A stretch of 63,522 bases of DNA from a virus: positions 1 through 63,522 of the IMG/VR virus record IMGVR_UViG_3300013132_000051; one strand, 5' to 3'. The notes beneath the pieces are model-generated. The model made no database searches, had not been told where the DNA came from, and worked only from the letters and a program-made list of their open reading frames with translations. The position numbers were made by a program, and so were the translations under genes. This document shows positions 1 to 63,522 of the stretch, one piece after another (positions within the stretch are counted from its first letter, which is position 1; the number at the start of each line of letters is the position of its first letter).

Positions 1-13
1 AGAGGTATCGCGG

Positions 14-358
14 TTGGGGCTCGACAAGCTCATCCGTACCTCGGTCCAGATCCCCTCAACGGGTTCCGGGCCGCACGGATGGATGAAGATCGCGGAGACG
101 CTCGACTACCCGGAAACCCGCCTCTATGAGGGCACCGCCTCGACCGGGGAGACGATCTACTGCGAGCACCGCGTCTATGTGGACGAGGACCGCATCTACT
201 ACTACGGTCCGGTTTCGGTCGCCGAAGCCGCGTGGGAAGTCCACGCCCACAACAACGGCATCGACGGAGACGAGGCCCGAGAGTGGCTCCTCAAGTACAC
301 GAACTGCGAGGGTGCAGAGTTTTACGGGTACATCGCCCGCACCCGCCCGGAGGTCTGA
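14..358 (+). CDS. hypothetical protein, possibly cut by the window edge
   Basis: The frame encodes 114 aa from a TTG at 14, with AGAGG eight bases upstream as a possible ribosome site. The frame is also open to the left edge, so the true start may lie outside the window. The product is acidic and rich in Tyr and Trp, ending in a WLLKYTNCEG-like stretch. I do not recognise the family. It is followed by a 78-bp gap with no clear terminator. Confidence 0.55.
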   Translation: MGLDKLIRTSVQIPSTGSGPHGWMKIAETLDYPETRLYEGTASTGETIYCEHRVYVDEDRIYYYGPVSVAEAAWEVHAHNNGIDGDEAREWLLKYTNCEGAEFYGYIARTRPEV

Positions 359-436
359 CCTGTTCCACGTCGAAATTCGACTCTCCAACTAACTTTTGCA
401 GTCGGTTTCCCCTTCGCCCTACGTCTTTAGGTACAT

Positions 437-1033
437 ATGACCCTCACGAACCTCTCCCCCTCCCCTGAAGCCTCCGCCCGCGTTCGCGCGGCCATCGACC
501 GCATCAAGGCAGACGACCCCGCCTATTGGCAGCGGTGTCAAGACCAGCGCGACCCCCGCTCCCCCGCCGCAGCGGGAAGTGTTCTCCACCTCGTGCCCAC
601 GTTCACCGGGGACATCGAGTCCGTCCTCCGGGCGTGCGAGTGGATCCCGTTCAAGGACGACGCGATCCTCCCGCAATGCACGGCGTTCCGCACCTTCGAC
701 CTTGCGGGTCGGCTCGGCCTCGTACCGCTCGCGGACCTCGGCCCCGATGCAACGGTGACCCTCGCGGACCCGAAGGAAACCGGCAAGGCGGAGGCGACCG
801 TCGTGCTTTCCAAGCGGGACGCCGAGCGGTCGCGCCCGTTCGTTCAGTACACGGTCATCATCCTCGGCCCGACCAAGGACGGGGGCGAGTGCGTGTGGAC
901 GTTCCACCCCGGACCTCCCATCAAGCCCTCGGAAGTGGCGACCCCGCCCGAAGGCGAGCGGGCCATCCTCGTAGCGAAGGCTCGCGAACTCGGCCTCGTG
1001 TTCGCAAAGATCGTCGTTCAAGAGGGCGAATGA
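437..1033 (+). CDS. hypothetical protein, 198 aa
   Basis: This ATG-started frame gives 198 aa with no signal peptide or membrane segment. The N-terminus is helical (DRIKADDPAYWQRCQDQ) and the rest is mixed alpha/beta. I do not recognise it. Its stop overlaps the ATG of the next gene in an ATGA junction, so the two are probably co-translated. Confidence 0.7.
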   Translation: MTLTNLSPSPEASARVRAAIDRIKADDPAYWQRCQDQRDPRSPAAAGSVLHLVPTFTGDIESVLRACEWIPFKDDAILPQCTAFRTFDLAGRLGLVPLADLGPDATVTLADPKETGKAEATVVLSKRDAERSRPFVQYTVIILGPTKDGGECVWTFHPGPPIKPSEVATPPEGERAILVAKARELGLVFAKIVVQEGE

Positions 1034-1383
1034 CCACCCCGCTCGCTATCCCGACGACGTGGGAATCCGCGTTCACTTGGATCGCGCTCATCCACCGTGC
1101 CGCCCATGAAGCCGGTCACTCGTTGTTCTTCGCCCAGACCAAGGTGAGTGACGAGCAACAACGCACCATCTTGGTGGCGGAGGCCGACGGGGACCGGAAG
1201 CGTCTCATCTGGGTTCTCCAAGAGTGCCCGGTCCCTGCCCCCATCATCGGCGGCGTTCTCGCTACCGAGAAGTCGATAGCCGATTTCCTCATCGAGCAGC
1301 ACCGGAAGGTGCTGGAGGAGAAACTCGGCTATCCGCCGGAGCGATGGGAGTTTCTCGACTACATTCCGGCCCCCGTAAGCTGA
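1030..1383 (+). CDS. hypothetical protein, 117 aa
   Basis: The ATG at 1030 overlaps the stop of the preceding gene by four bases (ATGA), which fixes the start. The 117-aa product has a helical N-terminal half (TWIALIHRAAHEAGHSLFF) and an ILVAEADGDRKRL segment. The HEAGH string resembles a zinc-protease HExxH, but the spacing is wrong and nothing else supports a protease. Function unknown. Confidence 0.7.
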   Translation: MTTPLAIPTTWESAFTWIALIHRAAHEAGHSLFFAQTKVSDEQQRTILVAEADGDRKRLIWVLQECPVPAPIIGGVLATEKSIADFLIEQHRKVLEEKLGYPPERWEFLDYIPAPVS

Positions 1384-1419
1384 CCCTAAGCGGTAGGGGC
1401 TCTATCCGGGCGAGAAGGT

Positions 1420-2334
1420 ATGAGCGACCTTCGCGCCCGTGTAATTCGTCTCGCCCGCGCCCGACCGGAGCTTCGCGCCCAACTCCTCCCGCTCGTGAAG
1501 GAAGCGCGGGTCACGGAGGAACTACTCCGGGTCAAGTACGTCAACCTCGGCGATTTCGGCGGGACGAACCCGATCCAGGACTCTTGGCTCCTGGAGGTCG
1601 CGGGTCCGACGTTCGACTATCGGGACGAGCTAAAGAGGCTCGGTCTGCGATGGGACCCCTCTTCCAAGACTTGGTCGCTTCACGCCACGCTTCCGAAGTA
1701 CGGGAACCCTCGCCTGGTCGCGGAGTACGAGAAGATCCGTCGGCTACAGAAAGCCGCGTACCCGAAGCTCCAGGAGCTAGCCGAAGAGCACAACCGCGTC
1801 GCTGAGGAAGCGAACAAGGGCCTCCGCCCCAAGGATCCGCGAGAGCTAGCAGAGCTAATCGACCGCCTCGACCGGATGGAGCCCGCGCTCGGGCGGGCGG
1901 GACTCGTCCTAGAGCGTAGGTTCCCTAGCCGGTATGACGCTTGGGAGCCCTTCGTTCTGATCAAGGGCAACACCTACCCCCTCGCGAACCTCATGAAGAG
2001 CCACGGGTTCCGCTGGAACCCGCGCGAGAAGGCGTGGTCGATGGCTGCGGCGGAGTTCTCCGTCGTCGGTCCGAAGTGGATGGGCGAAGTCGCTCGGTCG
2101 TTCCCCGCCGCCCCTCCGAAGGATGAGGGCGTCGGCGTCTTTACGGCGATGAGCAACGCGGAGCTGAAGAAGTGGATCTCCCGCTACATCGCGGGCTACG
2201 ATCCCGAAGGCTTCTACATGGACGGCGAGCGTTCCGATACGGAAGCCTACGCCTACTACTTCCGTTACCTCCGGGGGCTCAAGCCCGCCGAGCAAGACAA
2301 GCAGAAGCAAATCTACGAGCGTTACGACGTATGA
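1420..2334 (+). CDS. leader-bearing protein with two GFRW-type repeats
   Basis: This 304-aa protein opens with the shared leader (residues 1-30: LRARVIRLARARPELR, then LLPLVK). Two short repeats follow: LKRLGLRWDPSSKTWSL around residues 71-87 and LMKSHGFRWNPREKAWSM around 191-208. Each has the form L-x2-x-G-[LF]-R-W-[DN]-P-x2-K-x-W, which resembles the small GARWD..KWYVP module of DUF5710-type proteins. A charged helical stretch (about residues 105-150) lies between them. The 3' end overlaps the next gene by ATGA. The next gene has the same leader and one copy of the repeat. Role unknown; the leader suggests it is sorted with the other leader proteins. Confidence 0.8.
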   Translation: MSDLRARVIRLARARPELRAQLLPLVKEARVTEELLRVKYVNLGDFGGTNPIQDSWLLEVAGPTFDYRDELKRLGLRWDPSSKTWSLHATLPKYGNPRLVAEYEKIRRLQKAAYPKLQELAEEHNRVAEEANKGLRPKDPRELAELIDRLDRMEPALGRAGLVLERRFPSRYDAWEPFVLIKGNTYPLANLMKSHGFRWNPREKAWSMAAAEFSVVGPKWMGEVARSFPAAPPKDEGVGVFTAMSNAELKKWISRYIAGYDPEGFYMDGERSDTEAYAYYFRYLRGLKPAEQDKQKQIYERYDV

Positions 2335-2762
2335 GCGACCTTCGATCCAAAGTGATTCGCCTCGCCCACGCGAAGCCGTCGCTGCGCCCGCACCTTTTGC
2401 CGCTGCTAAAGACGGCGAGGGTTTTTCCCACGCATGAGCAATCAGACGTGCTCATCAACGCTGGGATTACGTTTCTTGATTACACGCCGTTCGACAATGA
2501 GGTGAGGATCGGGGAGGTTCAGGGCAACGACCTCGCTCGGCTCATGAAGAGCTTTGGATTCAAGTGGGTTCCGAAGGACCGCGAGTGGGTCATCCCCACT
2601 AAAAAGTTTGAAGCGACCGCCGACAAGTGGGTGAAGCGCCTCTCGCAGCTTCGACCTCTGCCTCGCAAGCCGGGGCGCAAAGAGCATGACCGGAGCCTCC
2701 TTGAAGAGGAGCGGAGACGCGAGTTGGATCAGGACGACGAGCTTGACTCTGACTACCCGTAA
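2331..2762 (+). CDS. leader-bearing protein with one GFRW-type repeat
   Basis: The ATG at 2331 overlaps the upstream stop (ATGA). The 143-aa product has a near-ideal leader (residues 1-30: LRSKVIRLAHAKPSLR, then LLPLLKTARV). A single repeat, LARLMKSFGFKWVPKDREW, follows at about residues 68-86 and matches the second repeat of the preceding protein. The C-terminus is highly charged (EEERRRELDQDDELDSD) and probably disordered. The two genes look like tandem paralogues of different length. Function unknown. Confidence 0.8.
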   Translation: MSDLRSKVIRLAHAKPSLRPHLLPLLKTARVFPTHEQSDVLINAGITFLDYTPFDNEVRIGEVQGNDLARLMKSFGFKWVPKDREWVIPTKKFEATADKWVKRLSQLRPLPRKPGRKEHDRSLLEEERRRELDQDDELDSDYP

Positions 2763-2779
2763 CGCGGGTAGCGTTAGCC

Positions 2780-3679
2780 ATGAGCTTCGGATGGACAGGA
2801 TTCTTTCGGCAAGGCGCGTGGCGCGAGCTACGCCGGTTCCTCCTGAATCAGAAGCGGGACGCTCTACCCCGTATTCGGGCGATCAACGCTGAGTTGTCCC
2901 GTATCGGGTACGTCCGTATTCTTTATGCGAGGACGGACCCGTCGAACCCTAACTCGCCGATGAGCGAGCGGAGGATCGGCCTGGACGTGTCGCCGGGGAC
3001 GAGCCTAGAAAAGCTCCTCCAGGCGTACATCGCCCAAGGCGGCAACCCGTTCGACATCTCGATGTTCCTGATTCCCGACTCGTTCATCTTCGTCGAGAAT
3101 GAGGAATCTACCTCCCCCGTCTCTGAAGAAATCGACGAGACGGGCGTCGAAGGCGAGCCGATACGCCGAGAGACGGCTCCCTACTCGGGGATCGTTTACC
3201 CGATCTCTGCCGATCCGGTTATCGGCGGGCTCTACACCGGAGGGTGGCTACCGCTGTGGAGGTACCCGCCTCGGAAGTTCGGCAACAACATCACCTACAT
3301 CACCGAGTCGGCGGATCTAGCTCCCGCGACGAGACAGCTCCGGGACTGGGCGAATCGGGACATCCGGGGCCTCCGGAACAACCTAGAGGCCCGGATCATC
3401 AAGCTCTGCGACCTCCGCGAGCAGCTCCTCCTAGAGCGGGATGAGATTCTTCCCCAGGCCGTCGGCGGAGCCACTGACGGGGTTTCGTTCAACCCGGACG
3501 TTTTTGCGGTAACGCACCACACGTCCGGCATCATCCGTCAGATTGACGACGTGTTCTACACGATCGCCGACGGGTTCTACGATTTCGAGAACCCGCGTCA
3601 GTCCCAGCCCAACCCCCCGTACCCCGTCCTGCTCGAGGACGCGCCGACGGGCGAGGAGGCGTGGACCGCGTTCGGATAA
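2780..3679 (+). CDS. probable virion structural protein, 299 aa
   Basis: This 299-aa protein has no catalytic motif that I recognise. The N-terminus is basic and helical (WRELRRFLLNQKRDALPRIR). A loop-rich middle follows, then a helical segment, LRNNLEARIIKLCDLREQLL, around residues 195-215. It sits 17 bp downstream of the leader genes and just before the gp25-like and J-like genes, so I infer a tail or baseplate component. Confidence 0.6.
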   Translation: MSFGWTGFFRQGAWRELRRFLLNQKRDALPRIRAINAELSRIGYVRILYARTDPSNPNSPMSERRIGLDVSPGTSLEKLLQAYIAQGGNPFDISMFLIPDSFIFVENEESTSPVSEEIDETGVEGEPIRRETAPYSGIVYPISADPVIGGLYTGGWLPLWRYPPRKFGNNITYITESADLAPATRQLRDWANRDIRGLRNNLEARIIKLCDLREQLLLERDEILPQAVGGATDGVSFNPDVFAVTHHTSGIIRQIDDVFYTIADGFYDFENPRQSQPNPPYPVLLEDAPTGEEAWTAFG

Positions 3680-3731
3680 CCGCTTCCGCGTTCCCTTCTA
3701 TCGCCCCGGAAAGACGGAGCGCGGAATAGGC

Positions 3732-4850
3732 TTGTCTACCGACGTACAAATCGCCTTCCTGTGCCCCCACGTCGTGGGGGAGGAACGGGTCGCGCTCTCG
3801 CCGGACCGCCAGACCCTCACGACCCGCTACCCCATCAGCGGGGCGAAGCTCCTCAAGGTACTCGTCAACAACGAGTACGAGGTGCTACCGGGAAGCGGGA
3901 TCTCGACGCGGGCGGCTCTGTCCGCCGCGCGACCGGAGCCCTATCTCGTCGTCGCGGGCGAGCAGGAACTCACAATCAAAACGGCGTTTCGTCAGGTCAC
4001 GACGACGCTCCCGCCCGGATACCTGACCGCTGACCAGCTCGTTGGAATTCTCAACGCGCTCGCGGTTGTGCCGGGGGACCGGCCTTTTTTCGTAGCCGAG
4101 AAGGACGAGCTATCGACGCTGGTGCTGAGAGAGAACCAGCGCGTCGGCCCTGAGTCGCAGATCAAAGTGCTCGGACCCGCCTCGGCGAACCTCGGGTTTG
4201 ACTTTCAGTTCGGCAGCGTCGGTCGCGTTGTCGTCCCGCCGTTCGTCCTAGTGAGGCGGACCGCTGTGGGGGCGACCTCGGACCTGGACCTCGGGTATGA
4301 GATCCGGTTCCGAGCCCCGGTCCCGTCCAACTACTTCTTTTCGGTGACCTATCCGACGCCCTGGAACCTGTGCCCTCGGTGTCGGGGGACCGAAGTCGAA
4401 AACGACTACCGCTTCAACGACCAGGGAGAAACTCTCCAGGTCGCGGACAACAACCTCCTCTATCAGGGCTGTCTCAAGATTATCCTCACGGAACTCGGGT
4501 CGAACATCTACGCGAAGTGGTACGGGTCGAGCGTCTCGTCGAGCATCGGCTCCAAGGCCCTCGCCGGTACCCAAGCGACGCTTCAACAAGCCGTTAGGAC
4601 GGCGCTCAATAACTTCCAGGGGATCCAGACCTCCCAGGCCAAGTACCAGCGCATCACCGCCAAGGAGCGTCTCTTCTCGGTCGATCAAGTCTCGGTCGTT
4701 CCGGATGCCCAAGACCCGACCGTATTCTTGATCAACGTCCAGATCCGCAGCTACAGCTCGGACCCGATCAACATCGACATCGTGTACACGGCTCCCGGAG
4801 CCTACGCCCTGCCCGGAACGAATAGGCTATCGCTGGGGAGATACGGATGA
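3732..4850 (+). CDS. gp25-like baseplate wedge protein
   Basis: I place the start at TTG 3732 (M-STDVQIAF), because upstream sequence in this frame is the shadow of the preceding gene. The 372-aa product has a CPRCRG pair at residues 214-219. After it come LLYQGCLKIILTELGSN and KWYGSSVSSSIGSKA, which match the K-x-I-x-T-x3-GSN...YGs...IG core of GPW/gp25 proteins, including forms with a CPRC pair that I associate with large phages. Known gp25 proteins form part of the baseplate wedge and sheath initiator. The C-terminal VFLINVQIRSYSSDPINI fits the family's closing strand. It couples to the J-like gene by ATGA, the usual gp25-gp6 order. The start codon is the least certain part. Confidence 0.72.
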   Translation: MSTDVQIAFLCPHVVGEERVALSPDRQTLTTRYPISGAKLLKVLVNNEYEVLPGSGISTRAALSAARPEPYLVVAGEQELTIKTAFRQVTTTLPPGYLTADQLVGILNALAVVPGDRPFFVAEKDELSTLVLRENQRVGPESQIKVLGPASANLGFDFQFGSVGRVVVPPFVLVRRTAVGATSDLDLGYEIRFRAPVPSNYFFSVTYPTPWNLCPRCRGTEVENDYRFNDQGETLQVADNNLLYQGCLKIILTELGSNIYAKWYGSSVSSSIGSKALAGTQATLQQAVRTALNNFQGIQTSQAKYQRITAKERLFSVDQVSVVPDAQDPTVFLINVQIRSYSSDPINIDIVYTAPGAYALPGTNRLSLGRYG

Positions 4851-7800
4851 GCGTTCTTCAGGTACTCGCCCCCGACGGCAACTACTACACGAGCATCGCC
4901 TGGTCCACAACCACGACTCGGCGATTCTTCGCGGGCACCGTACCGACGACGGCGGCGGACCTGGAAGTCTCGATCCGGGGAGCGCCGTTCTCTAGCGACC
5001 CGTCTCTCATCTCGTTCACGGCCTCGGGATGGGTCGTTCCGAATCCGGCTTCGTATCCGGACGGGTTGGACCTGTTCTCGGGCACGAACGTCGTCCAGGT
5101 CCGATCTATCCCCCTCGTCGGTTCGCCTTCGGCTCCGGTTACGGCGACGGTCTACCTACTCTCGGACACGGCTACCGTCGGAGTAGCCCCTCCGACCAAT
5201 ATCACCGTCGAACGCCTCGACAACGCCGTCAACATCTCGGCCCAGGGACTGACGGATACTCGCGTCACCGGCTACAACTTCTACGCCTCGCTCCAACCCG
5301 GAGGCGGGGCCGTAGGCTACTTCCGAATCAATCTCAATCCCATCACCGTTCCCGTCCTCCAACAGAACGTCGTCGAACTCTCGTCCCTCACGACGAACAA
5401 CCTCCCGGCGAACGCCGACCCGCTCTTCGTGAGACTGTCTGTTTCACAGGAAAACTCGTCCCAGACTACTCTCCAGACCGACGTAGACTCGCGAGTCGAG
5501 ATCCCCGAAACGGTTACTGAGATCCAAACCAGCGTCACCCTCTCCTCAGTCGAGACGCTCCGCTACTACCAGTTTCTCCACCGACGCAGCGCCGGTCTCT
5601 CCTCCGACCCCGCCACCGTCCCCGTGGGTGCCTTCTCGGCGCTTCCGGCGAGCGAGCCCCTCTACTACATCGTCACGGCGCTCTACTACGATCCGCTAAC
5701 CCAGACCGAGTACGAGTCCTACTACTCGCCGGAAGTCGTCGCCAACCCCATCGACGTTCGCATCACGACCCAGACCCTCCCCGTCGTCACTCGTCAACAG
5801 ATCCTCCAAGACGCCGTCGCCTCCATCTACCGTAAGGATCGGAACATCTCCGTCCAGCCCGGAAGCGTCCCTCGGGACGTGTTCCTGGACCCGTTTACCT
5901 CGGAAGCTGAGCGGATTCGCTTCGTCCTCGACTTCATCTACCGCGCTAGCTCATTCGACACGCTCCTGGGGATTGACGACCCGTTCGGTACGGGCTTCTC
6001 GATTTCTCCGAGCCGGTCTACCTACAAGCAGACCCTCGCCCAGTCTTTCTTCCTGGCGAACGCTGACACCGCCCAGACGATTATCAACGCTGCCTTCGAC
6101 AAGCTCGCCGCCAACTTTGGCGTGACTCGCATCCCCGGCAAGCGCGCTCTCGGCGAAGTCCGATTCTTTACGAGCGTAGTTCCGACCGCTTCGCTACAGG
6201 TACCCCTCGGAACCCGCCTCTCCGGAGGGGGGAGGACGTTCCTGACGACGAGGTACGTCGAGATCCCCGTCTCCCAACTCGCCTCCTTCTTCAATCCTTC
6301 GACCGGACAATACTCGGTTCGCTGTCCCGTCCAAGACAACAGCGCGGGGGCGGGAGGGAATCTCGGCCCCCGCCAAATCACCTCCGGCGCTCCTTACGGG
6401 CTGAGCGTCACGAACGACGCGGCGCTCTTCGGCGGTACGGACAGCGAGACGAACGCCCAGCTAGCCGCTCGCGCTAGGTCGGCTCTCTCAGCGGTCGATA
6501 CCGGAACGCAACAGGGCTACCTCCAGACCGCCGCCGGGGTTCCGGGCGTACTAGAGGCGAGCGTCGTCGCTTCGGGTTCGCCGTTGATGATGAGGGATTT
6601 CGACCCCGCTACCGGAGAGCACGTCGGCGGCAAGGTAGACGTTTGGGAACGGGGGTTCCAGGTCAACACCCTCACCGACACGTTCGCCTTCACTTACGTC
6701 CGGAAGCTCAACATCCAGTTCGTCACGGTCGGACCTCCGGGAGGGTACCGATTCCGGGCGGTGGACTCGGACCTCTCGCCGACGAACCCCCTCGCCCAGA
6801 TGCTCGACTATCCGGCGCTGGGGCTGGGCCTCCGAAACGCGACGACAGGGCTCGACTTCGACCTAACGAACGTCCAGATCGTCACCTACGACACGATACA
6901 GCTCTCGTTGGACGTGCCTCAGCCCCCGGTCACTTTGACCGACGTAGTGCTCGGGGACTACCGGCTTCGTACCGGCGAGAAGTTCGTCCTGACCCGCCAG
7001 CCCGTTATCTTCCTGAACTCGCTCGTCGGTGAGTCCTCGGGAACGATCGGCGCTTCGGCCTACCGGCTCGTCCATCCTAACTCACCCCTGGAGCTAGGGA
7101 GGTCTACGAAGGCGGGAGACTACCTGCTCGTCACGGGAAGCCCCGACCCTGGAGTCGTCTCTCCGTCGGGGGCGATTCTGTCGGTCCTCAACGAGCAGCA
7201 CGTCATCGTCGGCGAATACATCGAGTACGTCAACCGCCTCGGTGCGGACTCGCTGTCTATCGTCGTGACGAACCTCACGTCCACCTTCACCTACAACGGC
7301 CCGTACACCCCGCCGTCGTTGGGTTCGCCAGACTACACGATCATCGAGGGTACTCAGACGGTTCCCGTCGGTATCAAGCGCACCAGCGGATCGAACATCG
7401 CCGACGGCGAGACGATTCTGATTAGCTACTCGCATGACGAGAACTTCACGGTCTCCTATCAAGTCAACCAGGTCACCAGCGCCCTCCAAGACGCCATCGA
7501 CGCGAGCCGACATATCACCGCCGACGTAGTAGCGAAGTCGTCCGTCCCGGTGTCTATCGACCTGAAGGCGACGATTATCCTCAACCGGGGTGTTCAGCAG
7601 TCCTCGGCGGACCAGGCGATCCGAACGAACCTGAACCTCTTTTTCTCGACGCTTCAGCTAGGCACCTCCATTCGGCGGTCGGACGTAATCGGGGTAATCG
7701 AAACGACGGTGGGCGTGTCCTACGTCGTGCTGCCGCTAGTACAGATGGCTCGGATCGTCGGGTCTATCGTCGTCAAGGACGAGATTTCCACGACCCAGCT

Positions 7801-8275
7801 CGACGACGCGCTGCGAGTAGCCGCCTGGTCGAACTCCGAAAACGCGGTCTGGCTTCTCCAGGACGAGCTATCCGCTCCGACGACTGACGGCGGAGGGCCT
7901 CCCGGCGAATTCCGCCGCGTCTACCAGGACGACTACGCGCTCACGCTTCAGGAGTCGTTCCCCGACCAGCTCGGTCGGGAAGCCGGTCGCTCCTACATCA
8001 TCGGCAACAGCGGTCTAATCATCCCCGGCTACTCCGACGACGTAACGCTCGCCGCCCAGGGCTACAACACCCCCGACGAACGCGCCGCCCGCCGTCAGGA
8101 TATTACCCAGAACCGCGTTCTCGTCTCGCTAAAGGTCGGAGACGCGCCGTCGAGTCACCGATACTGGGCGACCTACATCGTCGGGTTCTCGGACCTAGAA
8201 GCCGACATCACCCTCTCGTCCGCCGAGTACGCGGCTCCGGGGTCCTGGTCCTTTACCTACGATGAGGATCGTTGA
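4847..8275 (+). CDS. baseplate J/gp6-like protein
   Basis: This 1142-aa protein overlaps the gp25-like gene by ATGA. Around residues 440-560 it has the J-like core: a GTRLSGGG..FLTTR strand pair, a GAGGNLGPRQIT turn, FGGTDSETNAQLAARARSAL (about 528-547), and a PGVLEASVVAS strand. This matches baseplate_J/gp6 proteins, which form the wedge ring of contractile tails. The first 300 residues are extra beta-sandwich sequence with fibronectin-like segments (PPTNITVERLDNAVNISAQG). The C-terminal third is also beta-rich. The protein is roughly two to three times longer than a simple J protein. Confidence 0.78.
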   Translation: MSVLQVLAPDGNYYTSIAWSTTTTRRFFAGTVPTTAADLEVSIRGAPFSSDPSLISFTASGWVVPNPASYPDGLDLFSGTNVVQVRSIPLVGSPSAPVTATVYLLSDTATVGVAPPTNITVERLDNAVNISAQGLTDTRVTGYNFYASLQPGGGAVGYFRINLNPITVPVLQQNVVELSSLTTNNLPANADPLFVRLSVSQENSSQTTLQTDVDSRVEIPETVTEIQTSVTLSSVETLRYYQFLHRRSAGLSSDPATVPVGAFSALPASEPLYYIVTALYYDPLTQTEYESYYSPEVVANPIDVRITTQTLPVVTRQQILQDAVASIYRKDRNISVQPGSVPRDVFLDPFTSEAERIRFVLDFIYRASSFDTLLGIDDPFGTGFSISPSRSTYKQTLAQSFFLANADTAQTIINAAFDKLAANFGVTRIPGKRALGEVRFFTSVVPTASLQVPLGTRLSGGGRTFLTTRYVEIPVSQLASFFNPSTGQYSVRCPVQDNSAGAGGNLGPRQITSGAPYGLSVTNDAALFGGTDSETNAQLAARARSALSAVDTGTQQGYLQTAAGVPGVLEASVVASGSPLMMRDFDPATGEHVGGKVDVWERGFQVNTLTDTFAFTYVRKLNIQFVTVGPPGGYRFRAVDSDLSPTNPLAQMLDYPALGLGLRNATTGLDFDLTNVQIVTYDTIQLSLDVPQPPVTLTDVVLGDYRLRTGEKFVLTRQPVIFLNSLVGESSGTIGASAYRLVHPNSPLELGRSTKAGDYLLVTGSPDPGVVSPSGAILSVLNEQHVIVGEYIEYVNRLGADSLSIVVTNLTSTFTYNGPYTPPSLGSPDYTIIEGTQTVPVGIKRTSGSNIADGETILISYSHDENFTVSYQVNQVTSALQDAIDASRHITADVVAKSSVPVSIDLKATIILNRGVQQSSADQAIRTNLNLFFSTLQLGTSIRRSDVIGVIETTVGVSYVVLPLVQMARIVGSIVVKDEISTTQLDDALRVAAWSNSENAVWLLQDELSAPTTDGGGPPGEFRRVYQDDYALTLQESFPDQLGREAGRSYIIGNSGLIIPGYSDDVTLAAQGYNTPDERAARRQDITQNRVLVSLKVGDAPSSHRYWATYIVGFSDLEADITLSSAEYAAPGSWSFTYDEDR

Positions 8276-11200
8276 TGTCTGACGACCCCAAGTCGAGGGG
8301 AACCTCGGGACTATTCGCGCCGCTCCCGGCGGTACTGGCGGGGCCGGACGCTCAGAATCCTGCGCCCTTCGATCAAGAAGGCCAGGTAGACGAGTCTCGA
8401 GTCCGGACGATTGCCGACCAGATCGTCCGGGTCTTTCTCAACTCGTTGCCGTCCAACTATGTCTCCCAGACGAAGGGGCCGTACTACGCGCAGCAGTTCC
8501 AAGCCGCCGCCGAAGAGCTAGCCCGCATCCAAGTAGCCGCCGAAGACGCCTACGAGGACGTGGACTTTGACTTCACGCGCTCGGAGGTGCTCTGGCAGTT
8601 CCTCGCGACGCTGGTGTTTCCCTGGGCCGAAGAAACAGGGCTCCCGGACATTCAGGGAGATGTCTCGTTCCGGACGTTCCTGAAAACGATGGTCGCGCTG
8701 CTACTCAAGGGCAGCAAGGAAGTCACCCTCCTCCAGGGCGTCGAGGCGCTTACCGACGCGGAAGTCGCAATCGTAGACCGTTCCCTTTACAGCCCTCTGC
8801 TGAAGGATCGGTTCACGTTCGACATCAACGTCTCCAATCATCGCCGCACGACCGTCTGGGACGACACGACGGCGAGCGACTATGACCACTACCACACGGT
8901 CAGCATCAACGCGGCGGGCGAGGGCAAGACCACCGGCACCGTGTGGACGGGGGCGACCGGACCCGACCACACTCACGACATTGCGGGGTTCCTGACTGAG
9001 AGCGTATCCGCGACGGGGCTCGGGTCGCACACCCACGACCTCCTATCGAGCTTCCCCGACCTCCCCGTCGAGCTAGCACGGAACGTCCGTCTAGTAATGC
9101 GGGCTCTGAAGCCCGCCCACACCCTCTACGAGTACACGAACCTCTTTCGCGAGACGTACCGCCAGGTCTTCAGCGACGAGGTCTCTCGCTACGAGATCGA
9201 CAGCTACTACTACGATGACCTGCGGAAATACTGCACCGGCATCAAGGAAGTCGGCAGCTCCTCGGGCACGGTTCTCTCGGACCGCTACACGCTCAATGAC
9301 ACGGTCAGCTTCCGGGCGGTACGTCCGGGCGCTCCGCTTCGGGTATTCGACGGTTCTGGGATCGTCCTCGGGCTTTACCAAGTCCGCGAGGTACTCGCGT
9401 TCCCGTTTGGCGATGACCCCGTAGCCCGTCCGTATATCACGGCCCCCTCGGGGGTGGCGAGCACCGCGACCGTGGTAGCCGGGGCAATCATCGATCCGGC
9501 TCGGGACTGGGCCGTAGATGTAGTAGCGGGCGAGGTTCTGACGTTCCTCTCGGGGCCTAACCTCGGTGACTACGTCCTAGAAACGGTGCTCGGCTCGGGC
9601 GGCGGCGCTCTCGGTACGGCGACCGGCCCTGGAACAGAGGTGGTCCCCGCGCCCTGCTTCGTGCGAGTAGCGCCCCGGTTCCCGGCGACGGGCTCAGTCA
9701 TCTACTCCATCGAAGTAGACCGCCTCGGGATTCGCAAGCCGATTCAGGTCGTCAACGAGGACGTGTCCTCGCAGTTCTACTCGCCCCCCGTTGGGAACAA
9801 CGCGACCGTCATCGTCGCGAAAGGCCCGCTTGTCCGCGACTACGGCGACGCGACTCCGGCGACGCCTCTGGATGTAGTAGTCGAGCTAAACGGCGTACCC
9901 CAGACGGTCGAGAGTCTCAACCCGTACACGGGCGAGATTACCCTCGCCCCTCCGGGTATCGCCCGATTCCTACCGGCCTTGGGCGATACCGTTACGGTTT
10001 CGTACTGGTGGTTCCCGATGCCCCTTCAGGGCATGACGGGCCTCAATACGAAGGGCCTCACTCTCAACAAGTGGGACCTCCGGGGCGGAAGGACTGCGAC
10101 CTCGCCGACCTCGGGCGGGCTATGGGGCGGGTTCCGAACGACCCGTTTCCCGATGGGCGTCGCACTCGGGCGGTTCCCGACGCGGAAGCCCCCAGTACGA
10201 GTCGCTCACAGGTACATCGCGTTTGAGCGGGCGTACACGGCGGCGATCAACTCGCCGACGACGCTGCTTCTCAATCAGGCACCGGGGCGCGTTACGGTGC
10301 CCTACGCCGAAGCGGACGTTCCTTCGACGACCGTTCAGTACGAGGGTACCTCCCCGCCGACGGCTCCTTGGGTCCAAAAGGGCGCGCTCTCGGGAGTCTC
10401 CAACGGGGACTTCTACACGCTCAAGAAGACCTCGGGCACGGAAGTCGGATATTGGAGCCGGGACTTTGAGCTACCCGTCGCCTCGGTCATCGCGGCGGCG
10501 ACCCGCATCCAAATATCCAGCTACACGCTCGATGGCGTGTTCACGGGTATCGGACTCGGGTTCCACGACAACCAGCGGCTCTATCTAGCGGGGGCGCTCG
10601 TCGTCAACGGCGTCAAGCACGTCGGATTGCTCGCCCGTCCCGGTAGCCCTAGCGAGTTGAGCTCCTGGATTGTCGGACCTCAAGTCGCCGGTCGAGTCAC
10701 GACCTCAACGACGGTCGTTTGCAAGCTGAGCGAAGCGCCGACGGTTCTGACGCCGGGAGATCGGTTCCAGATTCTCTCGGGCAACCAGTCGGGCGTCTAC
10801 ACGATCAGCCAGATCTTCAGGGACCGAACTCGGGACCGGATCACGTTCGTTATCTCAGGGACGTTCCCGGCGAATCCCGCGCTCTTCGGCAACCGGGACG
10901 TGACGCTCGCTTTTGAGACGCTATGGGACGAAGCGGTCTGCTCGTGGCGCATCTACGCGAACACGCGCAGCCAAACCGCCCAGGTCTACTTCGGGGGTTC
11001 AACGGGGGCGGGGTTCGCCCGTCTTACGGCCTCGCCGGTTCTAGCGTCACCTGCGTACCTCGGGCCGGATGTCTTGCCCCAAGGATCCGGGCGGTTCGTA
11101 TGGGGCACGTTCTCGCGCTCGGCGACCTCGGAAGTCGTTTGGGATTTCATCCGGTACTTGTCTACGCCGGACGGGGGGACTCGGTTCTCGCGGGGCACGG

Positions 11201-13806
11201 TCATCGACACGACGATGACTGAGAACCCGGAGGACACCGATTGGTACGTCACGACGCCGTGGGGCGACTCGGCGGTCGGCGGCGGGATTCTTCGGCTCAC
11301 GAGCACCCCCGGTAACGCGAACCTCGACGCCTCCTACGGCTACGCGAAGGTAGACCCGTTCCTGAACGGACGGCGGGTCGTCGCGCTCGACGCGAAGCTC
11401 ACGGTCGCTCGGGACACGTCGGCCTCGGGTGGCGCGGCGCTTTCGATTAGCGACCCGTACCGGGAAGCTCGGCTCGGCACGCTCCTCTATCAGGACAACG
11501 GCCTCGCTGGGAAGCAACTATTCCCGCAGCCCGTCTCCTCTTTGATTGGGGCGGTGCCCTTTGCAGATCAGGGGTGGACCGCGACCGGGACGCCCTCGGC
11601 GTTCGCCAACGGCCCGGAGACGCTCCTCTCCGGCGACGATGCCGCCTCGTGGTCCATCAGGAAGAATCTCCCGTTCACGAACGGGGCGTTGAACCGGACG
11701 TTGGAGTTCCGGCTCGGAGTTTCGGCCTACTCGCTCGGTACGGGCGGCAATACGGGGTTGGTGTTCACGGCGACGGCGAACGGGAGACTCGTCGCAATCT
11801 CGTTCTCGGGTCCTGACGACATCAACTTTGTGGACTTGATTACTCCGGCGGTCCTGCTGAGCGTCCCGTTCGTTTGGAGTGACGGGGAGCCTCATACCTA
11901 CCGCCTCGACATCGACCCGACCGGAGACTCGGTCGTCCTCTATGTAGACGACGTGTTCGTGGGAGCGGTTTTGTGGTCGCTCTTCCCGGCCATCGTCGGT
12001 GCCCCGGATGCCTCGGTACGAAATCTCCCCGAATCGGGGTCGGCGTTCGCTGTATCGCTGGAGTCCTTGACGCTCTTTGAAGGGCTCGACGGCATCCCGA
12101 ACCTCGACCGGACCTTCGGCCTGTGGAAAGGCGACGACCCCGCCGACATCGACAGTTGGGAGATCCCTCGCTCGGACGGCAACGCCGTACCGAACTCAGA
12201 CCCGCTCTCGGTTATCGTGCCGATGGATTGGTCGGCGGCGGAGTGTTGGGTGAGGGTGTTCGTGGACCCGACCTTCGGCGCGGTGTTCTTGCGCCCGGAC
12301 TTGAACCCCCCGCCCGGATACGCGGGGAACTTCGCCACCCAGAGCCTCGACCCGACGGCGGCGTGGGCGAAGATTGAATACTCCCGGCTCCCGCGCTCGG
12401 AGAACACGACCCGCTTCGGCGTTACGAGCTTCGGGGCGCTGAACCCTGCGGCGTCGGTTCTCTCGTTTTGGAACGAGGTCCGGTACCGGGTCTTCACGAA
12501 CACGAGCGTTGATTACCGCGCCCCGCAACGGATGGCGCTCAATCAATGGAACGTCATCACCTCCGGGGACTACCTCAAGGACATCACCCCGGAACAGGTC
12601 ATCCTCGCGAGCTTGACCCCGACTCGGGTTTCGCTCCGACCGGGACACATCTTCGCGGATCGGGTCTTTCAAGTCATCATCGAAGGAGTGCCCGTTCCCC
12701 CGGAGGGATGGCGCTTCAATCAGGACTCGCAAGAGATCCTTCTCTTCACGGCGTTGCCCTCGGCGGGCTACCCCGTGACGGTGGTGTTCGCTCCGGCGAA
12801 GCCGATCACGACGACGTACCTTCAGACGCAACCCCTCCCAGAGAGTCAGACGATTCTCAACGAGGGGACGCCTCCGGTTCCCCTCAACCGTGTCGGTCAG
12901 GCTACCTCCTCGACTGTTTCGGGAGACGGCGGGCCGACCCCGGCGTTTCCCCCGGCGGGTCCAGGGAACCCCAACTACTTCCTGCGGGATCAGTACCTCG
13001 TCAAGAAGTTCGCCGACGACCCGGACACGCTCTACGAGCAGATGCAGTTCTTCCAGTTGGAGGACGGCGGCTCGTTCAACCAGATTTCTTCGGTATGCGA
13101 CGCGCCTGGAAACGGCGGCGGGCTCAACACCATCGGCCTCTCGGGGGCGTTGTTCTTTGAGCTACTCGGAGGCTCGACGCTCGCCTCTCGGCGACCGGGA
13201 TACTCGGGCGGCGCTCTTACGGCAGGGACGTTCCTACACGCCTCCGGAGGCGCTTCCGGGGCGCTCGGGGTACTCGGCCCCGCCGTGTACGCCGCGCCCT
13301 TTACGGGGCCGAATCCCGCGCCGACGGGCGTGTATCCGGCGATGCTTCTACCGACGTACCCCTCGGGAGGGGCGACGCCGGGGGCGGGGATGGGGGCGAT
13401 CTACCGCGAGGTCCAGATCGTCCTCCGCCTCGGCGCTTCGCCGGGATCGGTCCTCACGAACACGAGCCCAATCACCGACGTTCCTCTCATCGAGGGAACG
13501 ATCTCGGTTCCGATCTTCGGATCTCTCCCCGTAGACCAGAACTACGCCTCGGCGGGTCCCGCCCTGTTCAGCCCCTCGGTAGCGGGGAACGCGACGGGGG
13601 CCGTCTGGTCCCAGCTCCAGGACGCCGCTGCGTACACGCGGATCGGTCCCTGGGGCGGGGCGACGGCGCTGGCCCTGAACTCGCTGCTGTACGGGGCCTC
13701 GCCTCTGCAACCTACCGGCGTACCGTCCTCGGGAACCGGCTTCACTCCGAACGGCGGAAGCCCGCTACCGAACCCACCCGCTCCCGTAATCAGCGTTCTC
13801 GGATAG
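8275..13806 (+). CDS. large tail/baseplate adhesin with HxH sites
   Basis: The ATG at 8275 overlaps the upstream TGA by one base; a TTG at 8272 is also possible. The 1843-aa protein starts with a helical region (about residues 30-160) like a tail-protein attachment domain. Three HxH pairs follow at residues 205/207, 232/234 and 252/254 (DHYHT, DHTHD, SHTHD). Such pairs bind iron or zinc in some phage fibre and spike tips. The rest is long beta-rich sequence, with several segments resembling concanavalin/laminin-G folds (for example YRLDIDPTGDSVVLYVDDVF). A Gly/Pro-rich tail ends it. Position after J suggests a baseplate-attached fibre or hub extension. The precise role is inferred. Confidence 0.65.
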   Translation: MSDDPKSRGTSGLFAPLPAVLAGPDAQNPAPFDQEGQVDESRVRTIADQIVRVFLNSLPSNYVSQTKGPYYAQQFQAAAEELARIQVAAEDAYEDVDFDFTRSEVLWQFLATLVFPWAEETGLPDIQGDVSFRTFLKTMVALLLKGSKEVTLLQGVEALTDAEVAIVDRSLYSPLLKDRFTFDINVSNHRRTTVWDDTTASDYDHYHTVSINAAGEGKTTGTVWTGATGPDHTHDIAGFLTESVSATGLGSHTHDLLSSFPDLPVELARNVRLVMRALKPAHTLYEYTNLFRETYRQVFSDEVSRYEIDSYYYDDLRKYCTGIKEVGSSSGTVLSDRYTLNDTVSFRAVRPGAPLRVFDGSGIVLGLYQVREVLAFPFGDDPVARPYITAPSGVASTATVVAGAIIDPARDWAVDVVAGEVLTFLSGPNLGDYVLETVLGSGGGALGTATGPGTEVVPAPCFVRVAPRFPATGSVIYSIEVDRLGIRKPIQVVNEDVSSQFYSPPVGNNATVIVAKGPLVRDYGDATPATPLDVVVELNGVPQTVESLNPYTGEITLAPPGIARFLPALGDTVTVSYWWFPMPLQGMTGLNTKGLTLNKWDLRGGRTATSPTSGGLWGGFRTTRFPMGVALGRFPTRKPPVRVAHRYIAFERAYTAAINSPTTLLLNQAPGRVTVPYAEADVPSTTVQYEGTSPPTAPWVQKGALSGVSNGDFYTLKKTSGTEVGYWSRDFELPVASVIAAATRIQISSYTLDGVFTGIGLGFHDNQRLYLAGALVVNGVKHVGLLARPGSPSELSSWIVGPQVAGRVTTSTTVVCKLSEAPTVLTPGDRFQILSGNQSGVYTISQIFRDRTRDRITFVISGTFPANPALFGNRDVTLAFETLWDEAVCSWRIYANTRSQTAQVYFGGSTGAGFARLTASPVLASPAYLGPDVLPQGSGRFVWGTFSRSATSEVVWDFIRYLSTPDGGTRFSRGTVIDTTMTENPEDTDWYVTTPWGDSAVGGGILRLTSTPGNANLDASYGYAKVDPFLNGRRVVALDAKLTVARDTSASGGAALSISDPYREARLGTLLYQDNGLAGKQLFPQPVSSLIGAVPFADQGWTATGTPSAFANGPETLLSGDDAASWSIRKNLPFTNGALNRTLEFRLGVSAYSLGTGGNTGLVFTATANGRLVAISFSGPDDINFVDLITPAVLLSVPFVWSDGEPHTYRLDIDPTGDSVVLYVDDVFVGAVLWSLFPAIVGAPDASVRNLPESGSAFAVSLESLTLFEGLDGIPNLDRTFGLWKGDDPADIDSWEIPRSDGNAVPNSDPLSVIVPMDWSAAECWVRVFVDPTFGAVFLRPDLNPPPGYAGNFATQSLDPTAAWAKIEYSRLPRSENTTRFGVTSFGALNPAASVLSFWNEVRYRVFTNTSVDYRAPQRMALNQWNVITSGDYLKDITPEQVILASLTPTRVSLRPGHIFADRVFQVIIEGVPVPPEGWRFNQDSQEILLFTALPSAGYPVTVVFAPAKPITTTYLQTQPLPESQTILNEGTPPVPLNRVGQATSSTVSGDGGPTPAFPPAGPGNPNYFLRDQYLVKKFADDPDTLYEQMQFFQLEDGGSFNQISSVCDAPGNGGGLNTIGLSGALFFELLGGSTLASRRPGYSGGALTAGTFLHASGGASGALGVLGPAVYAAPFTGPNPAPTGVYPAMLLPTYPSGGATPGAGMGAIYREVQIVLRLGASPGSVLTNTSPITDVPLIEGTISVPIFGSLPVDQNYASAGPALFSPSVAGNATGAVWSQLQDAAAYTRIGPWGGATALALNSLLYGASPLQPTGVPSSGTGFTPNGGSPLPNPPAPVISVLG

Positions 13807-13852
13807 GTTCCCTATCCCTAACGCTCGGAGAGCTATTCAAGAGGGCGGACCT

Positions 13853-14497
13853 TTGATACACGACGACAACCTCGGCACTCCCCGGCAGGGACTCAAACTC
13901 AGCTCCGCTATTCGCTACGCCGACGCGCTCAGGGGCGCGAAGGGGCGGTTCCTCATCGAGATGAAGGACGCCCGGACGGGCGAGCTTCTCCATTACCAGG
14001 AGAAGGACAACATCATCACCCGCGACGGAGGCATCCTCGCGGCGATCTGTTTCGCTTCGGGGACGACCGGCGCTCCGGGAATCTCGATGCTCGCGATTGG
14101 GACGGGGGCTACGGGTCCGCTGCTCAACCCGGACGCTCCGACGAACGTCCAGCGGAGGCTCAACAACGAGATCGCTCGCAAGGCGTTCTCCTCGGTCACG
14201 TTCCGAACGGCAGCGGGCGCAGCGTCGCTCACCGGACCGACGAACATCGTCGATTTCACGACCACGTACAACGAGTCGGAAGCCGTCGGGCCGTTGAATG
14301 AGATGGGGTTGATTCGGCCCCTGAATCCGGGAGGGTCTCCCGCCGTTCCGAACCTAAACGGAGGGCTTCCGTTCCCCAGCTATGACGCGACGGTAGACGT
14401 GACGACCTGCGACGTACTCGTCAACTACCTAACCTTCGCCGTTATTTCTAAGCCGAGCACGGCGATCTTGACGATCACCTGGCGTCTGACTTTCTGA
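13853..14497 (+). CDS. small tail-fibre-like structural protein
   Basis: The best start is TTG 13853; no ATG is suitably placed. The 214-aa product has an N-terminal KGRFLIEMKDARTGELLH strand segment and a central IGTGATGPLLNP...LNNEIARKAFSSVTF stretch. Phage fibre and baseplate proteins often carry an iGTG...L..Ei.R..i..v pattern of this kind. It sits between two very large virion genes in the same operon, so a structural role is likely. Its exact place in the tail is unknown. Confidence 0.6.
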   Translation: MIHDDNLGTPRQGLKLSSAIRYADALRGAKGRFLIEMKDARTGELLHYQEKDNIITRDGGILAAICFASGTTGAPGISMLAIGTGATGPLLNPDAPTNVQRRLNNEIARKAFSSVTFRTAAGAASLTGPTNIVDFTTTYNESEAVGPLNEMGLIRPLNPGGSPAVPNLNGGLPFPSYDATVDVTTCDVLVNYLTFAVISKPSTAILTITWRLTF

Positions 14498-14503
14498 GGA
14501 TTC

Positions 14504-17500
14504 ATGCCCTCTTTCGCCAAGCGATACTACAACTACACGGGGAATCCCACGACGGTTTCTCGGGACGTGCCTCCCGGTGAATACTCGTGGGACACCGTCG
14601 TGTACCAGAGCGGGCGTCCGGTACTGGACGCTGAGCTCAACCTAACCCAAGAAGCCGCCGAGTACGCCCGCCTTCTCCTCGGGACGAAGACGGTATCCTC
14701 GGGGTTCCTCCGGGGCCAGAGCACCCGCGACTCGCTCCAGGACTACTTCTACTTTCCGGCCCCGGTTCCGGGCGACGAGAACAAGCTCGGCGTCCGCAAG
14801 CAAATCGCCTGGGTTGCGGGGATGCCCGTCGTCGTTGAGTACACGAACACGGCGACCCCCGGCGATAACGTCATCGAGCTTCCCGTTCCGTCCCAATCAA
14901 CGGGAATCGCAGCGACCGACATCAAGCGCACGGACTTTGTGTTCTTGGAGGTCTGGCGAACGCTCGTAGCCCCGTCGCCTCGGGCTTTCTCGACGGTTAC
15001 TGTGGCGACTCCGGCGAACCCGAACGCGATTACGATTGACGTGACCGTGGTCGCGGGTGCGCCGACGGCGGTGACCCTGACGACCGGCGTAGACTTCGCG
15101 GTCGGCGGCAACAACATCATCACGGCGACGAACCTCGCCACGGCTATCAACGCCAACCCCACGCTCAGCCTCTACGTCGCCGCAGCGAACAGCGGCACGA
15201 GCACCGTTACGATCACGACCCTCGGCGGCGGTGCTATCGGGAACGGGATTATCCTATCGAGCACGAACACGGCGACGCTCTCCCCTCCGGGCGGGCTCTC
15301 GCCGGTTCTCTTTACGGGCGGCGCGGACCGACTCAATAAGCCCCTCCCCGCCGGAACGTACCAGGGCGACGTTTACCGCCACGGCAACGTCGAGAGCGAC
15401 CCGACGACCTGGCTCCCGGACGAGCTAGTAGATCCGGTTCTCAACTCCGAGTCAGCGCAGCGAGTCCAGGTCCAGTACCGGCTTCGCGTCTACGGGGCAA
15501 GCCTCCCGTCAGGAGTCAACCCCAAGACAGAGCCGGACGGGTTCTCTAACGGGAGCCTCTACGCTCAGGGCGCTCAGGGCGCTCCCGTTGCGACCTATCC
15601 GTTCGTTCCGGCAGACAACTCAACCGTCTCGGCCAACTCTGACTCGACCGCCTACGGGATCGTGGATCCGGGCCTGCAAATCGCTGGAGACGGTACTCAG
15701 GCGAGCGCCAACGCTCTCGGCACCGTAGACGGGTTCGTGTACGCGATCCCCGTGTGCTTCGTCTTTCGGCGCTCTGAGTACACAACCCCCCTCCTCGGCG
15801 GATTTTCCCCAGCCCAGGGGGCGAACGCAGGGCCTCTCTACGCTCACGTCGGGTTCAACAACACGAACATCGACGTAACCGGAGCCGCGTTCCCGATTGC
15901 GGCGGGCGCGAGCGACCGTCCGGACGGGCTGTTCGCGGACGTGATCGTCCCCTCGGACGTACTCGACCTCCGGCGGCACGTCACGCCTCCCGGATACGAC
16001 TTCGGAAGCGAACTCAAGTACCAGCTCCAAAGCCTCCTCGACAAGAAGACGGCGACCTGGCAAGTGGACGGCTCTGACTGGTCGAGCATCGGCAACGGCT
16101 CCGGGGACCAGTCTACGTTCCCATTGTTCTGCGACGAAATCGGTCGCGAGAACGCCCAGGGAGGCAATCCCGCAAACGGCTCGGGCGACACTTTCCGAGG
16201 CACGACAATCCGTAACTTCGACCACGTCTCTCGCCGCTTCGGTTCCCAGAGCGTAGTCGAACGAATCGTGTTCGAGGTCTACCCGAACGTCCCTCCTCCC
16301 ACGGGTATCACCGTCACCAAGGCGGCGGGCGTGAAATGGTACGAGGGCGACCAGGTCGCCATCGACTTCACGACGCTAAACCCCACGACGACGCCGGACT
16401 GGGTGACACCCTCTCTCGCCGTGGCGAACGTGGCGAACTTCTGGCCGACCGGGACTCTCATTACGGACGTTCTCTCGGTCTACCACGACGACGGGAACTC
16501 GACCGTCAACGTCGCCCAAGAAACCCAGGTTTCCTTCGTCTCGGGAATCGGGACGAGCGCGGTCACGCTCACCCTCGACGCCAATCCGACGACCGTAGAC
16601 GAAGGCGGTCTAGCGGTGGCCCACCCGATGGTCGGCGATGCGGGATCCGGCGACGTAGGCTCGCCCCGTCGAATCTTCATCGAGCTAGAGATCACCTACC
16701 CGACGGGCTTCGGGCTAACCCAGACCCCCGACGTTCAGGTCATTCCCGACCCCGCCTCGGGGTATCCCGGCTACATCGCCGGACCCATCGTTGAGAACAA
16801 CGTCACTCAGCGACCCGTAAATCCGACCGGGGGCATGAAGACGGACTGGATTCCCGCGCCGAAGATGCGGCCTGGGTACCGGGAAACTCGCCTCGACCAG
16901 AAAACCGCAACCGGCGCTCCGAATACGGCGGTGGTTAGCGATACGCTCGTGACCTCCTCCTCAAACATCCTCCGAACTCCGCGAAGGTTCTTTTTCGACT
17001 CGATGCTGGCGAACGGCGCGGCTCCCGCAGCGGGAACGACCTACGGAAGCTCGGAGCGACTCGTGAATCTCGCGGTTCCGACGACGGGCGGATTCCAAGA
17101 AGCCGTCGCCGTGGATTACTATCCGCAGGATCCGGTTCCGAACTGGGGCGGAGCAGGCGGCGGTTACCAGGTCGCCGTCTACTACCGGACCCAGGCCCCT
17201 CAGACAGCGGGCACCCAGGCGGGAAGTCTCCCTGCAACGCTCCTTCCGACGGAGCTAATCGTCGAGCCGGTCGCTATCTCGCCGGAAATCTGGACGGGCC
17301 AAACCGGCAAGGGCTCCCCCGACCTCGCCTACCCGTATGAGTCGCCGCTCGATCCGATTCCGGTATCGACGGGCCTCCCCGTCGTCGGTACGCCCCGCGA
17401 GTGGTACTTCTCGGCGCTCTCGGAAGTAACCGTCTCGGACTTCTCGGCGGCAACGGGCCTGTTGTCCTTGCACTCGTTCGTCCAGGTAGACGGCACGAAC

Positions 17501-17851
17501 CCCGTCCAGCTAGGGGATTCTCCGGGTCGCGGACCTGTAAAGGATCCGGAGTTCCGGGCCTACTACGACTTTGCGAACCCCGGCGGGTACAAACCCACGG
17601 CGATGGCCCAGCCTCTCTTCGGGGCGACCCGTCACAAGGCGTTCACGCCGATGCTCGTTCGCTCGACGGTAGATACTCGCTTGTTCCGTAAGGGAGAGCT
17701 TCTGCTCCTGGTGCTGTCGCAGTTCCATGAGTTGAGCGCCGACAACAAGATCACCTTCGTGGATAACCCCGCCCTACCTCCGCCTCCGACGGCCCGGACC
17801 TCGGCAGCGATCTACCGGACGCGCAACCTCCTGCTCACGGTCGGAGACTGA
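14504..17851 (+). CDS. large virion protein with QSGRPVLDAELN motif
   Basis: This 1115-aa protein carries YQSGRPVLDAELN at residues 34-46, the Q.GRv.LDaelN signature of phage structural proteins related to DUF4815/DUF6519. Around residues 165-260 is a beta module with ATNLATAINANPTLS and GNGIILSS, a repeat domain common in phage fibre and sheath-like proteins. The remainder is beta-rich with no enzyme motif. Six bases separate it from the upstream gene. I infer a tail or baseplate surface component. Confidence 0.65.
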   Translation: MPSFAKRYYNYTGNPTTVSRDVPPGEYSWDTVVYQSGRPVLDAELNLTQEAAEYARLLLGTKTVSSGFLRGQSTRDSLQDYFYFPAPVPGDENKLGVRKQIAWVAGMPVVVEYTNTATPGDNVIELPVPSQSTGIAATDIKRTDFVFLEVWRTLVAPSPRAFSTVTVATPANPNAITIDVTVVAGAPTAVTLTTGVDFAVGGNNIITATNLATAINANPTLSLYVAAANSGTSTVTITTLGGGAIGNGIILSSTNTATLSPPGGLSPVLFTGGADRLNKPLPAGTYQGDVYRHGNVESDPTTWLPDELVDPVLNSESAQRVQVQYRLRVYGASLPSGVNPKTEPDGFSNGSLYAQGAQGAPVATYPFVPADNSTVSANSDSTAYGIVDPGLQIAGDGTQASANALGTVDGFVYAIPVCFVFRRSEYTTPLLGGFSPAQGANAGPLYAHVGFNNTNIDVTGAAFPIAAGASDRPDGLFADVIVPSDVLDLRRHVTPPGYDFGSELKYQLQSLLDKKTATWQVDGSDWSSIGNGSGDQSTFPLFCDEIGRENAQGGNPANGSGDTFRGTTIRNFDHVSRRFGSQSVVERIVFEVYPNVPPPTGITVTKAAGVKWYEGDQVAIDFTTLNPTTTPDWVTPSLAVANVANFWPTGTLITDVLSVYHDDGNSTVNVAQETQVSFVSGIGTSAVTLTLDANPTTVDEGGLAVAHPMVGDAGSGDVGSPRRIFIELEITYPTGFGLTQTPDVQVIPDPASGYPGYIAGPIVENNVTQRPVNPTGGMKTDWIPAPKMRPGYRETRLDQKTATGAPNTAVVSDTLVTSSSNILRTPRRFFFDSMLANGAAPAAGTTYGSSERLVNLAVPTTGGFQEAVAVDYYPQDPVPNWGGAGGGYQVAVYYRTQAPQTAGTQAGSLPATLLPTELIVEPVAISPEIWTGQTGKGSPDLAYPYESPLDPIPVSTGLPVVGTPREWYFSALSEVTVSDFSAATGLLSLHSFVQVDGTNPVQLGDSPGRGPVKDPEFRAYYDFANPGGYKPTAMAQPLFGATRHKAFTPMLVRSTVDTRLFRKGELLLLVLSQFHELSADNKITFVDNPALPPPPTARTSAAIYRTRNLLLTVGD

Positions 17852-17854
17852 AGA

Positions 17855-20800
17855 ATGCCCCGCTCCGTAGACCCCTCCCTCATCCTCACGGGCGTAGGCT
17901 CGGCCTCTCCCGGCTCGGTAAGCCAATCGGCCCTCGGCCCCGCTGAAGCCGGACCTGTAGCGGGCGGGCTAGAAGCCCACCTGACAGACCCCGCTGGGGC
18001 GCACCCCGCGACGGCGATCTCGATTCAAGACGTGTTTGAGCGGTATCTCTCGGGGAACGTCGAGGGCGCGCTCGGCGAGCTAGCGGCGCTCGTGCCCCCG
18101 GCTCCCGGAGTAGTAGGCTCCTCGGGTCCGCCGTGGCTCGGCTCGACCAACACCGGCATCCCGGATTGGGGCGTGCTGAAGCTGTGGGACGGGGCGCTCA
18201 ACCTTCTGGGTTGGGTCAACGACCCGGAAGAAATCTACCCGTACTATTGGCGCGCACCTGTCTCGCTAAACGGCGACGGCGTAGACCCCTCGACTGATCC
18301 GACGTTCAACGTCGTGGACGGGGCGAACACATACACGGGCGGCGGGGCGGGGCTCGCCCACGCGGCCTTCGCCACGGTGTCTATGGGGGGCGGTGCGGCG
18401 AGCGCGTACCCGTCATGGCGCACTCTTCCGGCGCTCCCGGCTTCGACGGTTCCCGATGTAGGATTCGTCGTCTCGGGAATCGTGTCTCCAGCAGACCGTG
18501 GCGTGCTCGCCCTTGTGCGTTGGCCCGCTGGAACGACCTCTCCTTGGGGCGCAGCGGCGAATGTCACCGACATCCAGGATCGTTGCATCGCAGCGATCAA
18601 GCTCGGCCTCGGCCTCGCAGACGGCGGTGGGGGTTGCGACGGCGACCCCGGCGGTATCTTCACGGAAGGCTCGCCCACCCCGTATGACTTCCCCGGACGG
18701 GCGGCGGGTCAATGGGAGCTAGACGAGCTTCATACGGGATCGGCCCGCGTTCCCGGCACGACGGCCCCCGCGTCCCCTGATCCCACGGCGGGTCAGGTCC
18801 GGCTCTTGACGGATCCGGCAGCGGTATCCTTCTCTCCGGGAACGGTGGCCGGGGGTATGCCGATCTTCGGGGCGACGAGCGCCGCGACGGGCGGCGGCAC
18901 CAACGGCAACTTCTTCGCTTACCGGCTCCCGTACCTCAAGGACTACTCAGTAGCTACGGGAATCATCTACACGCCCGTTGTAGATAAGCCTCGCTATCTA
19001 AGTCGCATCGCTCCTGCGTCTGGCACTCCGGTCGCGCAAGCGGGCGACTACGATGACTTCACGACGGACTTTTGGGCCATCCAAATCGCCCGCTACCGGC
19101 ACCGGCACTCCCTCGGTACAGCGACCGTCGCGTTTCGGCGCGATGACTCATTCGCCCTCGTCCACTTCCGGCGAGAAACCTACTTTGAGGAGTTCATCCG
19201 GGACGGGATCATCCCCACGGCGGACAAGCTCTACTCGGTGAGCCTCGTGGATTGGGCGCTCGGCTTTACCGTCGCTGACACCCGCAACCTGACCAACGTG
19301 TACCCGGCGGCTCCCCCGGCGACCTCGACAGCCTACTCGGTCAACGCCTCTGAGATTACCGAAGACCCGACCGGAACCACAGTCCCGGCTCTCGCTGTCG
19401 GTCCCTCCAACACATTCACGTTCGCGGGAACGTCCACGATCTTCACGTCGGGCGTGGAATACTACGTCCCGCGTAATCCGGGTACGGGCGCGGCGGCGGC
19501 GCAAGTCACGGCGCTCGACGTGGGCATCGACAACGTGTTCCTGTCGAGCTACCGGACGCACGACACGCCCCCTGCACCCCTCTCGCTTCCAAATGCACTC
19601 AAGAACGCCGTCAACCAAAACCCCGTGTTCTTGTCGTTGTCACCGTTCTCTTATGAGGGCACCGAGCTACCTGACACGGACACGATCTCATTGACGGGTA
19701 CGGCTCCGAATCAACTATTTCCGGGTTTCCTCGGTCTCACGAAGCGGCAACGCATCGAGTTTGGTTTCTCGGACCTGACGAGCGGCGCGCTCAACCCCGC
19801 AACTGGGGCCGTGGCGGGGATCTCCTTGGGAGCCGGAGGGACTATCTCCTTCGACGGCGATAAGGAAATCCCGGCGTTCACCACCGACGCGAAGGTCCGG
19901 GCATTCGTGCGTCGGCCTCTCGTAGTAGACGGCACGACCGGCTATCCGCTTCCGGCATCCCCCCTTACGGGTTTCGACATCTTGAACTCCGCCGCAGGCA
20001 CGCCGAAGATTCTCTATCATTCGATGCTGGAAACTACCCTCGTCTCCCCTGAATACGGCAACGCGGCGAATACAAGCAACGCTGTCTACACCACGACGAA
20101 GGACCGCGAGGAGCGGTTCCTCGATGAGGTGTATCGGTATCCGCAGGATTGGGCCTCGTCGGGTGGGCTTCCAGCACCGACGCTCGCGAACCTAGTGGGT
20201 CCCGGCTTGCCCTCTGGATTGGGAGCAATCGACCTACCCGTGCGTCCTGCCGTGGGGTTCTGGGACGGGTACTACTTGTTGGGACGGAACGCGACCAGCC
20301 TCGACGCGGTGTCCCCTCCGGCTCCTTCAGCGATGCGACAGGAGCTTCAAGTCGCGGGTCTCCCGGAACGCAACCCTCCGTACACGGACGGGGTCGTATC
20401 CCCGTTCCCGTCGCGAGGCATCCTACTATTCCCGCAGGATGATTACTCGTCGGGCTATGACCCCATCGGTCCCGACTACAGCGCGGTGACTTCCCCGTTG
20501 GGGTATCGGGCGTACATCCGGGCGTTCAACGCTGGAGCGGCGAACGTCGGCAACACCTCCATCATCATTCGGGTGTGGGGAGTTGAGCTATCTGATTTCG
20601 CGTTCGCGGCGGGTCCGGGTCCGTTCGGTGGCGGTGACCTAGCCATCGCTATCAAGGTGCCCGGACTGACGACGTTTATGAACGCCGGTCGCGTAGACGG
20701 GGCGGGTCCGTCGAAGCAAGACCCTGCTATCGACGGCGCGGGATGCAGGGTCATCGGCCCCAACACCTTCGATGCGGTCGATCCGGGGAGCCAAATCACC

Positions 20801-20998
20801 TACTCACAGGTCGAGATCAACCTCGGCCCCCTCGCGCCCCTGTTCGTGAACACCAACGGCGATTGTCCGGTTCTCATCGGCGTCGTCCTACAAGACACGG
20901 CGGGGGCGCGGACCAACTACAACTGGAAGAACGTCCTCCCCACGACAGCGACGGCGGGTTGCCGAGGCATCGTCGGCCTTGATATGGTAATCCCGTGA
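17855..20998 (+). CDS. large virion protein with AHLTDPAGAHPATAIS motif
   Basis: This 1047-aa protein begins three bases after the previous stop. Residues about 39-58 read LEAHLTDPAGAHPATAISIQ, like the H..D...AH.AsAIs motif of many phage fibre proteins. A helical segment, FERYLSGNVEGALGELAALV, follows. The remaining 900 residues are beta-rich and hydrophobic, with no catalytic signature. The end overlaps the next gene by GTGA. I infer an elongated tail surface protein. Confidence 0.62.
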   Translation: MPRSVDPSLILTGVGSASPGSVSQSALGPAEAGPVAGGLEAHLTDPAGAHPATAISIQDVFERYLSGNVEGALGELAALVPPAPGVVGSSGPPWLGSTNTGIPDWGVLKLWDGALNLLGWVNDPEEIYPYYWRAPVSLNGDGVDPSTDPTFNVVDGANTYTGGGAGLAHAAFATVSMGGGAASAYPSWRTLPALPASTVPDVGFVVSGIVSPADRGVLALVRWPAGTTSPWGAAANVTDIQDRCIAAIKLGLGLADGGGGCDGDPGGIFTEGSPTPYDFPGRAAGQWELDELHTGSARVPGTTAPASPDPTAGQVRLLTDPAAVSFSPGTVAGGMPIFGATSAATGGGTNGNFFAYRLPYLKDYSVATGIIYTPVVDKPRYLSRIAPASGTPVAQAGDYDDFTTDFWAIQIARYRHRHSLGTATVAFRRDDSFALVHFRRETYFEEFIRDGIIPTADKLYSVSLVDWALGFTVADTRNLTNVYPAAPPATSTAYSVNASEITEDPTGTTVPALAVGPSNTFTFAGTSTIFTSGVEYYVPRNPGTGAAAAQVTALDVGIDNVFLSSYRTHDTPPAPLSLPNALKNAVNQNPVFLSLSPFSYEGTELPDTDTISLTGTAPNQLFPGFLGLTKRQRIEFGFSDLTSGALNPATGAVAGISLGAGGTISFDGDKEIPAFTTDAKVRAFVRRPLVVDGTTGYPLPASPLTGFDILNSAAGTPKILYHSMLETTLVSPEYGNAANTSNAVYTTTKDREERFLDEVYRYPQDWASSGGLPAPTLANLVGPGLPSGLGAIDLPVRPAVGFWDGYYLLGRNATSLDAVSPPAPSAMRQELQVAGLPERNPPYTDGVVSPFPSRGILLFPQDDYSSGYDPIGPDYSAVTSPLGYRAYIRAFNAGAANVGNTSIIIRVWGVELSDFAFAAGPGPFGGGDLAIAIKVPGLTTFMNAGRVDGAGPSKQDPAIDGAGCRVIGPNTFDAVDPGSQITYSQVEINLGPLAPLFVNTNGDCPVLIGVVLQDTAGARTNYNWKNVLPTTATAGCRGIVGLDMVIP

Positions 20999-21882
20999 TC
21001 CGCGAAGCCCTACTATCTGAGATGGCAGGGCGGGTCGCGGCTCGTCATGAGATCCGCATCGCAGCGAAGCGGGCTTGCTTTTCAATCAACCGCACCGCCT
21101 CGGCCAACGGCCTCCTAGAGCGGTGCCTCGTCGCGATGGCAGAGGGCGCGCTAGTACCGGAGGACGGCTCCCCGGTACGGACGGCGGGGTTCGCCAACCT
21201 CGCCCGACGGCTCAAGCAGATGGCCGTGATGGTCGGGAAGTTCCCGAAGCTGTGGGAGCGCGTCAAGGAGTTCTTGGGCGTCGAGAGTCTCGCCGACCTC
21301 CCCGGTCGCATCACCGAGCTAGCCAAAGAAGGCTACAAAGCCCTCAAGCGCCTCATCGACAAGGCGTTCTCCGTGTGGCCTCTGAAGCTCTACACGCTCC
21401 CGGAGAGCAAGCTCTTTAGCTTGAACGCTCTCCTAGAGAAGATCGCTGACGCGAGCCCCGCGTTCAAGAATTTCCTTACTGATACCGTGAAGCCCCGCGT
21501 AGACCAGTTCGACGCATGGCTAAAGAAGTACCTCCCGGCTATCTCCAAGGTCGTGATGGTCGCGATTTACGTTTGGATCTGGCTCAACGTCGTCGAGTTT
21601 GAGTGGGATCTGAAGGGCATCATCGACGCCGCTACCGGCACGATCTCGCTTTCAGACTTGCTCACGAGCCTACCGGGGTCGATTCTCGGGGCGTTGATGA
21701 ACTCGCTCGGCCTCGGGACGTTCACGCTCCTACCGGCGGCGTATGCCGTGCGGTTGGCGCTCGTTATCTCCCGCCGCTACGTCACTTGGACGGGGAGCGG
21801 GTTCTCGTTCGACGCTGAGAAGCTCCGGGAGGACTTCAAGTTCAGCCCTGCCGTTGAAGAGCTTATCCCCGCGAAAGTTTGA
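20995..21882 (+). CDS. membrane-associated virion-operon protein, 295 aa
   Basis: The GTG at 20995 overlaps the upstream TGA (GTGA). The first 150 residues are basic and helical. Two strongly hydrophobic stretches follow, KVVMVAIYVWIWLNVV (about residues 182-197) and SILGALMNSLGLGTFTLLPA (about 228-247), with a third, weaker stretch to about 260, so I expect two or three membrane helices. Its last codons lie in a 33-bp sequence repeated exactly at 23983. As the last gene of the virion operon, next to the leader-bearing RelA/SpoT gene, it could be an ejected or host-membrane protein. That role is inference. Confidence 0.6.
   Translation: MIREALLSEMAGRVAARHEIRIAAKRACFSINRTASANGLLERCLVAMAEGALVPEDGSPVRTAGFANLARRLKQMAVMVGKFPKLWERVKEFLGVESLADLPGRITELAKEGYKALKRLIDKAFSVWPLKLYTLPESKLFSLNALLEKIADASPAFKNFLTDTVKPRVDQFDAWLKKYLPAISKVVMVAIYVWIWLNVVEFEWDLKGIIDAATGTISLSDLLTSLPGSILGALMNSLGLGTFTLLPAAYAVRLALVISRRYVTWTGSGFSFDAEKLREDFKFSPAVEELIPAKV
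21846..21878 (+). repeat. 33-bp direct repeat, copy 1
   Basis: This copy is the 3' end of the membrane-protein gene (encoding PAVEELIPAK). It is identical over 33 bases to 23983-24015 and the match stops on both sides. A leader gene starts nine bases downstream. Confidence 0.95.
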
Positions 21883-21886
21883 GACT

Positions 21887-23965
21887 ATGGACGAACTAAG
21901 ACTCCAGACGATGCGACTCGCCTATAAGAATCCGTCGCTCCGGTCGCGGTTGATTCCGTTGCTGAAAGCCGCCGCCGAAGAGAGTCTCGTTGACGCTCCC
22001 GACACGGTATCCGCAGGCATCGAGCGCCAGGTCCGGTCGAAGCTCGGTCCGCAGGCTCTGGGCTTGATCAACCTCTATCAACAAGTCCGTCTCATGCACG
22101 ACGGAGCGCCCGGACCCGACGAAGGTCTCGCCCAGGCCTTCCGGACGGAGACAAAACTGTTTGCGCGGTCGATGATGCGAAAGCTCGACGGTCCGGTCGC
22201 CGCTCCCGCTGCTGAGACGCTCCTAAACCAGATTCAGAGCCTCAAGCCCCTCCTCCAGAAAGTCGAGCGGGGTTCCAGTACTGCCGTCTATCGGTTTCTC
22301 GGCCCACGTCTCGCCCAAGCAATCGCGGGCGCTCTCCAGGCCTCCGACATTGGAGTCGCGCTCCGACCTAGCCCGGACCAGGTCAAGTGGCCTATTCTAA
22401 AGATCACGAGCGCACCCGATCCGATCGGCGAGAAGACCTACTTCACTGAGGAAGAGATCGACCGACTGCCGGAAGCGGGTGCGGTAAACCAGCCTGGAAG
22501 CAAAGACAAGTTCGCTCTCAAAGCCCAAGCCGACGAGGCCCACGAGCAACAGCTCGACTGGCTAAACCGGGGCCGGGGTATCGACGCAGCTATCGGGGCT
22601 CAGGTCCTTCGCGGGGACCAGGGAGCTATTCCTGCGGATGACAAGGTCGATAGAACTCCTGATGGCAGATTCCAGACGAAGGACAAAGACGGGAGACCTC
22701 GTACCTTCAACTCCAAGGAGGAAGCTGACTTCTTCGCTGAGGGCGTTGGTAACGAGAAGCGCGCTGAGTATTTCAGCAACCTCCCTGAAGGACCGATTGT
22801 CCTAATCGGACCGAAGAAGGCGATTACGGGACGGGCCCAGGAGAAAGTAGACGCGAAGTACGGCGGGGACTGGTCGAAGCTCAAAGACTTCGTTCGCGCC
22901 TCCATCATCGTAGACCGGATCGACCAACTCGACGACCTGATGAAGAAGCTCCGGGCGTCTGGGCTAAAGCTCGCGGCGAAGCCTGATGACCGCTTCTCCA
23001 AACCGACCGAAGCTGGGTACCGAGACCTGTCGATGAACGTCGTGTACCCGAACGGTCACGTCGGTGAGCTCCAGATTCACCTCAAGCCGATGATCCAGGC
23101 GAAGGAGGGTTTCGGAGGCCACAAGCTCTACGAGAAGACCCGCAAGTTCTCAACCCAGGCTAAGAAAGAGGGTCGTTCGACGGTGACTCTTCAAGAGCAG
23201 ATCCTCATCAATGACCTGAACGACAAGCAGAAACAGCTCTACGGCGCTGCCTGGAGAGAGATCCAGGGCGAAAAGGGCGCTCTCCGGAACTACGTCGAAT
23301 CTGGGGGCATGGGAAAGCTATCTTTCGCCAGCCAGACCGTTCAGAACAAAGTCCAATACTTCCGGTATGACGGCGAGGCCGCTTACTGGGAGCGGGGGAA
23401 GTTCCCTATCGTGATCACCGACCGGGGGGAGCAGGTCGAATACAACCTCAAGAAATTCTTTACCAAAGCGATCAGCCTCACGAAGGATGAGTACGCGAAG
23501 CTCCGAAAGTCCCGCAACGCCAGCTCTTCTGGAGACTCTGACATGACCCTCCGTTCCAAGCTGATTCGTCTCGCCCACGAGAACCCGTCTCTCCGGGGGG
23601 AGATTCTTCCCCTGCTGAAGTCAGCTGCTTCCGGTCTGAGTCCAGAGGAGTTCCGTAACGCTTGGACAGCGTTGGAGAAGCTCGCTGATGAAGCCAGGCT
23701 CCCTAACCAAGTCAAAAGAAGACTCGATAGCTTCCTACACGGGAACCCGCAAATCGTTGAGCTACCTGACGGGCTCGACTCGCTTCTCAAGTACCTCCGA
23801 ATCGAGGTTAGTTGGTCCAGTCAATGGGACCACGCGGTCTTGAGTTGGGTCTGGACCACACCTGACAACAAGCCCAACACTCGGGTCATCGGCGAGATCG
23901 GAAATCCCAGCCCTGGTCAATGGTACTGGAAGGTCGCCTCCGGCGGGGGATCTCGGTACGTCTGA
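21887..23965 (+). CDS. leader-bearing RelA/SpoT-fold nucleotidyltransferase, fused to a second leader module
   Basis: The ATG at 21887 gives 692 aa. Residues 1-30 are a divergent leader (LRLQTMRLAYKNPSLR, then LIPLLKAA). Residues about 308-420 form a RelA/SpoT-like domain: KDFVRASIIVD at 333-343 (D334 and R337 align with D-x2-x-R), GYRDL at 377-381, and ELQIH at 394-398 (E394 aligns with the catalytic Glu of ExQ). Known members transfer pyrophosphate from ATP to GDP/GTP, to adenosine nucleotides (Tas1), or to tRNA CCA ends (FaRel2-type toxSAS). No HD hydrolase or TGS/ACT domain is visible, so synthesis only is expected. From residue 553 (a Met at 23543) a second, complete leader starts, followed by a paralogue of the next gene. 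Parts of the cargo DNA are less GC-rich than the neighbours. I infer an effector, perhaps carried in the virion; the exact reaction is unknown. Confidence 0.75.
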   Translation: MDELRLQTMRLAYKNPSLRSRLIPLLKAAAEESLVDAPDTVSAGIERQVRSKLGPQALGLINLYQQVRLMHDGAPGPDEGLAQAFRTETKLFARSMMRKLDGPVAAPAAETLLNQIQSLKPLLQKVERGSSTAVYRFLGPRLAQAIAGALQASDIGVALRPSPDQVKWPILKITSAPDPIGEKTYFTEEEIDRLPEAGAVNQPGSKDKFALKAQADEAHEQQLDWLNRGRGIDAAIGAQVLRGDQGAIPADDKVDRTPDGRFQTKDKDGRPRTFNSKEEADFFAEGVGNEKRAEYFSNLPEGPIVLIGPKKAITGRAQEKVDAKYGGDWSKLKDFVRASIIVDRIDQLDDLMKKLRASGLKLAAKPDDRFSKPTEAGYRDLSMNVVYPNGHVGELQIHLKPMIQAKEGFGGHKLYEKTRKFSTQAKKEGRSTVTLQEQILINDLNDKQKQLYGAAWREIQGEKGALRNYVESGGMGKLSFASQTVQNKVQYFRYDGEAAYWERGKFPIVITDRGEQVEYNLKKFFTKAISLTKDEYAKLRKSRNASSSGDSDMTLRSKLIRLAHENPSLRGEILPLLKSAASGLSPEEFRNAWTALEKLADEARLPNQVKRRLDSFLHGNPQIVELPDGLDSLLKYLRIEVSWSSQWDHAVLSWVWTTPDNKPNTRVIGEIGNPSPGQWYWKVASGGGSRYV
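23543..23965 (+). other. C-terminal leader module with possible internal start
   Basis: An in-frame ATG at 23543, with GGAG ten bases upstream, opens a complete 140-aa unit: leader (LRSKLIRLAHENPSLR, then ILPLLKSAAS) and a small domain ending GEIG...GQWYWK...SRYV. The neighbour at 24032 has the same architecture. It may be made separately as well as within the 692-aa protein, or it may be a formerly free gene fused by loss of a stop codon. Confidence 0.6.
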
Positions 23966-23982
23966 TCAGGCTATTCGCGGTA

Positions 23983-24015
23983 CCCTGCCGTTGAAGAGCT
24001 TATCCCCGCGAAAGT
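23983..24015 (+). repeat. 33-bp direct repeat, copy 2
   Basis: This is an exact non-coding copy of 21846-21878, lying between two leader genes and 16 bases before the ATG at 24032. It marks duplication of the end of the membrane-protein gene together with a leader gene. Confidence 0.95.
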
Positions 24016-24031
24016 GTAGGAGTACGCGACC

Positions 24032-24466
24032 ATGACCCTCCGTTCCAATCTCATCCGCCTCGCCCACGCGAACCCGTCTCTCCGGAAAGACTTGCTCCCC
24101 CTTCTGAAGTCGGCGGGTAAGGGTCCGAACCAGAAAGACATCGAGTACGCGATTGTCGCGTTCGACGGGCTTTTCCACAGCGCGAAGATTCCGGGTGGTC
24201 TAGAAACTCGGTGGTTAGGAAACGGGAAGGACGTTGTCAACGGCGGGATTTTCGATCTCCCGGTTCCTAGAGGGTTTGAGTCCCTATTCAAGAGCATCTC
24301 AGTCGAAGTCCGATGGGTAAATCCGGAGTACGCCCGCGTGAGTTGGAAATACACCCACCCGAATGGCGGTCACAACGGATCCGAGATCGGCGAAATCGGG
24401 CGAGATCCGAAAAACGGAAAGTGGTACTGGAAGAACAACGCGCACGGGGGGCAAAGTTACGTTTGA
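24032..24466 (+). CDS. leader-bearing small protein, paralogue of the fused module
   Basis: This 144-aa protein has the leader (residues 1-30: LRSNLIRLAHANPSLR, then LLPLLKSAGK). A domain of about 110 residues follows, containing a FDLPVPRGFESLFKSISVEV strand-helix segment and ending SEIGEIGRDP...KWYWKNNAHGGQSYV. The end matches the C-terminal module of the preceding protein (GEIG, WYWK, YV). The start has GGAG ten bases upstream. It ends three bases before a convergent gene. Function unknown; a partner or immunity factor for the RelA/SpoT protein is possible but unsupported. Confidence 0.78.
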   Translation: MTLRSNLIRLAHANPSLRKDLLPLLKSAGKGPNQKDIEYAIVAFDGLFHSAKIPGGLETRWLGNGKDVVNGGIFDLPVPRGFESLFKSISVEVRWVNPEYARVSWKYTHPNGGHNGSEIGEIGRDPKNGKWYWKNNAHGGQSYV

Positions 24467-24469
24467 CCG

Positions 24470-25705
24470 TTACTCGCGGACCGCGTAGACGCGCCGCTCA
24501 GTAGGCTCCTTCGCGCCGCCGACCCAGAGGGGCGGGATCCACTTGAGGGTCCTGCCCCTTTCGCTTGCGACGATGACCTCACCCTCCCGCTTTCGGGGGC
24601 CGACGAGGAACGTGTGCCAATGGCCCCGGCGAACGTGCCCGGAGACCGTGCGACCGGACGACTCGGTGAGGTCATGCTCGCCGCCGACCTCTTGCTCGAT
24701 GGTCGGGCCGACCCACACGAGGCGGCACTTGGTGAGGTCATCGAGCTTCCGCTTGGCGAGGCGAGCATCCTTCTTGTTGGGGTTCTTGAAGCCCGCGATC
24801 TTCTTTCGGAGGCGGGCGCGCTCGCTCTCGGTGGTTTCTGGGTCAGACAGGTCCGCGCCCGTCGAGTTCATGTAGAGGACCGTGTTGACGGCGATCCGCA
24901 TGAGCTTCCGGGCCGTCTGACGCACGCGCTCGATGCGGTCCCTCGGGGAATTATCTAGCCCCATGCCGATGTCACTCGCCTCGGAAGCTCGGTTCGCCAA
25001 GAGCTTGTCGAGAGCCTTGTCGAGATTGATGCGCCGGAGCGCGTCCGGGTCTGCCGCGTGAACGGCCTCTAGCTCGTTCGCTACAGCGGCACTCTCGCTC
25101 TCGATGGTCGTGATGGTCTGGCGGACGTACTTGGGGTCGAGCGACTTCTCAAACGACTGTTCAAACGTCGTCTCAGAGTGGTGGTCGAGGTCGATCCTGA
25201 ACCAAAACGTCGCGTCGTCCGTAGGGACGATGCTCTTCTCATTTGCCTCGGCCCAAGCGAGGACGCTGAGGGCGCTGACATCGCGGTGGGTCTCCATGAC
25301 GACGTACATCCCGACGACGCGGTGCCACCCCGTCCGAGTGCCACCCCATAGTACGAGGTCTTCGCTCTCAGGCGTCGCGAGGTAGAAGCACGGATACGGG
25401 AGCCGCACCATGTCGAGCGGGACGTTGGCGAGGCTCGTGTTGGCGAAGGCCGCTTGCATCCGGGGGCCGACGCAGATGACTTGCTGGTGGTGAAGCTCAT
25501 ACAAGAGCATCGCCCGCGTCATCGTGTACGTCGTGCCGAAGAACTCGGCCATGTTCGCCATGCCGCATTCCTCGCCGGTCTCGTCGCGGATGATGGCGAG
25601 CTTGCGCTCCGGCGGGAACGCGAGGATCTGCCGGACCATGTCCATGTTCGGCGCGGTCCGCAGGAAATCGAAGTGGACCTTGGGCGGGGGGAGCTTGGAG
25701 GTCAT
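24470..25705 (-). CDS. AcrVA2-like protein
   Basis: This 411-aa protein ends with HVRRGHWHTFLVGP at residues 357-370, followed by RTLKWIPPLWVGG. From memory this resembles the C-terminus of the anti-CRISPR AcrVA2 (HIRRGHWHGYWQG then RWQPAVFV). A hydrophobic helix, ARKLMRIAVNTVLYMN, lies before it, as in AcrVA2. The N-terminal 200 residues (FYLATPESEDLVLWGG and ALSVLAWAE) are a longer alpha/beta region. AcrVA2 is known to lower Cas12a synthesis by acting on its mRNA and nascent chain. AcrVA2 relatives are widespread on mobile elements, so anti-Cas12 activity here is only a hypothesis. It diverges from the SOD gene across 50 bp. Confidence 0.65.
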   Translation of the reverse strand: MTSKLPPPKVHFDFLRTAPNMDMVRQILAFPPERKLAIIRDETGEECGMANMAEFFGTTYTMTRAMLLYELHHQQVICVGPRMQAAFANTSLANVPLDMVRLPYPCFYLATPESEDLVLWGGTRTGWHRVVGMYVVMETHRDVSALSVLAWAEANEKSIVPTDDATFWFRIDLDHHSETTFEQSFEKSLDPKYVRQTITTIESESAAVANELEAVHAADPDALRRINLDKALDKLLANRASEASDIGMGLDNSPRDRIERVRQTARKLMRIAVNTVLYMNSTGADLSDPETTESERARLRKKIAGFKNPNKKDARLAKRKLDDLTKCRLVWVGPTIEQEVGGEHDLTESSGRTVSGHVRRGHWHTFLVGPRKREGEVIVASERGRTLKWIPPLWVGGAKEPTERRVYAVRE

Positions 25706-25714
25706 ACCCCTAGC

Positions 25715-25741
25715 TTACGCTTTCCGCGTTCTTTCCTATCG
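25715..25741. promoter_or_regulatory. shared upstream element, copy A
   Basis: TTACGC then a CGCG-containing stretch and TAT lie in the 50-bp gap between the divergent AcrVA2-like and SOD genes. Two similar elements occur at 29512 and 50947, each just upstream of a minus-strand start. An inverted CTTTC/GAAAG pair (25731-25745) overlaps it. It is possibly a promoter or operator. Confidence 0.35.
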
Positions 25742-25755
25742 AAAGTAGAGAGGGT

Positions 25756-26367
25756 ATGACCCCCGGCACGCACAAGCTCCCGCCGCTCCCCTACGAGTAC
25801 AACGCGCTAGAGCCGTTCCTCAGCGAGAAGCTGATGCGGCTTCATCACGACAAGCACCACGCCGCTTACGTCGAGGGGCTCAACGAGGCCGAGCTAGCTC
25901 TCGCGGCGGCGCGGGACTCGGGCGACACCCTGCTCGTGCCCTATTGGGAGTCGCGTCGGGCGTTCAACGAGGGCGGGCACGTCCTGCACTCGATCTTCTG
26001 GCGGGGCATGACCCCGGTCGGAGGCGGGGGCGAGCCGGGGGGCCTCCTCGGGGCGCTCATCGAGCGCGACTTCGGCGGCTACGAGAAGTTCCGCGCTGAG
26101 TTCACCGCCGCCGCGAAGGGCGTCGAGGGCTCCGGGTGGGCGATGCTCTTCTGGAAGCGGGGGATGTCGGGCGACCACCTAGAGATCGCCGCCGTCCTCA
26201 ACCACGAGAACCAAGCCCTGTGGCAAGGCGAGGTCGTGCTCGTCTGCGACGTATGGGAACACGCCTACTATCTGGACTACCTGAACGAGCGGGCCGAGTG
26301 GGTGGACGTGTTCCTCGACAACCTAGTTGATTGGGAACAGGCCGCTTCCCGTCTCCTCCGCCGCTAG
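25756..26367 (+). CDS. sod: Fe/Mn superoxide dismutase
   Basis: This 203-aa protein has the full Fe/Mn-SOD signature. H30 (in LHHDKHHAAYV) is the first metal ligand, H78 (VLHSIFW) the second, and D165 and H169 come from DVWEHAYYLDY. Y38 matches the active-site Tyr and W126-x4-W133 fits the family core. At the outer-sphere position that holds Gln in E. coli MnSOD the sequence reads LNHEN (H150), as in some archaeal and mycobacterial enzymes, so metal preference cannot be assigned. It would convert superoxide to peroxide in the host cytoplasm; no signal peptide is seen. SOD is rare in phages. It stands alone on the plus strand between minus-strand accessory genes. Confidence 0.93.
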   Translation: MTPGTHKLPPLPYEYNALEPFLSEKLMRLHHDKHHAAYVEGLNEAELALAAARDSGDTLLVPYWESRRAFNEGGHVLHSIFWRGMTPVGGGGEPGGLLGALIERDFGGYEKFRAEFTAAAKGVEGSGWAMLFWKRGMSGDHLEIAAVLNHENQALWQGEVVLVCDVWEHAYYLDYLNERAEWVDVFLDNLVDWEQAASRLLRR

Positions 26368-26472
26368 TACGGGTATCCCGTCAAAGTAACGAGCCGGTGG
26401 GCGGTTTCTGTTGCTTCCCGTCCTTCACGCCCGACCGAAGCAGAGCAGCGTCAGGTCGAGCGACGGCTCTAT

Positions 26473-27123
26473 TTAGAATCTGCTGCTTCTAGGGTATCCC
26501 AGATACCGTAGAGACCTAACGTAGTCATCGTATTGAGCATCTTCATATGCTGTTTCTTTCATTATGTCAATATACTCATTGATAGACTTATGACGATCCT
26601 CGAAGGGGAAATCCTTAAAGATTATTGGGTTGGGAACGTCAACAAATACATTAAACGCCGTCTGATCTAGTTCGTCTGCGGCGTCTCTGGCACTCACGCC
26701 GGTTTTCTCAGCGGCCTCAATGTATTTGAAAATGAGACTCTTGATGCGGGGGGCTTCCATCATAAAATTGATAGTGCCACTATTCATCCTCACGTTGAAA
26801 GGGTCTTTCCTCTTTTCATAGAGATACTGCATATATTCCCCGCTAATCCCCAACTCCCCGTCTTGGGTACGCGGGAGGTCATCAATTTCAGAATTTTCAA
26901 GAATCTCTAGCGACAAAGCTACCAAGTAGGGTTCCCAATCAGTCTTCCGAACCTCACCAAGGATTTGATTGAACAGGCGGTTTGCCTCTGGGTTATCGAG
27001 AAGCCACTTGTGAGGCTTACCGGCAACCCGAGAGGCGCTCTCCTTGAGCAGCGGCAAGAGGGCCGGACGGAGGTCGGGGCGGGAGTGGGCGAGCCGGATG
27101 ATGCGGGACCGGAGGTCGGACAT
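26473..27123 (-). CDS. leader-bearing protein with AT-rich cargo
   Basis: The ATG at 27123 gives 216 aa. Residues 1-30 are a canonical leader (LRSRIIRLAHSRPDLR, then LLPLLKESAS). The rest is an alpha-rich domain (LFNQILGEVRKTDWEPYLVA, IKSLIFKYIEAAEKTG, INEYIDIMKETAYEDAQYDD) that I do not recognise. Base use changes sharply: 27061-27120, which encodes the leader, has 46 G/C of 60, whereas 26521-26580, near the 3' end, has 19 of 60. This looks like foreign cargo joined to a resident leader. It converges with the SOD gene across about 105 bp holding only a weak ACGGG/CCCGT hairpin. Confidence 0.8.
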   Translation of the reverse strand: MSDLRSRIIRLAHSRPDLRPALLPLLKESASRVAGKPHKWLLDNPEANRLFNQILGEVRKTDWEPYLVALSLEILENSEIDDLPRTQDGELGISGEYMQYLYEKRKDPFNVRMNSGTINFMMEAPRIKSLIFKYIEAAEKTGVSARDAADELDQTAFNVFVDVPNPIIFKDFPFEDRHKSINEYIDIMKETAYEDAQYDDYVRSLRYLGYPRSSRF

Positions 27124-27164
27124 AACTTTGCCTTTCGATAAGGAAGATAACCCGCCCCTCGGAG

Positions 27165-27410
27165 CTACTTCAGCGGGCCGTTGCGAAGCCCGTCGCACTC
27201 GCACTCGCGTAGCACGATGTCCACGCCTCGCCCGGTCGCTAGGCACCGGGGGCACGGGACGTAATCGTACCTGTCCCGTGCCAACGCGAACCGCCAATAC
27301 ACCCGCTTCACGGCGAACGGTAGCGCCTGAGCCCCGATGAACCACACGCGGCAACACGCCGGGATCCCCGAGTGCTTCCCGCAAACCCAATCGTAGCGGG
27401 CGTACCTCAA
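27165..27410 (-). CDS. small Cys-rich protein, 81 aa
   Basis: I start it at TTG 27410, whose TTGA overlaps the stop of the methyltransferase gene. The 81-aa product has Cys clusters CGKH...CC near the N-terminus and CPRC...CEC near the C-terminus, so a zinc-binding fold is likely. Family unknown. Confidence 0.6.
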   Translation of the reverse strand: MRYARYDWVCGKHSGIPACCRVWFIGAQALPFAVKRVYWRFALARDRYDYVPCPRCLATGRGVDIVLRECECDGLRNGPLK

Positions 27411-28012
27411 AACAAGTCGAGGACCGTCGGCTCCTCGTCTCCTAGCTGGTTGCCGAAGCGGTCCCAACCCTCGGCGGGCGCTCCGCGAGCGAACATCTCT
27501 AGTCTCCGCACTGGACCGTAGAGGCGTCCGATGCGGGAGCGGACCTCAACCGGCTTCGCGCTGTGTTCCCCGCGAGGCGAGAACACCGTCTGCTGAACAG
27601 TCTCGTCTAATAGGGGCAGGGGCCTCCCCCTCGCCTCAGTCGAACCCGCGATGACTAGCTCGACTAGCGGCTTCACCACCGAAGGGCGCACGCCTTGGGC
27701 TCCGATGGGGGTTCCATCGCTCCGAGTCTTGACCCAGACGAAGGGCACCCCTCGGAAGTGGAACCCCCACGCCCGCAGTAGGTCGATAGCCGCGTCGAGG
27801 CGGGGGCACGTCGCCCACATGAAGACGACGGCTCGGTCGGCGCACTTGCGGCGGACGGGCAACGCCATCAACGCCGCGTCGTCCATGAGCGAGTAGTGCT
27901 TGCCCGCCGCCGCCATCTTGTCCTCGGCCCCGTAATAGAGCCACGGCGGATCCGTGTAGACGATCTGATATGAGGCGTCCGGCACCGCGCTGAAGTCGGC
28001 GTAGTCGGTCAC
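27407..28012 (-). CDS. MT-A70 family adenine methyltransferase
   Basis: This 201-aa protein has the catalytic DPPW at residues 21-24 (VYTDPPWLYYG), then a KHYSLMD segment and a VVFMWATCPRLDAAIDLLRAWGF helix-strand unit. It ends with RLEMFARG...GWDRFGNQL, all typical of small MT-A70 N6-adenine methyltransferases. Phages use such enzymes to modify DNA against restriction; the target site cannot be read from sequence. It lies five bases downstream of the HD-hydrolase gene and overlaps the next small gene by TTGA. Confidence 0.88.
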   Translation of the reverse strand: MTDYADFSAVPDASYQIVYTDPPWLYYGAEDKMAAAGKHYSLMDDAALMALPVRRKCADRAVVFMWATCPRLDAAIDLLRAWGFHFRGVPFVWVKTRSDGTPIGAQGVRPSVVKPLVELVIAGSTEARGRPLPLLDETVQQTVFSPRGEHSAKPVEVRSRIGRLYGPVRRLEMFARGAPAEGWDRFGNQLGDEEPTVLDLF

Positions 28013-28017
28013 GGAGT

Positions 28018-28650
28018 TCAGCGCATCTGGTGGGGTGCTCGTCGCCCTAGAGCAGCCCGCTTGCCGAGACCGTCAGCGGGGAAGCCGAGCATCGCCCCCC
28101 ACGAGTAGAACATCTGCTCCCAAGTACCACGGCTTACCCGTTGGGCGAGCAGGCCCGATGCTACTTCTAGCTGGGGGCGCGAGGGCTTCGGTAGAGAGCC
28201 GCCCCAATCCGTGTACCCGAAGCGGTCATCGAAGAAGTGCTGCTTCTCGCACGCGAGCGCGAGGAGGTCATACACCCGCACCTCGGCAGTACGCGGATCC
28301 TCGACCCCCATCGCCCGGAGGAACGCCGCTTGGAACTTGTCCTCGTAAGTCTGCCACGCTGGTCCGACGACGCGCCGCACGGGAGAGATCACGTCCCCGA
28401 CGTAGGCTTCGTGCCCGTCGTGCATGAACACGGCCCGGACGGTATCGCGGGGCTGGCCGTCAGCGGTAGCGAGGCTCGCCGCGAGAATCGAATGAGCGGC
28501 GACCGACCAATCGACTGCGCCGTTGTATCGGGCTTGCCGTGAGAGGTGGGTCGCTACGTCCCGCAACGAGAACACCCCCGGATCGAACTCCGGGGCGTCC
28601 GGGTCGAGGACGACCTTCCGGCCCGAAGCCGTGAGCGTCCAAGGCGTCAA
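28018..28650 (-). CDS. HD-domain phosphohydrolase, YfbR-like
   Basis: TTG 28650 overlaps the upstream stop (TTGA) and gives 210 aa, starting MTPWTLTASG. The metal site is H53 (AAHSILAA), H77-D78 (FMHDGHEAYVGD) and D128 (VYDLL). This is the H...HD...D pattern of HD hydrolases, and HDxHEAYxGD plus a following P is the YfbR/5'-deoxynucleotidase style. It probably acts on nucleotides, for example a dNMP during phage DNA synthesis. It sits in a minus operon with an adenine methyltransferase. Confidence 0.82.
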   Translation of the reverse strand: MTPWTLTASGRKVVLDPDAPEFDPGVFSLRDVATHLSRQARYNGAVDWSVAAHSILAASLATADGQPRDTVRAVFMHDGHEAYVGDVISPVRRVVGPAWQTYEDKFQAAFLRAMGVEDPRTAEVRVYDLLALACEKQHFFDDRFGYTDWGGSLPKPSRPQLEVASGLLAQRVSRGTWEQMFYSWGAMLGFPADGLGKRAALGRRAPHQMR

Positions 28651-28850
28651 GCTCGACCCGCCATCATCTTGCCGAGCGCCGTCTCGCCCTCGTCGGTACA
28701 CGAGAACATCGACGGGTCCGCCGGATTGTGCGCGAGCAAACCACGCTTCACGAGCCGGTGGGCGAGCTTCTGGTCCTCGCCGAGCCACTCGGTGGGGCGC
28801 TTCTTCGGGGAGAGCATCAGGATACCAATCTCGACGGGCTTCAGGCTCAC
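28647..28850 (-). CDS. small winged-helix-like protein, 67 aa
   Basis: A GTG at 28850 starts a 67-aa protein. AHRLVKRGLLAHNPADPSMF followed by CTDEGETAL resembles the recognition helix and wing of a winged-helix fold. It is coupled to the HD gene by TTGA. DNA binding is possible but unproven. Confidence 0.6.
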   Translation of the reverse strand: MSLKPVEIGILMLSPKKRPTEWLGEDQKLAHRLVKRGLLAHNPADPSMFSCTDEGETALGKMMAGRA

Positions 28851-28857
28851 GGTCTAT

Positions 28858-29130
28858 TCACTCCTTCGGTTTTCTAGGGGGTCGCGGGAATCTCGATGTC
28901 GGGTATCCCAACGATGCTGGTGGGAGAGCGAGTACGGGAGCTTTTGGCTCTACAGGGGCTTCTGGGGAGCCATGCACGGGGCACTCGGCGTTGTGGACGT
29001 AGCCGTACTTCTCGGCGTTGCCCCAATACCCGCGCCCGTAGTGGTTGTCCATCACCGGACAGGCGCAACCCTCGCGCTGAGCCTCCGGGCTTCCGGGTCG
29101 CAGACCGTACCGGAGGGGGTGCTCACTCAT
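28858..29130 (-). CDS. small zinc-binding-type protein, 90 aa
   Basis: The protein has RPGSPEAQREGCACPVMDN and AECPVHG. This C-x-C...C-x2-H arrangement is common in small phage proteins with a GCxCPvxDN motif. The C-terminus is Pro-rich and basic. No function is known to me. It overlaps the upstream gene by eight bases. Confidence 0.7.
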   Translation of the reverse strand: MSEHPLRYGLRPGSPEAQREGCACPVMDNHYGRGYWGNAEKYGYVHNAECPVHGSPEAPVEPKAPVLALPPASLGYPTSRFPRPPRKPKE

Positions 29131-29503
29131 GGGAGAACGCCTCTTCGATGAAGACCCGACGGGACGCCTCGTCCGGGAGTAGCTGCTTGAAGATGCACCC
29201 GAACTTCTCGCCGAGGTAGCGGGCTTGGAAGTCCGGCACCCGGAACTGCGTCTCGCAATGCCGGTTCACCAAAGGGAACTCGATGCCCTGAGCGAGCATC
29301 CGCTCGCACATATTGATGAACTCGGCTTGCACGCCGCAGAACTCGATGAAGGCGTGGGGCACTCCGCCGTGGAACACCTCCCCGTAGAACCGCTGGTTGA
29401 TGTCCCGCATCGAGCGGATCATCGCCCGCATCTCCCCAAGCGTGTACTGATGGCCGGGGAGCCGCGTATCGTCCGGTAGCTGGGCCACGTCGAGGTCGTC
29501 CAT
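29123..29503 (-). CDS. hypothetical protein, 126 aa
   Basis: The ATG at 29503 starts MDDLDVAQLPDDTRLPG. The helical middle (LGEMRAMIRSMRDINQRFYG) and FCGVQAEFINMCERML suggest a compact alpha-helical protein. Unrecognised. It is the first gene of the minus operon running to 27165. Confidence 0.65.
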   Translation of the reverse strand: MDDLDVAQLPDDTRLPGHQYTLGEMRAMIRSMRDINQRFYGEVFHGGVPHAFIEFCGVQAEFINMCERMLAQGIEFPLVNRHCETQFRVPDFQARYLGEKFGCIFKQLLPDEASRRVFIEEAFSHE

Positions 29504-29511
29504 GATGTACG

Positions 29512-29538
29512 TTACGCCTTCGCGGTTTTCTTTATAGG
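29512..29538. promoter_or_regulatory. shared upstream element, copy B
   Basis: TTACGC, then CTTCGCGG and TTTATAGG, lies in the 118-bp divergent gap before 29503 (-) and 29622 (+). It resembles the copies at 25715 and 50947. A shorter relative lies before the GTG at 28850. It is a candidate promoter or leader element. Confidence 0.35.
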
Positions 29539-29621
29539 GGCGCGAAGCTAGTAGGCTCGCCCGTGCGGCGGCGGGCACAACCCCAACGGCTACCGCCGTC
29601 GCTAGGTAGGAGAGAATCGAA

Positions 29622-30395
29622 ATGTCTGACCTTCGTTCCAATCTGATTCGCGTAGCGAGCACCCTTCCGGCGGGCGACCCCGGTCGGAGCGACATCCTCC
29701 ACGTCATTCGCGAGAACGACATTCGCCTCGCCTTCGGCAAGGCGGCGGCGTCCAAGCTCCCGACCCGCCTCGTCGCGGGCTACGACGGCTTCACGGACCA
29801 GATCCGCGAGCTGGCCGACACCGAAGCGAACGTCAAGCGCCTTCAGGCCGAGATCGACGCGCTCACAGGCGACCTCTCCAAGAAGCTGAAAGACGCCGAG
29901 AAGGGCTACAAGGACGCCGTCGAGGCGATCAAGGACGCCTACAAGGAGAACCTCTCGGCTCAGGGCAACGTCATCATCGAGCGCAAGACGAAGCTCGTTG
30001 AGGCGCAGGCCAAGCTCAAGGTCGTCGGCGTCAAGGGCACCCTCAACTCGATCCAAGAGGATATGCTCGCCGCCGTCACCGAGAAGTACGGCGCGGAAGT
30101 CGCCGCCTTCATCAAGGCGACGCAAGACGCCCTCCAAGAGCAACACCAAACGATGCGTATCTCGCTCGACGGCTTCGTGCTGGAGGCGCGCGAGGCGGCG
30201 GACAAGACGGCGGCGAGCAAGACCGCCCTCAGCTTCAACATCGTCGGCGTTCTCGCGAAGTTCCGCGACTACATCAAGAAGGGCTGGTCGAAGATCGTCG
30301 AGGTCGCGAAGGCGGCGACGGACGTGATCCTGGGCCGCTCGGCGAAGGTCGAGAAGGCGCACACCGAGTTCTTGAAGGCGCTCGGCTCCGTTTGA
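29622..30395 (+). CDS. coiled-coil protein with variant leader
   Basis: The 257-aa protein starts SDLRSNLIRVASTLPAGDPG then RSDILHVIREND. The first eleven residues match the leader family, but the second half differs (STLPxGxxxR...L..I). Residues about 60-125 form a long coiled coil (RLQAEIDALTGDLSKKLKDA and on). Residues about 205-245 hold an amphipathic VGVLAKFRDYIKKGWSKIV segment. GGAG lies 12 bases before the ATG. A strong hairpin follows. It may be a structural or internal virion protein; this is inference. Confidence 0.75.
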   Translation: MSDLRSNLIRVASTLPAGDPGRSDILHVIRENDIRLAFGKAAASKLPTRLVAGYDGFTDQIRELADTEANVKRLQAEIDALTGDLSKKLKDAEKGYKDAVEAIKDAYKENLSAQGNVIIERKTKLVEAQAKLKVVGVKGTLNSIQEDMLAAVTEKYGAEVAAFIKATQDALQEQHQTMRISLDGFVLEAREAADKTAASKTALSFNIVGVLAKFRDYIKKGWSKIVEVAKAATDVILGRSAKVEKAHTEFLKALGSV

Positions 30396-30410
30396 TCCCG
30401 GCTCAACCTG

Positions 30411-30456
30411 AAACGACGAAGCCCCGGAGCCGCGAGGTTCCGGGGCTTCGTCGTTT
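30411..30456. terminator. bidirectional terminator
   Basis: A perfect 18-bp stem (left arm 30411-30428, right arm 30439-30456) has a 10-base loop and a short T run on either side. It separates the convergent genes ending at 30395 (+) and 30455 (-), and the minus gene's stop codon overlaps its edge. Confidence 0.9.
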
Positions 30457-33082
30457 AGCCGCCCGACACGGCGATCAGAATCAAGTCCGTAATCAGCGCC
30501 GGAAGCCCTCCCGCCGTGATGACGAGGCCCGCCGAGTACGCCTGAGGGCCGTCGGCGGGCTTGTTTCCAGCCCCGACGAGAGCTGAGACTACGCCATCGG
30601 TTCCCGAAGCCACGACAGGAAGGATCAGCGCGTCCGGGATCTCAAAGGACAGGGGGATGTTGATGTAGGACTGGATTCGGCGGACGAGTTCCTGGATCTC
30701 TTTCACGCGCTGCTCTAGGGCGCTGATGAAATCGAGGATCGTCCCAACGATTCCGGTCAGACCCGTATCGAGCGCCGCCGCGTATTCGCGGATCAGGTCT
30801 ACCAGATCCGCGACGCTAGACAGTCCGAACGCCCCTACGCTCGCGAACGGCCTCCACAGGAGCCAGCTACCCGCTGGAGGGGTCGTTTGGGCGACGCCTG
30901 CGAGTTGGAGAACCGCCTGGGCGTCGTCGTAGATCTGATCCGGTACTACGTCCCGAACGAACCACAAGCCCGCCCCGTCCGTAAGCAGCGGAGCCGACTC
31001 TGAGACGTTCAGAATCGAAGAGCCCCCGAAAGTACCGTTCTGGTACTTCTCGTTCAGGCTCAGGAACCGGGCTGTTTGAATCGAATCGGCTTCGGGTAGA
31101 AGATTCGGCAGAGCCAAGACCCCCAACTCGTTGAAAAACACATCGTCGATGGGGAGATCCGCGAGAGATCGGGCGTTCTTTGCTACAATAGGGGGAACCA
31201 AGTACGGATCCTCGGCTTCGGTTTCGGTTCCCTGGGCGAGTACGTCGTTCAGACCCCACCCGAGAAGCGGGTTCCCGGAGACACCCTCTACGTCAGAGGT
31301 GTTCCACTTGAAGTTGACGAGCCGGTCTAGCCGGGGGCGGAGGTTCGCGAGGAGCGACGGGGGGAGGTTCCCTTGGGACTCAACGAGCGTAGCCGCCAGC
31401 GCGGATACTCGACTCCGAAGCCCCGAAGAAAAAGCAATAGGGGGCTCCGGGGTAACGAAGTACCGGCGGACGTTCTCGATGACCGTGGGAATGAGATTCT
31501 GAGCTACTGGCTCCAGACCCGTAGGTACATACGGGCTCGCCGTCCCCGAAGAAGAGGCGCTAGCGACTGAAGTTTCAGTGCCCGTCGCCTCTGCGATCTG
31601 AGGAACAAGGTCCGACCGGCTCAGGAGCGTGAGCGTGATCGCGGCCTGGAGGCCGAGCATGTAGGCGTCGGTCGCCTCCGTCGGAATCATAGCCGTGGCA
31701 ATGTTCGACGGGAGCCCCCGCGAAGCCAGCGTCACGGTCCGGTCGCTGACGGAAGCGACCGGGGAGAGAACGTCCGTTCCGGGGTTCCGGTACGGGACGA
31801 CGTTCCACTTGTAGTCGGAGGGGCTTTGGACGGTGTTATTGACCGCGTAGACGCGGATCCAGACCTGAGTCGGGGGCGCGGCTCCGTCAATGTTCACGGA
31901 GCCGTCTGAGGGGTTCACCTCTGCTTTGAGGGGCAGCTCTCCGAAGGGAATATTGATCGAGAAGGTTCCGCCGATCCAGGACTGGCCGAGCACGGCGTTT
32001 GGGCTCACCCCCGAACCAATGTAGAAGGTGCGCTGGTTGTAGTAGCGTCCGTCGTCCCGAACGGAAATCGGGTTCTGCTTGATGAAGTTCGTCGAGGTCG
32101 GGCTCGTCAAGAAGAAAACCGGCCTCGCCCCGTCGCGAATCGCCCCGTCCGAGTCGAAGCAATCCGACCAGAGCGAGCCCTCGGCGAGCTGAACCGAGTC
32201 GGCTCCGCCGAAAATCTGCACGGGCGCTCCCGTCAAACCATCGAGGTAGAGCCCCGTCGTGTATCGAGCTGTGCCGTCGCTCTCGTCTCCGCCCGTCGAA
32301 GAGGCGACCGGCGCGTACCAGCCTAGATACAAGCCCTGCTCAAAGCACGAGACTTCGATCAGGAACCCGTCCGGCGGTACCGCCGGGGAGCTAGTCGGAT
32401 TCGCCGTCGGGGAGGGGGCGATGTTCCACTGGAGGTAGACGCTGTCTCGTCCGGCGAGTTGCGAAATCCCGAGCAGTAGGTTCGCCGTCCCTTGGCCTGG
32501 AGTGAGTCGCGAGTTGGCGTTCGCGTAAGCCGGGGTGAGCCCGACGGGTAGCGGGAGCGAGCTAGCGACGGGGTTCTGACCCAGGAGCCGAGCGAAGCCG
32601 TTGATGAGGTCTTGGAAGATCCCGAAGCGGCTCGTATCGAGGAGGCCCGTGATGAACGTCGGATCGAGCCCCGCGTAGAAAAACAGGGCCACGACCGTGT
32701 TCGACGGCGAGAAATCCGGGCGGGTCAGGTCTGCCCGATTCGTCAGGCGCGAGATCATCCGCCGTTCGTAGGCGGGATAACCGCCTTTGATCCCGGCGAA
32801 GCTCGTGTCCTGAACGATGGCGTTGATGTCGGAGTTGAAGTAGATACCGACTCGTCTGAAGTCGAGCAGCAGATTCTGGAGGAGCGCGATCAGCTCCTGG
32901 ATGATCTGACGGATCGGGTTTAGGAGTCCCGCGACAAACGACTTGACGACGTTCATCACGGCCAACGCCAGATCGAGCGCCACGATGGCGATCTGGAACA
33001 GTCCGTTCACCCCGTCTACGAAGTCCCGTAGACCAGGAACCTCAAAGCGGAGTTGTATTCCGCCCCATTCGCCTACCGCCAT
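30455..33082 (-). CDS. large virion structural protein, 875 aa
   Basis: The ATG at 33082 shares its A with the upstream TAA (TAATG) and starts MAVGEWGGIQLRFEVPG. The first 100 residues are hydrophobic and helical (LFQIAIVALDLALAVMNVV, LIALLQNLLLDF). The middle is beta-rich with fibronectin-like segments (VYLQWNIAPSP, QVWIRVYAVNN). The C-terminal 170 residues return to hydrophobic helices (IVGTILDFISALEQRVKEIQ). No enzyme motif is visible. It is the last gene of the operon that makes the 3652-aa protein, so I infer a tail component. Confidence 0.65.
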   Translation of the reverse strand: MAVGEWGGIQLRFEVPGLRDFVDGVNGLFQIAIVALDLALAVMNVVKSFVAGLLNPIRQIIQELIALLQNLLLDFRRVGIYFNSDINAIVQDTSFAGIKGGYPAYERRMISRLTNRADLTRPDFSPSNTVVALFFYAGLDPTFITGLLDTSRFGIFQDLINGFARLLGQNPVASSLPLPVGLTPAYANANSRLTPGQGTANLLLGISQLAGRDSVYLQWNIAPSPTANPTSSPAVPPDGFLIEVSCFEQGLYLGWYAPVASSTGGDESDGTARYTTGLYLDGLTGAPVQIFGGADSVQLAEGSLWSDCFDSDGAIRDGARPVFFLTSPTSTNFIKQNPISVRDDGRYYNQRTFYIGSGVSPNAVLGQSWIGGTFSINIPFGELPLKAEVNPSDGSVNIDGAAPPTQVWIRVYAVNNTVQSPSDYKWNVVPYRNPGTDVLSPVASVSDRTVTLASRGLPSNIATAMIPTEATDAYMLGLQAAITLTLLSRSDLVPQIAEATGTETSVASASSSGTASPYVPTGLEPVAQNLIPTVIENVRRYFVTPEPPIAFSSGLRSRVSALAATLVESQGNLPPSLLANLRPRLDRLVNFKWNTSDVEGVSGNPLLGWGLNDVLAQGTETEAEDPYLVPPIVAKNARSLADLPIDDVFFNELGVLALPNLLPEADSIQTARFLSLNEKYQNGTFGGSSILNVSESAPLLTDGAGLWFVRDVVPDQIYDDAQAVLQLAGVAQTTPPAGSWLLWRPFASVGAFGLSSVADLVDLIREYAAALDTGLTGIVGTILDFISALEQRVKEIQELVRRIQSYINIPLSFEIPDALILPVVASGTDGVVSALVGAGNKPADGPQAYSAGLVITAGGLPALITDLILIAVSGG

Positions 33083-33321
33083 TACCGGCCTCCGCCTCTC
33101 TTCAGGCGAGCGATCTGCTCGTGAAGCTCCTGGATTTGCTTCTGGTCCTGGGCGACCTGGGCCTGGAGAAGCTCTGATACCTTCAGGAACATCTCGCGTT
33201 GTTTCTTCAGGACGGGGAGATTCGTGAGGTCGGCCTTGCGCCCCTGTACCCAAGCGGGGTTGTCCGGGTCGAGGCCGAGAGCCCGGAGCTTCGCTTTCGC
33301 TTCTTCTAGCGTGTCGGTCAT
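33082..33321 (-). CDS. small coiled-coil protein, 79 aa
   Basis: The 79-aa product is helical and charged: LEEAKAKLRALGLDPDNPAW, then a coiled coil FLKVSELLQAQVAQDQKQIQ continuing to a basic KRGGGR end. It overlaps both neighbours and lies between two large virion genes. It may act as a chaperone or linker for them; there is no direct evidence. Confidence 0.72.
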   Translation of the reverse strand: MTDTLEEAKAKLRALGLDPDNPAWVQGRKADLTNLPVLKKQREMFLKVSELLQAQVAQDQKQIQELHEQIARLKRGGGR

Positions 33322-36300
33322 CGGACTTGGGTTCCCTTCACCGCCGTGAGGAGGCGCTTTTGCTCAACGATGCGCCGGGATAGCTCCCGGTCAAACCGCC
33401 GGATAGCCTCTAGAGTACCCGAGACTCGGTCGGCACGGAGCGTAAGCCACGCCCACCGGGAGTCTCGGAGCTTGTCGCTTTGGTTGAGAACTTCCTCGAT
33501 GCGGTCGGGGAGCACGGGGCGTCCCTCGTCGTTTGCGAAGTCTGCATACGGAGGTGTTAGCGGGGGAGAGTACGGGGGCGTGAGCGTGTCGAGCCGGAAG
33601 TCGAGCCCCCAGAACCGCCGGTCGAGGATCGACAAGGCATCGCTCGTGTTCGTGTACGGGCTCACGTCTACTAGGCCCGCGATAGTCGCGATGTAGGCGT
33701 CGAACAGCACCCCGAGCCCCAAGAGCGGATCGGTCGGGTCGCCGAGGTCGGTGATATGCCGGTCCCTTTGGAACACGAAGTAGGTGCCCGACTTCCCCGA
33801 TTCAAAGAGCGTCCTGAGTTCGTCCATCCACGAGAGCAACCTCTCCCGCGTAGACAGGATTAGCTCCAACGCCTCGTCACTCAAGAAAGGCGAGGGCCGA
33901 ATCACTCGGTAGGAGAACGGAGCGACGCTGAACCAGTTGCCCCGGAACGAGTTGGACCCGTTGCAAAACGCCGTCGGTCGGAGGTCGATCTGACCTTCCA
34001 AGCCGTTGCCCGCCCCCGACAAGCTAGACCCGTGAACCGTCGGGTAGACCGCGTAGGAGGCGTCGTACACGACATCCGGGTCGGGCCTCATGCTCGCGAG
34101 CGCACCGCCGAGGGGTTCTACTTCTAGCACGGCGACGTTGACCGTCTTGATGCGGTAGAAGCCCCGGTTGTCATCGAGTTGCGACGGCCCGCCCGGATTG
34201 TACGGAGCGCCCGGACCCCGGTCGATAACGCTTTGGTCCCCGAAGGGTTGTCGCCCGAACTCCGAGGGGGTCGGCGAACCCGTTGGGCCACGGAGCTTCC
34301 CGGCGGGGTCGATGACAAGAAGATCCCCGACTTGCACGCCTTCCTTCGCGAAGTTGGTCGAGGGGACGGTGTCCGTGAGCTTGTTGATGCTCTGGTCGTA
34401 GGCGACCTGAAGATTGGGATCCGAGACGTAATCTACCTTGCCGCCTTGCTGCGTAACGAGGTTCGCTTTCCGGTCGAGAACCCGAACGTCGGTCGCGAGG
34501 TCGAGTAGCTCCTCGCACGATTGCTCGTGGGGAACCGGCGCTTTGCGGAGGTACACCTCAAAGCGCGTACCGGGAACGACCGCCGCGAGAGCCTTGCGCG
34601 AGAGCCGGAGCGTGAACCCGTCGGTTTCGACCGAGAGCACGTCCATCTCCGCGAAGGGCAGGCCGTCCGCTCCCAAGAACCTCACCGTGTCGCCGCCGTT
34701 CACGTTCAAGAGCGGCAGGGTGAAGTCCCCAAGCTGAGTCGCCGTACCGCCGGGGAAGGGCGAGGGGAACCGCGCCGTGTCTACGGGCTCCGCGACGAGA
34801 AGGCTCGCCGACCCCGAAGTCGTGAAGCTCGCGACGATGCCCCGCCGGATCTCATAGACGAACCTCAGCGCCCGGAGCGAGTCGGCGGCAATCCCAAGTA
34901 GGTCGTGGAACCGTCGGATGCGCCGGACTTCGATCTGGGCTAGCTCCAAGAAACTCACGCCCGGACCCGGAAGCGTAGTCGCGTAGCTCGTGTAGCTGCG
35001 AGCCCCGATCTCGTTAGCCGCGAGCGAGTTGGCCGCGTCTACTACGTTGACCCGAGGAGCCCCGAGGTTGTTGCCCGACACCGGGAACGAGGGCTCCACG
35101 AACAGGCCCGCTTGCGCGTGATATTGAAGGTCGAACGAATCTCCGGGGAACAAGCACGCGGGACCGCCGCCGTGTAGCGCCGCCCACGGGAATCCCGAGA
35201 GGTCGAGCACGCCCGGAATCTCCCGGTACACGGGAGCCTCCAACGGGAGGAAGCTCGTCGATGGCTGAATCGTCTTCTGGTAGACGCCGAGTTCACCGGG
35301 AGCCGGGAGAACCCCGACGATAGTCCCGAGGCCCGCGTCGAACGTCGAGGGGGCTCCGCCGTTGTAGCTGGCGCTCACCGCCCGGAATCCGAAGTAGTAG
35401 CGGTTGGCTAGAGGGACGAACGGGTCGGGGGCCGTCACTCCCGGCAAGTTGGGAGGCACGCCCACCCCCGACGGAGCTACGGGCACCGCGACCATGCCCG
35501 AGATTTTCTTCCCCACGGTCGCTGAGGCGACGAAAGCCGCGAGGGAGATCGCACCCCCGATCCCGTCTTGGAAGCCGGAGAGGGTGAGGAACCTGTTGTT
35601 GGGGCCGTCGAGCGAGGCGTAAGCCGCCGACACGGCGCTCCCCGCGACGGTTACGTCTGACTCGTTCAGCAGGACATAGACCCGCCCCGAGGCCGGGAAC
35701 GCGAACGGCGCTACTACGGGAGCGCCCGTCACGTCGCTCACCGGGGCGACCGGCAAGAGGCTAGACGCCTCCAGATATACGCCGCCGGGGTCTACTTCGA
35801 TAAGCGTCGGGAACTCGAAATCCAACCACGCTCCCGCCGAACCGACCGAGGCCGTGAGGTCAAGCCGGTGGCCCGGAGGGGTAGCCGGAGTCGCTTCGAC
35901 CGCCGCCCGAACGAGATAGGTGCCGACCTTGCCGCTGGAGATGTCCGTGCCCGGAGGAGCGATGGCCGGATCGACTTGACCCCGGATAACGGCGATGTCT
36001 CCGGGTTGAATCTCTGCGACGCCTCCGGTGAAGGGTGATCCCGCCACGACGAAGTAGTTGTCTTGGATGAACTGATACTCGCCCGCTCCCGGAGTCTGAG
36101 AAACGAAAGCGAACCCGTTGAAAATCGGGCCGGTTTCGCTTTGACGGGAGCTAGCCGCTGCTGAGAAGGTGATGCCCGTCGCCTCAATCGGTACGTTGCC
36201 ACGGCCCTCAAAGCCCGACACCCGGATCGCGCCCAGACCCCCCGGCGAGGGTGCGGGCGAGAACGTCCCTACGCCGTTTAGTGAGGGGGCGATCCAAGAG

Positions 36301-39300
36301 CGCGCCGGGAACGTGAACGGCAACCCCGCATTGATCGCAGCGTTCGCATTGAACGTAACCCCGACCGAGATGGGAGCCGGATTGTAGACGGTAGCCGCAT
36401 GACTGATGATAAACAGTCCGCACTCCATCAACGCGCCGGGAGCGCCCGCCGGATGCGTGAACCCCCGAGGAAGCGCTGACCGGAAATCAATGTGGTCGCG
36501 CCAAGTAAGCCGGTCCACGTCGATGGACGCCGTGTAGCCGCCGTCCACGAGGGCGCTCACGGCAAAGTCATGGAACCCCGGAGTCTCCGTCACGCCGGGA
36601 GCCGGGATCACCGACCCATATGGGGTGAAGTCAAACCACGGCGCGGCGGTAACGACCACCACCCGATCCGTCAGAAGGTAGAACCCGCTAGCGTTCACCG
36701 CCACGGGAGGTCCGCCAATATCCACGGTAAACACGCCCGCGAGGATCGACGTGCCCGGACCCGACCCGCCCCCGGTCTTGTCGATCACGGTCGAGAACGG
36801 GTAGGTGCCCGTCGCCTTGTCGATGAGCGAGAAGGCGAACGCGGTGCCCTTGCCTGCCCACCCGACTACATCGTTCCAACCGCCGACCGGAGCCGGAAGC
36901 ACACCGCCGCCCGCGCCGTCGTCGAAGACGATGTTGCCCGCCGGAATCGACGAGAGGATGAACTCGGTCGTGACGACCGGACCGACGACTGTTTCCCGAA
37001 CGACGACGCCGCTCGCGTAAGCGGGGTAGTCCACCCACGCTTGAGCGTTCAAGATGGCGTAGTCAATGCGCGTGTTCTCGCTCATGGGCGAGGCGAACCG
37101 AGGGGGCTCGATCTGACTGAGGGGAGCGCCCGGAGCGAGCAGCCCGCCGACCGTGTGGATGCCGGTCGATCCCGCCGGGAATCCCGCCGGACCGGGAGTA
37201 CCCGTGCCCTCTTGGATGAACACGAGGTCGAACGGCGCGAGGTCGCCTACGCCCGCGTGACCCGGAGGCGGGGGGTACGCGCCTGACGAGGTAGCCCGAA
37301 GCAAGTCCTCGCTCGTCAAGAGCGCCGACGGGTCAATGGACACCTTCACTCCGCCGTCCGCGCCGAGCGTCTCGTCCGGGTAAACCGCTTCCGTGACGTA
37401 AGCGGGAGCGACCCCCGGAGGAGTTGCCGGAGGAGGGTCCGGGCTATCCGAACGGGTGAGGTCGATGAGCGCCGCCGCTGCCGTTCCGAGAAGCTCTAGC
37501 TCCGAGACGGGCGACCCGTAGTAGGGGAGCGAGTAGTCGCCCGAGTCGAGGCGGGTACCGCCGTCGAGGGCGGGGATCTTCACCGGGAGCCGGTCGCCGT
37601 TTTGGAAGCTGACCCGAGCCTCTAGCGTCGAAAGCGGGGCGGGGGGGCGTTGGCCGGTGGTCTCTTTCAAGCCAAAGAGCGTCGGGTCATCGAACGACGG
37701 AAGCGTCGCGTCGATTAGCTCGCCGGTACGCGAGTTGAAGTTGAGGTCGGTGCCCGTCCGGTACTCCGGGAGCGCCGCCGAGAGCGCCCCTACCTCTGAG
37801 ATAGTCGGCGGGTCCGACACGACGAAGTTCTGACCTGTCCGAGGCACCACAAAGACGGTATCGCCCCGTTGAGGGTCGATGGGCGTACCCGATGCCGGAG
37901 CCGAGAGCGCGACCAACCGGGAGGGGTTGGCGATGGGAGCGCCCGTCTCGTCCGCGAGCGTGATGAGGCACCCGCTCAAAACCGAGTTGACGAACACCCC
38001 GCCGTAGCGGGTCACCGGAGGGATGCCTACCGGAAAGGAGATACCCGAATCTCCGAGTTGGGTGAAGCTCCCGTCGGGTACTCCGAGCGCGAGTTGGTCA
38101 CCTACTCCGAACGGGGGCGTGTGAAGCTCCGGGTCGCCGGTCGCGAGGTCGTTGAGCCCCGTAGGCGTTGGCGTGAGGCTCTGGGAAGCAAGCTGCGAAA
38201 TGTCCGGCAATCCCGTGTTTGACAACAGCGGGAAGTCCGCGAGGGGCAAGGGCGTCGCGATGAAGCACGGCAATCCCGCGCTCGCCGGATCTACGTCGGG
38301 GAAGCCCGTAGGAGAGTAGGCCCACACCCTCGCCCGAGCGAGCCGGTCCCGAGCCGCTACGCCGAGGACGTTCTGGACCGTCCCGAGGACGGGATTCTCC
38401 AACGTGCCGATGGCCGTGCCCGTTGTAGAGCGGACCGAGAACGGGAACCCGTAGAGGAACCCGAGCGGGTCGAAGCCGAGCTTGCCCGCCGAGTATACAC
38501 CGGGAGCCCCCGTCGCCTCATCGAAGTCGAGGCCCGGAGCCGTCGTCGTAAACGCCGTCGTGCGCTCCGGGAACACCCGCGAGTACGGGTTGGCTTGACT
38601 CAGGTCCGCGTAGTTGCCGAAGGCCCGGACCTTGAACCAAATGAAGCCCGCGAGCGTGCGTTCGACGCGCCCCCGCGACACGAGCACGACATCGTCGAGG
38701 TCGTTCTGGATAAGCGTCGCCTGAAAATCCATCAACCTACCGAACGAAGCCGAGTCTTGGACGGGGCCTTGCGGTCGCCCGTTCCCGTCGAGCACCGTTT
38801 GGCGGGGGCTGAGAATCGGATCCGTGCGAAGGAGCCGGATGACCGGGAGCCCGCGCCGAGCCGCATCGAACGCCCCGAACCACAAGATACGGGGATTGAT
38901 CGCGCCCGTGATCTCGTCCTCGTAGCCGGGAGGGGTCCAAGGATCCCGCTTTCCGAACCGGAGGCGGATCTTGCCGTCGCGCTCGCCGATGAGTTGGCCG
39001 TTGAAGGTCTCTTCGATCTGCTCAAAGGCCGAGACAACCGCGTTGTAGAACCCGAGGAACGCCCGCGCTACACGGTCGCGGTCCACGAGGTTCATGCGCT
39101 CTGATACTAGGCCGACCCGTCCCTTGGAGGAGGCGTCCTTGTTAGCGCCCGAGGAGATCGTCGGACCGAAGGAGGGCTCCTGCGCCGTCGCCGCCTTCTG
39201 AAGCTCTAGGGAGACTTCCCCGGCGAACGCCTGGAACGGAACCGCCCGAGCGTAGAACGCATCCGGCGACTCGAAAGTGTAGGTCGCCTGGAGGATGCCC

Positions 39301-42300
39301 CCGGCCCGACCGTTCTTGGAAGAGGGGGCTTCTAGGTAGCCGAAACTCGCTGCCGCCCGAGGGTACTGGACCTGACCCCGGTACGCGAAGGGCGCAATCG
39401 ACACCGTGTCGGTCCGGTAGAACTCTAGGCTCTGGAGCGAGGAGATCCCTGACTGACGGGGCTGTAGGAACGAGATACTCCCGTTTGAGGAGTTGAGGTT
39501 GTAGTCGGCCCCCGGCGCGAGAACCCGACCAGGAAGCTCGTTCCCTGAAGAGTCCTTCTCGCCGTAGAAAACGACCTCCACGCCCTCTTCCGGGAGGTAC
39601 TTGCCCGTGCCGACGAAGGCGGTCGCGCCGTCCGGGTAGACGGGGCGGACGCTGATTCGGACCGCGCTATTCGGCAGCGACGCCGACCAGGAGAACTTCG
39701 TCGGGAAGGGGGATCCGAGCGTGAGGGTCGTGACCCGACCGTCGCTGGATAGATCTGCTTTTACGATCAGGAACGGGTACCCGAGCAGCTCGATGAGATG
39801 GCCCGCGACTGCGTACTCGGTCAGGTCGCCCTCAAACTTGATCTCGATCTGATTAGCGACTACGGGCTCAAACCGAGGCGTCGAGGCAAGCCCGAACGCC
39901 GTTGTCATCTCGACAAAGAACCCCCCGTCTACCGGCCCCGATACTGGCGTAGGCGCGGGGCCGAACGGGTCGATTACTGAGACGACAGCCCGATCCGTCA
40001 ACAAGGACAGCGCGTTCGCCCCCGTGTCGAGCGACCCCGCCGTAAACCGAGGCGCAGGGAACACCGTCACGATGGTCGCGTCCTGAGCGGCATCGTAGGC
40101 GAACGCCCGGAGGTACGTCACGAACGCCCCAAGCCGGAACAACCTACCGACTTCTAGGTCGGCGCTCCTGTCGCCCTCCAAAGCAAACTGCGTAGCCCCG
40201 GCATCGATCCGAAGCGGCGGTCGCCACACCGGAGGGATACTCGCCGTGTACGCCGTCTCGCCACCGAACGCCTCGTAGACTGCGTAGCTGATCGTGACCT
40301 TCGCGGTACTGGGGACCTGCCCGACGAAGCTGATCTGATTCGTCGAGAAGTCCACCGCGCACGTCGGCGGAACCCCGTAAGTGTGCTGGAAGGCGTCCTC
40401 GTAAACGACGGGGCTGACGAGCTGGTCTACCGTGCGGCCTGTCGGGTTGAACGAGTAGACCTGGGACGAGACGCGGGTAGCTACCTCTGCCCGAACGTAA
40501 ACCGGGAGGAACTCCCGGACCCGAACGGGTTGGCCCGCCGAGTCGAGGTAAAGCTCGCCCGTATTCGGCACCGCCCGGAAGTAGACCGCCTCGACTAGTT
40601 GGCCTTCGCGAACGGGATTCGCGATGAACGTGAACGCCCCGAGCACGGGGTTGACCGCCATGTCGGTCGTACCCTCGCAAGAAAGCTGCTCGACGTAGTA
40701 GACGGGCTCCCCGGCGTAGGTCGTGAGGTCTGCCTGTGCCAAATAGACCGAGCCCGTGTTGGGATCGATCTCAGCTTCGCCCGAGGCGAGACTCGCCGGA
40801 GGGAGCCCCTTCTCGACGTAGGTGACGCTCGACCCACCGAGGTTCGCGAACACCGAGCTTCCGAACCGGAGCAGCCCCGGCGTCAGGGTCGTCCCGTCGA
40901 GGTACTCGACGTTGGTTCCGGGGTCCGGCGAGAACGCCGCAACCGGCAAGAGGTCTACGCCGTTCGTGAACTCGACCGTGCCGACGAGCACCGAGAACGA
41001 ACCCGTCGTGAACCGCGCCCCCGCCGAAGGCACCGCGAGCACGTCATTGGCGAGGCCCCCGAGGACGCTCGACCCGAGCACCGTAAGCGGAAGGTCCGCC
41101 CCCGTCTGGTTGAACCTCGCGAAGATGGGCCGACCGCGCTCGATGCTCTTGGCCGAGTCGGCGGGAGCGAGCGTACCCCCGGCGACACCGAGCTTCGTGA
41201 GTACCCGGATCTCAAACGGCTCGACGGGCAACGGGTTGAACGTCTCGTAGACGACATCCGCAACGACCGCCGGATTGATCGTATCCGGGGCTACCCCCTC
41301 GCGCACGAGGTAGCTTTGGACTTGGCCCCCGTCGCCCGCCGGGAAGTCCGGGCTGACCTGAACCTGGGTCGGCGAAATCGCCTTCTCGATTCGGTAGTAG
41401 CCCGCCGCGTCGCCCTTGAGAATCTGGAGGACGTACCCCGGCGTGACCGAGGCGAAGGGCGCACTAGAGTCCGTAAGGGTATCCGACCCCGCCGAGAACG
41501 TGCCCCGGTACCCGAGGAAGCGGACGGGATTGACCCGCTCGATGACGAAGGCTTCGCCGGTCGCTCCGCCGTTCGCTAGGTAGAGCCCGTCGCCTGGATC
41601 TTCGTAGACGAACGGCCCGCCCCGCGTCGAAATCCGGAAGTACCCCCCGAGCGGAGCCAGGAACGTCTCCTCGTAGACGCCGCTCGCCCCGAGGTTGATC
41701 GACGCGAGGGGCGACTCGACGATGCCCTGGAAGTTGCGAGAGCCGAGCCAAGCGAACTTGCTCTGCTCAAACAGGTACCGGACTTCTTTCCAGGGATTCA
41801 GGTTCTTCCTGAACGTCGGGGAGACGCCCGGAGCACCCGCCGACGACAACGCAAAGAACAATCCCTCGTCGTAGCCCGCAAGGTCTTCCCGAGGCGGGAA
41901 GTCCAGAAACTGAAACGGCGTCTCAGAGACGCTGTCCGTGAGTACCTGATCCTCCAGACGGTAAGTATCCCGGTAGTCGGGAACGTCCTGGCTCGCGTCG
42001 AGGTTGCGGGGCGAGCGGTAGAAGCCGAACTCCCCGCCGTAGTCCGGGAGCCAGTTCACGTCTGACGATGAGGTATCCCCCGGAGGCGAAGCGAGCCATC
42101 CCGGAAGGAACCCGAGCGCGCGGCTCCCGGAAGGCGTCGAGAAGCCGATTGCGACCGAACCCGTAACCGAGTCGTCGTCTGCGATTACCACGCGCCCGGA
42201 GAGCACATAGGCGCTGCCCGGAGCCGCCGCTGAGGTGATCGCCGCGTCGAGGCTCGCCGCTACGTCTACTGCCGTGTAGGTGCCCGCCCCGAGCGACGAG

Positions 42301-44276
42301 GCGAACCACGTCACGTCTACGCCGCCGACCCGGAAGAGCAGGGACTCGGACCCCTCAAGGGTGAAAGTATCCCGCACCCTCGAAACGAGCCGAGCCTGTA
42401 CCGCGTAGCTGGCGGGAACGAACTCTGCCTGCTTGAAGTAGAGAGGCTTGCCCTTGAGTTGCTTTCCGACAGCGCTGCCGAAGACGACCTTGGAGCCTAG
42501 CAAGCCGCGCTTCTCTAGGGCAACGTAAGCCGTCGAGCCGGGAATCCGGTACGGGTCCGTCGGTAACTCGTCCTCAAAGGCGACCGTGCGGATCGTCTCG
42601 ACCGCCCGACCCCGCGTAAACAGCGTTGCGTCGCCGAGGCCCGAGGACAAAACCCGAACCGCCCCCGAGTCGCCCGGACGAGGGGCGATAGGGAAAGCGC
42701 CGTCCGGGACGTTTCCCGTCGCGTCTGGGACGTTGAGGATACCCGAGCCGCCGACTCCGAGAAGCCCGTCAGAGTCCGGGATGAACACCTCGCCCGACGG
42801 GTCGTAACTCACGACGGGAGCCCCCGCCCCGTCCACGAGAAGCGTCGGAGCCCGGAGGGGCTGCGGATAGAAGCTCCCCGTTACCCCGTCATAGCGAACG
42901 AGTGCTCCGAGCCATAGCTTATCGAAGCCCGCATTAGGCACCGCCCGCGTACCGGGGTCAGCTTTAGTGATGTCTGCCGGGGAGAGCCGGATCCGGCCCG
43001 TCGAGAGAGCGAACCCGACCTCGCCCTCATTGATGACTGACAGGGCGAGAAGCTGAGCCTCCGTGTCGCAGGCGATGACCGTAAGAGGCTCGCGGTTGCC
43101 GAGCCGGATGATGGGCCGCTCACCGGGACCGGGAACCGGCGCGATGAACAACGGCTCCGTCTTGGCCGCGAGCAGCTCGCCGACGATGCCCGGAGATTTC
43201 TCCTCATAGACAGCGGGCGAGTACCAAACCGTCAGCCCCGCGTAGCTAGAAACCAGCGCCGGGTTCCAGGTCGCTTCTCCCGTCGATACGTTCACGACGC
43301 CCGCCAGCGGGGGCGCTACGCTCGCGAAGTCGTAGCTTGCGTTGGCGAGGTCGTCCGGGACCACGAGCAGGCCCGTGAAGTCTCCCACGCCCCGCTCGAC
43401 CACGGGATAGGCGTTCTCGTCCGGTAGGGCTCCGAGACGGACCGCCGCGTAGACGCTCCCCTCGCCGCCGGGGAGGTAACTACCGACCGGGGTAGAGGGG
43501 CGGGGGGAGAGCTTGTATCCGGAGCCCGAGTCCGAGGAGAGGGGGCCGAGGTTCTTTACCGAGCCGCCCCGGAGCGGGAGCCACTTCGACTTCGCCCCGT
43601 CCCAAGCGAACCGCGTCGAGTAGCGGTCGTTTTTCGTCCACCAGAACCGCGTCTCCGCGAGGTAGTAACTCACCCCCACGACACGGTCCCCGCGCTCGCT
43701 AGACGCGCCCGGAAGGGTTGGGTCTACGGGCTGAGTAGCCGCGACGACCGCCGCCGTCGGAAGGAGAGTCAGCACCCCCGAGGGCGCGTAGACGAAATCC
43801 GTCCCGGCGAGGAGCGTGTACCGAGTCTGAGAGGAATCCCCTCCCCGAATGAACGTCAGCGAGAGCACCCCGGCGATGTCCCGCCCGCCATCGTCGGTCA
43901 CGACAATCCGAGGCGAGGCGTCGGCTACTTCGCCCGAGGTACGGCTCGCGTCGAGAACCGCTACCGTTCCCGAGGTCAGGGCTCCCGAGCCGGTATCCAC
44001 GACCCAGGACGGATCTTCGACGGTCAGGATAGAGCCCGTGTTCGCGGCCCAGACGAGGTATTCCTCCTGGAACTCGCCCCCCTCTAGAATCGCCGCGCGA
44101 TACTGATCGGCCCGAACTGCGACGAGCTGATTCGGGGCCACTCCCGGAAACGGAGACGGGAGCGGGAGGCTGGATAGCTCCTTCGACACCCCGGAGTCTG
44201 CCGGAGCCGACGTAGCGGCGTTCGTCGGCGAAGTCCGGGCACCGACGAGAACCCACCCGTTGAAGTAATCGCTCAT
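33318..44276 (-). CDS. giant virion protein, 3652 aa
   Basis: One uninterrupted frame of 10,959 bases encodes 3652 aa, starting MSDYFNGWVLVGARTSP. Most of it is beta-rich, Gly/Pro/Ser-rich sequence with repeated loop-strand units, unlike the helical tape-measure proteins of long tails. Only the last 250 residues become helical (EEVLNQSDKLRDSRWAWLTL...AIRRFDRELSRRIVEQKRLL). I see no protease, glycosidase or binding motif. It overlaps the small coiled-coil gene by ATGA. It could be a very large fibre, whisker or baseplate skirt. The name rests on size, composition and neighbours. Confidence 0.7.
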   Translation of the reverse strand: MSDYFNGWVLVGARTSPTNAATSAPADSGVSKELSSLPLPSPFPGVAPNQLVAVRADQYRAAILEGGEFQEEYLVWAANTGSILTVEDPSWVVDTGSGALTSGTVAVLDASRTSGEVADASPRIVVTDDGGRDIAGVLSLTFIRGGDSSQTRYTLLAGTDFVYAPSGVLTLLPTAAVVAATQPVDPTLPGASSERGDRVVGVSYYLAETRFWWTKNDRYSTRFAWDGAKSKWLPLRGGSVKNLGPLSSDSGSGYKLSPRPSTPVGSYLPGGEGSVYAAVRLGALPDENAYPVVERGVGDFTGLLVVPDDLANASYDFASVAPPLAGVVNVSTGEATWNPALVSSYAGLTVWYSPAVYEEKSPGIVGELLAAKTEPLFIAPVPGPGERPIIRLGNREPLTVIACDTEAQLLALSVINEGEVGFALSTGRIRLSPADITKADPGTRAVPNAGFDKLWLGALVRYDGVTGSFYPQPLRAPTLLVDGAGAPVVSYDPSGEVFIPDSDGLLGVGGSGILNVPDATGNVPDGAFPIAPRPGDSGAVRVLSSGLGDATLFTRGRAVETIRTVAFEDELPTDPYRIPGSTAYVALEKRGLLGSKVVFGSAVGKQLKGKPLYFKQAEFVPASYAVQARLVSRVRDTFTLEGSESLLFRVGGVDVTWFASSLGAGTYTAVDVAASLDAAITSAAAPGSAYVLSGRVVIADDDSVTGSVAIGFSTPSGSRALGFLPGWLASPPGDTSSSDVNWLPDYGGEFGFYRSPRNLDASQDVPDYRDTYRLEDQVLTDSVSETPFQFLDFPPREDLAGYDEGLFFALSSAGAPGVSPTFRKNLNPWKEVRYLFEQSKFAWLGSRNFQGIVESPLASINLGASGVYEETFLAPLGGYFRISTRGGPFVYEDPGDGLYLANGGATGEAFVIERVNPVRFLGYRGTFSAGSDTLTDSSAPFASVTPGYVLQILKGDAAGYYRIEKAISPTQVQVSPDFPAGDGGQVQSYLVREGVAPDTINPAVVADVVYETFNPLPVEPFEIRVLTKLGVAGGTLAPADSAKSIERGRPIFARFNQTGADLPLTVLGSSVLGGLANDVLAVPSAGARFTTGSFSVLVGTVEFTNGVDLLPVAAFSPDPGTNVEYLDGTTLTPGLLRFGSSVFANLGGSSVTYVEKGLPPASLASGEAEIDPNTGSVYLAQADLTTYAGEPVYYVEQLSCEGTTDMAVNPVLGAFTFIANPVREGQLVEAVYFRAVPNTGELYLDSAGQPVRVREFLPVYVRAEVATRVSSQVYSFNPTGRTVDQLVSPVVYEDAFQHTYGVPPTCAVDFSTNQISFVGQVPSTAKVTISYAVYEAFGGETAYTASIPPVWRPPLRIDAGATQFALEGDRSADLEVGRLFRLGAFVTYLRAFAYDAAQDATIVTVFPAPRFTAGSLDTGANALSLLTDRAVVSVIDPFGPAPTPVSGPVDGGFFVEMTTAFGLASTPRFEPVVANQIEIKFEGDLTEYAVAGHLIELLGYPFLIVKADLSSDGRVTTLTLGSPFPTKFSWSASLPNSAVRISVRPVYPDGATAFVGTGKYLPEEGVEVVFYGEKDSSGNELPGRVLAPGADYNLNSSNGSISFLQPRQSGISSLQSLEFYRTDTVSIAPFAYRGQVQYPRAAASFGYLEAPSSKNGRAGGILQATYTFESPDAFYARAVPFQAFAGEVSLELQKAATAQEPSFGPTISSGANKDASSKGRVGLVSERMNLVDRDRVARAFLGFYNAVVSAFEQIEETFNGQLIGERDGKIRLRFGKRDPWTPPGYEDEITGAINPRILWFGAFDAARRGLPVIRLLRTDPILSPRQTVLDGNGRPQGPVQDSASFGRLMDFQATLIQNDLDDVVLVSRGRVERTLAGFIWFKVRAFGNYADLSQANPYSRVFPERTTAFTTTAPGLDFDEATGAPGVYSAGKLGFDPLGFLYGFPFSVRSTTGTAIGTLENPVLGTVQNVLGVAARDRLARARVWAYSPTGFPDVDPASAGLPCFIATPLPLADFPLLSNTGLPDISQLASQSLTPTPTGLNDLATGDPELHTPPFGVGDQLALGVPDGSFTQLGDSGISFPVGIPPVTRYGGVFVNSVLSGCLITLADETGAPIANPSRLVALSAPASGTPIDPQRGDTVFVVPRTGQNFVVSDPPTISEVGALSAALPEYRTGTDLNFNSRTGELIDATLPSFDDPTLFGLKETTGQRPPAPLSTLEARVSFQNGDRLPVKIPALDGGTRLDSGDYSLPYYGSPVSELELLGTAAAALIDLTRSDSPDPPPATPPGVAPAYVTEAVYPDETLGADGGVKVSIDPSALLTSEDLLRATSSGAYPPPPGHAGVGDLAPFDLVFIQEGTGTPGPAGFPAGSTGIHTVGGLLAPGAPLSQIEPPRFASPMSENTRIDYAILNAQAWVDYPAYASGVVVRETVVGPVVTTEFILSSIPAGNIVFDDGAGGGVLPAPVGGWNDVVGWAGKGTAFAFSLIDKATGTYPFSTVIDKTGGGSGPGTSILAGVFTVDIGGPPVAVNASGFYLLTDRVVVVTAAPWFDFTPYGSVIPAPGVTETPGFHDFAVSALVDGGYTASIDVDRLTWRDHIDFRSALPRGFTHPAGAPGALMECGLFIISHAATVYNPAPISVGVTFNANAAINAGLPFTFPARSWIAPSLNGVGTFSPAPSPGGLGAIRVSGFEGRGNVPIEATGITFSAAASSRQSETGPIFNGFAFVSQTPGAGEYQFIQDNYFVVAGSPFTGGVAEIQPGDIAVIRGQVDPAIAPPGTDISSGKVGTYLVRAAVEATPATPPGHRLDLTASVGSAGAWLDFEFPTLIEVDPGGVYLEASSLLPVAPVSDVTGAPVVAPFAFPASGRVYVLLNESDVTVAGSAVSAAYASLDGPNNRFLTLSGFQDGIGGAISLAAFVASATVGKKISGMVAVPVAPSGVGVPPNLPGVTAPDPFVPLANRYYFGFRAVSASYNGGAPSTFDAGLGTIVGVLPAPGELGVYQKTIQPSTSFLPLEAPVYREIPGVLDLSGFPWAALHGGGPACLFPGDSFDLQYHAQAGLFVEPSFPVSGNNLGAPRVNVVDAANSLAANEIGARSYTSYATTLPGPGVSFLELAQIEVRRIRRFHDLLGIAADSLRALRFVYEIRRGIVASFTTSGSASLLVAEPVDTARFPSPFPGGTATQLGDFTLPLLNVNGGDTVRFLGADGLPFAEMDVLSVETDGFTLRLSRKALAAVVPGTRFEVYLRKAPVPHEQSCEELLDLATDVRVLDRKANLVTQQGGKVDYVSDPNLQVAYDQSINKLTDTVPSTNFAKEGVQVGDLLVIDPAGKLRGPTGSPTPSEFGRQPFGDQSVIDRGPGAPYNPGGPSQLDDNRGFYRIKTVNVAVLEVEPLGGALASMRPDPDVVYDASYAVYPTVHGSSLSGAGNGLEGQIDLRPTAFCNGSNSFRGNWFSVAPFSYRVIRPSPFLSDEALELILSTRERLLSWMDELRTLFESGKSGTYFVFQRDRHITDLGDPTDPLLGLGVLFDAYIATIAGLVDVSPYTNTSDALSILDRRFWGLDFRLDTLTPPYSPPLTPPYADFANDEGRPVLPDRIEEVLNQSDKLRDSRWAWLTLRADRVSGTLEAIRRFDRELSRRIVEQKRLLTAVKGTQVR

Positions 44277-44293
44277 GTACCTAGAGGATCGCG

Positions 44294-44938
44294 TTAGACG
44301 ATAACCGAAACGGTCGTCCCGACCGAGGAAGCCGGTCCGAGCGGTCCCGCTGGGGTAACGATACCTGTTCCGGGGAGCGTTATCCCTGTAGAGAAGAATG
44401 TAGAGATACCCGAGGCCAACGCCGAATACAGAACGGGGTTAGAGGCCCCGGAGCCCCCGAGTACCGCCGCGAGAGCCGAGTGGGCGCTCTGGAGAGCCGT
44501 GATCAGGGTCGCGGTATTCGCTGAGGCAACGAGCGAAATATCCGTGCCCTGAGCGACGCCCGCTGAGACGCCCTGGTATTGGAGTGACCCGCTCAACGAC
44601 GAAGTCAGACCCAGCGTCAACGCGCTACCGAGCCGGGAGACCGTCGTGCCCGCGAGCCCCGCTCCCTGGATCGCCGAGGTAATCAAAGCCGGGTCCGCGT
44701 TGAACTGCATGAACCCGAGCACGGTCCCCGCCCCGACGACGCCGGTAGAAACTCCCTGGACCACGACGTTGCCCGGAACAACCGCCCACGTCGCTACCGC
44801 GTTACCGATGGCGTCGCACAAGAGGGGCCAAGTATTCCCTCCGGGGAAGCTCGCCGCCCCACGAATCGCCGACGAGATTGCCGTAGCCGGAACCATCACG
44901 CTAACCGGCGCAAAGGCGGGGAAACGCCCCCGCCTCAT
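44294..44938 (-). CDS. probable virion protein, 214 aa
   Basis: The ATG at 44938 overlaps the methyltransferase stop (ATGA); an inner ATG at MVPATAISSAI is an alternative start. The protein is Ala/Gly/Ser/Thr-rich and hydrophobic without clear membrane helices (LCDAIGNAVATWAVVPGNVV, GVSTGVVGAGTVLG). I have the impression of similar short proteins beside large phage structural genes. No function is visible. Confidence 0.6.
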   Translation of the reverse strand: MRRGRFPAFAPVSVMVPATAISSAIRGAASFPGGNTWPLLCDAIGNAVATWAVVPGNVVVQGVSTGVVGAGTVLGFMQFNADPALITSAIQGAGLAGTTVSRLGSALTLGLTSSLSGSLQYQGVSAGVAQGTDISLVASANTATLITALQSAHSALAAVLGGSGASNPVLYSALASGISTFFSTGITLPGTGIVTPAGPLGPASSVGTTVSVIV

Positions 44939-46737
44939 TCATCGTTGAACCCCAAGAGGTCGTCTAGGCTGGAGGGAGTCCCGGCTTCCGGGGAGGGCTT
45001 CGCGACCGGGGCTTCCTCGTCCCACGGGTTGGCGATACCGCCCTTGGCCCGGAGGGCGTGATGCTCGATGCGTTGGCGAGCGATCTCTAGGTACTCGTCG
45101 GATTGCTCGATGCCGATGAAGTTGAACCCCTCGTACATCGCCGCGCAACCCGTACTACCGCTGCCCATGAACGGGTCGAGTACCGTCCCGTCCGGTTGGG
45201 TAACTAGCCTCGCAAGCCAGCGCATGAGGGCGATGGGCTTAACGGTGGGGTGAAAGTTCGACGCGGTGCGCCCGCCCCGGTTGCGGGGGTTGTTCGCGCC
45301 GGGGGCGTCGGGGTCCCTCGACTCATCTACTTGGCGCGAGGAGCTACCCGTGACGCCCGCGTCGCGCTCCGAGCGGTTCGCCTTCGCCATGTACCGGAAC
45401 GGGGCCTCCTCTGCCGTGTAGCTGAACTGCGAGAAGAATCGGGACGCGCCCCCGCTGTCTCCGTAAAGTGTACCCGCATCTTCGTTTTGCCGCAGCGATC
45501 CGTCCGCGTTTCCACTAAGCGCAAATCCGGTCGCCGCACCCGTCGAAGATCGGCGGCGATGACCGCTGATCACGGCCTTTCCGCTCGTCAGCGTGCCCGT
45601 CTGCTCGTCGAGTGCCCTCACGGCGCACCCGTCGGCGCACTCCCACACGGGGACTTCTTCTTCACCGCCGCCGACGGACTCGTAAGGGTGTCCCGCCCCG
45701 TCGCCAAACGGCTTCATGCCGTCGGTGAAGCGGTTGATGACCGGGGCTTCAACCGTCTTTGTGCCGATTTGCTTACAGTCGGGAGTGTGAACGAGGACGA
45801 TATTGGCGGGCCAGCGGCCCGAAGGCTGTTGAAAATCACCAGCCCCTCCGTGCTTGTATCGCCAGTTTTCCGTTCCGTCGTGACGCCCTTTACGTCCCGG
45901 CGAAGGATGATCGTGATACGGCATAGTCGCCGCGTCGGGGCAGTTTGGATCGATGCACTGGTACGAATCCCCGTCTTCGGACTTGTACGCGCCACCGTTG
46001 AGGTTGTCCGCCGTTTCGACCCGACAACCGTCGATGTTGAGAGCACCCGTGCCGTGGGCCATGACGTTCTCCGCGACCGTGCCGATGAGGGGCTTCCTGA
46101 ACATGAGTACCGGCTCATGTGCGGGCTTGAGGGCTGTTCCCCAACCCTCCCATTGACGAGCGGCGTCGGTGGCAGGGGCGGTGATGTTGAGATTGGCGCT
46201 GATGTCGTATTGCTGAGCGTTGTAGTTGTAAGCCGTTCCGTTCATCGGGTTTGGCCTGCGACTGGCATACTCCGACCGCCCCACCACCTCCCGCTCCGCA
46301 CCCGCCGCCTTGTCGATGGCCTTGCTCACGTCGAGCGACTTGGGGAAGCCGCTCCCGAATTGGTAAGCCAAAATTCCTTCCACTCGGATCGCATCCCGCG
46401 AATCGAACCCCGCGAGCCGGATAGCGACCCCCATGAGGTCCTGCGTGCGGGTTCCGGCAAACGCAAGTAGGTATCCTCCGGGCTTGAGCACCCGGAGGCA
46501 CTCTCTCCACACCTCGGGTCCGGGCACGAAGGCGTCCCACGACTTGCCCATGAAGCCGGACCCCTTGGGGGAGTAGGGCTTGCCGTCGAGCCACGCCCGA
46601 AGCGCCTCGGCTACATCGTCAGCGTCGTGATTGGACAACCCGTAAGGCGGGTCGGTCACTACCGCGTCTACGCTCTCGGAGGGGAGCGTCTTGAGGACCG
46701 CAAGGCAATCCCCGTGGTGTAGCTTGTACTCGGGCAT
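44935..46737 (-). CDS. DNA methyltransferase, DPPY type
   Basis: ATG 46737 overlaps the upstream stop (TGATG) and starts MPEYKLHHGDCLAVL. The catalytic DPPY is at residues 29-32 (VVTDPPYGLS). The AdoMet-binding DPFMGSGSTG follows near the C-terminus (521-530), preceded by HPTVKP. This DPPY-first order defines beta-type amino-methyltransferases (N6-adenine or N4-cytosine). Between them lies a long target-recognition region of about 400 residues with Cys pairs (CIDPNCPDA, ECADGCA). At 600 aa it is larger than simple orphan methyltransferases. No restriction nuclease gene is next to it, which suggests DNA protection. Confidence 0.88.
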   Translation of the reverse strand: MPEYKLHHGDCLAVLKTLPSESVDAVVTDPPYGLSNHDADDVAEALRAWLDGKPYSPKGSGFMGKSWDAFVPGPEVWRECLRVLKPGGYLLAFAGTRTQDLMGVAIRLAGFDSRDAIRVEGILAYQFGSGFPKSLDVSKAIDKAAGAEREVVGRSEYASRRPNPMNGTAYNYNAQQYDISANLNITAPATDAARQWEGWGTALKPAHEPVLMFRKPLIGTVAENVMAHGTGALNIDGCRVETADNLNGGAYKSEDGDSYQCIDPNCPDAATMPYHDHPSPGRKGRHDGTENWRYKHGGAGDFQQPSGRWPANIVLVHTPDCKQIGTKTVEAPVINRFTDGMKPFGDGAGHPYESVGGGEEEVPVWECADGCAVRALDEQTGTLTSGKAVISGHRRRSSTGAATGFALSGNADGSLRQNEDAGTLYGDSGGASRFFSQFSYTAEEAPFRYMAKANRSERDAGVTGSSSRQVDESRDPDAPGANNPRNRGGRTASNFHPTVKPIALMRWLARLVTQPDGTVLDPFMGSGSTGCAAMYEGFNFIGIEQSDEYLEIARQRIEHHALRAKGGIANPWDEEAPVAKPSPEAGTPSSLDDLLGFNDE

Positions 46738-46949
46738 CAGAAAATCTCCAAACCGTACTCGACGAGTAGCTCGTGGAGCAGCTTTCTCGCCCATTCTGCC
46801 CGCTCAGCCTCGTCGCCCTCCCGGTACTTCGCGATCTGCCGGAGGCGCTGGTCTAGCTCTGCGACGACCGCTTGCCACTTCGCTCCGTCGAGCGCCGCTC
46901 GGTGCTCGGCTTCTTCGTCGGGTAGAGAGAACTCAAGAGTGGCTTTCAC
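46737..46949 (-). CDS. conserved small phage protein, 70 aa
   Basis: MKATLEFSLPDEEAEHRAAL, then WQAVVAELDQRLRQIAKY, matches a small helical family common in phage genomes (MKA.leF.LPe....h..A..G). Its function is not known to me. It is coupled to the methyltransferase by TGATG. Its ATG lies two bases from that of the divergent GIY-YIG gene. Confidence 0.78.
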   Translation of the reverse strand: MKATLEFSLPDEEAEHRAALDGAKWQAVVAELDQRLRQIAKYREGDEAERAEWARKLLHELLVEYGLEIF

Positions 46950-46950
46950 G

Positions 46951-47295
46951 ATGTCAGCACCTTGGTACGTCTACGTCTTACGCGCTCGGCGTCCCGACGG
47001 GAGGGCCGTGTACTATACGGGCGCGACGAATGACCCCGACCGTCGGCTCCGCCAACACAACGGCGAGATAGTTGGGGGCGCGAGGTTCACCCGGAGCTAT
47101 CGACCGTGGGAACGGGTCGCGCTCTACGGGCCGTTCGACGGTCGGGGCGAGGCTCAACGGGTCGAACGCCGGATCAAGACGCTCCCCGCTTCCCGTCGGG
47201 CGTCATACCCAAAGGTACCGCTCGTCCCGGTGACGGCGGGCGCGATTCCGGCGGGCGTAGTACCAGCCCTCGACGGCGAACACGGCGTCGCCTAG
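46951..47295 (+). CDS. GIY-YIG nuclease-like protein
   Basis: The ATG at 46951 gives 114 aa; a GTG at 46939 is possible. WYVYVLRARRPDGRAVYYTG is the GIY-YIG opening (VYV...YTG), followed by RRLRQHNGEIVGGARFTRSY and ERRIKTLPASRR, as in the short UPF0213/YhbQ group. Known members are single-domain nucleases of poorly defined role. It is the only plus-strand gene between 30396 and 56624, sitting inside a minus operon, so it may be a late insertion. No extra DNA-binding domain of a typical homing enzyme is seen. Confidence 0.83.
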   Translation: MSAPWYVYVLRARRPDGRAVYYTGATNDPDRRLRQHNGEIVGGARFTRSYRPWERVALYGPFDGRGEAQRVERRIKTLPASRRASYPKVPLVPVTAGAIPAGVVPALDGEHGVA

Positions 47296-47318
47296 CTTAG
47301 AGAACAAACGGGCGAACC

Positions 47319-47537
47319 TCATGACTTCTCCTCAATCACGCGCTCCCACGCAGAGGCATCCGCGAGGCTCGTATCCGTCACGACGATAGAACCAGAAAAG
47401 TACCCCCACGGCCCCGGTTGGATGCGGTTCAAGGCGACCTCGCCATCCGGGGACACCGCCATCACGAGGAAGCTACGCCCCCGGTCCCTCCCGTAGAGGC
47501 ACCGATACGTTTGACCCGTGACGACGGCGAAGCTCAT
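47319..47537 (-). CDS. hypothetical protein, 72 aa
   Basis: A 72-aa beta-rich protein (VVTGQTYRCLYGRDRGRSFL, WGYFSGSIVVTD). Unrecognised. It lies two bases after the next upstream gene and converges on the GIY-YIG gene. Confidence 0.62.
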   Translation of the reverse strand: MSFAVVTGQTYRCLYGRDRGRSFLVMAVSPDGEVALNRIQPGPWGYFSGSIVVTDTSLADASAWERVIEEKS

Positions 47538-47539
47538 GA

Positions 47540-47752
47540 CTAGCTCGTTTGATAGAGAAGACCCGCCGAGAAGTCAGAGTCAGCCTGCTCGTTGAGTCGC
47601 GTCGCGTACACCTGACAGGTGTACTTGCCCCCTCGGTATAGAGCGTGAGCGTCAGCAGCGGCCCGCGCTAGCTCCAACGAGTCATACACGCCCACAACGT
47701 AGGAGTGCTCCTCTCGGTCGCCCCACCGTAGGGCCTCGACGTAGTAGATCAT
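47540..47752 (-). CDS. conserved small phage protein, WGDREEHSYVVGV family
   Basis: I start it at ATG 47752 (TGATG overlap); GTG 47755 is an alternative. The 70-aa product has WGDREEHSYVVGVYDSLELA and RGGKYTCQVY, a pattern I know from many small phage proteins. Its function is not known. Confidence 0.75.
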   Translation of the reverse strand: MIYYVEALRWGDREEHSYVVGVYDSLELARAAADAHALYRGGKYTCQVYATRLNEQADSDFSAGLLYQTS

Positions 47753-48018
47753 CACTCGTCATTCTCCTCGGGACGACGGAACCAGACGGGCGTGTGCGGC
47801 CCGAACCAAGCCCCGACGACGTTGAAGTCCATCCACTCGACCGCCTCTTCGTATTCCATTCCGTCGCGCACCCGGAGAACCTCGACCGCCTTCCCGTAGT
47901 CGTAGACGGCGAGGGTAGGTTGCCCGCACCTCTCCGCCATGCCGATGAGCGCGTCGTCGAACCCGTCGGCGAAGAGCGCGTTGGGATTCTCCTCGGCGAT
48001 GCGTTCGCGGAGGGTCAT
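47752..48018 (-). CDS. conserved phage protein, GFDDALIG family
   Basis: The 88-aa product contains NPNALFADGFDDALIGMAER, AVYDYGKAVEVL and YEEAVEWMDFNVVGAWFGPH. The ADGFDdAlIG...vYD...EfNVvGAWvG pattern is a common conserved family in phages and plasmids. No activity is known to me. The ATG overlaps the upstream stop. Confidence 0.82.
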   Translation of the reverse strand: MTLRERIAEENPNALFADGFDDALIGMAERCGQPTLAVYDYGKAVEVLRVRDGMEYEEAVEWMDFNVVGAWFGPHTPVWFRRPEENDE

Positions 48019-48269
48019 GCGTCCACCACCATATCGAGTTGGATCCACTTCATCGGGTACGTCATTTGGACGTTGAACGTGATGGATAGCTTGCCGTCAG
48101 GGCCGTGCTCGGCGCTCTGAAACGCCGGTAGGAGCGCCGCTCGGGGGCACCAAGCCACGTCCGGGATGCCCTCGGGGATCGTGAACCCTAGCGCCCGTAG
48201 CTCGCCCGCCGTTACGCACGTCGCGGGGTCGTACTCGCTCGGGACGCTCGGGATGTTCTTCTCGCTCAT
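48015..48269 (-). CDS. hypothetical protein, 84 aa
   Basis: The ATG at 48269 overlaps the upstream stop by ATGA and starts MSEKNIPSVPSEYDPATCV. TAGELRALGFTIPEGIPD resembles a short helical adaptor. It ends in a strand, SITFNVQMTYPMKWIQLDMV. Unrecognised. Confidence 0.65.
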   Translation of the reverse strand: MSEKNIPSVPSEYDPATCVTAGELRALGFTIPEGIPDVAWCPRAALLPAFQSAEHGPDGKLSITFNVQMTYPMKWIQLDMVVDA

Positions 48270-48718
48270 GGCTCTTCTTCCTCGGGCTCCGATAGATAGA
48301 ACTCCGCCGCGCCCGGAGGCATGGGCTGCACTTGGATCATCGACCGCCCAAGGTACCCCGTCACCGAGTCCCGGTAATCGCACTTCGTACACCGGACCGA
48401 ACCCGCCCACGGGCTCGCCAGCATCAACCCTCGGGTCCGTTCCATCGGGCTCTTACACCGGGGGCAATCCGAACCCTCAGGTGCGGGCTCCCACGAGATC
48501 CCGAAGAGATGGGTGAACTGAAGCGGGATCGGATTCTTGACCGCCTCCAGAAGAAGGCGAGCCTGCTCCACGGCGTCGAACTCGGGCACCCGCTTCTTCA
48601 GGCACCAGCGGCACGTCACCTCGGCCCAATCGGTCGTCTTATTGGCGATGGCGTCGGGTACTCGCCCGCACGTCGAAGTTTGATACTCCCCCTCGGCCTT
48701 GTAGTGATGCGTCTTCAC
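48266..48718 (-). CDS. zinc-ribbon protein, 150 aa
   Basis: I start it at GTG 48718 (MKTHHYKAEGEY), whose GTGA overlaps the upstream stop; a TTG at 48739 would add seven residues. Cys pairs CRWC, CPRC and CTKC indicate at least one zinc ribbon. The C-terminus is acidic (SEPEEEEP). Function unknown. Confidence 0.68.
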   Translation of the reverse strand: MKTHHYKAEGEYQTSTCGRVPDAIANKTTDWAEVTCRWCLKKRVPEFDAVEQARLLLEAVKNPIPLQFTHLFGISWEPAPEGSDCPRCKSPMERTRGLMLASPWAGSVRCTKCDYRDSVTGYLGRSMIQVQPMPPGAAEFYLSEPEEEEP

Positions 48719-49413
48719 GGGGTTTCTCCAGTCGGCCAACTACACCGCGTACACCCGTAGGCGTCGCCTACGTCAGGGGGCGTGAGGTGGGTCGTCTGGG
48801 TAGGCGATCCGCACCGGGGGCACTCCTTCGGCACGACGGGAACGTCTACGCGAAGGGGAATCTCCCCGACGAACTCGACCTCGGAAGCGGCGTAGCTCTC
48901 CGGGTAGATGACGCTCCGGTCGGTGACGATGAAATCGCTCTCTTGGAACTGCCTCTGGTACGCCGCCTTGCGGGAGTGGTCGAAGCCGGACTCCGCGATA
49001 CGGTTGAACGCCTCCCGGTATTCGTCAGCGGCTCGGGCGTGCAACTCGTCGAGAATACGCTTGTCCTCGGCTTCCCGAATCGACGCGGCTCCGAACTGCA
49101 CGGCTCGCTCTAGGTCGGAGGGGGCGTCTTTGTGGGTCATGTTCCCTCGGGTCGCCCAATCTAGGAGGGCGTGTTTGAGGCTCGGGTTTTCTTGGATGGT
49201 CGGGCTTACGGGCAAATCAATGAGCGTATCCCGGCGCAAGGGCTGGGCTACTCCGAGAGGGCACCACTCGGGGGCTTGGAACTCGGTCAGGGTCAAGCCT
49301 CGCCCCTCCGGTAAGAAATCCGGGTGGTCGCAAGACGCACTCGCCTCGACGCTGCCGATCCAAGTCGTGTTCCGGTAGTAACACGACCGACAATTTCGAC
49401 GGGGCTCAGACAT
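48715..49413 (-). CDS. Cys-rich protein with two zinc-binding ends, 232 aa
   Basis: The ATG at 49413 starts MSEPRRNCRSCYYRNTTW. The N-terminal Cys set (CRSC, CDHP, WCPLG) resembles a small Cys-box domain, and the C-terminus has CPRCGSPT...CTRCSW. The middle is helical and charged (IREAEDKRILDELHARAADE). It belongs to the run of zinc-binding small genes here. Function unknown. Confidence 0.68.
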   Translation of the reverse strand: MSEPRRNCRSCYYRNTTWIGSVEASASCDHPDFLPEGRGLTLTEFQAPEWCPLGVAQPLRRDTLIDLPVSPTIQENPSLKHALLDWATRGNMTHKDAPSDLERAVQFGAASIREAEDKRILDELHARAADEYREAFNRIAESGFDHSRKAAYQRQFQESDFIVTDRSVIYPESYAASEVEFVGEIPLRVDVPVVPKECPRCGSPTQTTHLTPPDVGDAYGCTRCSWPTGETP

Positions 49414-49621
49414 TTTTCGACCTTCGGACCCGGAGCGGTCGCCCCGGACGGAAATGCGAAAGCTCGTACCGGCCCTTCCCGCCTCGGGCGAGCCAAGCAT
49501 CGAGGTTGCACGGGGCGCACTTCGCGTGGACCTTCGCCCCGCTCGGCGTGATGTAGGTCGGGAGCGTCCCCCGCTCCAACCCCTTCCCGCACAAGGGGCA
49601 GAGGATGTCTCGGAACGTCAC
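49406..49621 (-). CDS. small zinc-binding protein, 71 aa
   Basis: GTG 49621 overlaps the upstream stop (GTGA) and starts MTFRDILCPLCGKGL. With the later HAKCAPCNLDAWL it makes a C-x2-C...H-x2-C-x2-C treble-clef-like arrangement. The end is basic. Function unknown. Confidence 0.66.
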   Translation of the reverse strand: MTFRDILCPLCGKGLERGTLPTYITPSGAKVHAKCAPCNLDAWLARGGKGRYELSHFRPGRPLRVRRSKNV

Positions 49622-49902
49622 GGCTCGTACCCCTCGCCTAGCGCCGCCTTCATCTCGCGCAGCCACCAACGCATCCTTTGGAGCGTACCGGGGCCGACGC
49701 TCGCGAAGTCCCCGGTGAAGGTGACCTGTTGACCGCCCTTCCCCCGGTTCTCGTGGTGTCGGACCGCGCTCTCAAACTCCCCGGCGAGAGCCGTGAGAAT
49801 CGCCCGGACGCGCTCGTCCGACCCCTCGGGCATCTCGTAGACGTACCGGATGGGTACGTCGCCCGCCGTCGAGATAGGCTTCATGTCGGTCTTGTCGTCC
49901 AT
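49618..49902 (-). CDS. hypothetical protein, 94 aa
   Basis: ATG 49902 starts MDDKTDMKPISTAGDVPIRY. The C-terminal half is helical (RVRAILTALAGEFESAVRHH, TLQRMRWWLREMKAAL). Unrecognised. Confidence 0.63.
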   Translation of the reverse strand: MDDKTDMKPISTAGDVPIRYVYEMPEGSDERVRAILTALAGEFESAVRHHENRGKGGQQVTFTGDFASVGPGTLQRMRWWLREMKAALGEGYEP

Positions 49903-49909
49903 AGCACCG

Positions 49910-50182
49910 TTACCCTTTCGGCTTCTGACGGGCGTCGGCGCAAATCTGGGCGGGGTTCGCCCCGTGGTGCCGGAGCCCGTTCGCCCAATACCACTCGCAC
50001 GCCCACGCCGCGCCTCGGATCTCAGCGATCCTCTCAGCCTCTTCGCGTCCCTCTTGAGCCAACTCAAAGAGCCCCTGCATCGACTCCATGACCGTCCGTA
50101 GCTTTTCTAGCTCGGCCAGAAGCTCTAGCTCACGCTCGGTCGGTTCGTCCTCGGGTCCGTGGCAGAAGTCGGCTTCGCTCAT
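49910..50182 (-). CDS. helical protein, 90 aa
   Basis: The 90-aa product is mostly helical, with a likely coiled coil ERELELLAELEKLRTVMESM and a WACEWYWANGL stretch. No family recognised. It lies seven bases upstream of the next gene. Confidence 0.65.
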   Translation of the reverse strand: MSEADFCHGPEDEPTERELELLAELEKLRTVMESMQGLFELAQEGREEAERIAEIRGAAWACEWYWANGLRHHGANPAQICADARQKPKG

Positions 50183-50204
50183 GGGTTCAAGTCCTTCATC
50201 AGAT

Positions 50205-50441
50205 TCACGACGCGCCCCACACGGAGTCCGGATTCTCCACGAGAAACAGCGCGACCGATAGCTTGTGGTCGAGAAGCTCCCCGGCGGGAAGGCCGGAGTC
50301 CTCCTCTAGCCACCGGAAGTACCGCATGAGGGTCTCGTGCCTAGAGTCCCCGCGCCGGTAAATGCGGTTCGTTGCGACGGTGGGGGTTTGCAATAGGCTG
50401 CAATCAGATCGCGGCGTCTTGAGGTAGAGGTTGAGGCTCAC
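50205..50441 (-). CDS. hypothetical protein, 78 aa
   Basis: The 78-aa product starts MSLNLYLKTPRSDC and has TLMRYFRWLEEDSGLPAGEL. Its ATG overlaps the upstream stop (ATGA). Unrecognised. Confidence 0.62.
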   Translation of the reverse strand: MSLNLYLKTPRSDCSLLQTPTVATNRIYRRGDSRHETLMRYFRWLEEDSGLPAGELLDHKLSVALFLVENPDSVWGAS

Positions 50442-50938
50442 CGCTCGGACTCCCCGCGCTCAATGGCGTTGGCGAGGTCGATCATCACGCCGCGCTCGCG
50501 CATCGACACGCGATCATCCATCGTCGCGTGCGCGAGCCTCGCCCGGATGTACGAAATGACGCGCTGGCGCTCCGTGAACGCCTCGTTGTGAATCGCCTGC
50601 TCCGCGTCGGCTTCGGCGTGCGCGAGGCGAGCCTTGAGTTCGTCGCGCTCCTGCTGAAGCGTCCCATACTGAGTGCTCCACCATGCATCGCTGGTGGCGA
50701 GCGCATCGTCGATGGCCCGCTGTCGCTCGGCCCGCGCCTCGTCTAGCTGCCGCCGGAGCACCTCTTGAGAGGCGAGAAGCTCGTCCGCTGCCTGAATCAG
50801 CGATATGTCAGGCTTGGACCCCAACTTGGCGGCGAGTGCTTTCAAGATCATGCGATCCGCGTCCCGCTCTAGCAGGGCTTCATACCGCTCGGCTTCAAGC
50901 CGTCTCACGCGGTCTTCGGGGTCGTCCGGGGAGGTCAT
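50438..50938 (-). CDS. coiled-coil protein, 166 aa
   Basis: The ATG at 50938 starts MTSPDDPEDRVRRLEAERYE. Nearly the whole 166-aa chain is charged helix with heptad-like Leu/Ala spacing (VLRRQLDEARAERQRAIDDA, QERDELKARLAHAEADAEQA). No catalytic motif. The TTACGC element lies just upstream, so it may be transcribed from there. Confidence 0.68.
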   Translation of the reverse strand: MTSPDDPEDRVRRLEAERYEALLERDADRMILKALAAKLGSKPDISLIQAADELLASQEVLRRQLDEARAERQRAIDDALATSDAWWSTQYGTLQQERDELKARLAHAEADAEQAIHNEAFTERQRVISYIRARLAHATMDDRVSMRERGVMIDLANAIERGESER

Positions 50939-50946
50939 ATCGAACC

Positions 50947-50973
50947 TTACGCCCTCGCGGAAGAAACCTAGCG
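50947..50973. promoter_or_regulatory. shared upstream element, copy C
   Basis: TTACGC, CCTCGCGG and CTAGCGG lie in the 37-bp gap before the coiled-coil gene. The element resembles the copies at 25715 and 29512. Only a minus-strand gene starts here, so the element probably reads leftward. Confidence 0.33.
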
Positions 50974-50975
50974 GA

Positions 50976-51317
50976 TTACCTAGCGTCTTTACGCTCGACG
51001 GACGCCTCGGACGAGAACCCCTCGGGGTAGCGGAGGCGTAGCTTGGCGATGTTCCCGGCGGCAATCTCGCTGAGCGGAAGCTCCAACGCCGTCGCCATCT
51101 CCGCGACGTACCAGAGCACGTCGCCTACCTCCTTGGCGAGCTTCTCGCGGTCGAGAGAGTGCCCGTGGAAGACGACTTTCTTGATGAGGTCGGCGGCTTC
51201 CCCGGCTTCGCCCGTGAGCCCTAGCGCGGCCATCGTCAGGTGGCGGGGCGCACCTAGCTCGGGGCCGTGGAAATTGCTCGTGCGGTGGGCGAGGCGCTGG
51301 TACTCGTCTAGGTCCAT
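50976..51317 (-). CDS. MazG-like nucleotide pyrophosphohydrolase
   Basis: The 113-aa protein has E37-x2-E40 in LTGEAGEAADLIKKVV and E63-x2-D66 in KEVGDVLWYVAEMA. These give the metal-binding ExxE...ExxD of the all-alpha MazG/dUTPase superfamily. Members hydrolyse NTPs or dNTPs to the monophosphate and pyrophosphate. A phage MazG could also affect alarmone levels, which is of interest with the RelA/SpoT-fold protein 27 kb away, but no link is shown. Confidence 0.88.
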   Translation of the reverse strand: MDLDEYQRLAHRTSNFHGPELGAPRHLTMAALGLTGEAGEAADLIKKVVFHGHSLDREKLAKEVGDVLWYVAEMATALELPLSEIAAGNIAKLRLRYPEGFSSEASVERKDAR

Positions 51318-51333
51318 GCGCGAACCCTACCGC

Positions 51334-51513
51334 TCAATCCCGGTACGGCTCGGGGTCGGGAACCGTGAGGTCATGGACCCGCACCGACATACGCTCGTAC
51401 CCCAGAAGGTAGAGCACCTCGGAGAGCGGGTGGGCCACGACGTTGTGGAGCGTCCACCGCCACCGGGGAGGCAGCTTGCCGATCAGGCTAGGTAGTAGGT
51501 CGAACGGGGTCAC
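51334..51513 (-). CDS. small hypothetical protein, 59 aa
   Basis: GTG 51513 overlaps the upstream stop (GTGA) and starts MTPFDLLPSLIGKLPPRWRW. TLHNVVAHPLSEVLYLLGYE resembles short hydrophobic phage proteins with an HNvvaHPl motif. It is too short to assign. Confidence 0.62.
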   Translation of the reverse strand: MTPFDLLPSLIGKLPPRWRWTLHNVVAHPLSEVLYLLGYERMSVRVHDLTVPDPEPYRD

Positions 51514-51863
51514 GCTTCGATCTTCGGCTTCGGCGCGTACTTCGCGTGGACCCGCTTCCACTCCTCGGCGGTCGCTCGGAGGGCCTTCTCGCTCGGGACG
51601 ATAGTGCCCAAGCCCTCGACGTGGATCGACCCCAAATGGGTGAGGGTCACGATCAGGTCGCCGAGTAGGTCCGTACACTCGGTAGAAATCTCCCGGATCT
51701 CCTCGGGAGTGAGCCCCGCCTCGGTCGCCGCCCGGACCGCCGCCTCGTAGTTGGAGGTCGCCTCGGGGTCTCCCGGCTCCGACGCCGCCACGAACATCGC
51801 CGCCGCCTCTAGGTCAGAGACAGCCTCTTCGCGGGGGGTCTTACGGCAACACGACTCGCTCAC
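51510..51863 (-). CDS. hypothetical protein, 117 aa
   Basis: GTG 51863 overlaps the upstream stop and starts MSESCCRKTPREEAVSDLEA. The chain is helical and acidic (EATSNYEAAVRAATEAGLTP, EIREISTECTDLLGDLIVTL) and ends HAKYAPKPKIEA. Unrecognised. Confidence 0.62.
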   Translation of the reverse strand: MSESCCRKTPREEAVSDLEAAAMFVAASEPGDPEATSNYEAAVRAATEAGLTPEEIREISTECTDLLGDLIVTLTHLGSIHVEGLGTIVPSEKALRATAEEWKRVHAKYAPKPKIEA

Positions 51864-52072
51864 GGCTCCCCCCGGTAAGGGACGAGGTGGATCTCTAGGT
51901 CTTGGGTCTTCGTCCACACGCGCCTCTCGACGACGTAGACGCCGGAGTCCGCCGTCTCGACGAGATCCCCGACGTTCGGCGGGACCCGCCAATGAAGGAA
52001 CGTGACCCGTCGCTGGGTCGGCGTTCCGTGGTCGTCGCCGTGGATGACGGTCAGGAGCCCTAGATCGGTCAT
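51860..52072 (-). CDS. small beta-rich protein, 70 aa
   Basis: The 70-aa product has TFLHWRVPPNVGDLVETAD then VYVVERRVWTKTQDLEIHLV, a small beta-barrel-like pattern. Unrecognised. It overlaps both neighbours by four bases. Confidence 0.62.
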   Translation of the reverse strand: MTDLGLLTVIHGDDHGTPTQRRVTFLHWRVPPNVGDLVETADSGVYVVERRVWTKTQDLEIHLVPYRGEP

Positions 52073-52326
52073 GCGCCGCTCTTTTCGGTTCGGGGGTACG
52101 CCTCTCGGGAACCGCTCGCTCGCTCGCGAGCGTAGCGGGAGGTGTAGATGGGGAAGGCTTCCGGCGGAAGGAGCCGGAGGAGGTGGGCGTTCTCGCTACG
52201 GAGGTACTCGACCTCGTGGAGAATCCGCGAATAGGCGTCGAGTAGTTCCGTGAGCGCCGTCGTGTCCTTCAAGATGAGAAGGGCCGCAATCTCAGCGCGA
52301 ATCTCTTGGAGGCGTTCGGGGGTCAT
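52069..52326 (-). CDS. small helical protein, 85 aa
   Basis: MTPERLQEIRAEIAALLILK then RILHEVEYLRSENAHLLRLL gives a two-helix or coiled-coil protein with a basic, probably disordered tail. It may be an oligomerising adaptor. Family unknown. Confidence 0.62.
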   Translation of the reverse strand: MTPERLQEIRAEIAALLILKDTTALTELLDAYSRILHEVEYLRSENAHLLRLLPPEAFPIYTSRYARERASGSREAYPRTEKSGA

Positions 52327-52338
52327 GAGAGCGTCCTT

Positions 52339-52656
52339 TCAAACGGAGTCGAGTTCGACGGGTTGCTTGCCGAGCCACTCTAGGAGCGTCTCGCCCTTGT
52401 GCTGGTAGATGCGGAGGGCTAGTTCCGGGTCCGGAAAGCTCCACTTGTCCTCGGGGGTGCAGTTCTCGCACGCGAAGTATATCTCCGCCTCGTCCCGTCG
52501 TCCCTCTAGGCGGGCGATTTGCGTTCGGACGCCGGTCTTATCGACGGCGACGGTAAGCGACTCCATCTCGTCCTCGACGCGCCGGAAACCCGCGTAGACG
52601 GCGATCTGGTGTAGGTAGGTACCCTCGCACTTCGGACAGCATAAGCGGGTCATCAT
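52339..52656 (-). CDS. zinc-binding protein, 105 aa
   Basis: ATG 52656 starts MMTRLCCPKCEGTYLHQ. CPKC and a later FACENC form a C-x2-C...C-x2-C site split by about 55 residues of strand-rich sequence. Function unknown. Confidence 0.66.
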   Translation of the reverse strand: MMTRLCCPKCEGTYLHQIAVYAGFRRVEDEMESLTVAVDKTGVRTQIARLEGRRDEAEIYFACENCTPEDKWSFPDPELALRIYQHKGETLLEWLGKQPVELDSV

Positions 52657-52664
52657 GCCCGTCT

Positions 52665-52925
52665 TTACGCCTTCGGGGGCTCGCCGGAAGCGCGGCGGTA
52701 CTTGCGGCGGGAGTTGCGGTCGGCCTTGGAAGCGGGCTCTTCTTCGCGGGGCGTACCGAAAGCCCAAAAGCCCCGGCACACGACGGCCTCCATCGCGAGG
52801 AGGGTCTCCTCCGGGTTGGGGTAGGGGTCCTGAAAGTCTAGGCGGTCGATGTCGGCGTCGCGTTGAAACGGCCCGACCCAATCGAAGGTGTGGAAGCCGG
52901 GGCCATTCAACGGCGAGCGTCTCAT
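52665..52925 (-). CDS. hypothetical protein, 86 aa
   Basis: The 86-aa product opens MRRSPLNGPGFHTFDWVGPF and has a YPNPEETLLAMEAVVCRGFW helix. The C-terminus is basic and disordered. Unrecognised. Confidence 0.62.
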   Translation of the reverse strand: MRRSPLNGPGFHTFDWVGPFQRDADIDRLDFQDPYPNPEETLLAMEAVVCRGFWAFGTPREEEPASKADRNSRRKYRRASGEPPKA

Positions 52926-52941
52926 TAGAAAGCCGCGCCCG

Positions 52942-53406
52942 TCATCCCGTGTACACGGGGGTCACCCGCCAAAACGGCAAGGGTTTCTCCATCGCACGGG
53001 CCATCCGAGCGTGGTCTTCCAAGCGCACGTTGTGGACGTTGCGGGCGAGCGACACCGGGGGCGGAGCCACGAACTCAATCACCTCGACCTCGTAGCCGAA
53101 GGCGAACGCGAGGTCGTGGTACTTGCTCGCTTCCCAAAGACGGATGTTCGTGTTGTCCGCGATGACCGTCTCGGCCCCTTGAAAGACACCCTCGGCAAAC
53201 CTCTTGAGGCAATAGGCGTGGGCCTCTTGGCGACGGTCCGCGCTCCATCGGTACACGCCGTCCGGCCCCGTGAAGAAATCGTCCGCCGAGCAATACACGG
53301 TCCCCGGCTTCCACGTCCCGGAGAGCGTGTCGAACCATCGGGTTCGGGCGTAGGTGGTCTTGCCGGAGCCGGGGAGGCCCCGAAGGACGTAGGCGCGCTT
53401 GATCAT
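52942..53406 (-). CDS. P-loop kinase-like ATPase, N4BP2/PNK type
   Basis: The 154-aa protein has Walker A GLPGSGKTTYA at residues 10-20 (catalytic K16). The SADDFFTGPDGVYRW segment and an AHAYCLKRFAEGVFQ helix follow. VIADNTNIRLWEASKYHDLA is the DNTN signature of the NEDD4BP2-like/polynucleotide-kinase P-loop group. Such phage proteins phosphorylate nucleic-acid ends or nucleotides; the substrate here is unknown. It is the first gene of the long minus operon, eight bases downstream of tRNA-Gln. Confidence 0.82.
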   Translation of the reverse strand: MIKRAYVLRGLPGSGKTTYARTRWFDTLSGTWKPGTVYCSADDFFTGPDGVYRWSADRRQEAHAYCLKRFAEGVFQGAETVIADNTNIRLWEASKYHDLAFAFGYEVEVIEFVAPPPVSLARNVHNVRLEDHARMARAMEKPLPFWRVTPVYTG

Positions 53407-53413
53407 GCTAGAG

Positions 53414-53484
53414 TTCGGGGTGATGGAATCGAACCATCATTCGCGGATTCAAAGTCCGATGTCCTGCCATTAGACGAACCCCGA
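53414..53484 (-). tRNA. tRNA-Gln (TTG anticodon)
   Basis: The minus strand folds as a cloverleaf. The acceptor stem TCGGGGT/ACCCCGA is perfect (53478-53484 with 53415-53421). The D arm is GTC/GAC. The anticodon loop is CTTTGAA with anticodon TTG. The T arm is GATGG-TTCGATT-CCATC. The anticodon stem has one mismatch at its outer pair. The discriminator is A and CCA is not encoded. It decodes CAA and lies between the spike gene and the P-loop kinase gene on the same strand. Confidence 0.92.
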
Positions 53485-53524
53485 GCGAGGGCTATCCCGC
53501 CGGATATTACGCCGAAGAGCGAAA

Positions 53525-56011
53525 CTACACGGGGGAGAGAGTCTGGTTACGGGGAGCGAGGCCGAGATTCTCAAACGAGATGCCCGTCAGGGGGTCCAGG
53601 TCCGACCCGCAGAGAATCCCCCCGTTGGCCGGACCGGGGGAGACGAGCTTGACCCCGGTGGTGCCCTTGACCGTGACGGAGCCGGTAAGCGACTCCAGAG
53701 TCGCGCCCGACTGCGAAGACACCGAATACGCCCCCGTCAACGCCGAGATACCTACGTCGCCCGTGAACACGTCTAGGGCGTACCCGGAAGCCGAATCGAG
53801 CTGGAGGGAGTTGAGGCCCGCGACAGCGGCGAAGTCTCCCTGGAGCGTCTCAAAGGTGAAGCTCCCGACGGTAATCGTCGTGGAATGGTTGCCCTGGAGG
53901 GTGATTTCTTCGACCCTATCGCCGTAAGTGAGCGTGTAAGTATCGGTATCGCCTCCGGCGTTGCCCGTAGCGGGGGTCGAGTTGATCTGCAAAGAGTGCG
54001 ACGCGCCGTTTGCCGGATTAGAATCAGCAGGCCCCGAGACGACCGTGGTCATGCCCCCCGAAACCGACGCCGTGTACGAGGAGGCGTTGATATTGACCCG
54101 CTGGCCGGACGAGAGCGAGAGGGAACTCTGGGCCCGGAGGTCCAGCGTCGCCGCGTCGGCAATATCAATGCGGGGAGCCGCGAGCCGGATACCCGAAGGG
54201 GAAGCGAGAGTAACCCCCGCCGTACCGGCAATCAGTACCGACGGAACCGTACCTCCGGTGGAGGCCGAGGGGTCCCCTCCGTCGAGCGCGGTCGAAGCCC
54301 CGGAGGTAGGGGTACCTGAGGCGGAGATAACGACCGTCCCGTTCGGAGCGAGAACCGCGACGCCGGTATTACCGGGACCCGAGGAACCGGAGAGTGAGAG
54401 GCCCCCTGAAGCCTCTAGGGAGAGAAGGCCCCCAGAAGAAACGCGAGCCGAGCCGACGAGCGAAATCTCGGCGGCGGACCCCCCGGCCCCGACCCGAGCC
54501 CGGTACGCGCCGGACTTTGTCCATGACGAAAACGACTCCCGCCCCCCGACAACCGGAGGAATAACCCGAAAGAGGGAGGCGGCGTGGTCCCCGAGAGCCG
54601 CGCCTAACCCCGAATAGAGGCCGGGAGCCGTACCGGGAGCGCCCCCAAAGACAACCGGCTTTAGCGGGAGCCCATAGAGAGGGCGACCCGTAACCGAGTA
54701 AGGGTCGTTACCGACGACCGAGCCGAGCACCCACTCGACGAACGCCCGGTTGGGCGAGAGCGAGTAGGGGGAGGCGTCGTTGACCGAGCCCGTAGGGAGC
54801 CGTTCGGATTCAAAGCCGTCGGTCTGCTCAGTGACCGGGAGCGTCCCGTCGCTGGTGTGAGATACTTCTACGCGGTACTCGGTAAGGGAAGAGCCCGGAG
54901 CGCCGTCGCCGGGAGGGGCGAGCGCATTCACGACGCCGGTAACGGGGAGCCCCCCGGCTCCCGGAGTAACGCCGACGCGGTAGAGGGGCTTGCCCGCGTA
55001 CGCAACGGAAGCGTCTCCCGGATTAGGGTCCCCCCGGAAGCCGGTCGAGAGTACAAACCCACCCCACCCGAGGAACGTAAACGGATCGAGCGAATCGGGA
55101 ATCGTTCCCCCCGCCTCGACGAAGCGCGACGCCGGAGCGAGGCCGGGAGACTCGCCCTCAACGAACGTCGCGTCCGCGTAGCGGCGAGAGAAGATCAGCC
55201 CCGGAGTAAGCAGACCCTGGGGCTCTGGGTTCGGAGGGAATGAACTCGTGTCGAGGGGAATACCGTCGGCCCCCGTCTGGGGAATCGGCGCATCCCACCA
55301 CAGCCCATCCGAGAACATCGCCGTCGGCAATAGTCTAGCCTCGCGAGCGACCGGCCCCGAGTAGACCCGAGTACCCGAGGTAACGGCGTAGCTCGCGACG
55401 GACCTAGCTACGAACGCCGAGTCCGCGTCTCGCAGGGCCAGCTCGCACCCCCGCCGGTTCGCCAGCAAGACAGAGTCGTCTAGTACGAGGTCGGAGCCTT
55501 CCGAGCTAGAGCAGAGCACGTTACCGGGACCGGCGTGGCGGAGTTTGAACCGGACCCGTTCGGCGAAGCCGATAGCCGTGGCCCGGTCCTTTGGGGTATC
55601 TAACCCCTCCCCCGGCCCAAACCTAGAGAAGGGCGTCCACTCGTGGCCCATCCACGGAGCCGGAGGAACCCACCCCAGGATAACCGGAGTCCTAGCCGAG
55701 GCGGTACCGGAGGACTCCCGAGCCGCCCACCCGACCAGGCACAGGTCCCCCCGCTCAGGCAACGCCCCGAAGAAGTGCCGACGCCCTCCGCCGGGGAGAG
55801 TCAGGTCTACTCCGGCGTGCTCGAAGGTATCGGCTTCGCCCGTGAGCACGACGAGGGTGCATTTTAGCTCCTCGTACTGGATCTCTTTGAGCCGAGCGAC
55901 GGAGATGGCTAGCTCGGCCCAATTCTTCGACGGGTTTGCCGCTGAGACCTCTTCGCCCCGGAGTTCCCCCCGGATAGCGGAGCGGCTCATATGGGGGGTA
56001 CTCATCGCCAT
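53525..56011 (-). CDS. baseplate spike, VgrG/gp5-like
   Basis: The ATG at 56011 has a GAGGAG ribosome site ten bases upstream. The first 150 residues form an OB-fold-like region (YEELKCTLVVLTGEADTFEH, RGDLCLVGWAARES, PVILGWVPP). From about residue 540 the chain turns into short repeated strands (GGLLSLEASGGLSLSGSSG, GVTLASPSGIRLAAPRIDI, ATLDLRAQSSLSLSSGQRV), the intertwined beta-helix of VgrG and gp5 spikes. Such proteins form the membrane-piercing needle of contractile tails. No lysozyme domain is seen. It stands apart from the other baseplate genes. Confidence 0.75.
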   Translation of the reverse strand: MAMSTPHMSRSAIRGELRGEEVSAANPSKNWAELAISVARLKEIQYEELKCTLVVLTGEADTFEHAGVDLTLPGGGRRHFFGALPERGDLCLVGWAARESSGTASARTPVILGWVPPAPWMGHEWTPFSRFGPGEGLDTPKDRATAIGFAERVRFKLRHAGPGNVLCSSSEGSDLVLDDSVLLANRRGCELALRDADSAFVARSVASYAVTSGTRVYSGPVAREARLLPTAMFSDGLWWDAPIPQTGADGIPLDTSSFPPNPEPQGLLTPGLIFSRRYADATFVEGESPGLAPASRFVEAGGTIPDSLDPFTFLGWGGFVLSTGFRGDPNPGDASVAYAGKPLYRVGVTPGAGGLPVTGVVNALAPPGDGAPGSSLTEYRVEVSHTSDGTLPVTEQTDGFESERLPTGSVNDASPYSLSPNRAFVEWVLGSVVGNDPYSVTGRPLYGLPLKPVVFGGAPGTAPGLYSGLGAALGDHAASLFRVIPPVVGGRESFSSWTKSGAYRARVGAGGSAAEISLVGSARVSSGGLLSLEASGGLSLSGSSGPGNTGVAVLAPNGTVVISASGTPTSGASTALDGGDPSASTGGTVPSVLIAGTAGVTLASPSGIRLAAPRIDIADAATLDLRAQSSLSLSSGQRVNINASSYTASVSGGMTTVVSGPADSNPANGASHSLQINSTPATGNAGGDTDTYTLTYGDRVEEITLQGNHSTTITVGSFTFETLQGDFAAVAGLNSLQLDSASGYALDVFTGDVGISALTGAYSVSSQSGATLESLTGSVTVKGTTGVKLVSPGPANGGILCGSDLDPLTGISFENLGLAPRNQTLSPV

Positions 56012-56100
56012 AGGCTCGATCTCCTCTCAAGGAGAACGATACGGGGTAGCTACCGACCTGCCTGGAGTAGCCCCGAGAGAGCGAGGCCCGAGATCTGCCC

Positions 56101-56125
56101 CGGACTCCCAGAGACCCGGAGTCCG
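56101..56125. promoter_or_regulatory. hairpin in spike-gene leader
   Basis: CGGACTCC pairs with GGAGTCCG across a nine-base loop, about 90 bases upstream of the spike start. It could be an attenuator or a protein-binding site. Confidence 0.4.
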
Positions 56126-56290
56126 TAAAGCCCGTACCCACTCTCGTTTGACGAAGCCCGCGAAATACCTAACGAATCTGGGGGTCGAATATCTCTGATA
56201 AAAGAAAGAAAATCGTTTCTCGGATCTCTTTAGCGAATCTTTCTAGACGAGAGGGAACCGGGGGCGTAGGCTCTGGGCTCTTTGAGCTTT

Positions 56291-56323
56291 CCTCCCTGTA
56301 CTAGCCCGTACCTGAGAGGGAGG
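56291..56323. promoter_or_regulatory. hairpin in divergent region
   Basis: CCTCCCT pairs with AGGGAGG, with an inner GTAC/GTAC pair in the loop. It is of unknown role between the two divergent genes. Confidence 0.4.
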
Positions 56324-56384
56324 ACCGGAAGGGGAGAGACTCTCCGGGTTCTATTCGGAGGGGTATCCCGTCTAGGGGGGAGGG

Positions 56385-56429
56385 GGAACCGGATGACCGG
56401 AACCGGATGACCGGAACCGGATGACCGGA
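56385..56429 (+). repeat. three tandem 14-bp repeats
   Basis: The unit GGAACCGGATGACC occurs three times without a gap, followed by GGA. It lies about 200 bases before the sigma-like gene and may bind a regulator. It is too short and ungapped for a CRISPR array. Confidence 0.95.
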
Positions 56430-56624
56430 CGGGGCCGAAGAGCCCGATCCGTTCACTCTCCCCCCGAGGGGTTCGATTCGGAAACCGAACCCCCGTCGAA
56501 ATCGGTCTGAAATTTCTTACTTCGATTCCGAAACGGGGTTCACCCCGGCGAAGTTCCTAACCCGCGAGGACCGCGTGGACATCCTAGTACGCAACGAACC
56601 TACTCACACCCGGAGGCTCTACTG

Positions 56625-57452
56625 ATGAACGCGCTGTATCTTGCTCCCTCCCGGAGTTCTTTCCCTCTCCCGGTCGGCGCTCTAGGAGGAGAGGTTCCAA
56701 TCTGGGAAACCTGGGAGGGTATCCCCTCGCGCTCCGGGTGGAGGCGGTCGGTACTCCCGTCCGGAGTCTCGGTGTCTTTCCGTAGGCGCAAGAAGAGCGC
56801 CCCCCTCCTTCAGGGAGAACCTGCGCTGATGCTCGTGCGCGATCTGGGGCCGGAGCCGGTAGAGCCGGAGCGGGTCTTTGCCCGACCCGCCCGAGTAGAG
56901 AACGCTCTGCGTCCTGACGGTCGCGGTATCGACCTAGCAAAGCGAGGCGACGAAGTTCGCAAGCTCTTCTACGCGGCGTTTGCGCGTGGGCTCATCCGGG
57001 ACGGGATCGACCCCGAGGAAGCTCTCCAGGAAGTCTACAAGGGGCTGCTCTCCCGGAACCGGGGGACGTGCCCGTTCGACGTCAAGAAGAGTTCGTTCGG
57101 CCACTACGTCCACATCGTCACGCGGTGCGTGCTCGCGAACTTCGTCCGCAAAGAAAAGAAGCGCGCCCTCTACGAGACTTCCGGCGAGGAGCTAGCCAGC
57201 TACTCCGGCGAAAACCGGGAGTGGGAAATCCCGGTCCCCGAAACCCAGGAAGAATCCCGCCGGGGGAGGGAGTGGCTCGCGGAGAAGCTCGCGGGGTTTG
57301 AATCCCCGGAGAGGGAGACTCTCCTACGGGCCGTGGTGATGATGTCTGAGGGGGCTTCCCGTCGGGAAGCCGCGAAGCTCGCCGGAGCCGACTTCCGGCG
57401 ACTCGGCTTGGCTTTGGAAGCTCTCCGGTCGCAAGTCACCTCCCCGGATTGA
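56625..57452 (+). CDS. sigma-factor-like protein
   Basis: ATG 56625 has GGAGG nine bases upstream and gives 275 aa. After a disordered N-terminal 90 residues comes a region-2-like block at about 105-180 (DPEEALQEVYKGLLSRN, SSFGHYVHIVTRCVLANFVR, KEKKR), as in sigma-70/ECF factors. A region-4-like helix-turn-helix follows at about 226-268 (SPERETLLRAVVMMSEGA, SRREAAKLAGADFRRLGLAL). Region 2 normally binds the -10 element and core RNA polymerase. It could direct host polymerase to phage promoters, and the TTAGTT/TACTAG elements downstream are candidates. The match is by eye and the similarity is moderate. Confidence 0.68.
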   Translation: MNALYLAPSRSSFPLPVGALGGEVPIWETWEGIPSRSGWRRSVLPSGVSVSFRRRKKSAPLLQGEPALMLVRDLGPEPVEPERVFARPARVENALRPDGRGIDLAKRGDEVRKLFYAAFARGLIRDGIDPEEALQEVYKGLLSRNRGTCPFDVKKSSFGHYVHIVTRCVLANFVRKEKKRALYETSGEELASYSGENREWEIPVPETQEESRRGREWLAEKLAGFESPERETLLRAVVMMSEGASRREAAKLAGADFRRLGLALEALRSQVTSPD

Positions 57453-57681
57453 GCCGGGTAGATTTCTCACCCGCTAGCGCGAGCGCCCCGGCCCGCTTCC
57501 GGGCGTGAGCCTCTAGTGCCGCGCCGATACCGTCGGTGCCCGCCCAAAGTGCCCGCCCGAGGGGAGTCTCTCCCCGGCCCGTCTCGATGAGCCGGTTGCG
57601 CTCGGACTCCAAGAAAGAGATGAGCGCCCCGTGCTCCTCTGGGGTGGCGATTACTTTGGCGGTGATGCGTCGGGCCTTCAT
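57436..57681 (-). CDS. hypothetical protein, 81 aa
   Basis: The 81-aa product has a basic start (MKARRITAKVIATPEEHGAL) and helix ISFLESERNRLIETG. It overlaps the sigma-like gene by 17 bases at the 3' ends. Unrecognised. Confidence 0.58.
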   Translation of the reverse strand: MKARRITAKVIATPEEHGALISFLESERNRLIETGRGETPLGRALWAGTDGIGAALEAHARKRAGALALAGEKSTRLNPGR

Positions 57682-57723
57682 CCCGGACCGTACCCCGGAC
57701 CCCCGGTAAGAACTTTCGGGCGA

Positions 57724-57790
57724 CGGAACGACGAAAACCGCCCGGACCGGCTCCCGAGGGGGGAGTCCGATCCGGGCGGTATTCGTTCCG
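57724..57790. terminator. hairpin terminator after 57807
   Basis: The core is ACCGCCCGGA with TCCGGGCGGT (57737-57746 and 57771-57780), with an inner CTCCC/GGGAG pair. Outer arms CGGAACGA and TCGTTCCG extend it. It lies just downstream of the minus gene that ends at 57807. Confidence 0.7.
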
Positions 57791-57806
57791 GGTTAGGCGG
57801 GGGGTC

Positions 57807-58094
57807 TCAGATTTGAGCCCAACCCACGAGGTCGCAGCGGAACGCCCGCGAGCCCGTCTCGTCACTCAAGACAACTACGTCCCCGACGCTTGTCGAGCGG
57901 GTGGGTCCGACGAGCGCCCGGACCTCCGGGTTCTCGTACCACGCCGCGTCAATCGAGTTGGTGAGGCGGAACGCCTCCTCCAAACTCGCCGTCTGGAGGA
58001 TCGCTACGACCCGGTAGTGGGCCGCGTCGAGGGGGAGGGGAGCCCCCATCCCGAAGTTGGGGTTCATCGCGTGGTAGACAGTCGCCGTGGTCAT
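57807..58094 (-). CDS. YodL-like small protein, 95 aa
   Basis: The 95-aa product contains EEAFRLTNSIDAAWYENPEV and RSTSVGDVVVLSDETG, ending CDLVGWAQI. The RStSVGDV signature is that of YodL-like proteins, often found as small genes or in polyvalent proteins of phages and conjugative elements. The activity is unknown. It overlaps the upstream gene by ATGA. Confidence 0.75.
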   Translation of the reverse strand: MTTATVYHAMNPNFGMGAPLPLDAAHYRVVAILQTASLEEAFRLTNSIDAAWYENPEVRALVGPTRSTSVGDVVVLSDETGSRAFRCDLVGWAQI

Positions 58095-58447
58095 GTCGCC
58101 TCCTCTTCGTCCTCGTCAAAGTCCTCTTCGTTCTCTTCGTCCAAGTCCTCGTCGTCCAAGTCCTCGTCGTCCCCGTAGATGTCGGGGTTCGCCTCCGCGT
58201 AGGCGATAGCGCGCATCGCAGCGCGCTCGCCGTACTTCGCGACCCACTCCGCGAGGGCCTCCCCGGAGAGGGGGGCACCGTACTGCTCAATGTCATCCCC
58301 GTCGGCGTCTTGGCCGACGCTCACGACGGGGCGCACTTCGGACTCCTCCGTGTCGAAGGTGACCCTGCCGTCGCCATCCTCGATGGCGACGGCGTAGACG
58401 AGGAAGTCCTCGCCGTCAAACTCCATGTCCAACTCCATCTTCGTCAT
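58091..58447 (-). CDS. acidic protein, 118 aa
   Basis: ATG 58447 starts MTKMELDMEFDGEDFLVYAV. The last 35 residues are almost all Asp and Glu (DDEDLDDEDLDEENEEDFDE). Such acidic tails occur in DNA mimics and in proteins binding basic partners, but no fold is recognised. A TTAGTT-N17-TACTAG promoter lies 20 bases upstream, and the 5' leader is identical to that of the gene at 61320. Confidence 0.7.
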   Translation of the reverse strand: MTKMELDMEFDGEDFLVYAVAIEDGDGRVTFDTEESEVRPVVSVGQDADGDDIEQYGAPLSGEALAEWVAKYGERAAMRAIAYAEANPDIYGDDEDLDDEDLDEENEEDFDEDEEEAT

Positions 58448-58466
58448 GTCTAATCTCTCCTTCGCC

Positions 58467-58495
58467 CTAGTACCGAGCGAGCCTCGCGAAACTAA
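58467..58495 (-). promoter_or_regulatory. phage promoter P1 (TTAGTT-N17-TACTAG)
   Basis: On the minus strand TTAGTT (58490-58495) is followed after 17 bases by TACTAG (58467-58472), with CTCGG just before it. It precedes the acidic-protein gene and lies just after a hairpin. Confidence 0.75.
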
Positions 58496-58513
58496 CCTGA
58501 AAAGCGAAACCGA

Positions 58514-58539
58514 CCCCCGCTCGCTGAAGCGAACGGGGG
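58514..58539. terminator. hairpin upstream of P1
   Basis: CCCCCGCTCGCT pairs with AGCGAACGGGGG with one mismatch. It lies downstream of the gene ending at 58549 on the minus strand, insulating it from P1. Confidence 0.7.
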
Positions 58540-58548
58540 CGGGGGGGT

Positions 58549-58761
58549 TCACGCCGCTTCCAGAGCCCGGATGATCCGGCCCCGGTGCAGCTCGTAGAGG
58601 TCGCGGGCGGATCCCGCCATCGTGTGGGGCTCGCCGGTCACGAACGACACGGCCTGGAAGTCCGCGACTTCCTTGAGATCGTGTCCCTGGACCGTCTGGG
58701 TTTCGACCCGCCCGGAGATCCGGTAGTCGATCCCGTTGAGAGCGATCAGCACTTCCTTCAT
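58549..58761 (-). CDS. hypothetical protein, 70 aa
   Basis: The 70-aa product is strand-rich at the start (KEVLIALNGIDYRISGRVET) and helical at the end (ARDLYELHRGRIIRALEAA). GAAAGGAG precedes the ATG. Unrecognised. Hairpins lie on both sides. Confidence 0.64.
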   Translation of the reverse strand: MKEVLIALNGIDYRISGRVETQTVQGHDLKEVADFQAVSFVTGEPHTMAGSARDLYELHRGRIIRALEAA

Positions 58762-58805
58762 GAGAGGCTCCTTTCGTGAGAGGGTTGGAGCGAACGAGCG
58801 AGCGT

Positions 58806-58837
58806 CACGCCCCCGTCGTTGAATCGGCGGGGGCGTG
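58806..58837. terminator. hairpin after 58846 gene
   Basis: CACGCCCCCG pairs perfectly with CGGGGGCGTG across a 12-base loop, nine bases beyond the stop of the gene ending at 58846. Confidence 0.8.
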
Positions 58838-58845
58838 GGTGAGGA

Positions 58846-59466
58846 TCACGACGCGGCCTTGTGGGTGCCGTCCTCGTTGAGCCAGGGACAGGCGCGGTTG
58901 AAGGCGAGGCGGGCATCCGGGCCCAGCTCCCGGACGAGGTGCTGGAGGGAGTCCATCCGGCGCTGTCCCGCCAGGTAGACCCCGTGGTCGTCCGAGTAGT
59001 TGTAGTACCAGTCCATCCCGCCCAGGAGCCGGTTGAACTGGTCCAAGGGCGTCTCAACGACCTCCTCCCAGGCGTTGAAGACCTCCTCGAACCCGTAGGG
59101 GAACTGGAAGGTGGAGACCACGGGGGCCACCTGAGAGGCGAGGTCCCGGACCACCTGGTCCCGCGCTCGGGCGTGCTTCGCGTACTCGGGGTTGGGCCGC
59201 CACCCGAAGCGGCGGTCAGGCTGACCCGACTTCGTGAGGCGCTTGGGGAGAAGCGCCTCGATGCCCTGGGTCTTCTCCTCAAGGGCGGCGTCGGCGTCCC
59301 GGCGGATCTGGTCCAGCTCAGATTTCTGCTGCTGGAAGGCAGAACGGAGGTGCTCGATGAACTCCCGGCGGAGCGCCATCCGCTCCTCGCGGGTGGGCAC
59401 CGCCCGGTACTGCTCGAAGGTCATCACCTTGTCGCCGATGGAAACGCGAACGTAGGAAGTGTTCAT
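58846..59466 (-). CDS. hypothetical protein, 206 aa
   Basis: ATG 59466 starts MNTSYVRVSIGDKVMTFEQY, with AAGGAGA upstream. The N-terminal half is helical (RREFIEHLRSAFQQQKSELD). The C-terminal half has many aromatics (FQFPYGFEEVFNAWEEVV, MDWYYNYSDDHGVYL). No family recognised. It follows the 59501 gene in the same direction. Confidence 0.66.
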   Translation of the reverse strand: MNTSYVRVSIGDKVMTFEQYRAVPTREERMALRREFIEHLRSAFQQQKSELDQIRRDADAALEEKTQGIEALLPKRLTKSGQPDRRFGWRPNPEYAKHARARDQVVRDLASQVAPVVSTFQFPYGFEEVFNAWEEVVETPLDQFNRLLGGMDWYYNYSDDHGVYLAGQRRMDSLQHLVRELGPDARLAFNRACPWLNEDGTHKAAS

Positions 59467-59500
59467 GTCTATCTCCTTGAGAGGTGGGGGGGTGAGGGAT

Positions 59501-59827
59501 TCAAGCCGCCGAGGGGGCCACCGCCGCCTTCGGGCGGTTGGCCTCCTCGACGAGCTGGGCGCTGTGGCGCAGCGCGATGGAGAGCGCCTTGTCGAGGTGG
59601 GGGCCGCTGAGCGAGCGGCCCGAGCGGACCCAGCGGGCGTAGTAGCCCCCCCGGCGGGCCGAGGGAGCGTTGAACCCGCGCCCGTTGTTGTGGCGGGTCG
59701 CATCGACCGCCTGCTCGTCCGCCGTCTGACGGGCGAACAGGGCGAGCATCGCCCGCTCCACCGCCTTGGGGTTGGAGCGGAGGAGCGCGTTGATCTCGGG
59801 GCGGGTCCAAGTCTTCGTGGTCGTCAT
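59501..59827 (-). CDS. conserved phage protein, RGGYYARWV family
   Basis: The 108-aa product contains W-TRPEINALLRSNPKAVERAM, ALFARQTADEQ and RRGGYYARWVRSGRSLSGPH. This matches a conserved small family seen in phages and plasmids (AveRAil.ly.RQT.dE...GyyA.Wv.sGR.LsG). Its role is not known to me. It is preceded by promoter P2 with a hairpin in the leader. Confidence 0.78.
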   Translation of the reverse strand: MTTTKTWTRPEINALLRSNPKAVERAMLALFARQTADEQAVDATRHNNGRGFNAPSARRGGYYARWVRSGRSLSGPHLDKALSIALRHSAQLVEEANRPKAAVAPSAA

Positions 59828-59844
59828 GTGAATCTCCCTTTCGA

Positions 59845-59861
59845 GCGGGGGTCATCCCCGC
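59845..59861. promoter_or_regulatory. leader hairpin between P2 and 59827
   Basis: GCGGGG pairs with CCCCGC across five bases in the transcript leader, next to the ribosome site GGGAG. It may affect translation of the downstream gene. Confidence 0.45.
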
Positions 59862-59869
59862 CCTTCAGC

Positions 59870-59898
59870 CTAGTACCGAGCGAGGCTCGCGAAACTAA
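59870..59898 (-). promoter_or_regulatory. phage promoter P2 (TTAGTT-N17-TACTAG)
   Basis: On the minus strand TTAGTT (59893-59898) is followed after 17 bases by TACTAG (59870-59875). The spacer is almost the same as in P1 and ends CTCGG. It faces the gene at 59827. Confidence 0.75.
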
Positions 59899-59951
59899 CC
59901 GGGAATCGACCGGACCATCCGGCCACCCGCGTCTCGCTCTCTCGCTTCACC

Positions 59952-59980
59952 GGAGTACCGAGTAGCCCATCCGGAACTAA
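59952..59980 (-). promoter_or_regulatory. phage promoter P3 (TTAGTT-N17-TACTCC)
   Basis: TTAGTT (59975-59980) has a 17-base spacer ending CTCGG, then TACTCC (59952-59957). No gene starts before the next promoter P2. Confidence 0.6.
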
Positions 59981-59989
59981 CCGGAAATC

Positions 59990-60014
59990 GACCGGGGGGT
60001 TTCGCCCCCCGGTC
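59990..60014. terminator. hairpin between P4 and P3
   Basis: GACCGGGGGG pairs perfectly with CCCCCCGGTC across five bases. It lies about 20-45 bases downstream of the expected P4 start, so P4 could yield only a very short RNA if it terminates. Confidence 0.75.
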
Positions 60015-60037
60015 TTTGAGCCGTTCGTCTCCTCGCC

Positions 60038-60066
60038 CTAGTACCGAGCGGGGAGCTCAGAACTAA
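60038..60066 (-). promoter_or_regulatory. phage promoter P4 (TTAGTT-N17-TACTAG)
   Basis: TTAGTT (60061-60066) has a 17-base spacer ending CTCGG, then TACTAG (60038-60043). It lies 19 bases after the ligase stop and has no gene of its own. Confidence 0.72.
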
Positions 60067-60084
60067 CCGGAAATCGACCGGGGC

Positions 60085-61236
60085 TCACTCGTAGTCGCGC
60101 ACCCCCTTGAACGCGGGGAACCGGGGAACGCCGTCGCGGGTCAACTCCTGGTAGGAGTAGGTCACGAGCGAGCCGACCGCCGGGGGTGCCTCGCGCTCCC
60201 GGTCGGAGAGGCCGGTGCCGATCTTGAACTCGACCGTCCCGTTCGCCGTCCGGCACACGAGCGCGCCGACCCGACCCTTGTGCTTGCCCCGCCCCGGCTC
60301 GTAGCCGATGACCCGCGCCTCCGCGTCGTGCATCCGCTTGCACTTGAGGAGCGACCAGGTGCGCGTCCGCTCGTAGGCGGAGTTGGGAGCCCGGAGCATC
60401 ACGCCCTCGCCCCCGTTCCCGATCACGTCGTCCATGTAGGCGTCGAGGTGCTCGCGCCCGTGACAACGCTCTTGCTTCAGGATCCGGTAGCCGAGGCCCG
60501 AGAAGCTCCCCTGCGCCCCCGGACGGGACGGGACGATTCCCATGAGCTTGGCGAGCCCCGCTTGGCGCTGCTCAAAGCCACCGGGAAGGTCCGGAGCGTC
60601 GAACATCCAGAACGCGATCCCGCGCCACTCGGCGTCATCCGGCACGAGTTTCCGGACGATGCTGACCGTCTCTTGGAACTTCCCGCGACCAGCGAACAAC
60701 TCCCCGTCGAACACCCAGAACTTCGGGAGCTGGCTGAGGAACCACGACGGGGCGTGGATCTCGTTGCCGAGGCGGGTGAGGAGCTTCTCGCCCGTCCAAT
60801 AGGCGCGAACCCCATCGAGCTTCTCCGACATCCACCAGCCCGAGGGGTCCTGGCCCTCCCACGAGTGGGCGAGCATCACGCTCACCTCCTGCGGTTTGGC
60901 GACCGGAGCGGGGGTGACCGCCGCGCCCCGGATCGGAAGTACGGGCGTCCCGTGGTACACGGGGACCGGCGGAGCGGTCGGCTTCCACACGGGAGGCCAA
61001 GCCGGGGCCGCGTTGCCCGTCGCCGCGATTCCAGCGCGGTCCCGCGCCGCCTGCGGCCAGCAAGCGGGGTCCACGTTCGCCCGAATGTGCTTGCACGCGC
61101 GGGAGTCGATGTTCCCGCCCATGTTCCGCCACGCGGGACACGAGCAATCGATCACGCCCGCGATCTTGCGGATCGTGTACGGGCTCTTGCCGGACCCCTG
61201 CACCTGGAAGGAGTCACCGTTCGTCATCATTCGCAT
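60085..61236 (-). CDS. SWIM zinc finger-ATP-dependent DNA ligase fusion
   Basis: ATG 61236 with AAGGAG upstream gives 383 aa. Residues 31-50 hold C-x-C...C-x-H (CSCPAWRNMGG...RACKH), a SWIM zinc finger. A Pro/Ala-rich linker runs to about 118. The ligase domain follows: motif I EKLDGVR with nucleophile K139, motif III FDGELF (D177-E179), motif IV GGEGVMLR, and motif V LLKCKR. The C-terminal GALVCR...YQELTRDG region is the OB fold. Such ligases seal nicks during phage DNA replication or repair; the SWIM finger probably helps DNA binding. No TTAGTT promoter lies directly upstream. Confidence 0.9.
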   Translation of the reverse strand: MRMMTNGDSFQVQGSGKSPYTIRKIAGVIDCSCPAWRNMGGNIDSRACKHIRANVDPACWPQAARDRAGIAATGNAAPAWPPVWKPTAPPVPVYHGTPVLPIRGAAVTPAPVAKPQEVSVMLAHSWEGQDPSGWWMSEKLDGVRAYWTGEKLLTRLGNEIHAPSWFLSQLPKFWVFDGELFAGRGKFQETVSIVRKLVPDDAEWRGIAFWMFDAPDLPGGFEQRQAGLAKLMGIVPSRPGAQGSFSGLGYRILKQERCHGREHLDAYMDDVIGNGGEGVMLRAPNSAYERTRTWSLLKCKRMHDAEARVIGYEPGRGKHKGRVGALVCRTANGTVEFKIGTGLSDREREAPPAVGSLVTYSYQELTRDGVPRFPAFKGVRDYE

Positions 61237-61284
61237 CTGTAAGTCTCCTTGGGTTGAAGGTTGTTGGTCGGGCAGAACGTCTTT

Positions 61285-61312
61285 GACCCGGCCCCTTTTC
61301 AGGAGCCGGGTC
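61285..61312. terminator. hairpin after 61320 gene
   Basis: GACCCGGC pairs with GCCGGGTC across 12 bases, eight bases beyond the stop at 61320 on the minus strand. The T tract is poor, so some read-through to the ligase gene is likely. Confidence 0.65.
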
Positions 61313-61319
61313 GGGGGTC

Positions 61320-61703
61320 TCACCCCTCGTAGTTCCACGGGGGGTCCCACCCGTCCCAACGACCGGCCCCCTCATCGTAGTAGCGATCCTCCGCCTCGTC
61401 ATCGGCGGCGGAATCGCAACACGACTCGTAGTCGGCCTCCATCGCGGCCTCCGCTGCTGCCGTGATGTCGTCGTCGGCCTCGATGACGTTGCCGTCCTCG
61501 TCGGTGATCCCACCGTCGAGAAACGGGCGCTCATCCCACGAGGGATCGTCGCGACCCCCGCGCTGCGCGGGCTCCACGGAATACTCGGCGGTGAGGGTCT
61601 TCATGACCCACCACCCGAGTTCCTCGCCGTCGGCGTCCTTTTCGGGAGCGCCATCGACGATGCTAGGGACCCACACCTCTGCTTCAAACTGAACCTTCGT
61701 CAT
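61320..61703 (-). CDS. acidic protein, 127 aa
   Basis: ATG 61703 starts MTKVQFEAEVWVPSIVDGAP. The second half is Asp/Glu-rich with aromatics (EADDDITAAAEAAMEADYES, DDEAEDRYYDEGAGRWDGWD). It shares its promoter, leader and MTK start with the acidic gene at 58091, although the proteins are otherwise hard to align. Function unknown. Confidence 0.68.
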   Translation of the reverse strand: MTKVQFEAEVWVPSIVDGAPEKDADGEELGWWVMKTLTAEYSVEPAQRGGRDDPSWDERPFLDGGITDEDGNVIEADDDITAAAEAAMEADYESCCDSAADDEAEDRYYDEGAGRWDGWDPPWNYEG

Positions 61704-61722
61704 GTCTAATCTCTCCTTCGCC

Positions 61723-61751
61723 CTAGTACCGAGTACGGGGTTCAGAACTAA
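61723..61751 (-). promoter_or_regulatory. phage promoter P5 (TTAGTT-N17-TACTAG)
   Basis: TTAGTT (61746-61751) has a 17-base spacer ending CTCGG, then TACTAG (61723-61728). The stretch 61695-61733, covering the start codon, ribosome site and -10, is identical to 58439-58477. Confidence 0.76.
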
Positions 61752-61760
61752 CCTGAAATC

Positions 61761-61788
61761 GACCGGCCCTCTGATTGAGGGGCCGGTC
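61761..61788. terminator. hairpin after 61805 gene, next to P5
   Basis: GACCGGCCCTC pairs with GAGGGGCCGGTC with one bulge across five bases. The minus-strand RNA continues GATTT directly into P5, so terminator and promoter are fused. Confidence 0.75.
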
Positions 61789-61804
61789 GTCTCAGATTGA
61801 GAGG

Positions 61805-62170
61805 TCAGTCCCAGCGGACCGACCGGCTCAGATAGTCGTCTGCGCCGAATCGCTCATCCTCGATGCGAGCGATGAGCGCCTCGTCCTCCCGCTCCAGAAG
61901 GTCAGCGGGCGAGCCCTCGACGGGGTCCGTCGGGTCCCAGACCTCCGAGGTCCGGGGGTCCGGCTTCGTGTCGAGAGCCCGAGCAAGGAAGCGGGCCGTC
62001 ATCGGCGGGCACTCCGCGTTCGGGCTCATCTCAGCGTGGAAGTGGGCCCAGCGCGCCCCGTCCGGCGCGGTCGCCACGATGTAGTGGATGTACTCCCGCT
62101 TCGGGAGGCCGTACTCGTTGCGGCCCGCGAACGTCGGCGAGCGGTGCCAAGTGTAGCTGAACGTCGTCAT
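61805..62170 (-). CDS. hypothetical protein, 121 aa
   Basis: The 121-aa product starts MTTFSYTWHRSPTFAG and has REYIHYIVATAPDGARWAHF. The acidic C-terminal half contains LLEREDEALIARIEDERFG. Unrecognised. It is read from P6 and ends 17 bases before the terminator hairpin. Confidence 0.66.
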   Translation of the reverse strand: MTTFSYTWHRSPTFAGRNEYGLPKREYIHYIVATAPDGARWAHFHAEMSPNAECPPMTARFLARALDTKPDPRTSEVWDPTDPVEGSPADLLEREDEALIARIEDERFGADDYLSRSVRWD

Positions 62171-62190
62171 GTGATTCGTTTCCTTTCGTT

Positions 62191-62219
62191 GGAATACCGA
62201 GCGAGCCCCGAGGAACTAA
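62191..62219 (-). promoter_or_regulatory. phage promoter P6 (TTAGTT-N17-TATTCC)
   Basis: TTAGTT (62214-62219) has a 17-base spacer ending CTCGG, then TATTCC (62191-62196). It lies about 20 bases before the ATG at 62170 and just after a strong hairpin. Confidence 0.68.
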
Positions 62220-62234
62220 CCGCGAAAAGTGAAA

Positions 62235-62274
62235 CCGCCCGGACCGACCCCCGCGAGGGAGCCGGTCCGGGCGG
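62235..62274. terminator. strong hairpin upstream of P6
   Basis: CCGCCCGGACCG pairs with CGGTCCGGGCGG after an inner near-paired CCCC/GGG section. On the minus strand a TTTCACTTTT tract follows. It terminates the CobT-like transcript. Confidence 0.82.
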
Positions 62275-62290
62275 CGAGTGTGCCGCCTGA

Positions 62291-62341
62291 GAGAGCGGGG
62301 GGCCGAGGGTGAAGGGGAGGAAGTCCCCGACCCCCGCTCTC
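62291..62341. terminator. hairpin at the end of the CobT-like gene
   Basis: GAGAGCGGGGG pairs with CCCCCGCTCTC across a 29-base loop that itself has a GGGGA/TCCCC pair. It starts two bases beyond the stop at 62344, giving a double terminator with the hairpin at 62235. Confidence 0.72.
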
Positions 62342-62343
62342 AA

Positions 62344-63522
62344 TCAAGCAGCGCGGACCTTGCGGCCCCGGCCCCGGCCCGCTCCGCCGACCACCAGCTC
62401 GTGGAGCTTGGCGACCAGGGGGCGGGGGATGTCGGCCAGCTTTTCAGCGTAGACCGAGTGCTCGAAGGTGGTCGTGACGTAGCGGGAGTCGCGACCGAGG
62501 CCGACTCCAACGACCATCACGCCCGCCTCCGCAGCGCGGCGGAACTGGCCCTTCAGAACCTCCGCGTGACCCGAGTCGGGCTGTCCGTCCGTGAGGACGA
62601 AGATGACCCGGTACCCCTCGCGCCGCGTCGAGAGCAGCTTGAGGGCGTGCTCGACACCGTCCGACATCGGCGTTCCGCCCGTAGCGCGGAGCTTCGCGAG
62701 GCGGGGAGCCGCCGAGCGCCACCGCTCGTCGAATCCCTTGAACACGTCGATGTCCACGCCGTCAGCGCGGTGCGCGCCCATCGCCTTCATCTCCGCCGAA
62801 GCGGCGTTGTAGCCGCCGGGGTGCGAGTAGGCCGCCGACTGGCCGTTGGTCGCGAAGCCGGTGATGGCCGACTTCGCGCCGACCGCCTCCAGCGCCTCGC
62901 CCAGAGCGAGCGCGATCTTGGCCGCGCCCTCCAGCTTGTCGTGCATCGACCCGCTCTGGTCGATGACCGTGACCGCTGCGACGCTCGTGTCCATGGTCAT
63001 GTCGTCCGCCGCAAACGCGCGGTTGGGCTCGCGCCCGCCGCGAATCGAAGCGACCGAGTCAACCAGGAACCGATCCGAGAGGATCGGGCCGCGCTTGAGG
63101 CCGTGCTCGCGAGAGCCATCCTCCAGCGCCCGGAACATCGTGCGGAGCTTCGCCTTGAGGAAGCTCGTCTCCGCCTTTGCCGCCGACGCGAGCTTGTCGA
63201 GCTTGCGACCCTCGCCGGAGTCGGGGTTGCCGACGCGGACCTCGCGGTCAGCGTTGGTCGAGTAGGGACGGTAGGCCCGCTCGCCCGTTTCGAGCGTGCC
63301 GTCCTCCTCCTTGCGGGCGTCCTTGAGTTCGCCCTGGAGCGCCGAGGCGTAGTCCTGAAGGCCCGCGCCGTTCTGGCCGTCCTTCAGGAAGTCGCCCGCC
63401 GTTTCCGACGTGGCCGCGCCACCGCCCGAGCCGTTGCCGCCCGAGCCGGTTTCGCCCTGAGACGCCTCGCTCTCCCCGTCCGAATCCCCGTCCGAGCTGT
63501 CCCCGTCCGAATCCCCGTCCGA
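62344..63522 (-). CDS. CobT-like von Willebrand A protein, 5' end cut off
   Basis: The frame is open to the right edge, so at least 392 residues are the C-terminal part of a longer protein. It begins with an acidic Ser/Asp/Gly linker, then ETSFLKAKLRTMFRALEDGS. A VWA domain follows with MIDAS motif TVIDQSGSMHDKL, TGGTPMSDG and VIFVLTDGQPDSGH. An acidic linker, KL..lmRA-type helix and late VWA is the layout of CobT, the co-chaperone subunit of aerobic cobaltochelatase that works with the AAA+ CobS. In phages such proteins may serve another MoxR/CobS-type remodelling role. Whether a CobS gene lies upstream cannot be seen here. Confidence 0.78.
   Translation of the reverse strand, partial: SDGDSDGDSSDGDSDGESEASQGETGSGGNGSGGGAATSETAGDFLKDGQNGAGLQDYASALQGELKDARKEEDGTLETGERAYRPYSTNADREVRVGNPDSGEGRKLDKLASAAKAETSFLKAKLRTMFRALEDGSREHGLKRGPILSDRFLVDSVASIRGGREPNRAFAADDMTMDTSVAAVTVIDQSGSMHDKLEGAAKIALALGEALEAVGAKSAITGFATNGQSAAYSHPGGYNAASAEMKAMGAHRADGVDIDVFKGFDERWRSAAPRLAKLRATGGTPMSDGVEHALKLLSTRREGYRVIFVLTDGQPDSGHAEVLKGQFRRAAEAGVMVVGVGLGRDSRYVTTTFEHSVYAEKLADIPRPLVAKLHELVVGGAGRGRGRKVRAA

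Follow-up and report, generated by a model that had tools for sequence, protein, structure and literature searches.

A phage gene joining a high-GC shared tag to a lower-GC body: a probable chimera at a site of gene exchange

Introduction

The internal proteins IPI, IPII and IPIII of phage T4 carry a capsid targeting sequence (CTS), a short conserved sequence present on diverse small phage proteins, and across related phages this one constant leader is followed by diverse bodies (PMC3012670, PMC9026906). The T4 CTS comprises about 10 residues, is strictly N-terminal and is removed by the gp21 protease, and packaging has been shown for T4. A second described group consists of the polyvalent proteins, which are long, multidomain proteins defined by their domain combinations, and in which ART and RelA/SpoT domains occur on phage proteins that are likely packaged with the DNA (Iyer et al. 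2017, PMC5512222). Finally, mosaic phages exchange genes at short conserved sequences, and T4 recombination across 2–10 bp has been reported (PMC9391042).

Here we describe a gene found in a 63,522-nucleotide stretch of viral DNA (IMG/VR record IMGVR_UViG_3300013132_000051), which is referred to in its full length as the window. The reading we favour, and consider fairly probable, is that this gene is a chimera in which a resident high-GC tag is joined to a lower-GC body, and that the tag is both a shared label and a place of recombination; it probably docks the protein, and packaging is a guess at where. The features discussed are collected in Table 1.

Table 1. Positions of the chimeric gene, its parts, the other clear tag copies and the neighbouring dismutase gene in the window.
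Feature	Position	Strand	Properties
Tag A, before 304-aa protein with weak DUF5710-like match	1420..1506	+	
Tag B, before 143-aa protein	2331..2417	+	fused with A into one hybrid in relative G016
Tag C, start of 692-aa protein with weak RelA/SpoT match	21887..21973	+	
Tag D, inside open frame of 692-aa protein (residue 553)	23543..23626	+	
Tag E, before 144-aa protein	24032..24115	+	cargo similar to that after tag D
Fe/Mn superoxide dismutase (SOD) gene	25756..26367	+	in relatives, tagged genes vary at the site downstream of it
Low-GC segment, maximum-likelihood	26470..26973	.	GC 0.437 vs 0.661 around
Chimeric gene (P0001), tag plus cargo	26473..27123	-	216 aa
AT-rich cargo, codons 35-216 and stop	26473..27021	-	GC 0.45, GC3 0.51; no family match
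Tag of the chimeric gene, codons 1-34, MSDLRSRIIRLAHSRPDLRPALLPLLKESASRVA	27022..27123	-	GC 0.72, GC3 0.91; E = 6.1e-14 to tag profile
GAAAGG, ribosome-binding-site-like	27131..27136	-	7 nt 5' of ATG; read from sequence

Results

A hairpin tag on many unrelated proteins

The window contains six clear copies of the tag, five on the plus strand (A to E) and one on the minus strand, at the start of the chimeric gene. The conserved part spans 26 residues and is predicted to form a helix-turn-helix hairpin; AlphaFold2, supplied with 51 tags as an alignment, placed helices at residues 3–14 and 16–33 with a break near P16 (mean pLDDT 86). R10, P16 and P24 are among the conserved residues of the tag. 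The same 51 tags had no match in PHROGs and a single one in Pfam, at E = 0.065, comparison with the PDB returned chance-level matches only, and no description of the tag was found in open-access literature text. A possibly degenerate copy was noted in the gene at 29622-30395, whose start, MSDLRSNLIRVAS, covers no more than the tag's first half; the homologues of this gene in G005 and G024 are 69–72% identical.

A degenerate DNA pattern of the motif gave 63 hits, spread over about 35 IMG/VR records between 7 and 497 kb long. A profile made from 39 tags then matched all 37 of the records searched, although neither presence nor the profile's scores on these hits are independent observations, the profile having been built from the hits of the pattern scan. 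Copy numbers are more independent than presence per record: the 497-kb record had 23 tags, a 372-kb record had 18, and two others had 15 each. Among GenBank phages a single record was tagged, that of an uncultured 485-kb phage. A scan of 84,980 species, with a single genome per species, recovered the exact pattern in just three stretches, all from two metagenome-assembled genomes, where they could be binned phage contigs.

The fetched DNA holds 139 non-redundant tagged frames, in which the tag is N-terminal or possibly so in about 111, internal in 18 and C-terminal in 10, and several proteins carry two or three tags. Three are present in each of the proteins encoded at L083:9670-13398 (1243 codons) and L034:5447-8050 (868 codons), where the tags are followed by repeated stretches such as YLKEHPxADxxxHxV, and the protein encoded at L049:12951-13904 has a metallopeptidase-like HEVTH motif and a tag at its extreme C-terminus. 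At least 30 residues follow the tag in 129 of the frames, and these cargos are mutually unrelated to a large extent: clustering by similarity gave 73 groups, 58 of which have one member, and the total is approximate since some groups are joined solely by a second tag within a cargo. Family matches are few (DUF5710, DUF2958, DUF7007, ART-PolyVal and others), and most cargos have none. RelA/SpoT-like matches, weak and under the Pfam cut-off, were obtained for the 692-aa protein of the window and for a 994-aa protein of G004. The former (21887-23965) consists of an N-terminal tag, the RelA/SpoT-like part, an inner tag and a cargo resembling that of the next gene; since the RelA-like part stands alone in G006, as a 542-codon open frame, an origin by in-frame fusion is suggested.

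In the mechanism we propose, the tag would mark otherwise unrelated accessory proteins across a group of large phages and would most likely dock them onto a phage assembly, the leading guess being the prohead core; the body would then be packaged and delivered with the DNA to act as an early effector. That the tag directs packaging into the virion is a guess to which we give slightly less than even weight, drawn from the ART-PolyVal and RelA/SpoT-like cargos and from the shared targeting sequence of T4. Searches for a prohead protease gave no S77 match (Pfam) in 19 records, a family for which the control genomes gave none either, and no S78 match in 14 records, where the control worked. The main alternative is that the tag sends proteins to a place outside the virion, which might be a compartment resembling the phage nucleus, a site of replication or a hub at the membrane, or that it is a handle for the assembly of complexes. 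A docking motif would suit tags that are N-terminal, internal or C-terminal and sometimes present two or three times per protein better than a cleaved leader would, and for some of the families that tagged proteins match, no part in delivery is apparent. However, the few recognizable cargos include domain types of delivered effectors, and we regard a destination outside the virion as somewhat unlikely.

Tagged genes as sites of exchange

The clearest trace of recombination is in G016, where the homologue of gene B (2331) carries a hybrid tag. All informative sites in the first part of this tag agree with tag A and all later ones with tag B, with one switch from A to B that lies within a 7-nt identical stretch. 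In line with this, the upstream DNA is 0.88–0.98 identical to that of A, and the cargo 0.96–1.00 identical to that of B. As genes A and B adjoin in the window, this crossover between tags deleted one whole cargo or, in the reverse direction, inserted one. The longest exact run common to tags A and B is at most 14 nt, which makes an assembly artefact an unlikely source of the hybrid. Recombination from tag to tag has occurred in relatives of this phage, with one event between two genes of the window.

Other comparisons supply further cases. G024 and G005 have the same 78-nt tag, without a single difference, in front of unrelated cargos; conversely, G009 and G005 share a cargo protein at 88% identity while their tags are just 68% identical in DNA. 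Where orthologous cargos are 97–100% identical in DNA, the sequence ahead of the tag can be unrelated, at several loci the upstream DNA and tag are similar and the cargos differ, and between G024 and G005/G006 a short conversion-like patch is confined to the first part of the tag. Breakpoints at gene starts are frequent in mosaic phages, and the comparison covered tagged genes only; thus the hybrid tag of G016 is the one piece of direct evidence for a crossover within the tag. On the pattern of these sequences, the tags appear to act as exchange junctions. An exact 33-nt duplication (21846-21878 and 23983-24015) was also observed, with one copy shortly before tagged gene C and the other shortly before E. 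Since the gene that precedes C ends with the first copy, the tagged block flanked by the two copies may have been inserted.

The chimeric gene lies directly downstream of the SOD gene. The phage-encoded Fe/Mn superoxide dismutase has homologues in three tagged records. In G005 the same SOD is followed by one extra tagged gene of about 720 bp, which lies on the other strand and carries another cargo. G006 has no tagged gene after the SOD, and its flanks are 96% and 99% identical to those of G005. The place downstream of the SOD is therefore a variable site for tagged genes, which in itself is no demonstration of how the gene in the window arrived there. The window further encodes two predicted DNA methyltransferases (27407-28012 and 44935-46794), one of the MT-A70 type and one of the N4/N6 type with an insertion.

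Composition of the chimeric gene

An initial annotation of the window had counted 46 G/C in the 60 bases 27061-27120, within the leader, and 19 in the 60 bases 26521-26580 of the same gene, and both counts are exact. When 60-bp windows were moved over the whole stretch in steps of 10, 19 or fewer G/C were found only at 26521, 26531 and 26541. Likewise, the sliding GC profile that the annotation had proposed places the minimum for 300 bp in the cargo: the window starting at 26501 has a GC of 0.427, the lowest in 63.5 kb and about 6 sd under the mean (0.641, sd 0.036). Within the gene, the best single change point falls at codon 35, where the leader ends (2-unit support, codons 30–51); at the other end, the stop codon coincides with the low end of the best low-GC segment of the neighbourhood, and the intergenic DNA beyond it has a GC of 0.61 again. 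The gene is a compositional chimera.

The third codon positions are G or C in 31 of the 34 leader codons and in 93 of the remaining 182 (Fisher p = 6.6e-6). Third positions are almost free of amino-acid constraint, and a fall of this size there means that amino-acid bias does not explain the drop in GC. Among 126 tagged genes with cargos longer than 60 aa, from this and related phages, the difference in GC3 between tag and cargo is +0.45 in the gene described here and reaches at most +0.20 in the other 125 (mean -0.04, sd 0.10), which makes it the sole strong outlier. As the other 125 genes have no such step, foreign composition is not general among tagged cargos, and modularity in general rests on the evidence for exchange rather than on GC.

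Synonymous codons, whose usage the annotation had also proposed to examine, divide the gene in the same manner. Per codon, the log-likelihood of the tag is -1.05 under the codon usage of the window and -1.60 under that of G029, a tagged phage of 45% GC, whereas the cargo gives -1.40 and -1.13, respectively. The tag thus fits the phage group of the window itself, and the cargo fits phages with a GC3 of about 0.45–0.56; as uniform codon usage matches the cargo equally well, this placement is a compositional statement and not the identification of a donor.

Relatives of the cargo

Nothing in Pfam, PHROGs, PADLOC, NCBIfam or the PDB matched the cargo, and an AlphaFold2 model from the single sequence was unusable (pLDDT 39). 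No close homologue was found in IMG/VR, in GenBank phages, in the genomes of 84,980 species (one per species) or in the 35 tagged records. The best-scoring tagged cargo is that of G019 (IMG/VR 3300036770_002724; L031:460-1023, minus strand), which is about 26% identical. Its Smith-Waterman score of 61 was reached by none of 3000 shuffles (29.9 ± 4.8), the runner-up among tagged cargos scored 50, and the alignment is colinear, beginning shortly past the tag in both proteins. When the cargo alone was searched against the fetched loci, this gene was not recovered, and for that reason we grade it, from the sequence comparison, as a probable remote homologue. A scan with the cargo from G019 returned its own record only, and a two-sequence profile of both cargos added nothing further in 37 records. 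The G019 gene has the same layout of tag plus cargo but lacks the GC3 step (0.71 in both halves), and its GC of 0.52 is slightly under that of its genome. Since the probable homologue has a tag as well, the pairing of tag with cargo may predate the transfer into the window; if the homology is real, the cargo family was tagged earlier, and the GC step in the window reflects a later transfer.

Origin of the gene

In the favoured reading, the resident tag of a high-GC phage would have become linked, in frame, with a body encoded by DNA of about 45% GC. Recombination would take place in the coding sequence of the tag, behind which bodies could be gained, lost or swapped while the address label stays constant. 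We infer that this cargo arrived by tag exchange and that its source was a lower-GC phage. The junction would differ from that of the G016 hybrid, which lies in mid-tag: here the whole tag is high in GC, and the join is therefore at or past the tag end.

A different course of events would be that the whole tagged gene came from a lower-GC tagged phage and that its tag alone was later overwritten by resident tags through gene conversion. Tagged phages of 40–45% GC do exist (G004, G015 and G029), the probable homologue in G019 carries a tag, and the conversion-like patch between G024 and G005/G006 lies in the first part of the tag. On the other hand, no other sampled tag exceeds 72% DNA identity to that of the chimeric gene, although the window is a partial genome and a source tag could lie outside it; we consider overwriting of the tag unlikely. 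That the gene is an old resident, low in GC through its amino-acid composition or through weak selection, appears improbable: the cargo is enriched in low-GC amino acids (GC1 0.52, GC2 0.32) and the G019 homologue is likewise somewhat below its own genome, but third positions fall as much as the others, and no other tagged gene among the 126 has the GC3 step. An assembly artefact joining two unrelated sequences, conceivable in that the source is a single metagenomic virus record, is highly improbable given a join that is in frame and at the tag end, a ribosome-binding site, a stop codon where the low-GC stretch ends, GC that is normal again on both flanks and a remote homologue with a tag.

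The interpretation given in the initial annotation, recent capture of a domain from a low-GC source behind a resident leader, is in the main upheld as regards capture behind a modular tag and in part as a whole. The modularity of the leader is borne out by its presence in all 37 records (from which the profile was built), by the roughly 73 unrelated cargo groups, by the G016 hybrid, by identical tags before unrelated cargos and by gain or loss at the SOD site. For the capture itself, the break in composition and codon usage agrees with the proposal; a donor was not found, "recent" follows from composition alone, and the probable homologue already carries a tag, so that the pairing may be older. 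The leaderless cargo that the annotation had proposed to look for in low-GC phages or hosts did not turn up in the databases and genomes searched. Neither did the pattern that had been named as contrary to capture, that is, many distant homologues with the same architecture and GC profile; there is the one probable tagged homologue, without the GC3 step.

Discussion

Beyond this gene, we tentatively suggest that large phages of a broad group run an addressing system in which a 26-residue hairpin tag gives dozens of unrelated accessory proteins one destination and its DNA serves as a recombination handle for gathering new bodies from other phages. If so, the tag would sort unknown genes of large phages, since its bearers would be expected to share a common destination, and the lists of cargos would amount to an inventory of candidate proteins for host takeover or anti-defence. 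It would also provide a concrete case of one conserved coding stretch that is at once a protein module and a site of gene exchange.

By analogy, the capsid targeting sequence of the T4 internal proteins is the nearest known arrangement, and the logic appears alike. As in T4, a short conserved sequence is shared by unrelated proteins of one phage, as found in the tag census and the clustering of cargos. However, the tag is longer than the T4 sequence (26 residues, with a predicted hairpin) and occurs on up to 23 proteins per record, and its role in packaging, unlike that of the T4 sequence, is putative. It is also found in internal and C-terminal positions, and as the strictly N-terminal placement does not hold and cleavage is putative, the tag is not assigned to the T4 class. 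Polyvalent proteins resemble the present system in that some cargos, ART-PolyVal and RelA/SpoT-like, come from the repertoire described for them; the searched portion of the same text (PMC5512222) contained no description of the tag. Whereas polyvalent proteins are recognized by at least two disparate domains, the tagged proteins are mostly short and united by one tag, and the 216-aa protein of the window, which lacks any domain match, does not belong among them. With mosaic exchange at short conserved sequences the tags have in common that breakpoints fall in conserved stretches with unrelated DNA on one side. Unlike in ordinary mosaic exchange, the conserved stretch here encodes protein, recurs many times in a genome and remains joined to the body that is exchanged.

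Follow-up and report, generated by a model that had tools for sequence, protein, structure and literature searches.

Does a phage sigma factor read promoters of its own in this DNA? The window, by which we mean the whole stretch of 63,522 nt that was analysed (a 63.5-kb virus record, 64% G+C), carries a sigma-like gene at 56625, here called sigA, and six copies of a promoter-like element at 58467 to 62221. The locus raises the question of whether these elements are promoters and, if so, which factor reads them.

Repeated elements and hairpins in the window

The pattern TTAGTT-N12-CTCGGTA matches the window exactly six times, with every copy on the minus strand and within 58471-62219 (Table 1), where simple arithmetic gives a chance expectation of ∼0.002 per window for an exact match to 13 fixed bases. 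The rest of the window holds no match at zero or one mismatch, and the next best is a single match with two mismatches on the plus strand at 11716. All six copies lie outside predicted genes. Upstream of P2, the space that separates the ligase gene from the gene at 59827 holds P3 and P4, arranged in tandem. These results bear out the sequence-only reading, which had described six intergenic, minus-strand TTAGTT elements with 17-base spacers and last hexamers of TACTAG (four times), TACTCC and TATTCC, found nowhere else in the window, with P1, P2, P5 and P6 just before a start codon. Its hexamers hold as letters in the copies but not as the conserved cores, which are GGTTA and CTCGGTA, both invariant across all six; TTAGTT and TACTAG were set aside as the true boxes, since comparison across copies and relatives favours these cores. 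An extra box, CGATTTC or CGATTCC, lies upstream of four of the six copies. When the upstream regions of the window were searched for pairs of words, the element was the top match, with a score of 18.6 against 13.8 for the best of 15 shuffles. A scan of 56000-63000 for sigma-70 promoters gave no match at the scanner threshold, and the elements are not TTGACA/TATAAT-like. Across all viral contigs the exact motif has only four stray matches, none with the surrounding context, so that its letters are private to this phage.

Table 1. Features of the window. Distances run from the end of the element to the ATG.
Feature	Coordinates	Strand	Description
sigA	56625..57452	+	ECF-like sigma factor, 275 aa; sigma-2 at residues 101-185, sigma-4 at ∼208-271 (Pfam, PDB profile, AlphaFold)
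P1	58467..58497 (match 58471-58495)	-	GGTTAGTT-N12-CTCGGTACTAG; last hexamer TACTAG; 19 nt before ATG of gene 58447-58091
P2	59870..59900 (match 59874-59898)	-	last hexamer TACTAG; CGATTCC box upstream; 42 nt before ATG of gene 59827-59501
P3	59952..59982 (match 59956-59980)	-	last hexamer TACTCC; CGATTTC box upstream; tandem, upstream of P2
P4	60038..60068 (match 60042-60066)	-	last hexamer TACTAG; CGATTTC box upstream; tandem, upstream of P3, directly after ligase gene
P5	61723..61753 (match 61727-61751)	-	last hexamer TACTAG; CGATTTC box upstream; 19 nt before ATG of gene 61703-61320
P6	62191..62221 (match 62195-62219)	-	last hexamer TATTCC; 20 nt before ATG of gene 62170-61805
Hairpin	58504..58552	-	just upstream of P1; z -5.0
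Hairpin	59990..60014	-	between P4 and P3, extending into CGATTTC box; z -3.3
Hairpin	61750..61798	-	just upstream of P5; z -8.4
Hairpin	62234..62275	-	just upstream of P6; scored terminator-like; z -5.8
Shared 50-nt stretch	58428..58477	-	P1 -10 core into first codons; 92% identical to 61684-61733 (P5)

Significant G+C-rich hairpins lie directly upstream of P1, P3, P5 and P6 (z -3.3 to -8.4), so that most units read gene, hairpin, element, gene. The hairpin before P1 is likely the terminator of the preceding unit. Because the CGATTTC box of the window overlaps a hairpin's 3' arm, terminator and promoter roles are inseparable there. In the stretch 59950-60090, P4, P3 and P2 follow one another with intervening hairpins, and P4 and P3 have no gene separating them; lost genes may have left them behind, or they may give rise to very short RNAs.

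Could the elements be mobile cassettes of promoter and terminator, retained chiefly as sites where recombination shuffles genes, as with the PeSLs of T4-type phages? The hairpins at four of the six copies would suit this, as would the tandem of P4, P3 and P2 without genes between them and the 46 of 50 nt that P1 and P5 share into the coding region of genes whose proteins are otherwise unrelated. We consider such a role possible but doubtful: promoter function, unlike recombination, accounts for the strict spacing of the boxes and their proximity to start codons, and a cassette would add to the promoter reading without replacing it. PeSL promoters are host sigma-70 early promoters. The window shares with them the stem-loop and promoter-like element in intergenic regions (four of six with a significant hairpin) but not the host sigma-70 type of promoter.

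A common layout in different letters

The tail genes, DNA ligase and other genes of the window mostly show 43-58% protein identity to LR745208.1 (W01), a 485-kb metagenomic phage, to G005, a 266-kb IMG/VR contig, and to G022, a 106-kb contig. Judged by protein similarity, the window is a piece of a lineage of huge phages to which LR745208.1 is related. Searching the viral contigs with an alignment of five homologues brought up 27 sigA loci, many of them on contigs 100-485 kb long; the single sigA sequence gave no match in the same viral contigs, and the window protein had none in PHROG. On a contig of a Terriglobia MAG (L273) there is a sigA homologue with 65% identity over 81 residues, which is a hint of related phages infecting Acidobacteriota, or else a binning error; the 8.8 kb searched there held no convincing copy of the element.

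For each contig, genes were predicted by a simple script and all pairs of 5-mers at gaps of 12-21 were counted in the upstream regions. In all 11 sigA phages examined, the top pair is a bipartite element with a common layout and different letters (Table 2). Pair scores run from 18.6 to 168.6, against shuffle maxima of 13-16 in the same phages (highest 16.3). The motif set of LR745208.1 is also present in G025, a near-identical 485-kb contig. No such pair was found in three DNA-ligase relatives, all fragments in which no sigA was found (G006, G014 and G007). G009 was dropped as a control without sigA; it has a weak GGTTCA-N19-TATAAT signal with four sites (score 16.8; shuffles reach 15.5).

Table 2. 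Top word pair in each sigA phage. Sites were counted by weight matrix, except in G013.
Phage	Top pair	Sites	Element
Window	TTAGT-15-CGGTA	6
G022	GTTAC-15-TCCGT	18	GGTTAC-N14-CTCCGTGG
G005	ACTAA-20-TTAGG	11
W01	TAAAA-16-CGATA	56	CTAAAA-N15-CCGATAGG
G024	GTTCA-17-CGTAT	23
G023	GGTTG-17-CGTAT	60
G027	TTCCC-15-CGTAA	13
G026	GTAAC-15-AGTAG	65	GGTAAC-N14-GAGTAGG
G028	CTTAT-14-GAGTA	42
G012	CGTAA-17-GTAAG	101
G013	CGCAA-16-CGTAT	25 (pattern; only intergenic matches counted)

Together the 11 phages hold ∼420 sites, of which ∼383 are intergenic with G013 counted for intergenic sites only, in genomes whose non-coding share is mostly 9-15% (23% in G012 and 26% in G013, the two most distant phages). The sequence-only reading had named random occurrence within genes as the pattern that would speak against it; in relatives of up to 485 kb this was not found (∼380 of 420 intergenic). 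Most sites lie within 60 nt of a start codon, and the weight matrices gave only 0-5 matches in reversed-genome controls. Spacing in W01 is identical at 50 sites, with three at +1, one at -1 and one at -2. The elements thus have the form of sigma-dependent promoters, that is, two conserved boxes at a fixed spacing of ∼16-18 bp, upstream of start codons and oriented with the gene. When aligned, the boxes are GGTTA-like and C-S-G-T-A-like, ∼17 bases apart, the same form as ECF promoters of the GGAAC / CGTA or CGTC kind. A CGATT[C/T] box at constant distance is common to the window, W01, G005 and G022, whose -35 letters differ. In most units of G022 (L203, 4331-11242) the -10 core CTCCGTGG ends only ∼10 nt before the ATG, which would allow nearly leaderless transcripts.

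Structural genes were mapped in four phages, and none of their 89 sites falls within the structural block, against ∼10 expected from its share of gaps; the combined P(0), the product of the four per-phage values, is ∼1.6e-5. This points to a non-structural regulon, which we infer to be probably early-middle in its timing.

The sigma factor and the reading of the elements

The sequence-only reading had called the product of 56625 sigma-like, and profile and structure comparison both return a sigma-2/sigma-4 fold. The Pfam match of the window protein to sigma-70 region 2 is weak (E 0.009, below the cut-off), Sigma70_r2 being found in 20 of 25 homologues with a best E of 5e-12; the sequence signal for region 4 is weak, with Sigma70_r4 in 2 of 25. 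Against the PDB, the family profile has one good match, a sigma-H factor, over regions 2 and 4 (E 1.9e-7). The AlphaFold model has a confident sigma-2 domain, a linker, a sigma-4-like HTH and a disordered N-terminus, with nothing ordered between sigma-2 and the HTH, an arrangement of sigma-4 without sigma-3 or sigma-1. Foldseek gave weak E-values for this model (best 0.04). The best 50 VIA-align matches were all sigma factors, led by the ECF types AlgU, SigE and RpoE; the top Z was ∼8, a value that alone is inconclusive for a helical protein on that scale. As profile and model describe it, the window protein is a two-domain ECF-like (group 4) sigma factor with both sigma-2 and sigma-4. A subgroup of sigA proteins (L178, L179, L182, L184, L185 and L186) has a conserved N-terminal domain of ∼90 residues (..EHGGHRV.. 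TFDRYFR), which was not seen in window sigA. The beta-prime RNA polymerase domain was not found in any of 11 relatives; the control search found it in 14 of 14 cellular genomes.

We consider it very probable, on comparison of the sequences, that the elements are real promoters, and probable that sigA reads them. The tie to 56625 proposed by the sequence-only reading gains support, in that a repeated intergenic element of the same layout accompanies sigA in every relative examined. Over the 11 phages, the more alike two sigA proteins are, the more alike their motifs tend to be (Mantel r 0.48, p 0.0008), a correlation that common descent alone could produce. Two observations weigh on the other side. 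The sigA proteins of G005 and G022 are 83% identical as aligned from sigma-2 to the C-terminus and their -35 boxes are ACTAAT and GGTTAC, which indicates that more than sigA determines the letters there; and the conservation of the sites, 20-50 bits, is above what an ordinary promoter needs.

In the explanation that we judge best, and that has good likelihood, host core RNA polymerase with the phage ECF-like sigma factor of 56625 would read the bipartite promoters. These would consist of a -35 core GGTTA and a -10 core CTCGGTA with ∼17 bases between them, in many cases preceded closely by a CGATTTC box. Host RNA polymerase with host sigma-70 would first make sigA, and sigA would then redirect the host core enzyme to private promoters that follow terminator-like hairpins and precede the start codons of small accessory genes by 10-45 nt. 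The promoters would serve a non-structural regulon of a huge phage.

The first step of this cascade fits the sigA genes themselves, as sigma-70-like promoters are commoner before them than in shuffles (Fisher p 3e-6, for related sequences that are not independent). L180, a near-twin of LR745208.1, has TTGACA-16-TATATT 59 nt before sigA, and TTGACA-17-TAGGAA lies upstream of sigA in L186. For window sigA itself, a sigma-70-like promoter is not clearly present (p 0.30). Three head-to-tail GGAACCGGATGACC-like copies (56383-56430), which are possible protein-binding repeats, lie in the long gap upstream of this gene. Upstream of G012 sigA (L195, 9703-9886), a sigma-70-like promoter is overlapped by two near-palindromic repeats, TCTACGTGGTAGA / TCTACGCGGTAGA, which are a possible operator controlling that gene.

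An alternative is that a host sigma factor, primary or ECF, reads the elements and that their spelling follows the host. It is usual for host sigma to serve early phage genes, and the promoter of window sigA is unclear as noted; we nevertheless find this unlikely. Zero sigma-70 consensus matches were found at the scanner threshold, the spelling of the elements tracks sigA, and three relatives without a detected sigA show no element. Moreover, sigma-70-like promoters of the ordinary type precede sigA in relatives, which implies that the host primary sigma there uses its usual code.

Another phage factor, such as a second sigma or an activator binding CGATTTC, is quite improbable as the reader. 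Within the four closest phages no box is better conserved than CGATTTC, their -35 letters differ, and additional sigma genes occur in five relatives (G005, G012, G013, G023 and G035). However, the motif is present in LR745208.1, G024, G026 and G027, where no sigma-like gene other than sigA was found, and in more distant sigA phages, which have it without CGATTTC. The extra sigma factors at 16508-17323 in G005 (L112) and 72792-73925 in G012 (L139) are more classical; G023 has further ones of this kind at 191234-191986 (L232) and 155277-155903 (L230), giving up to three sigma genes. That the elements are operators or RNA leader elements would suit their high information content, but is very improbable for asymmetric sites that always point toward the downstream gene with two cores at a fixed spacing of ∼17 bases, and a leader function does not fit P3 and P4, which are far from start codons.

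A wider proposal builds on reading by sigA and stands, in our judgement, evenly balanced. Each phage of the lineage would have its own code, made of a diverged ECF-like sigma and six to ∼100 matching promoters on a common layout; in one subgroup CGATTTC would stay fixed while the -35 letters turn over. If so, the match of phage-specific letters to each sigma would mean that sigma and promoters co-diverge and that co-infecting relatives are insulated from each other.

Comparison with known systems

Jumbo phages that lack an RNA polymerase ('group 2') probably use sigma homologues on phage-specific promoters (PMC7824862; PMC13282480), and phage sigma-70 genes are mentioned for huge phages (PMC7162821). 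The sigA phages resemble them as large phages without a detected RNA polymerase and with sigma homologues predicted to use phage-specific promoters; in the parts of those sources available, such phages are thought to steer host RNA polymerase by their own sigma, and the promoters are predicted in general terms only, with none given. The 11 sets described here, with ∼420 predicted sites and a matching sigma gene each, make promoter use, timing and co-evolution testable in vitro. In phiEco32, gp36 reads the single-box promoter tAATGTAtA (PMC8948821). That system likewise has a phage sigma without a phage RNA polymerase and a phage-specific promoter, but gp36 lacks region 4, whereas sigA includes a region-4-like domain and the elements found with it are two-box ones.

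The PeSL cassettes of T4-type phages combine a stem-loop and a promoter between small accessory genes (Arbiol 2010, Comeau 2014; cited in PMC4503421). The window elements resemble them in their stem-loops, in their position in gaps between small accessory genes and in their partly duplicated copies; they differ in being not sigma-70-like and in coming with a phage sigma gene.

A phage sigma that reads a two-part promoter is proven for Salmonella phage 7-11, where SaPh711_gp47 reads late promoters of the form GTAAtg-(16)-aCTA and transcription starts 6-9 bp beyond (PMC8948821). In the literature searched, whose coverage was incomplete, we found no description of sigA-phage promoters; two-element phage-sigma promoters are thus known from 7-11, and lineage-wide private versions appear unreported. 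As a set of mutually distinct putative sigma-promoter pairs, they are potential tools. No close relationship between sigA and gp47 is detectable (hhalign probability 1.3% over 47 columns; hmmsearch 1.5 bits). The likeness to 7-11 lies in the two-part promoter, in an ECF-like phage sigma on host core RNA polymerase and in the few bases per box, and the G026 element is much like the 7-11 promoter. The difference is one of extent and of target: 7-11 has only eight sites, serving only late genes, whereas the sigA phages have six to ∼100 sites, outside the structural block.
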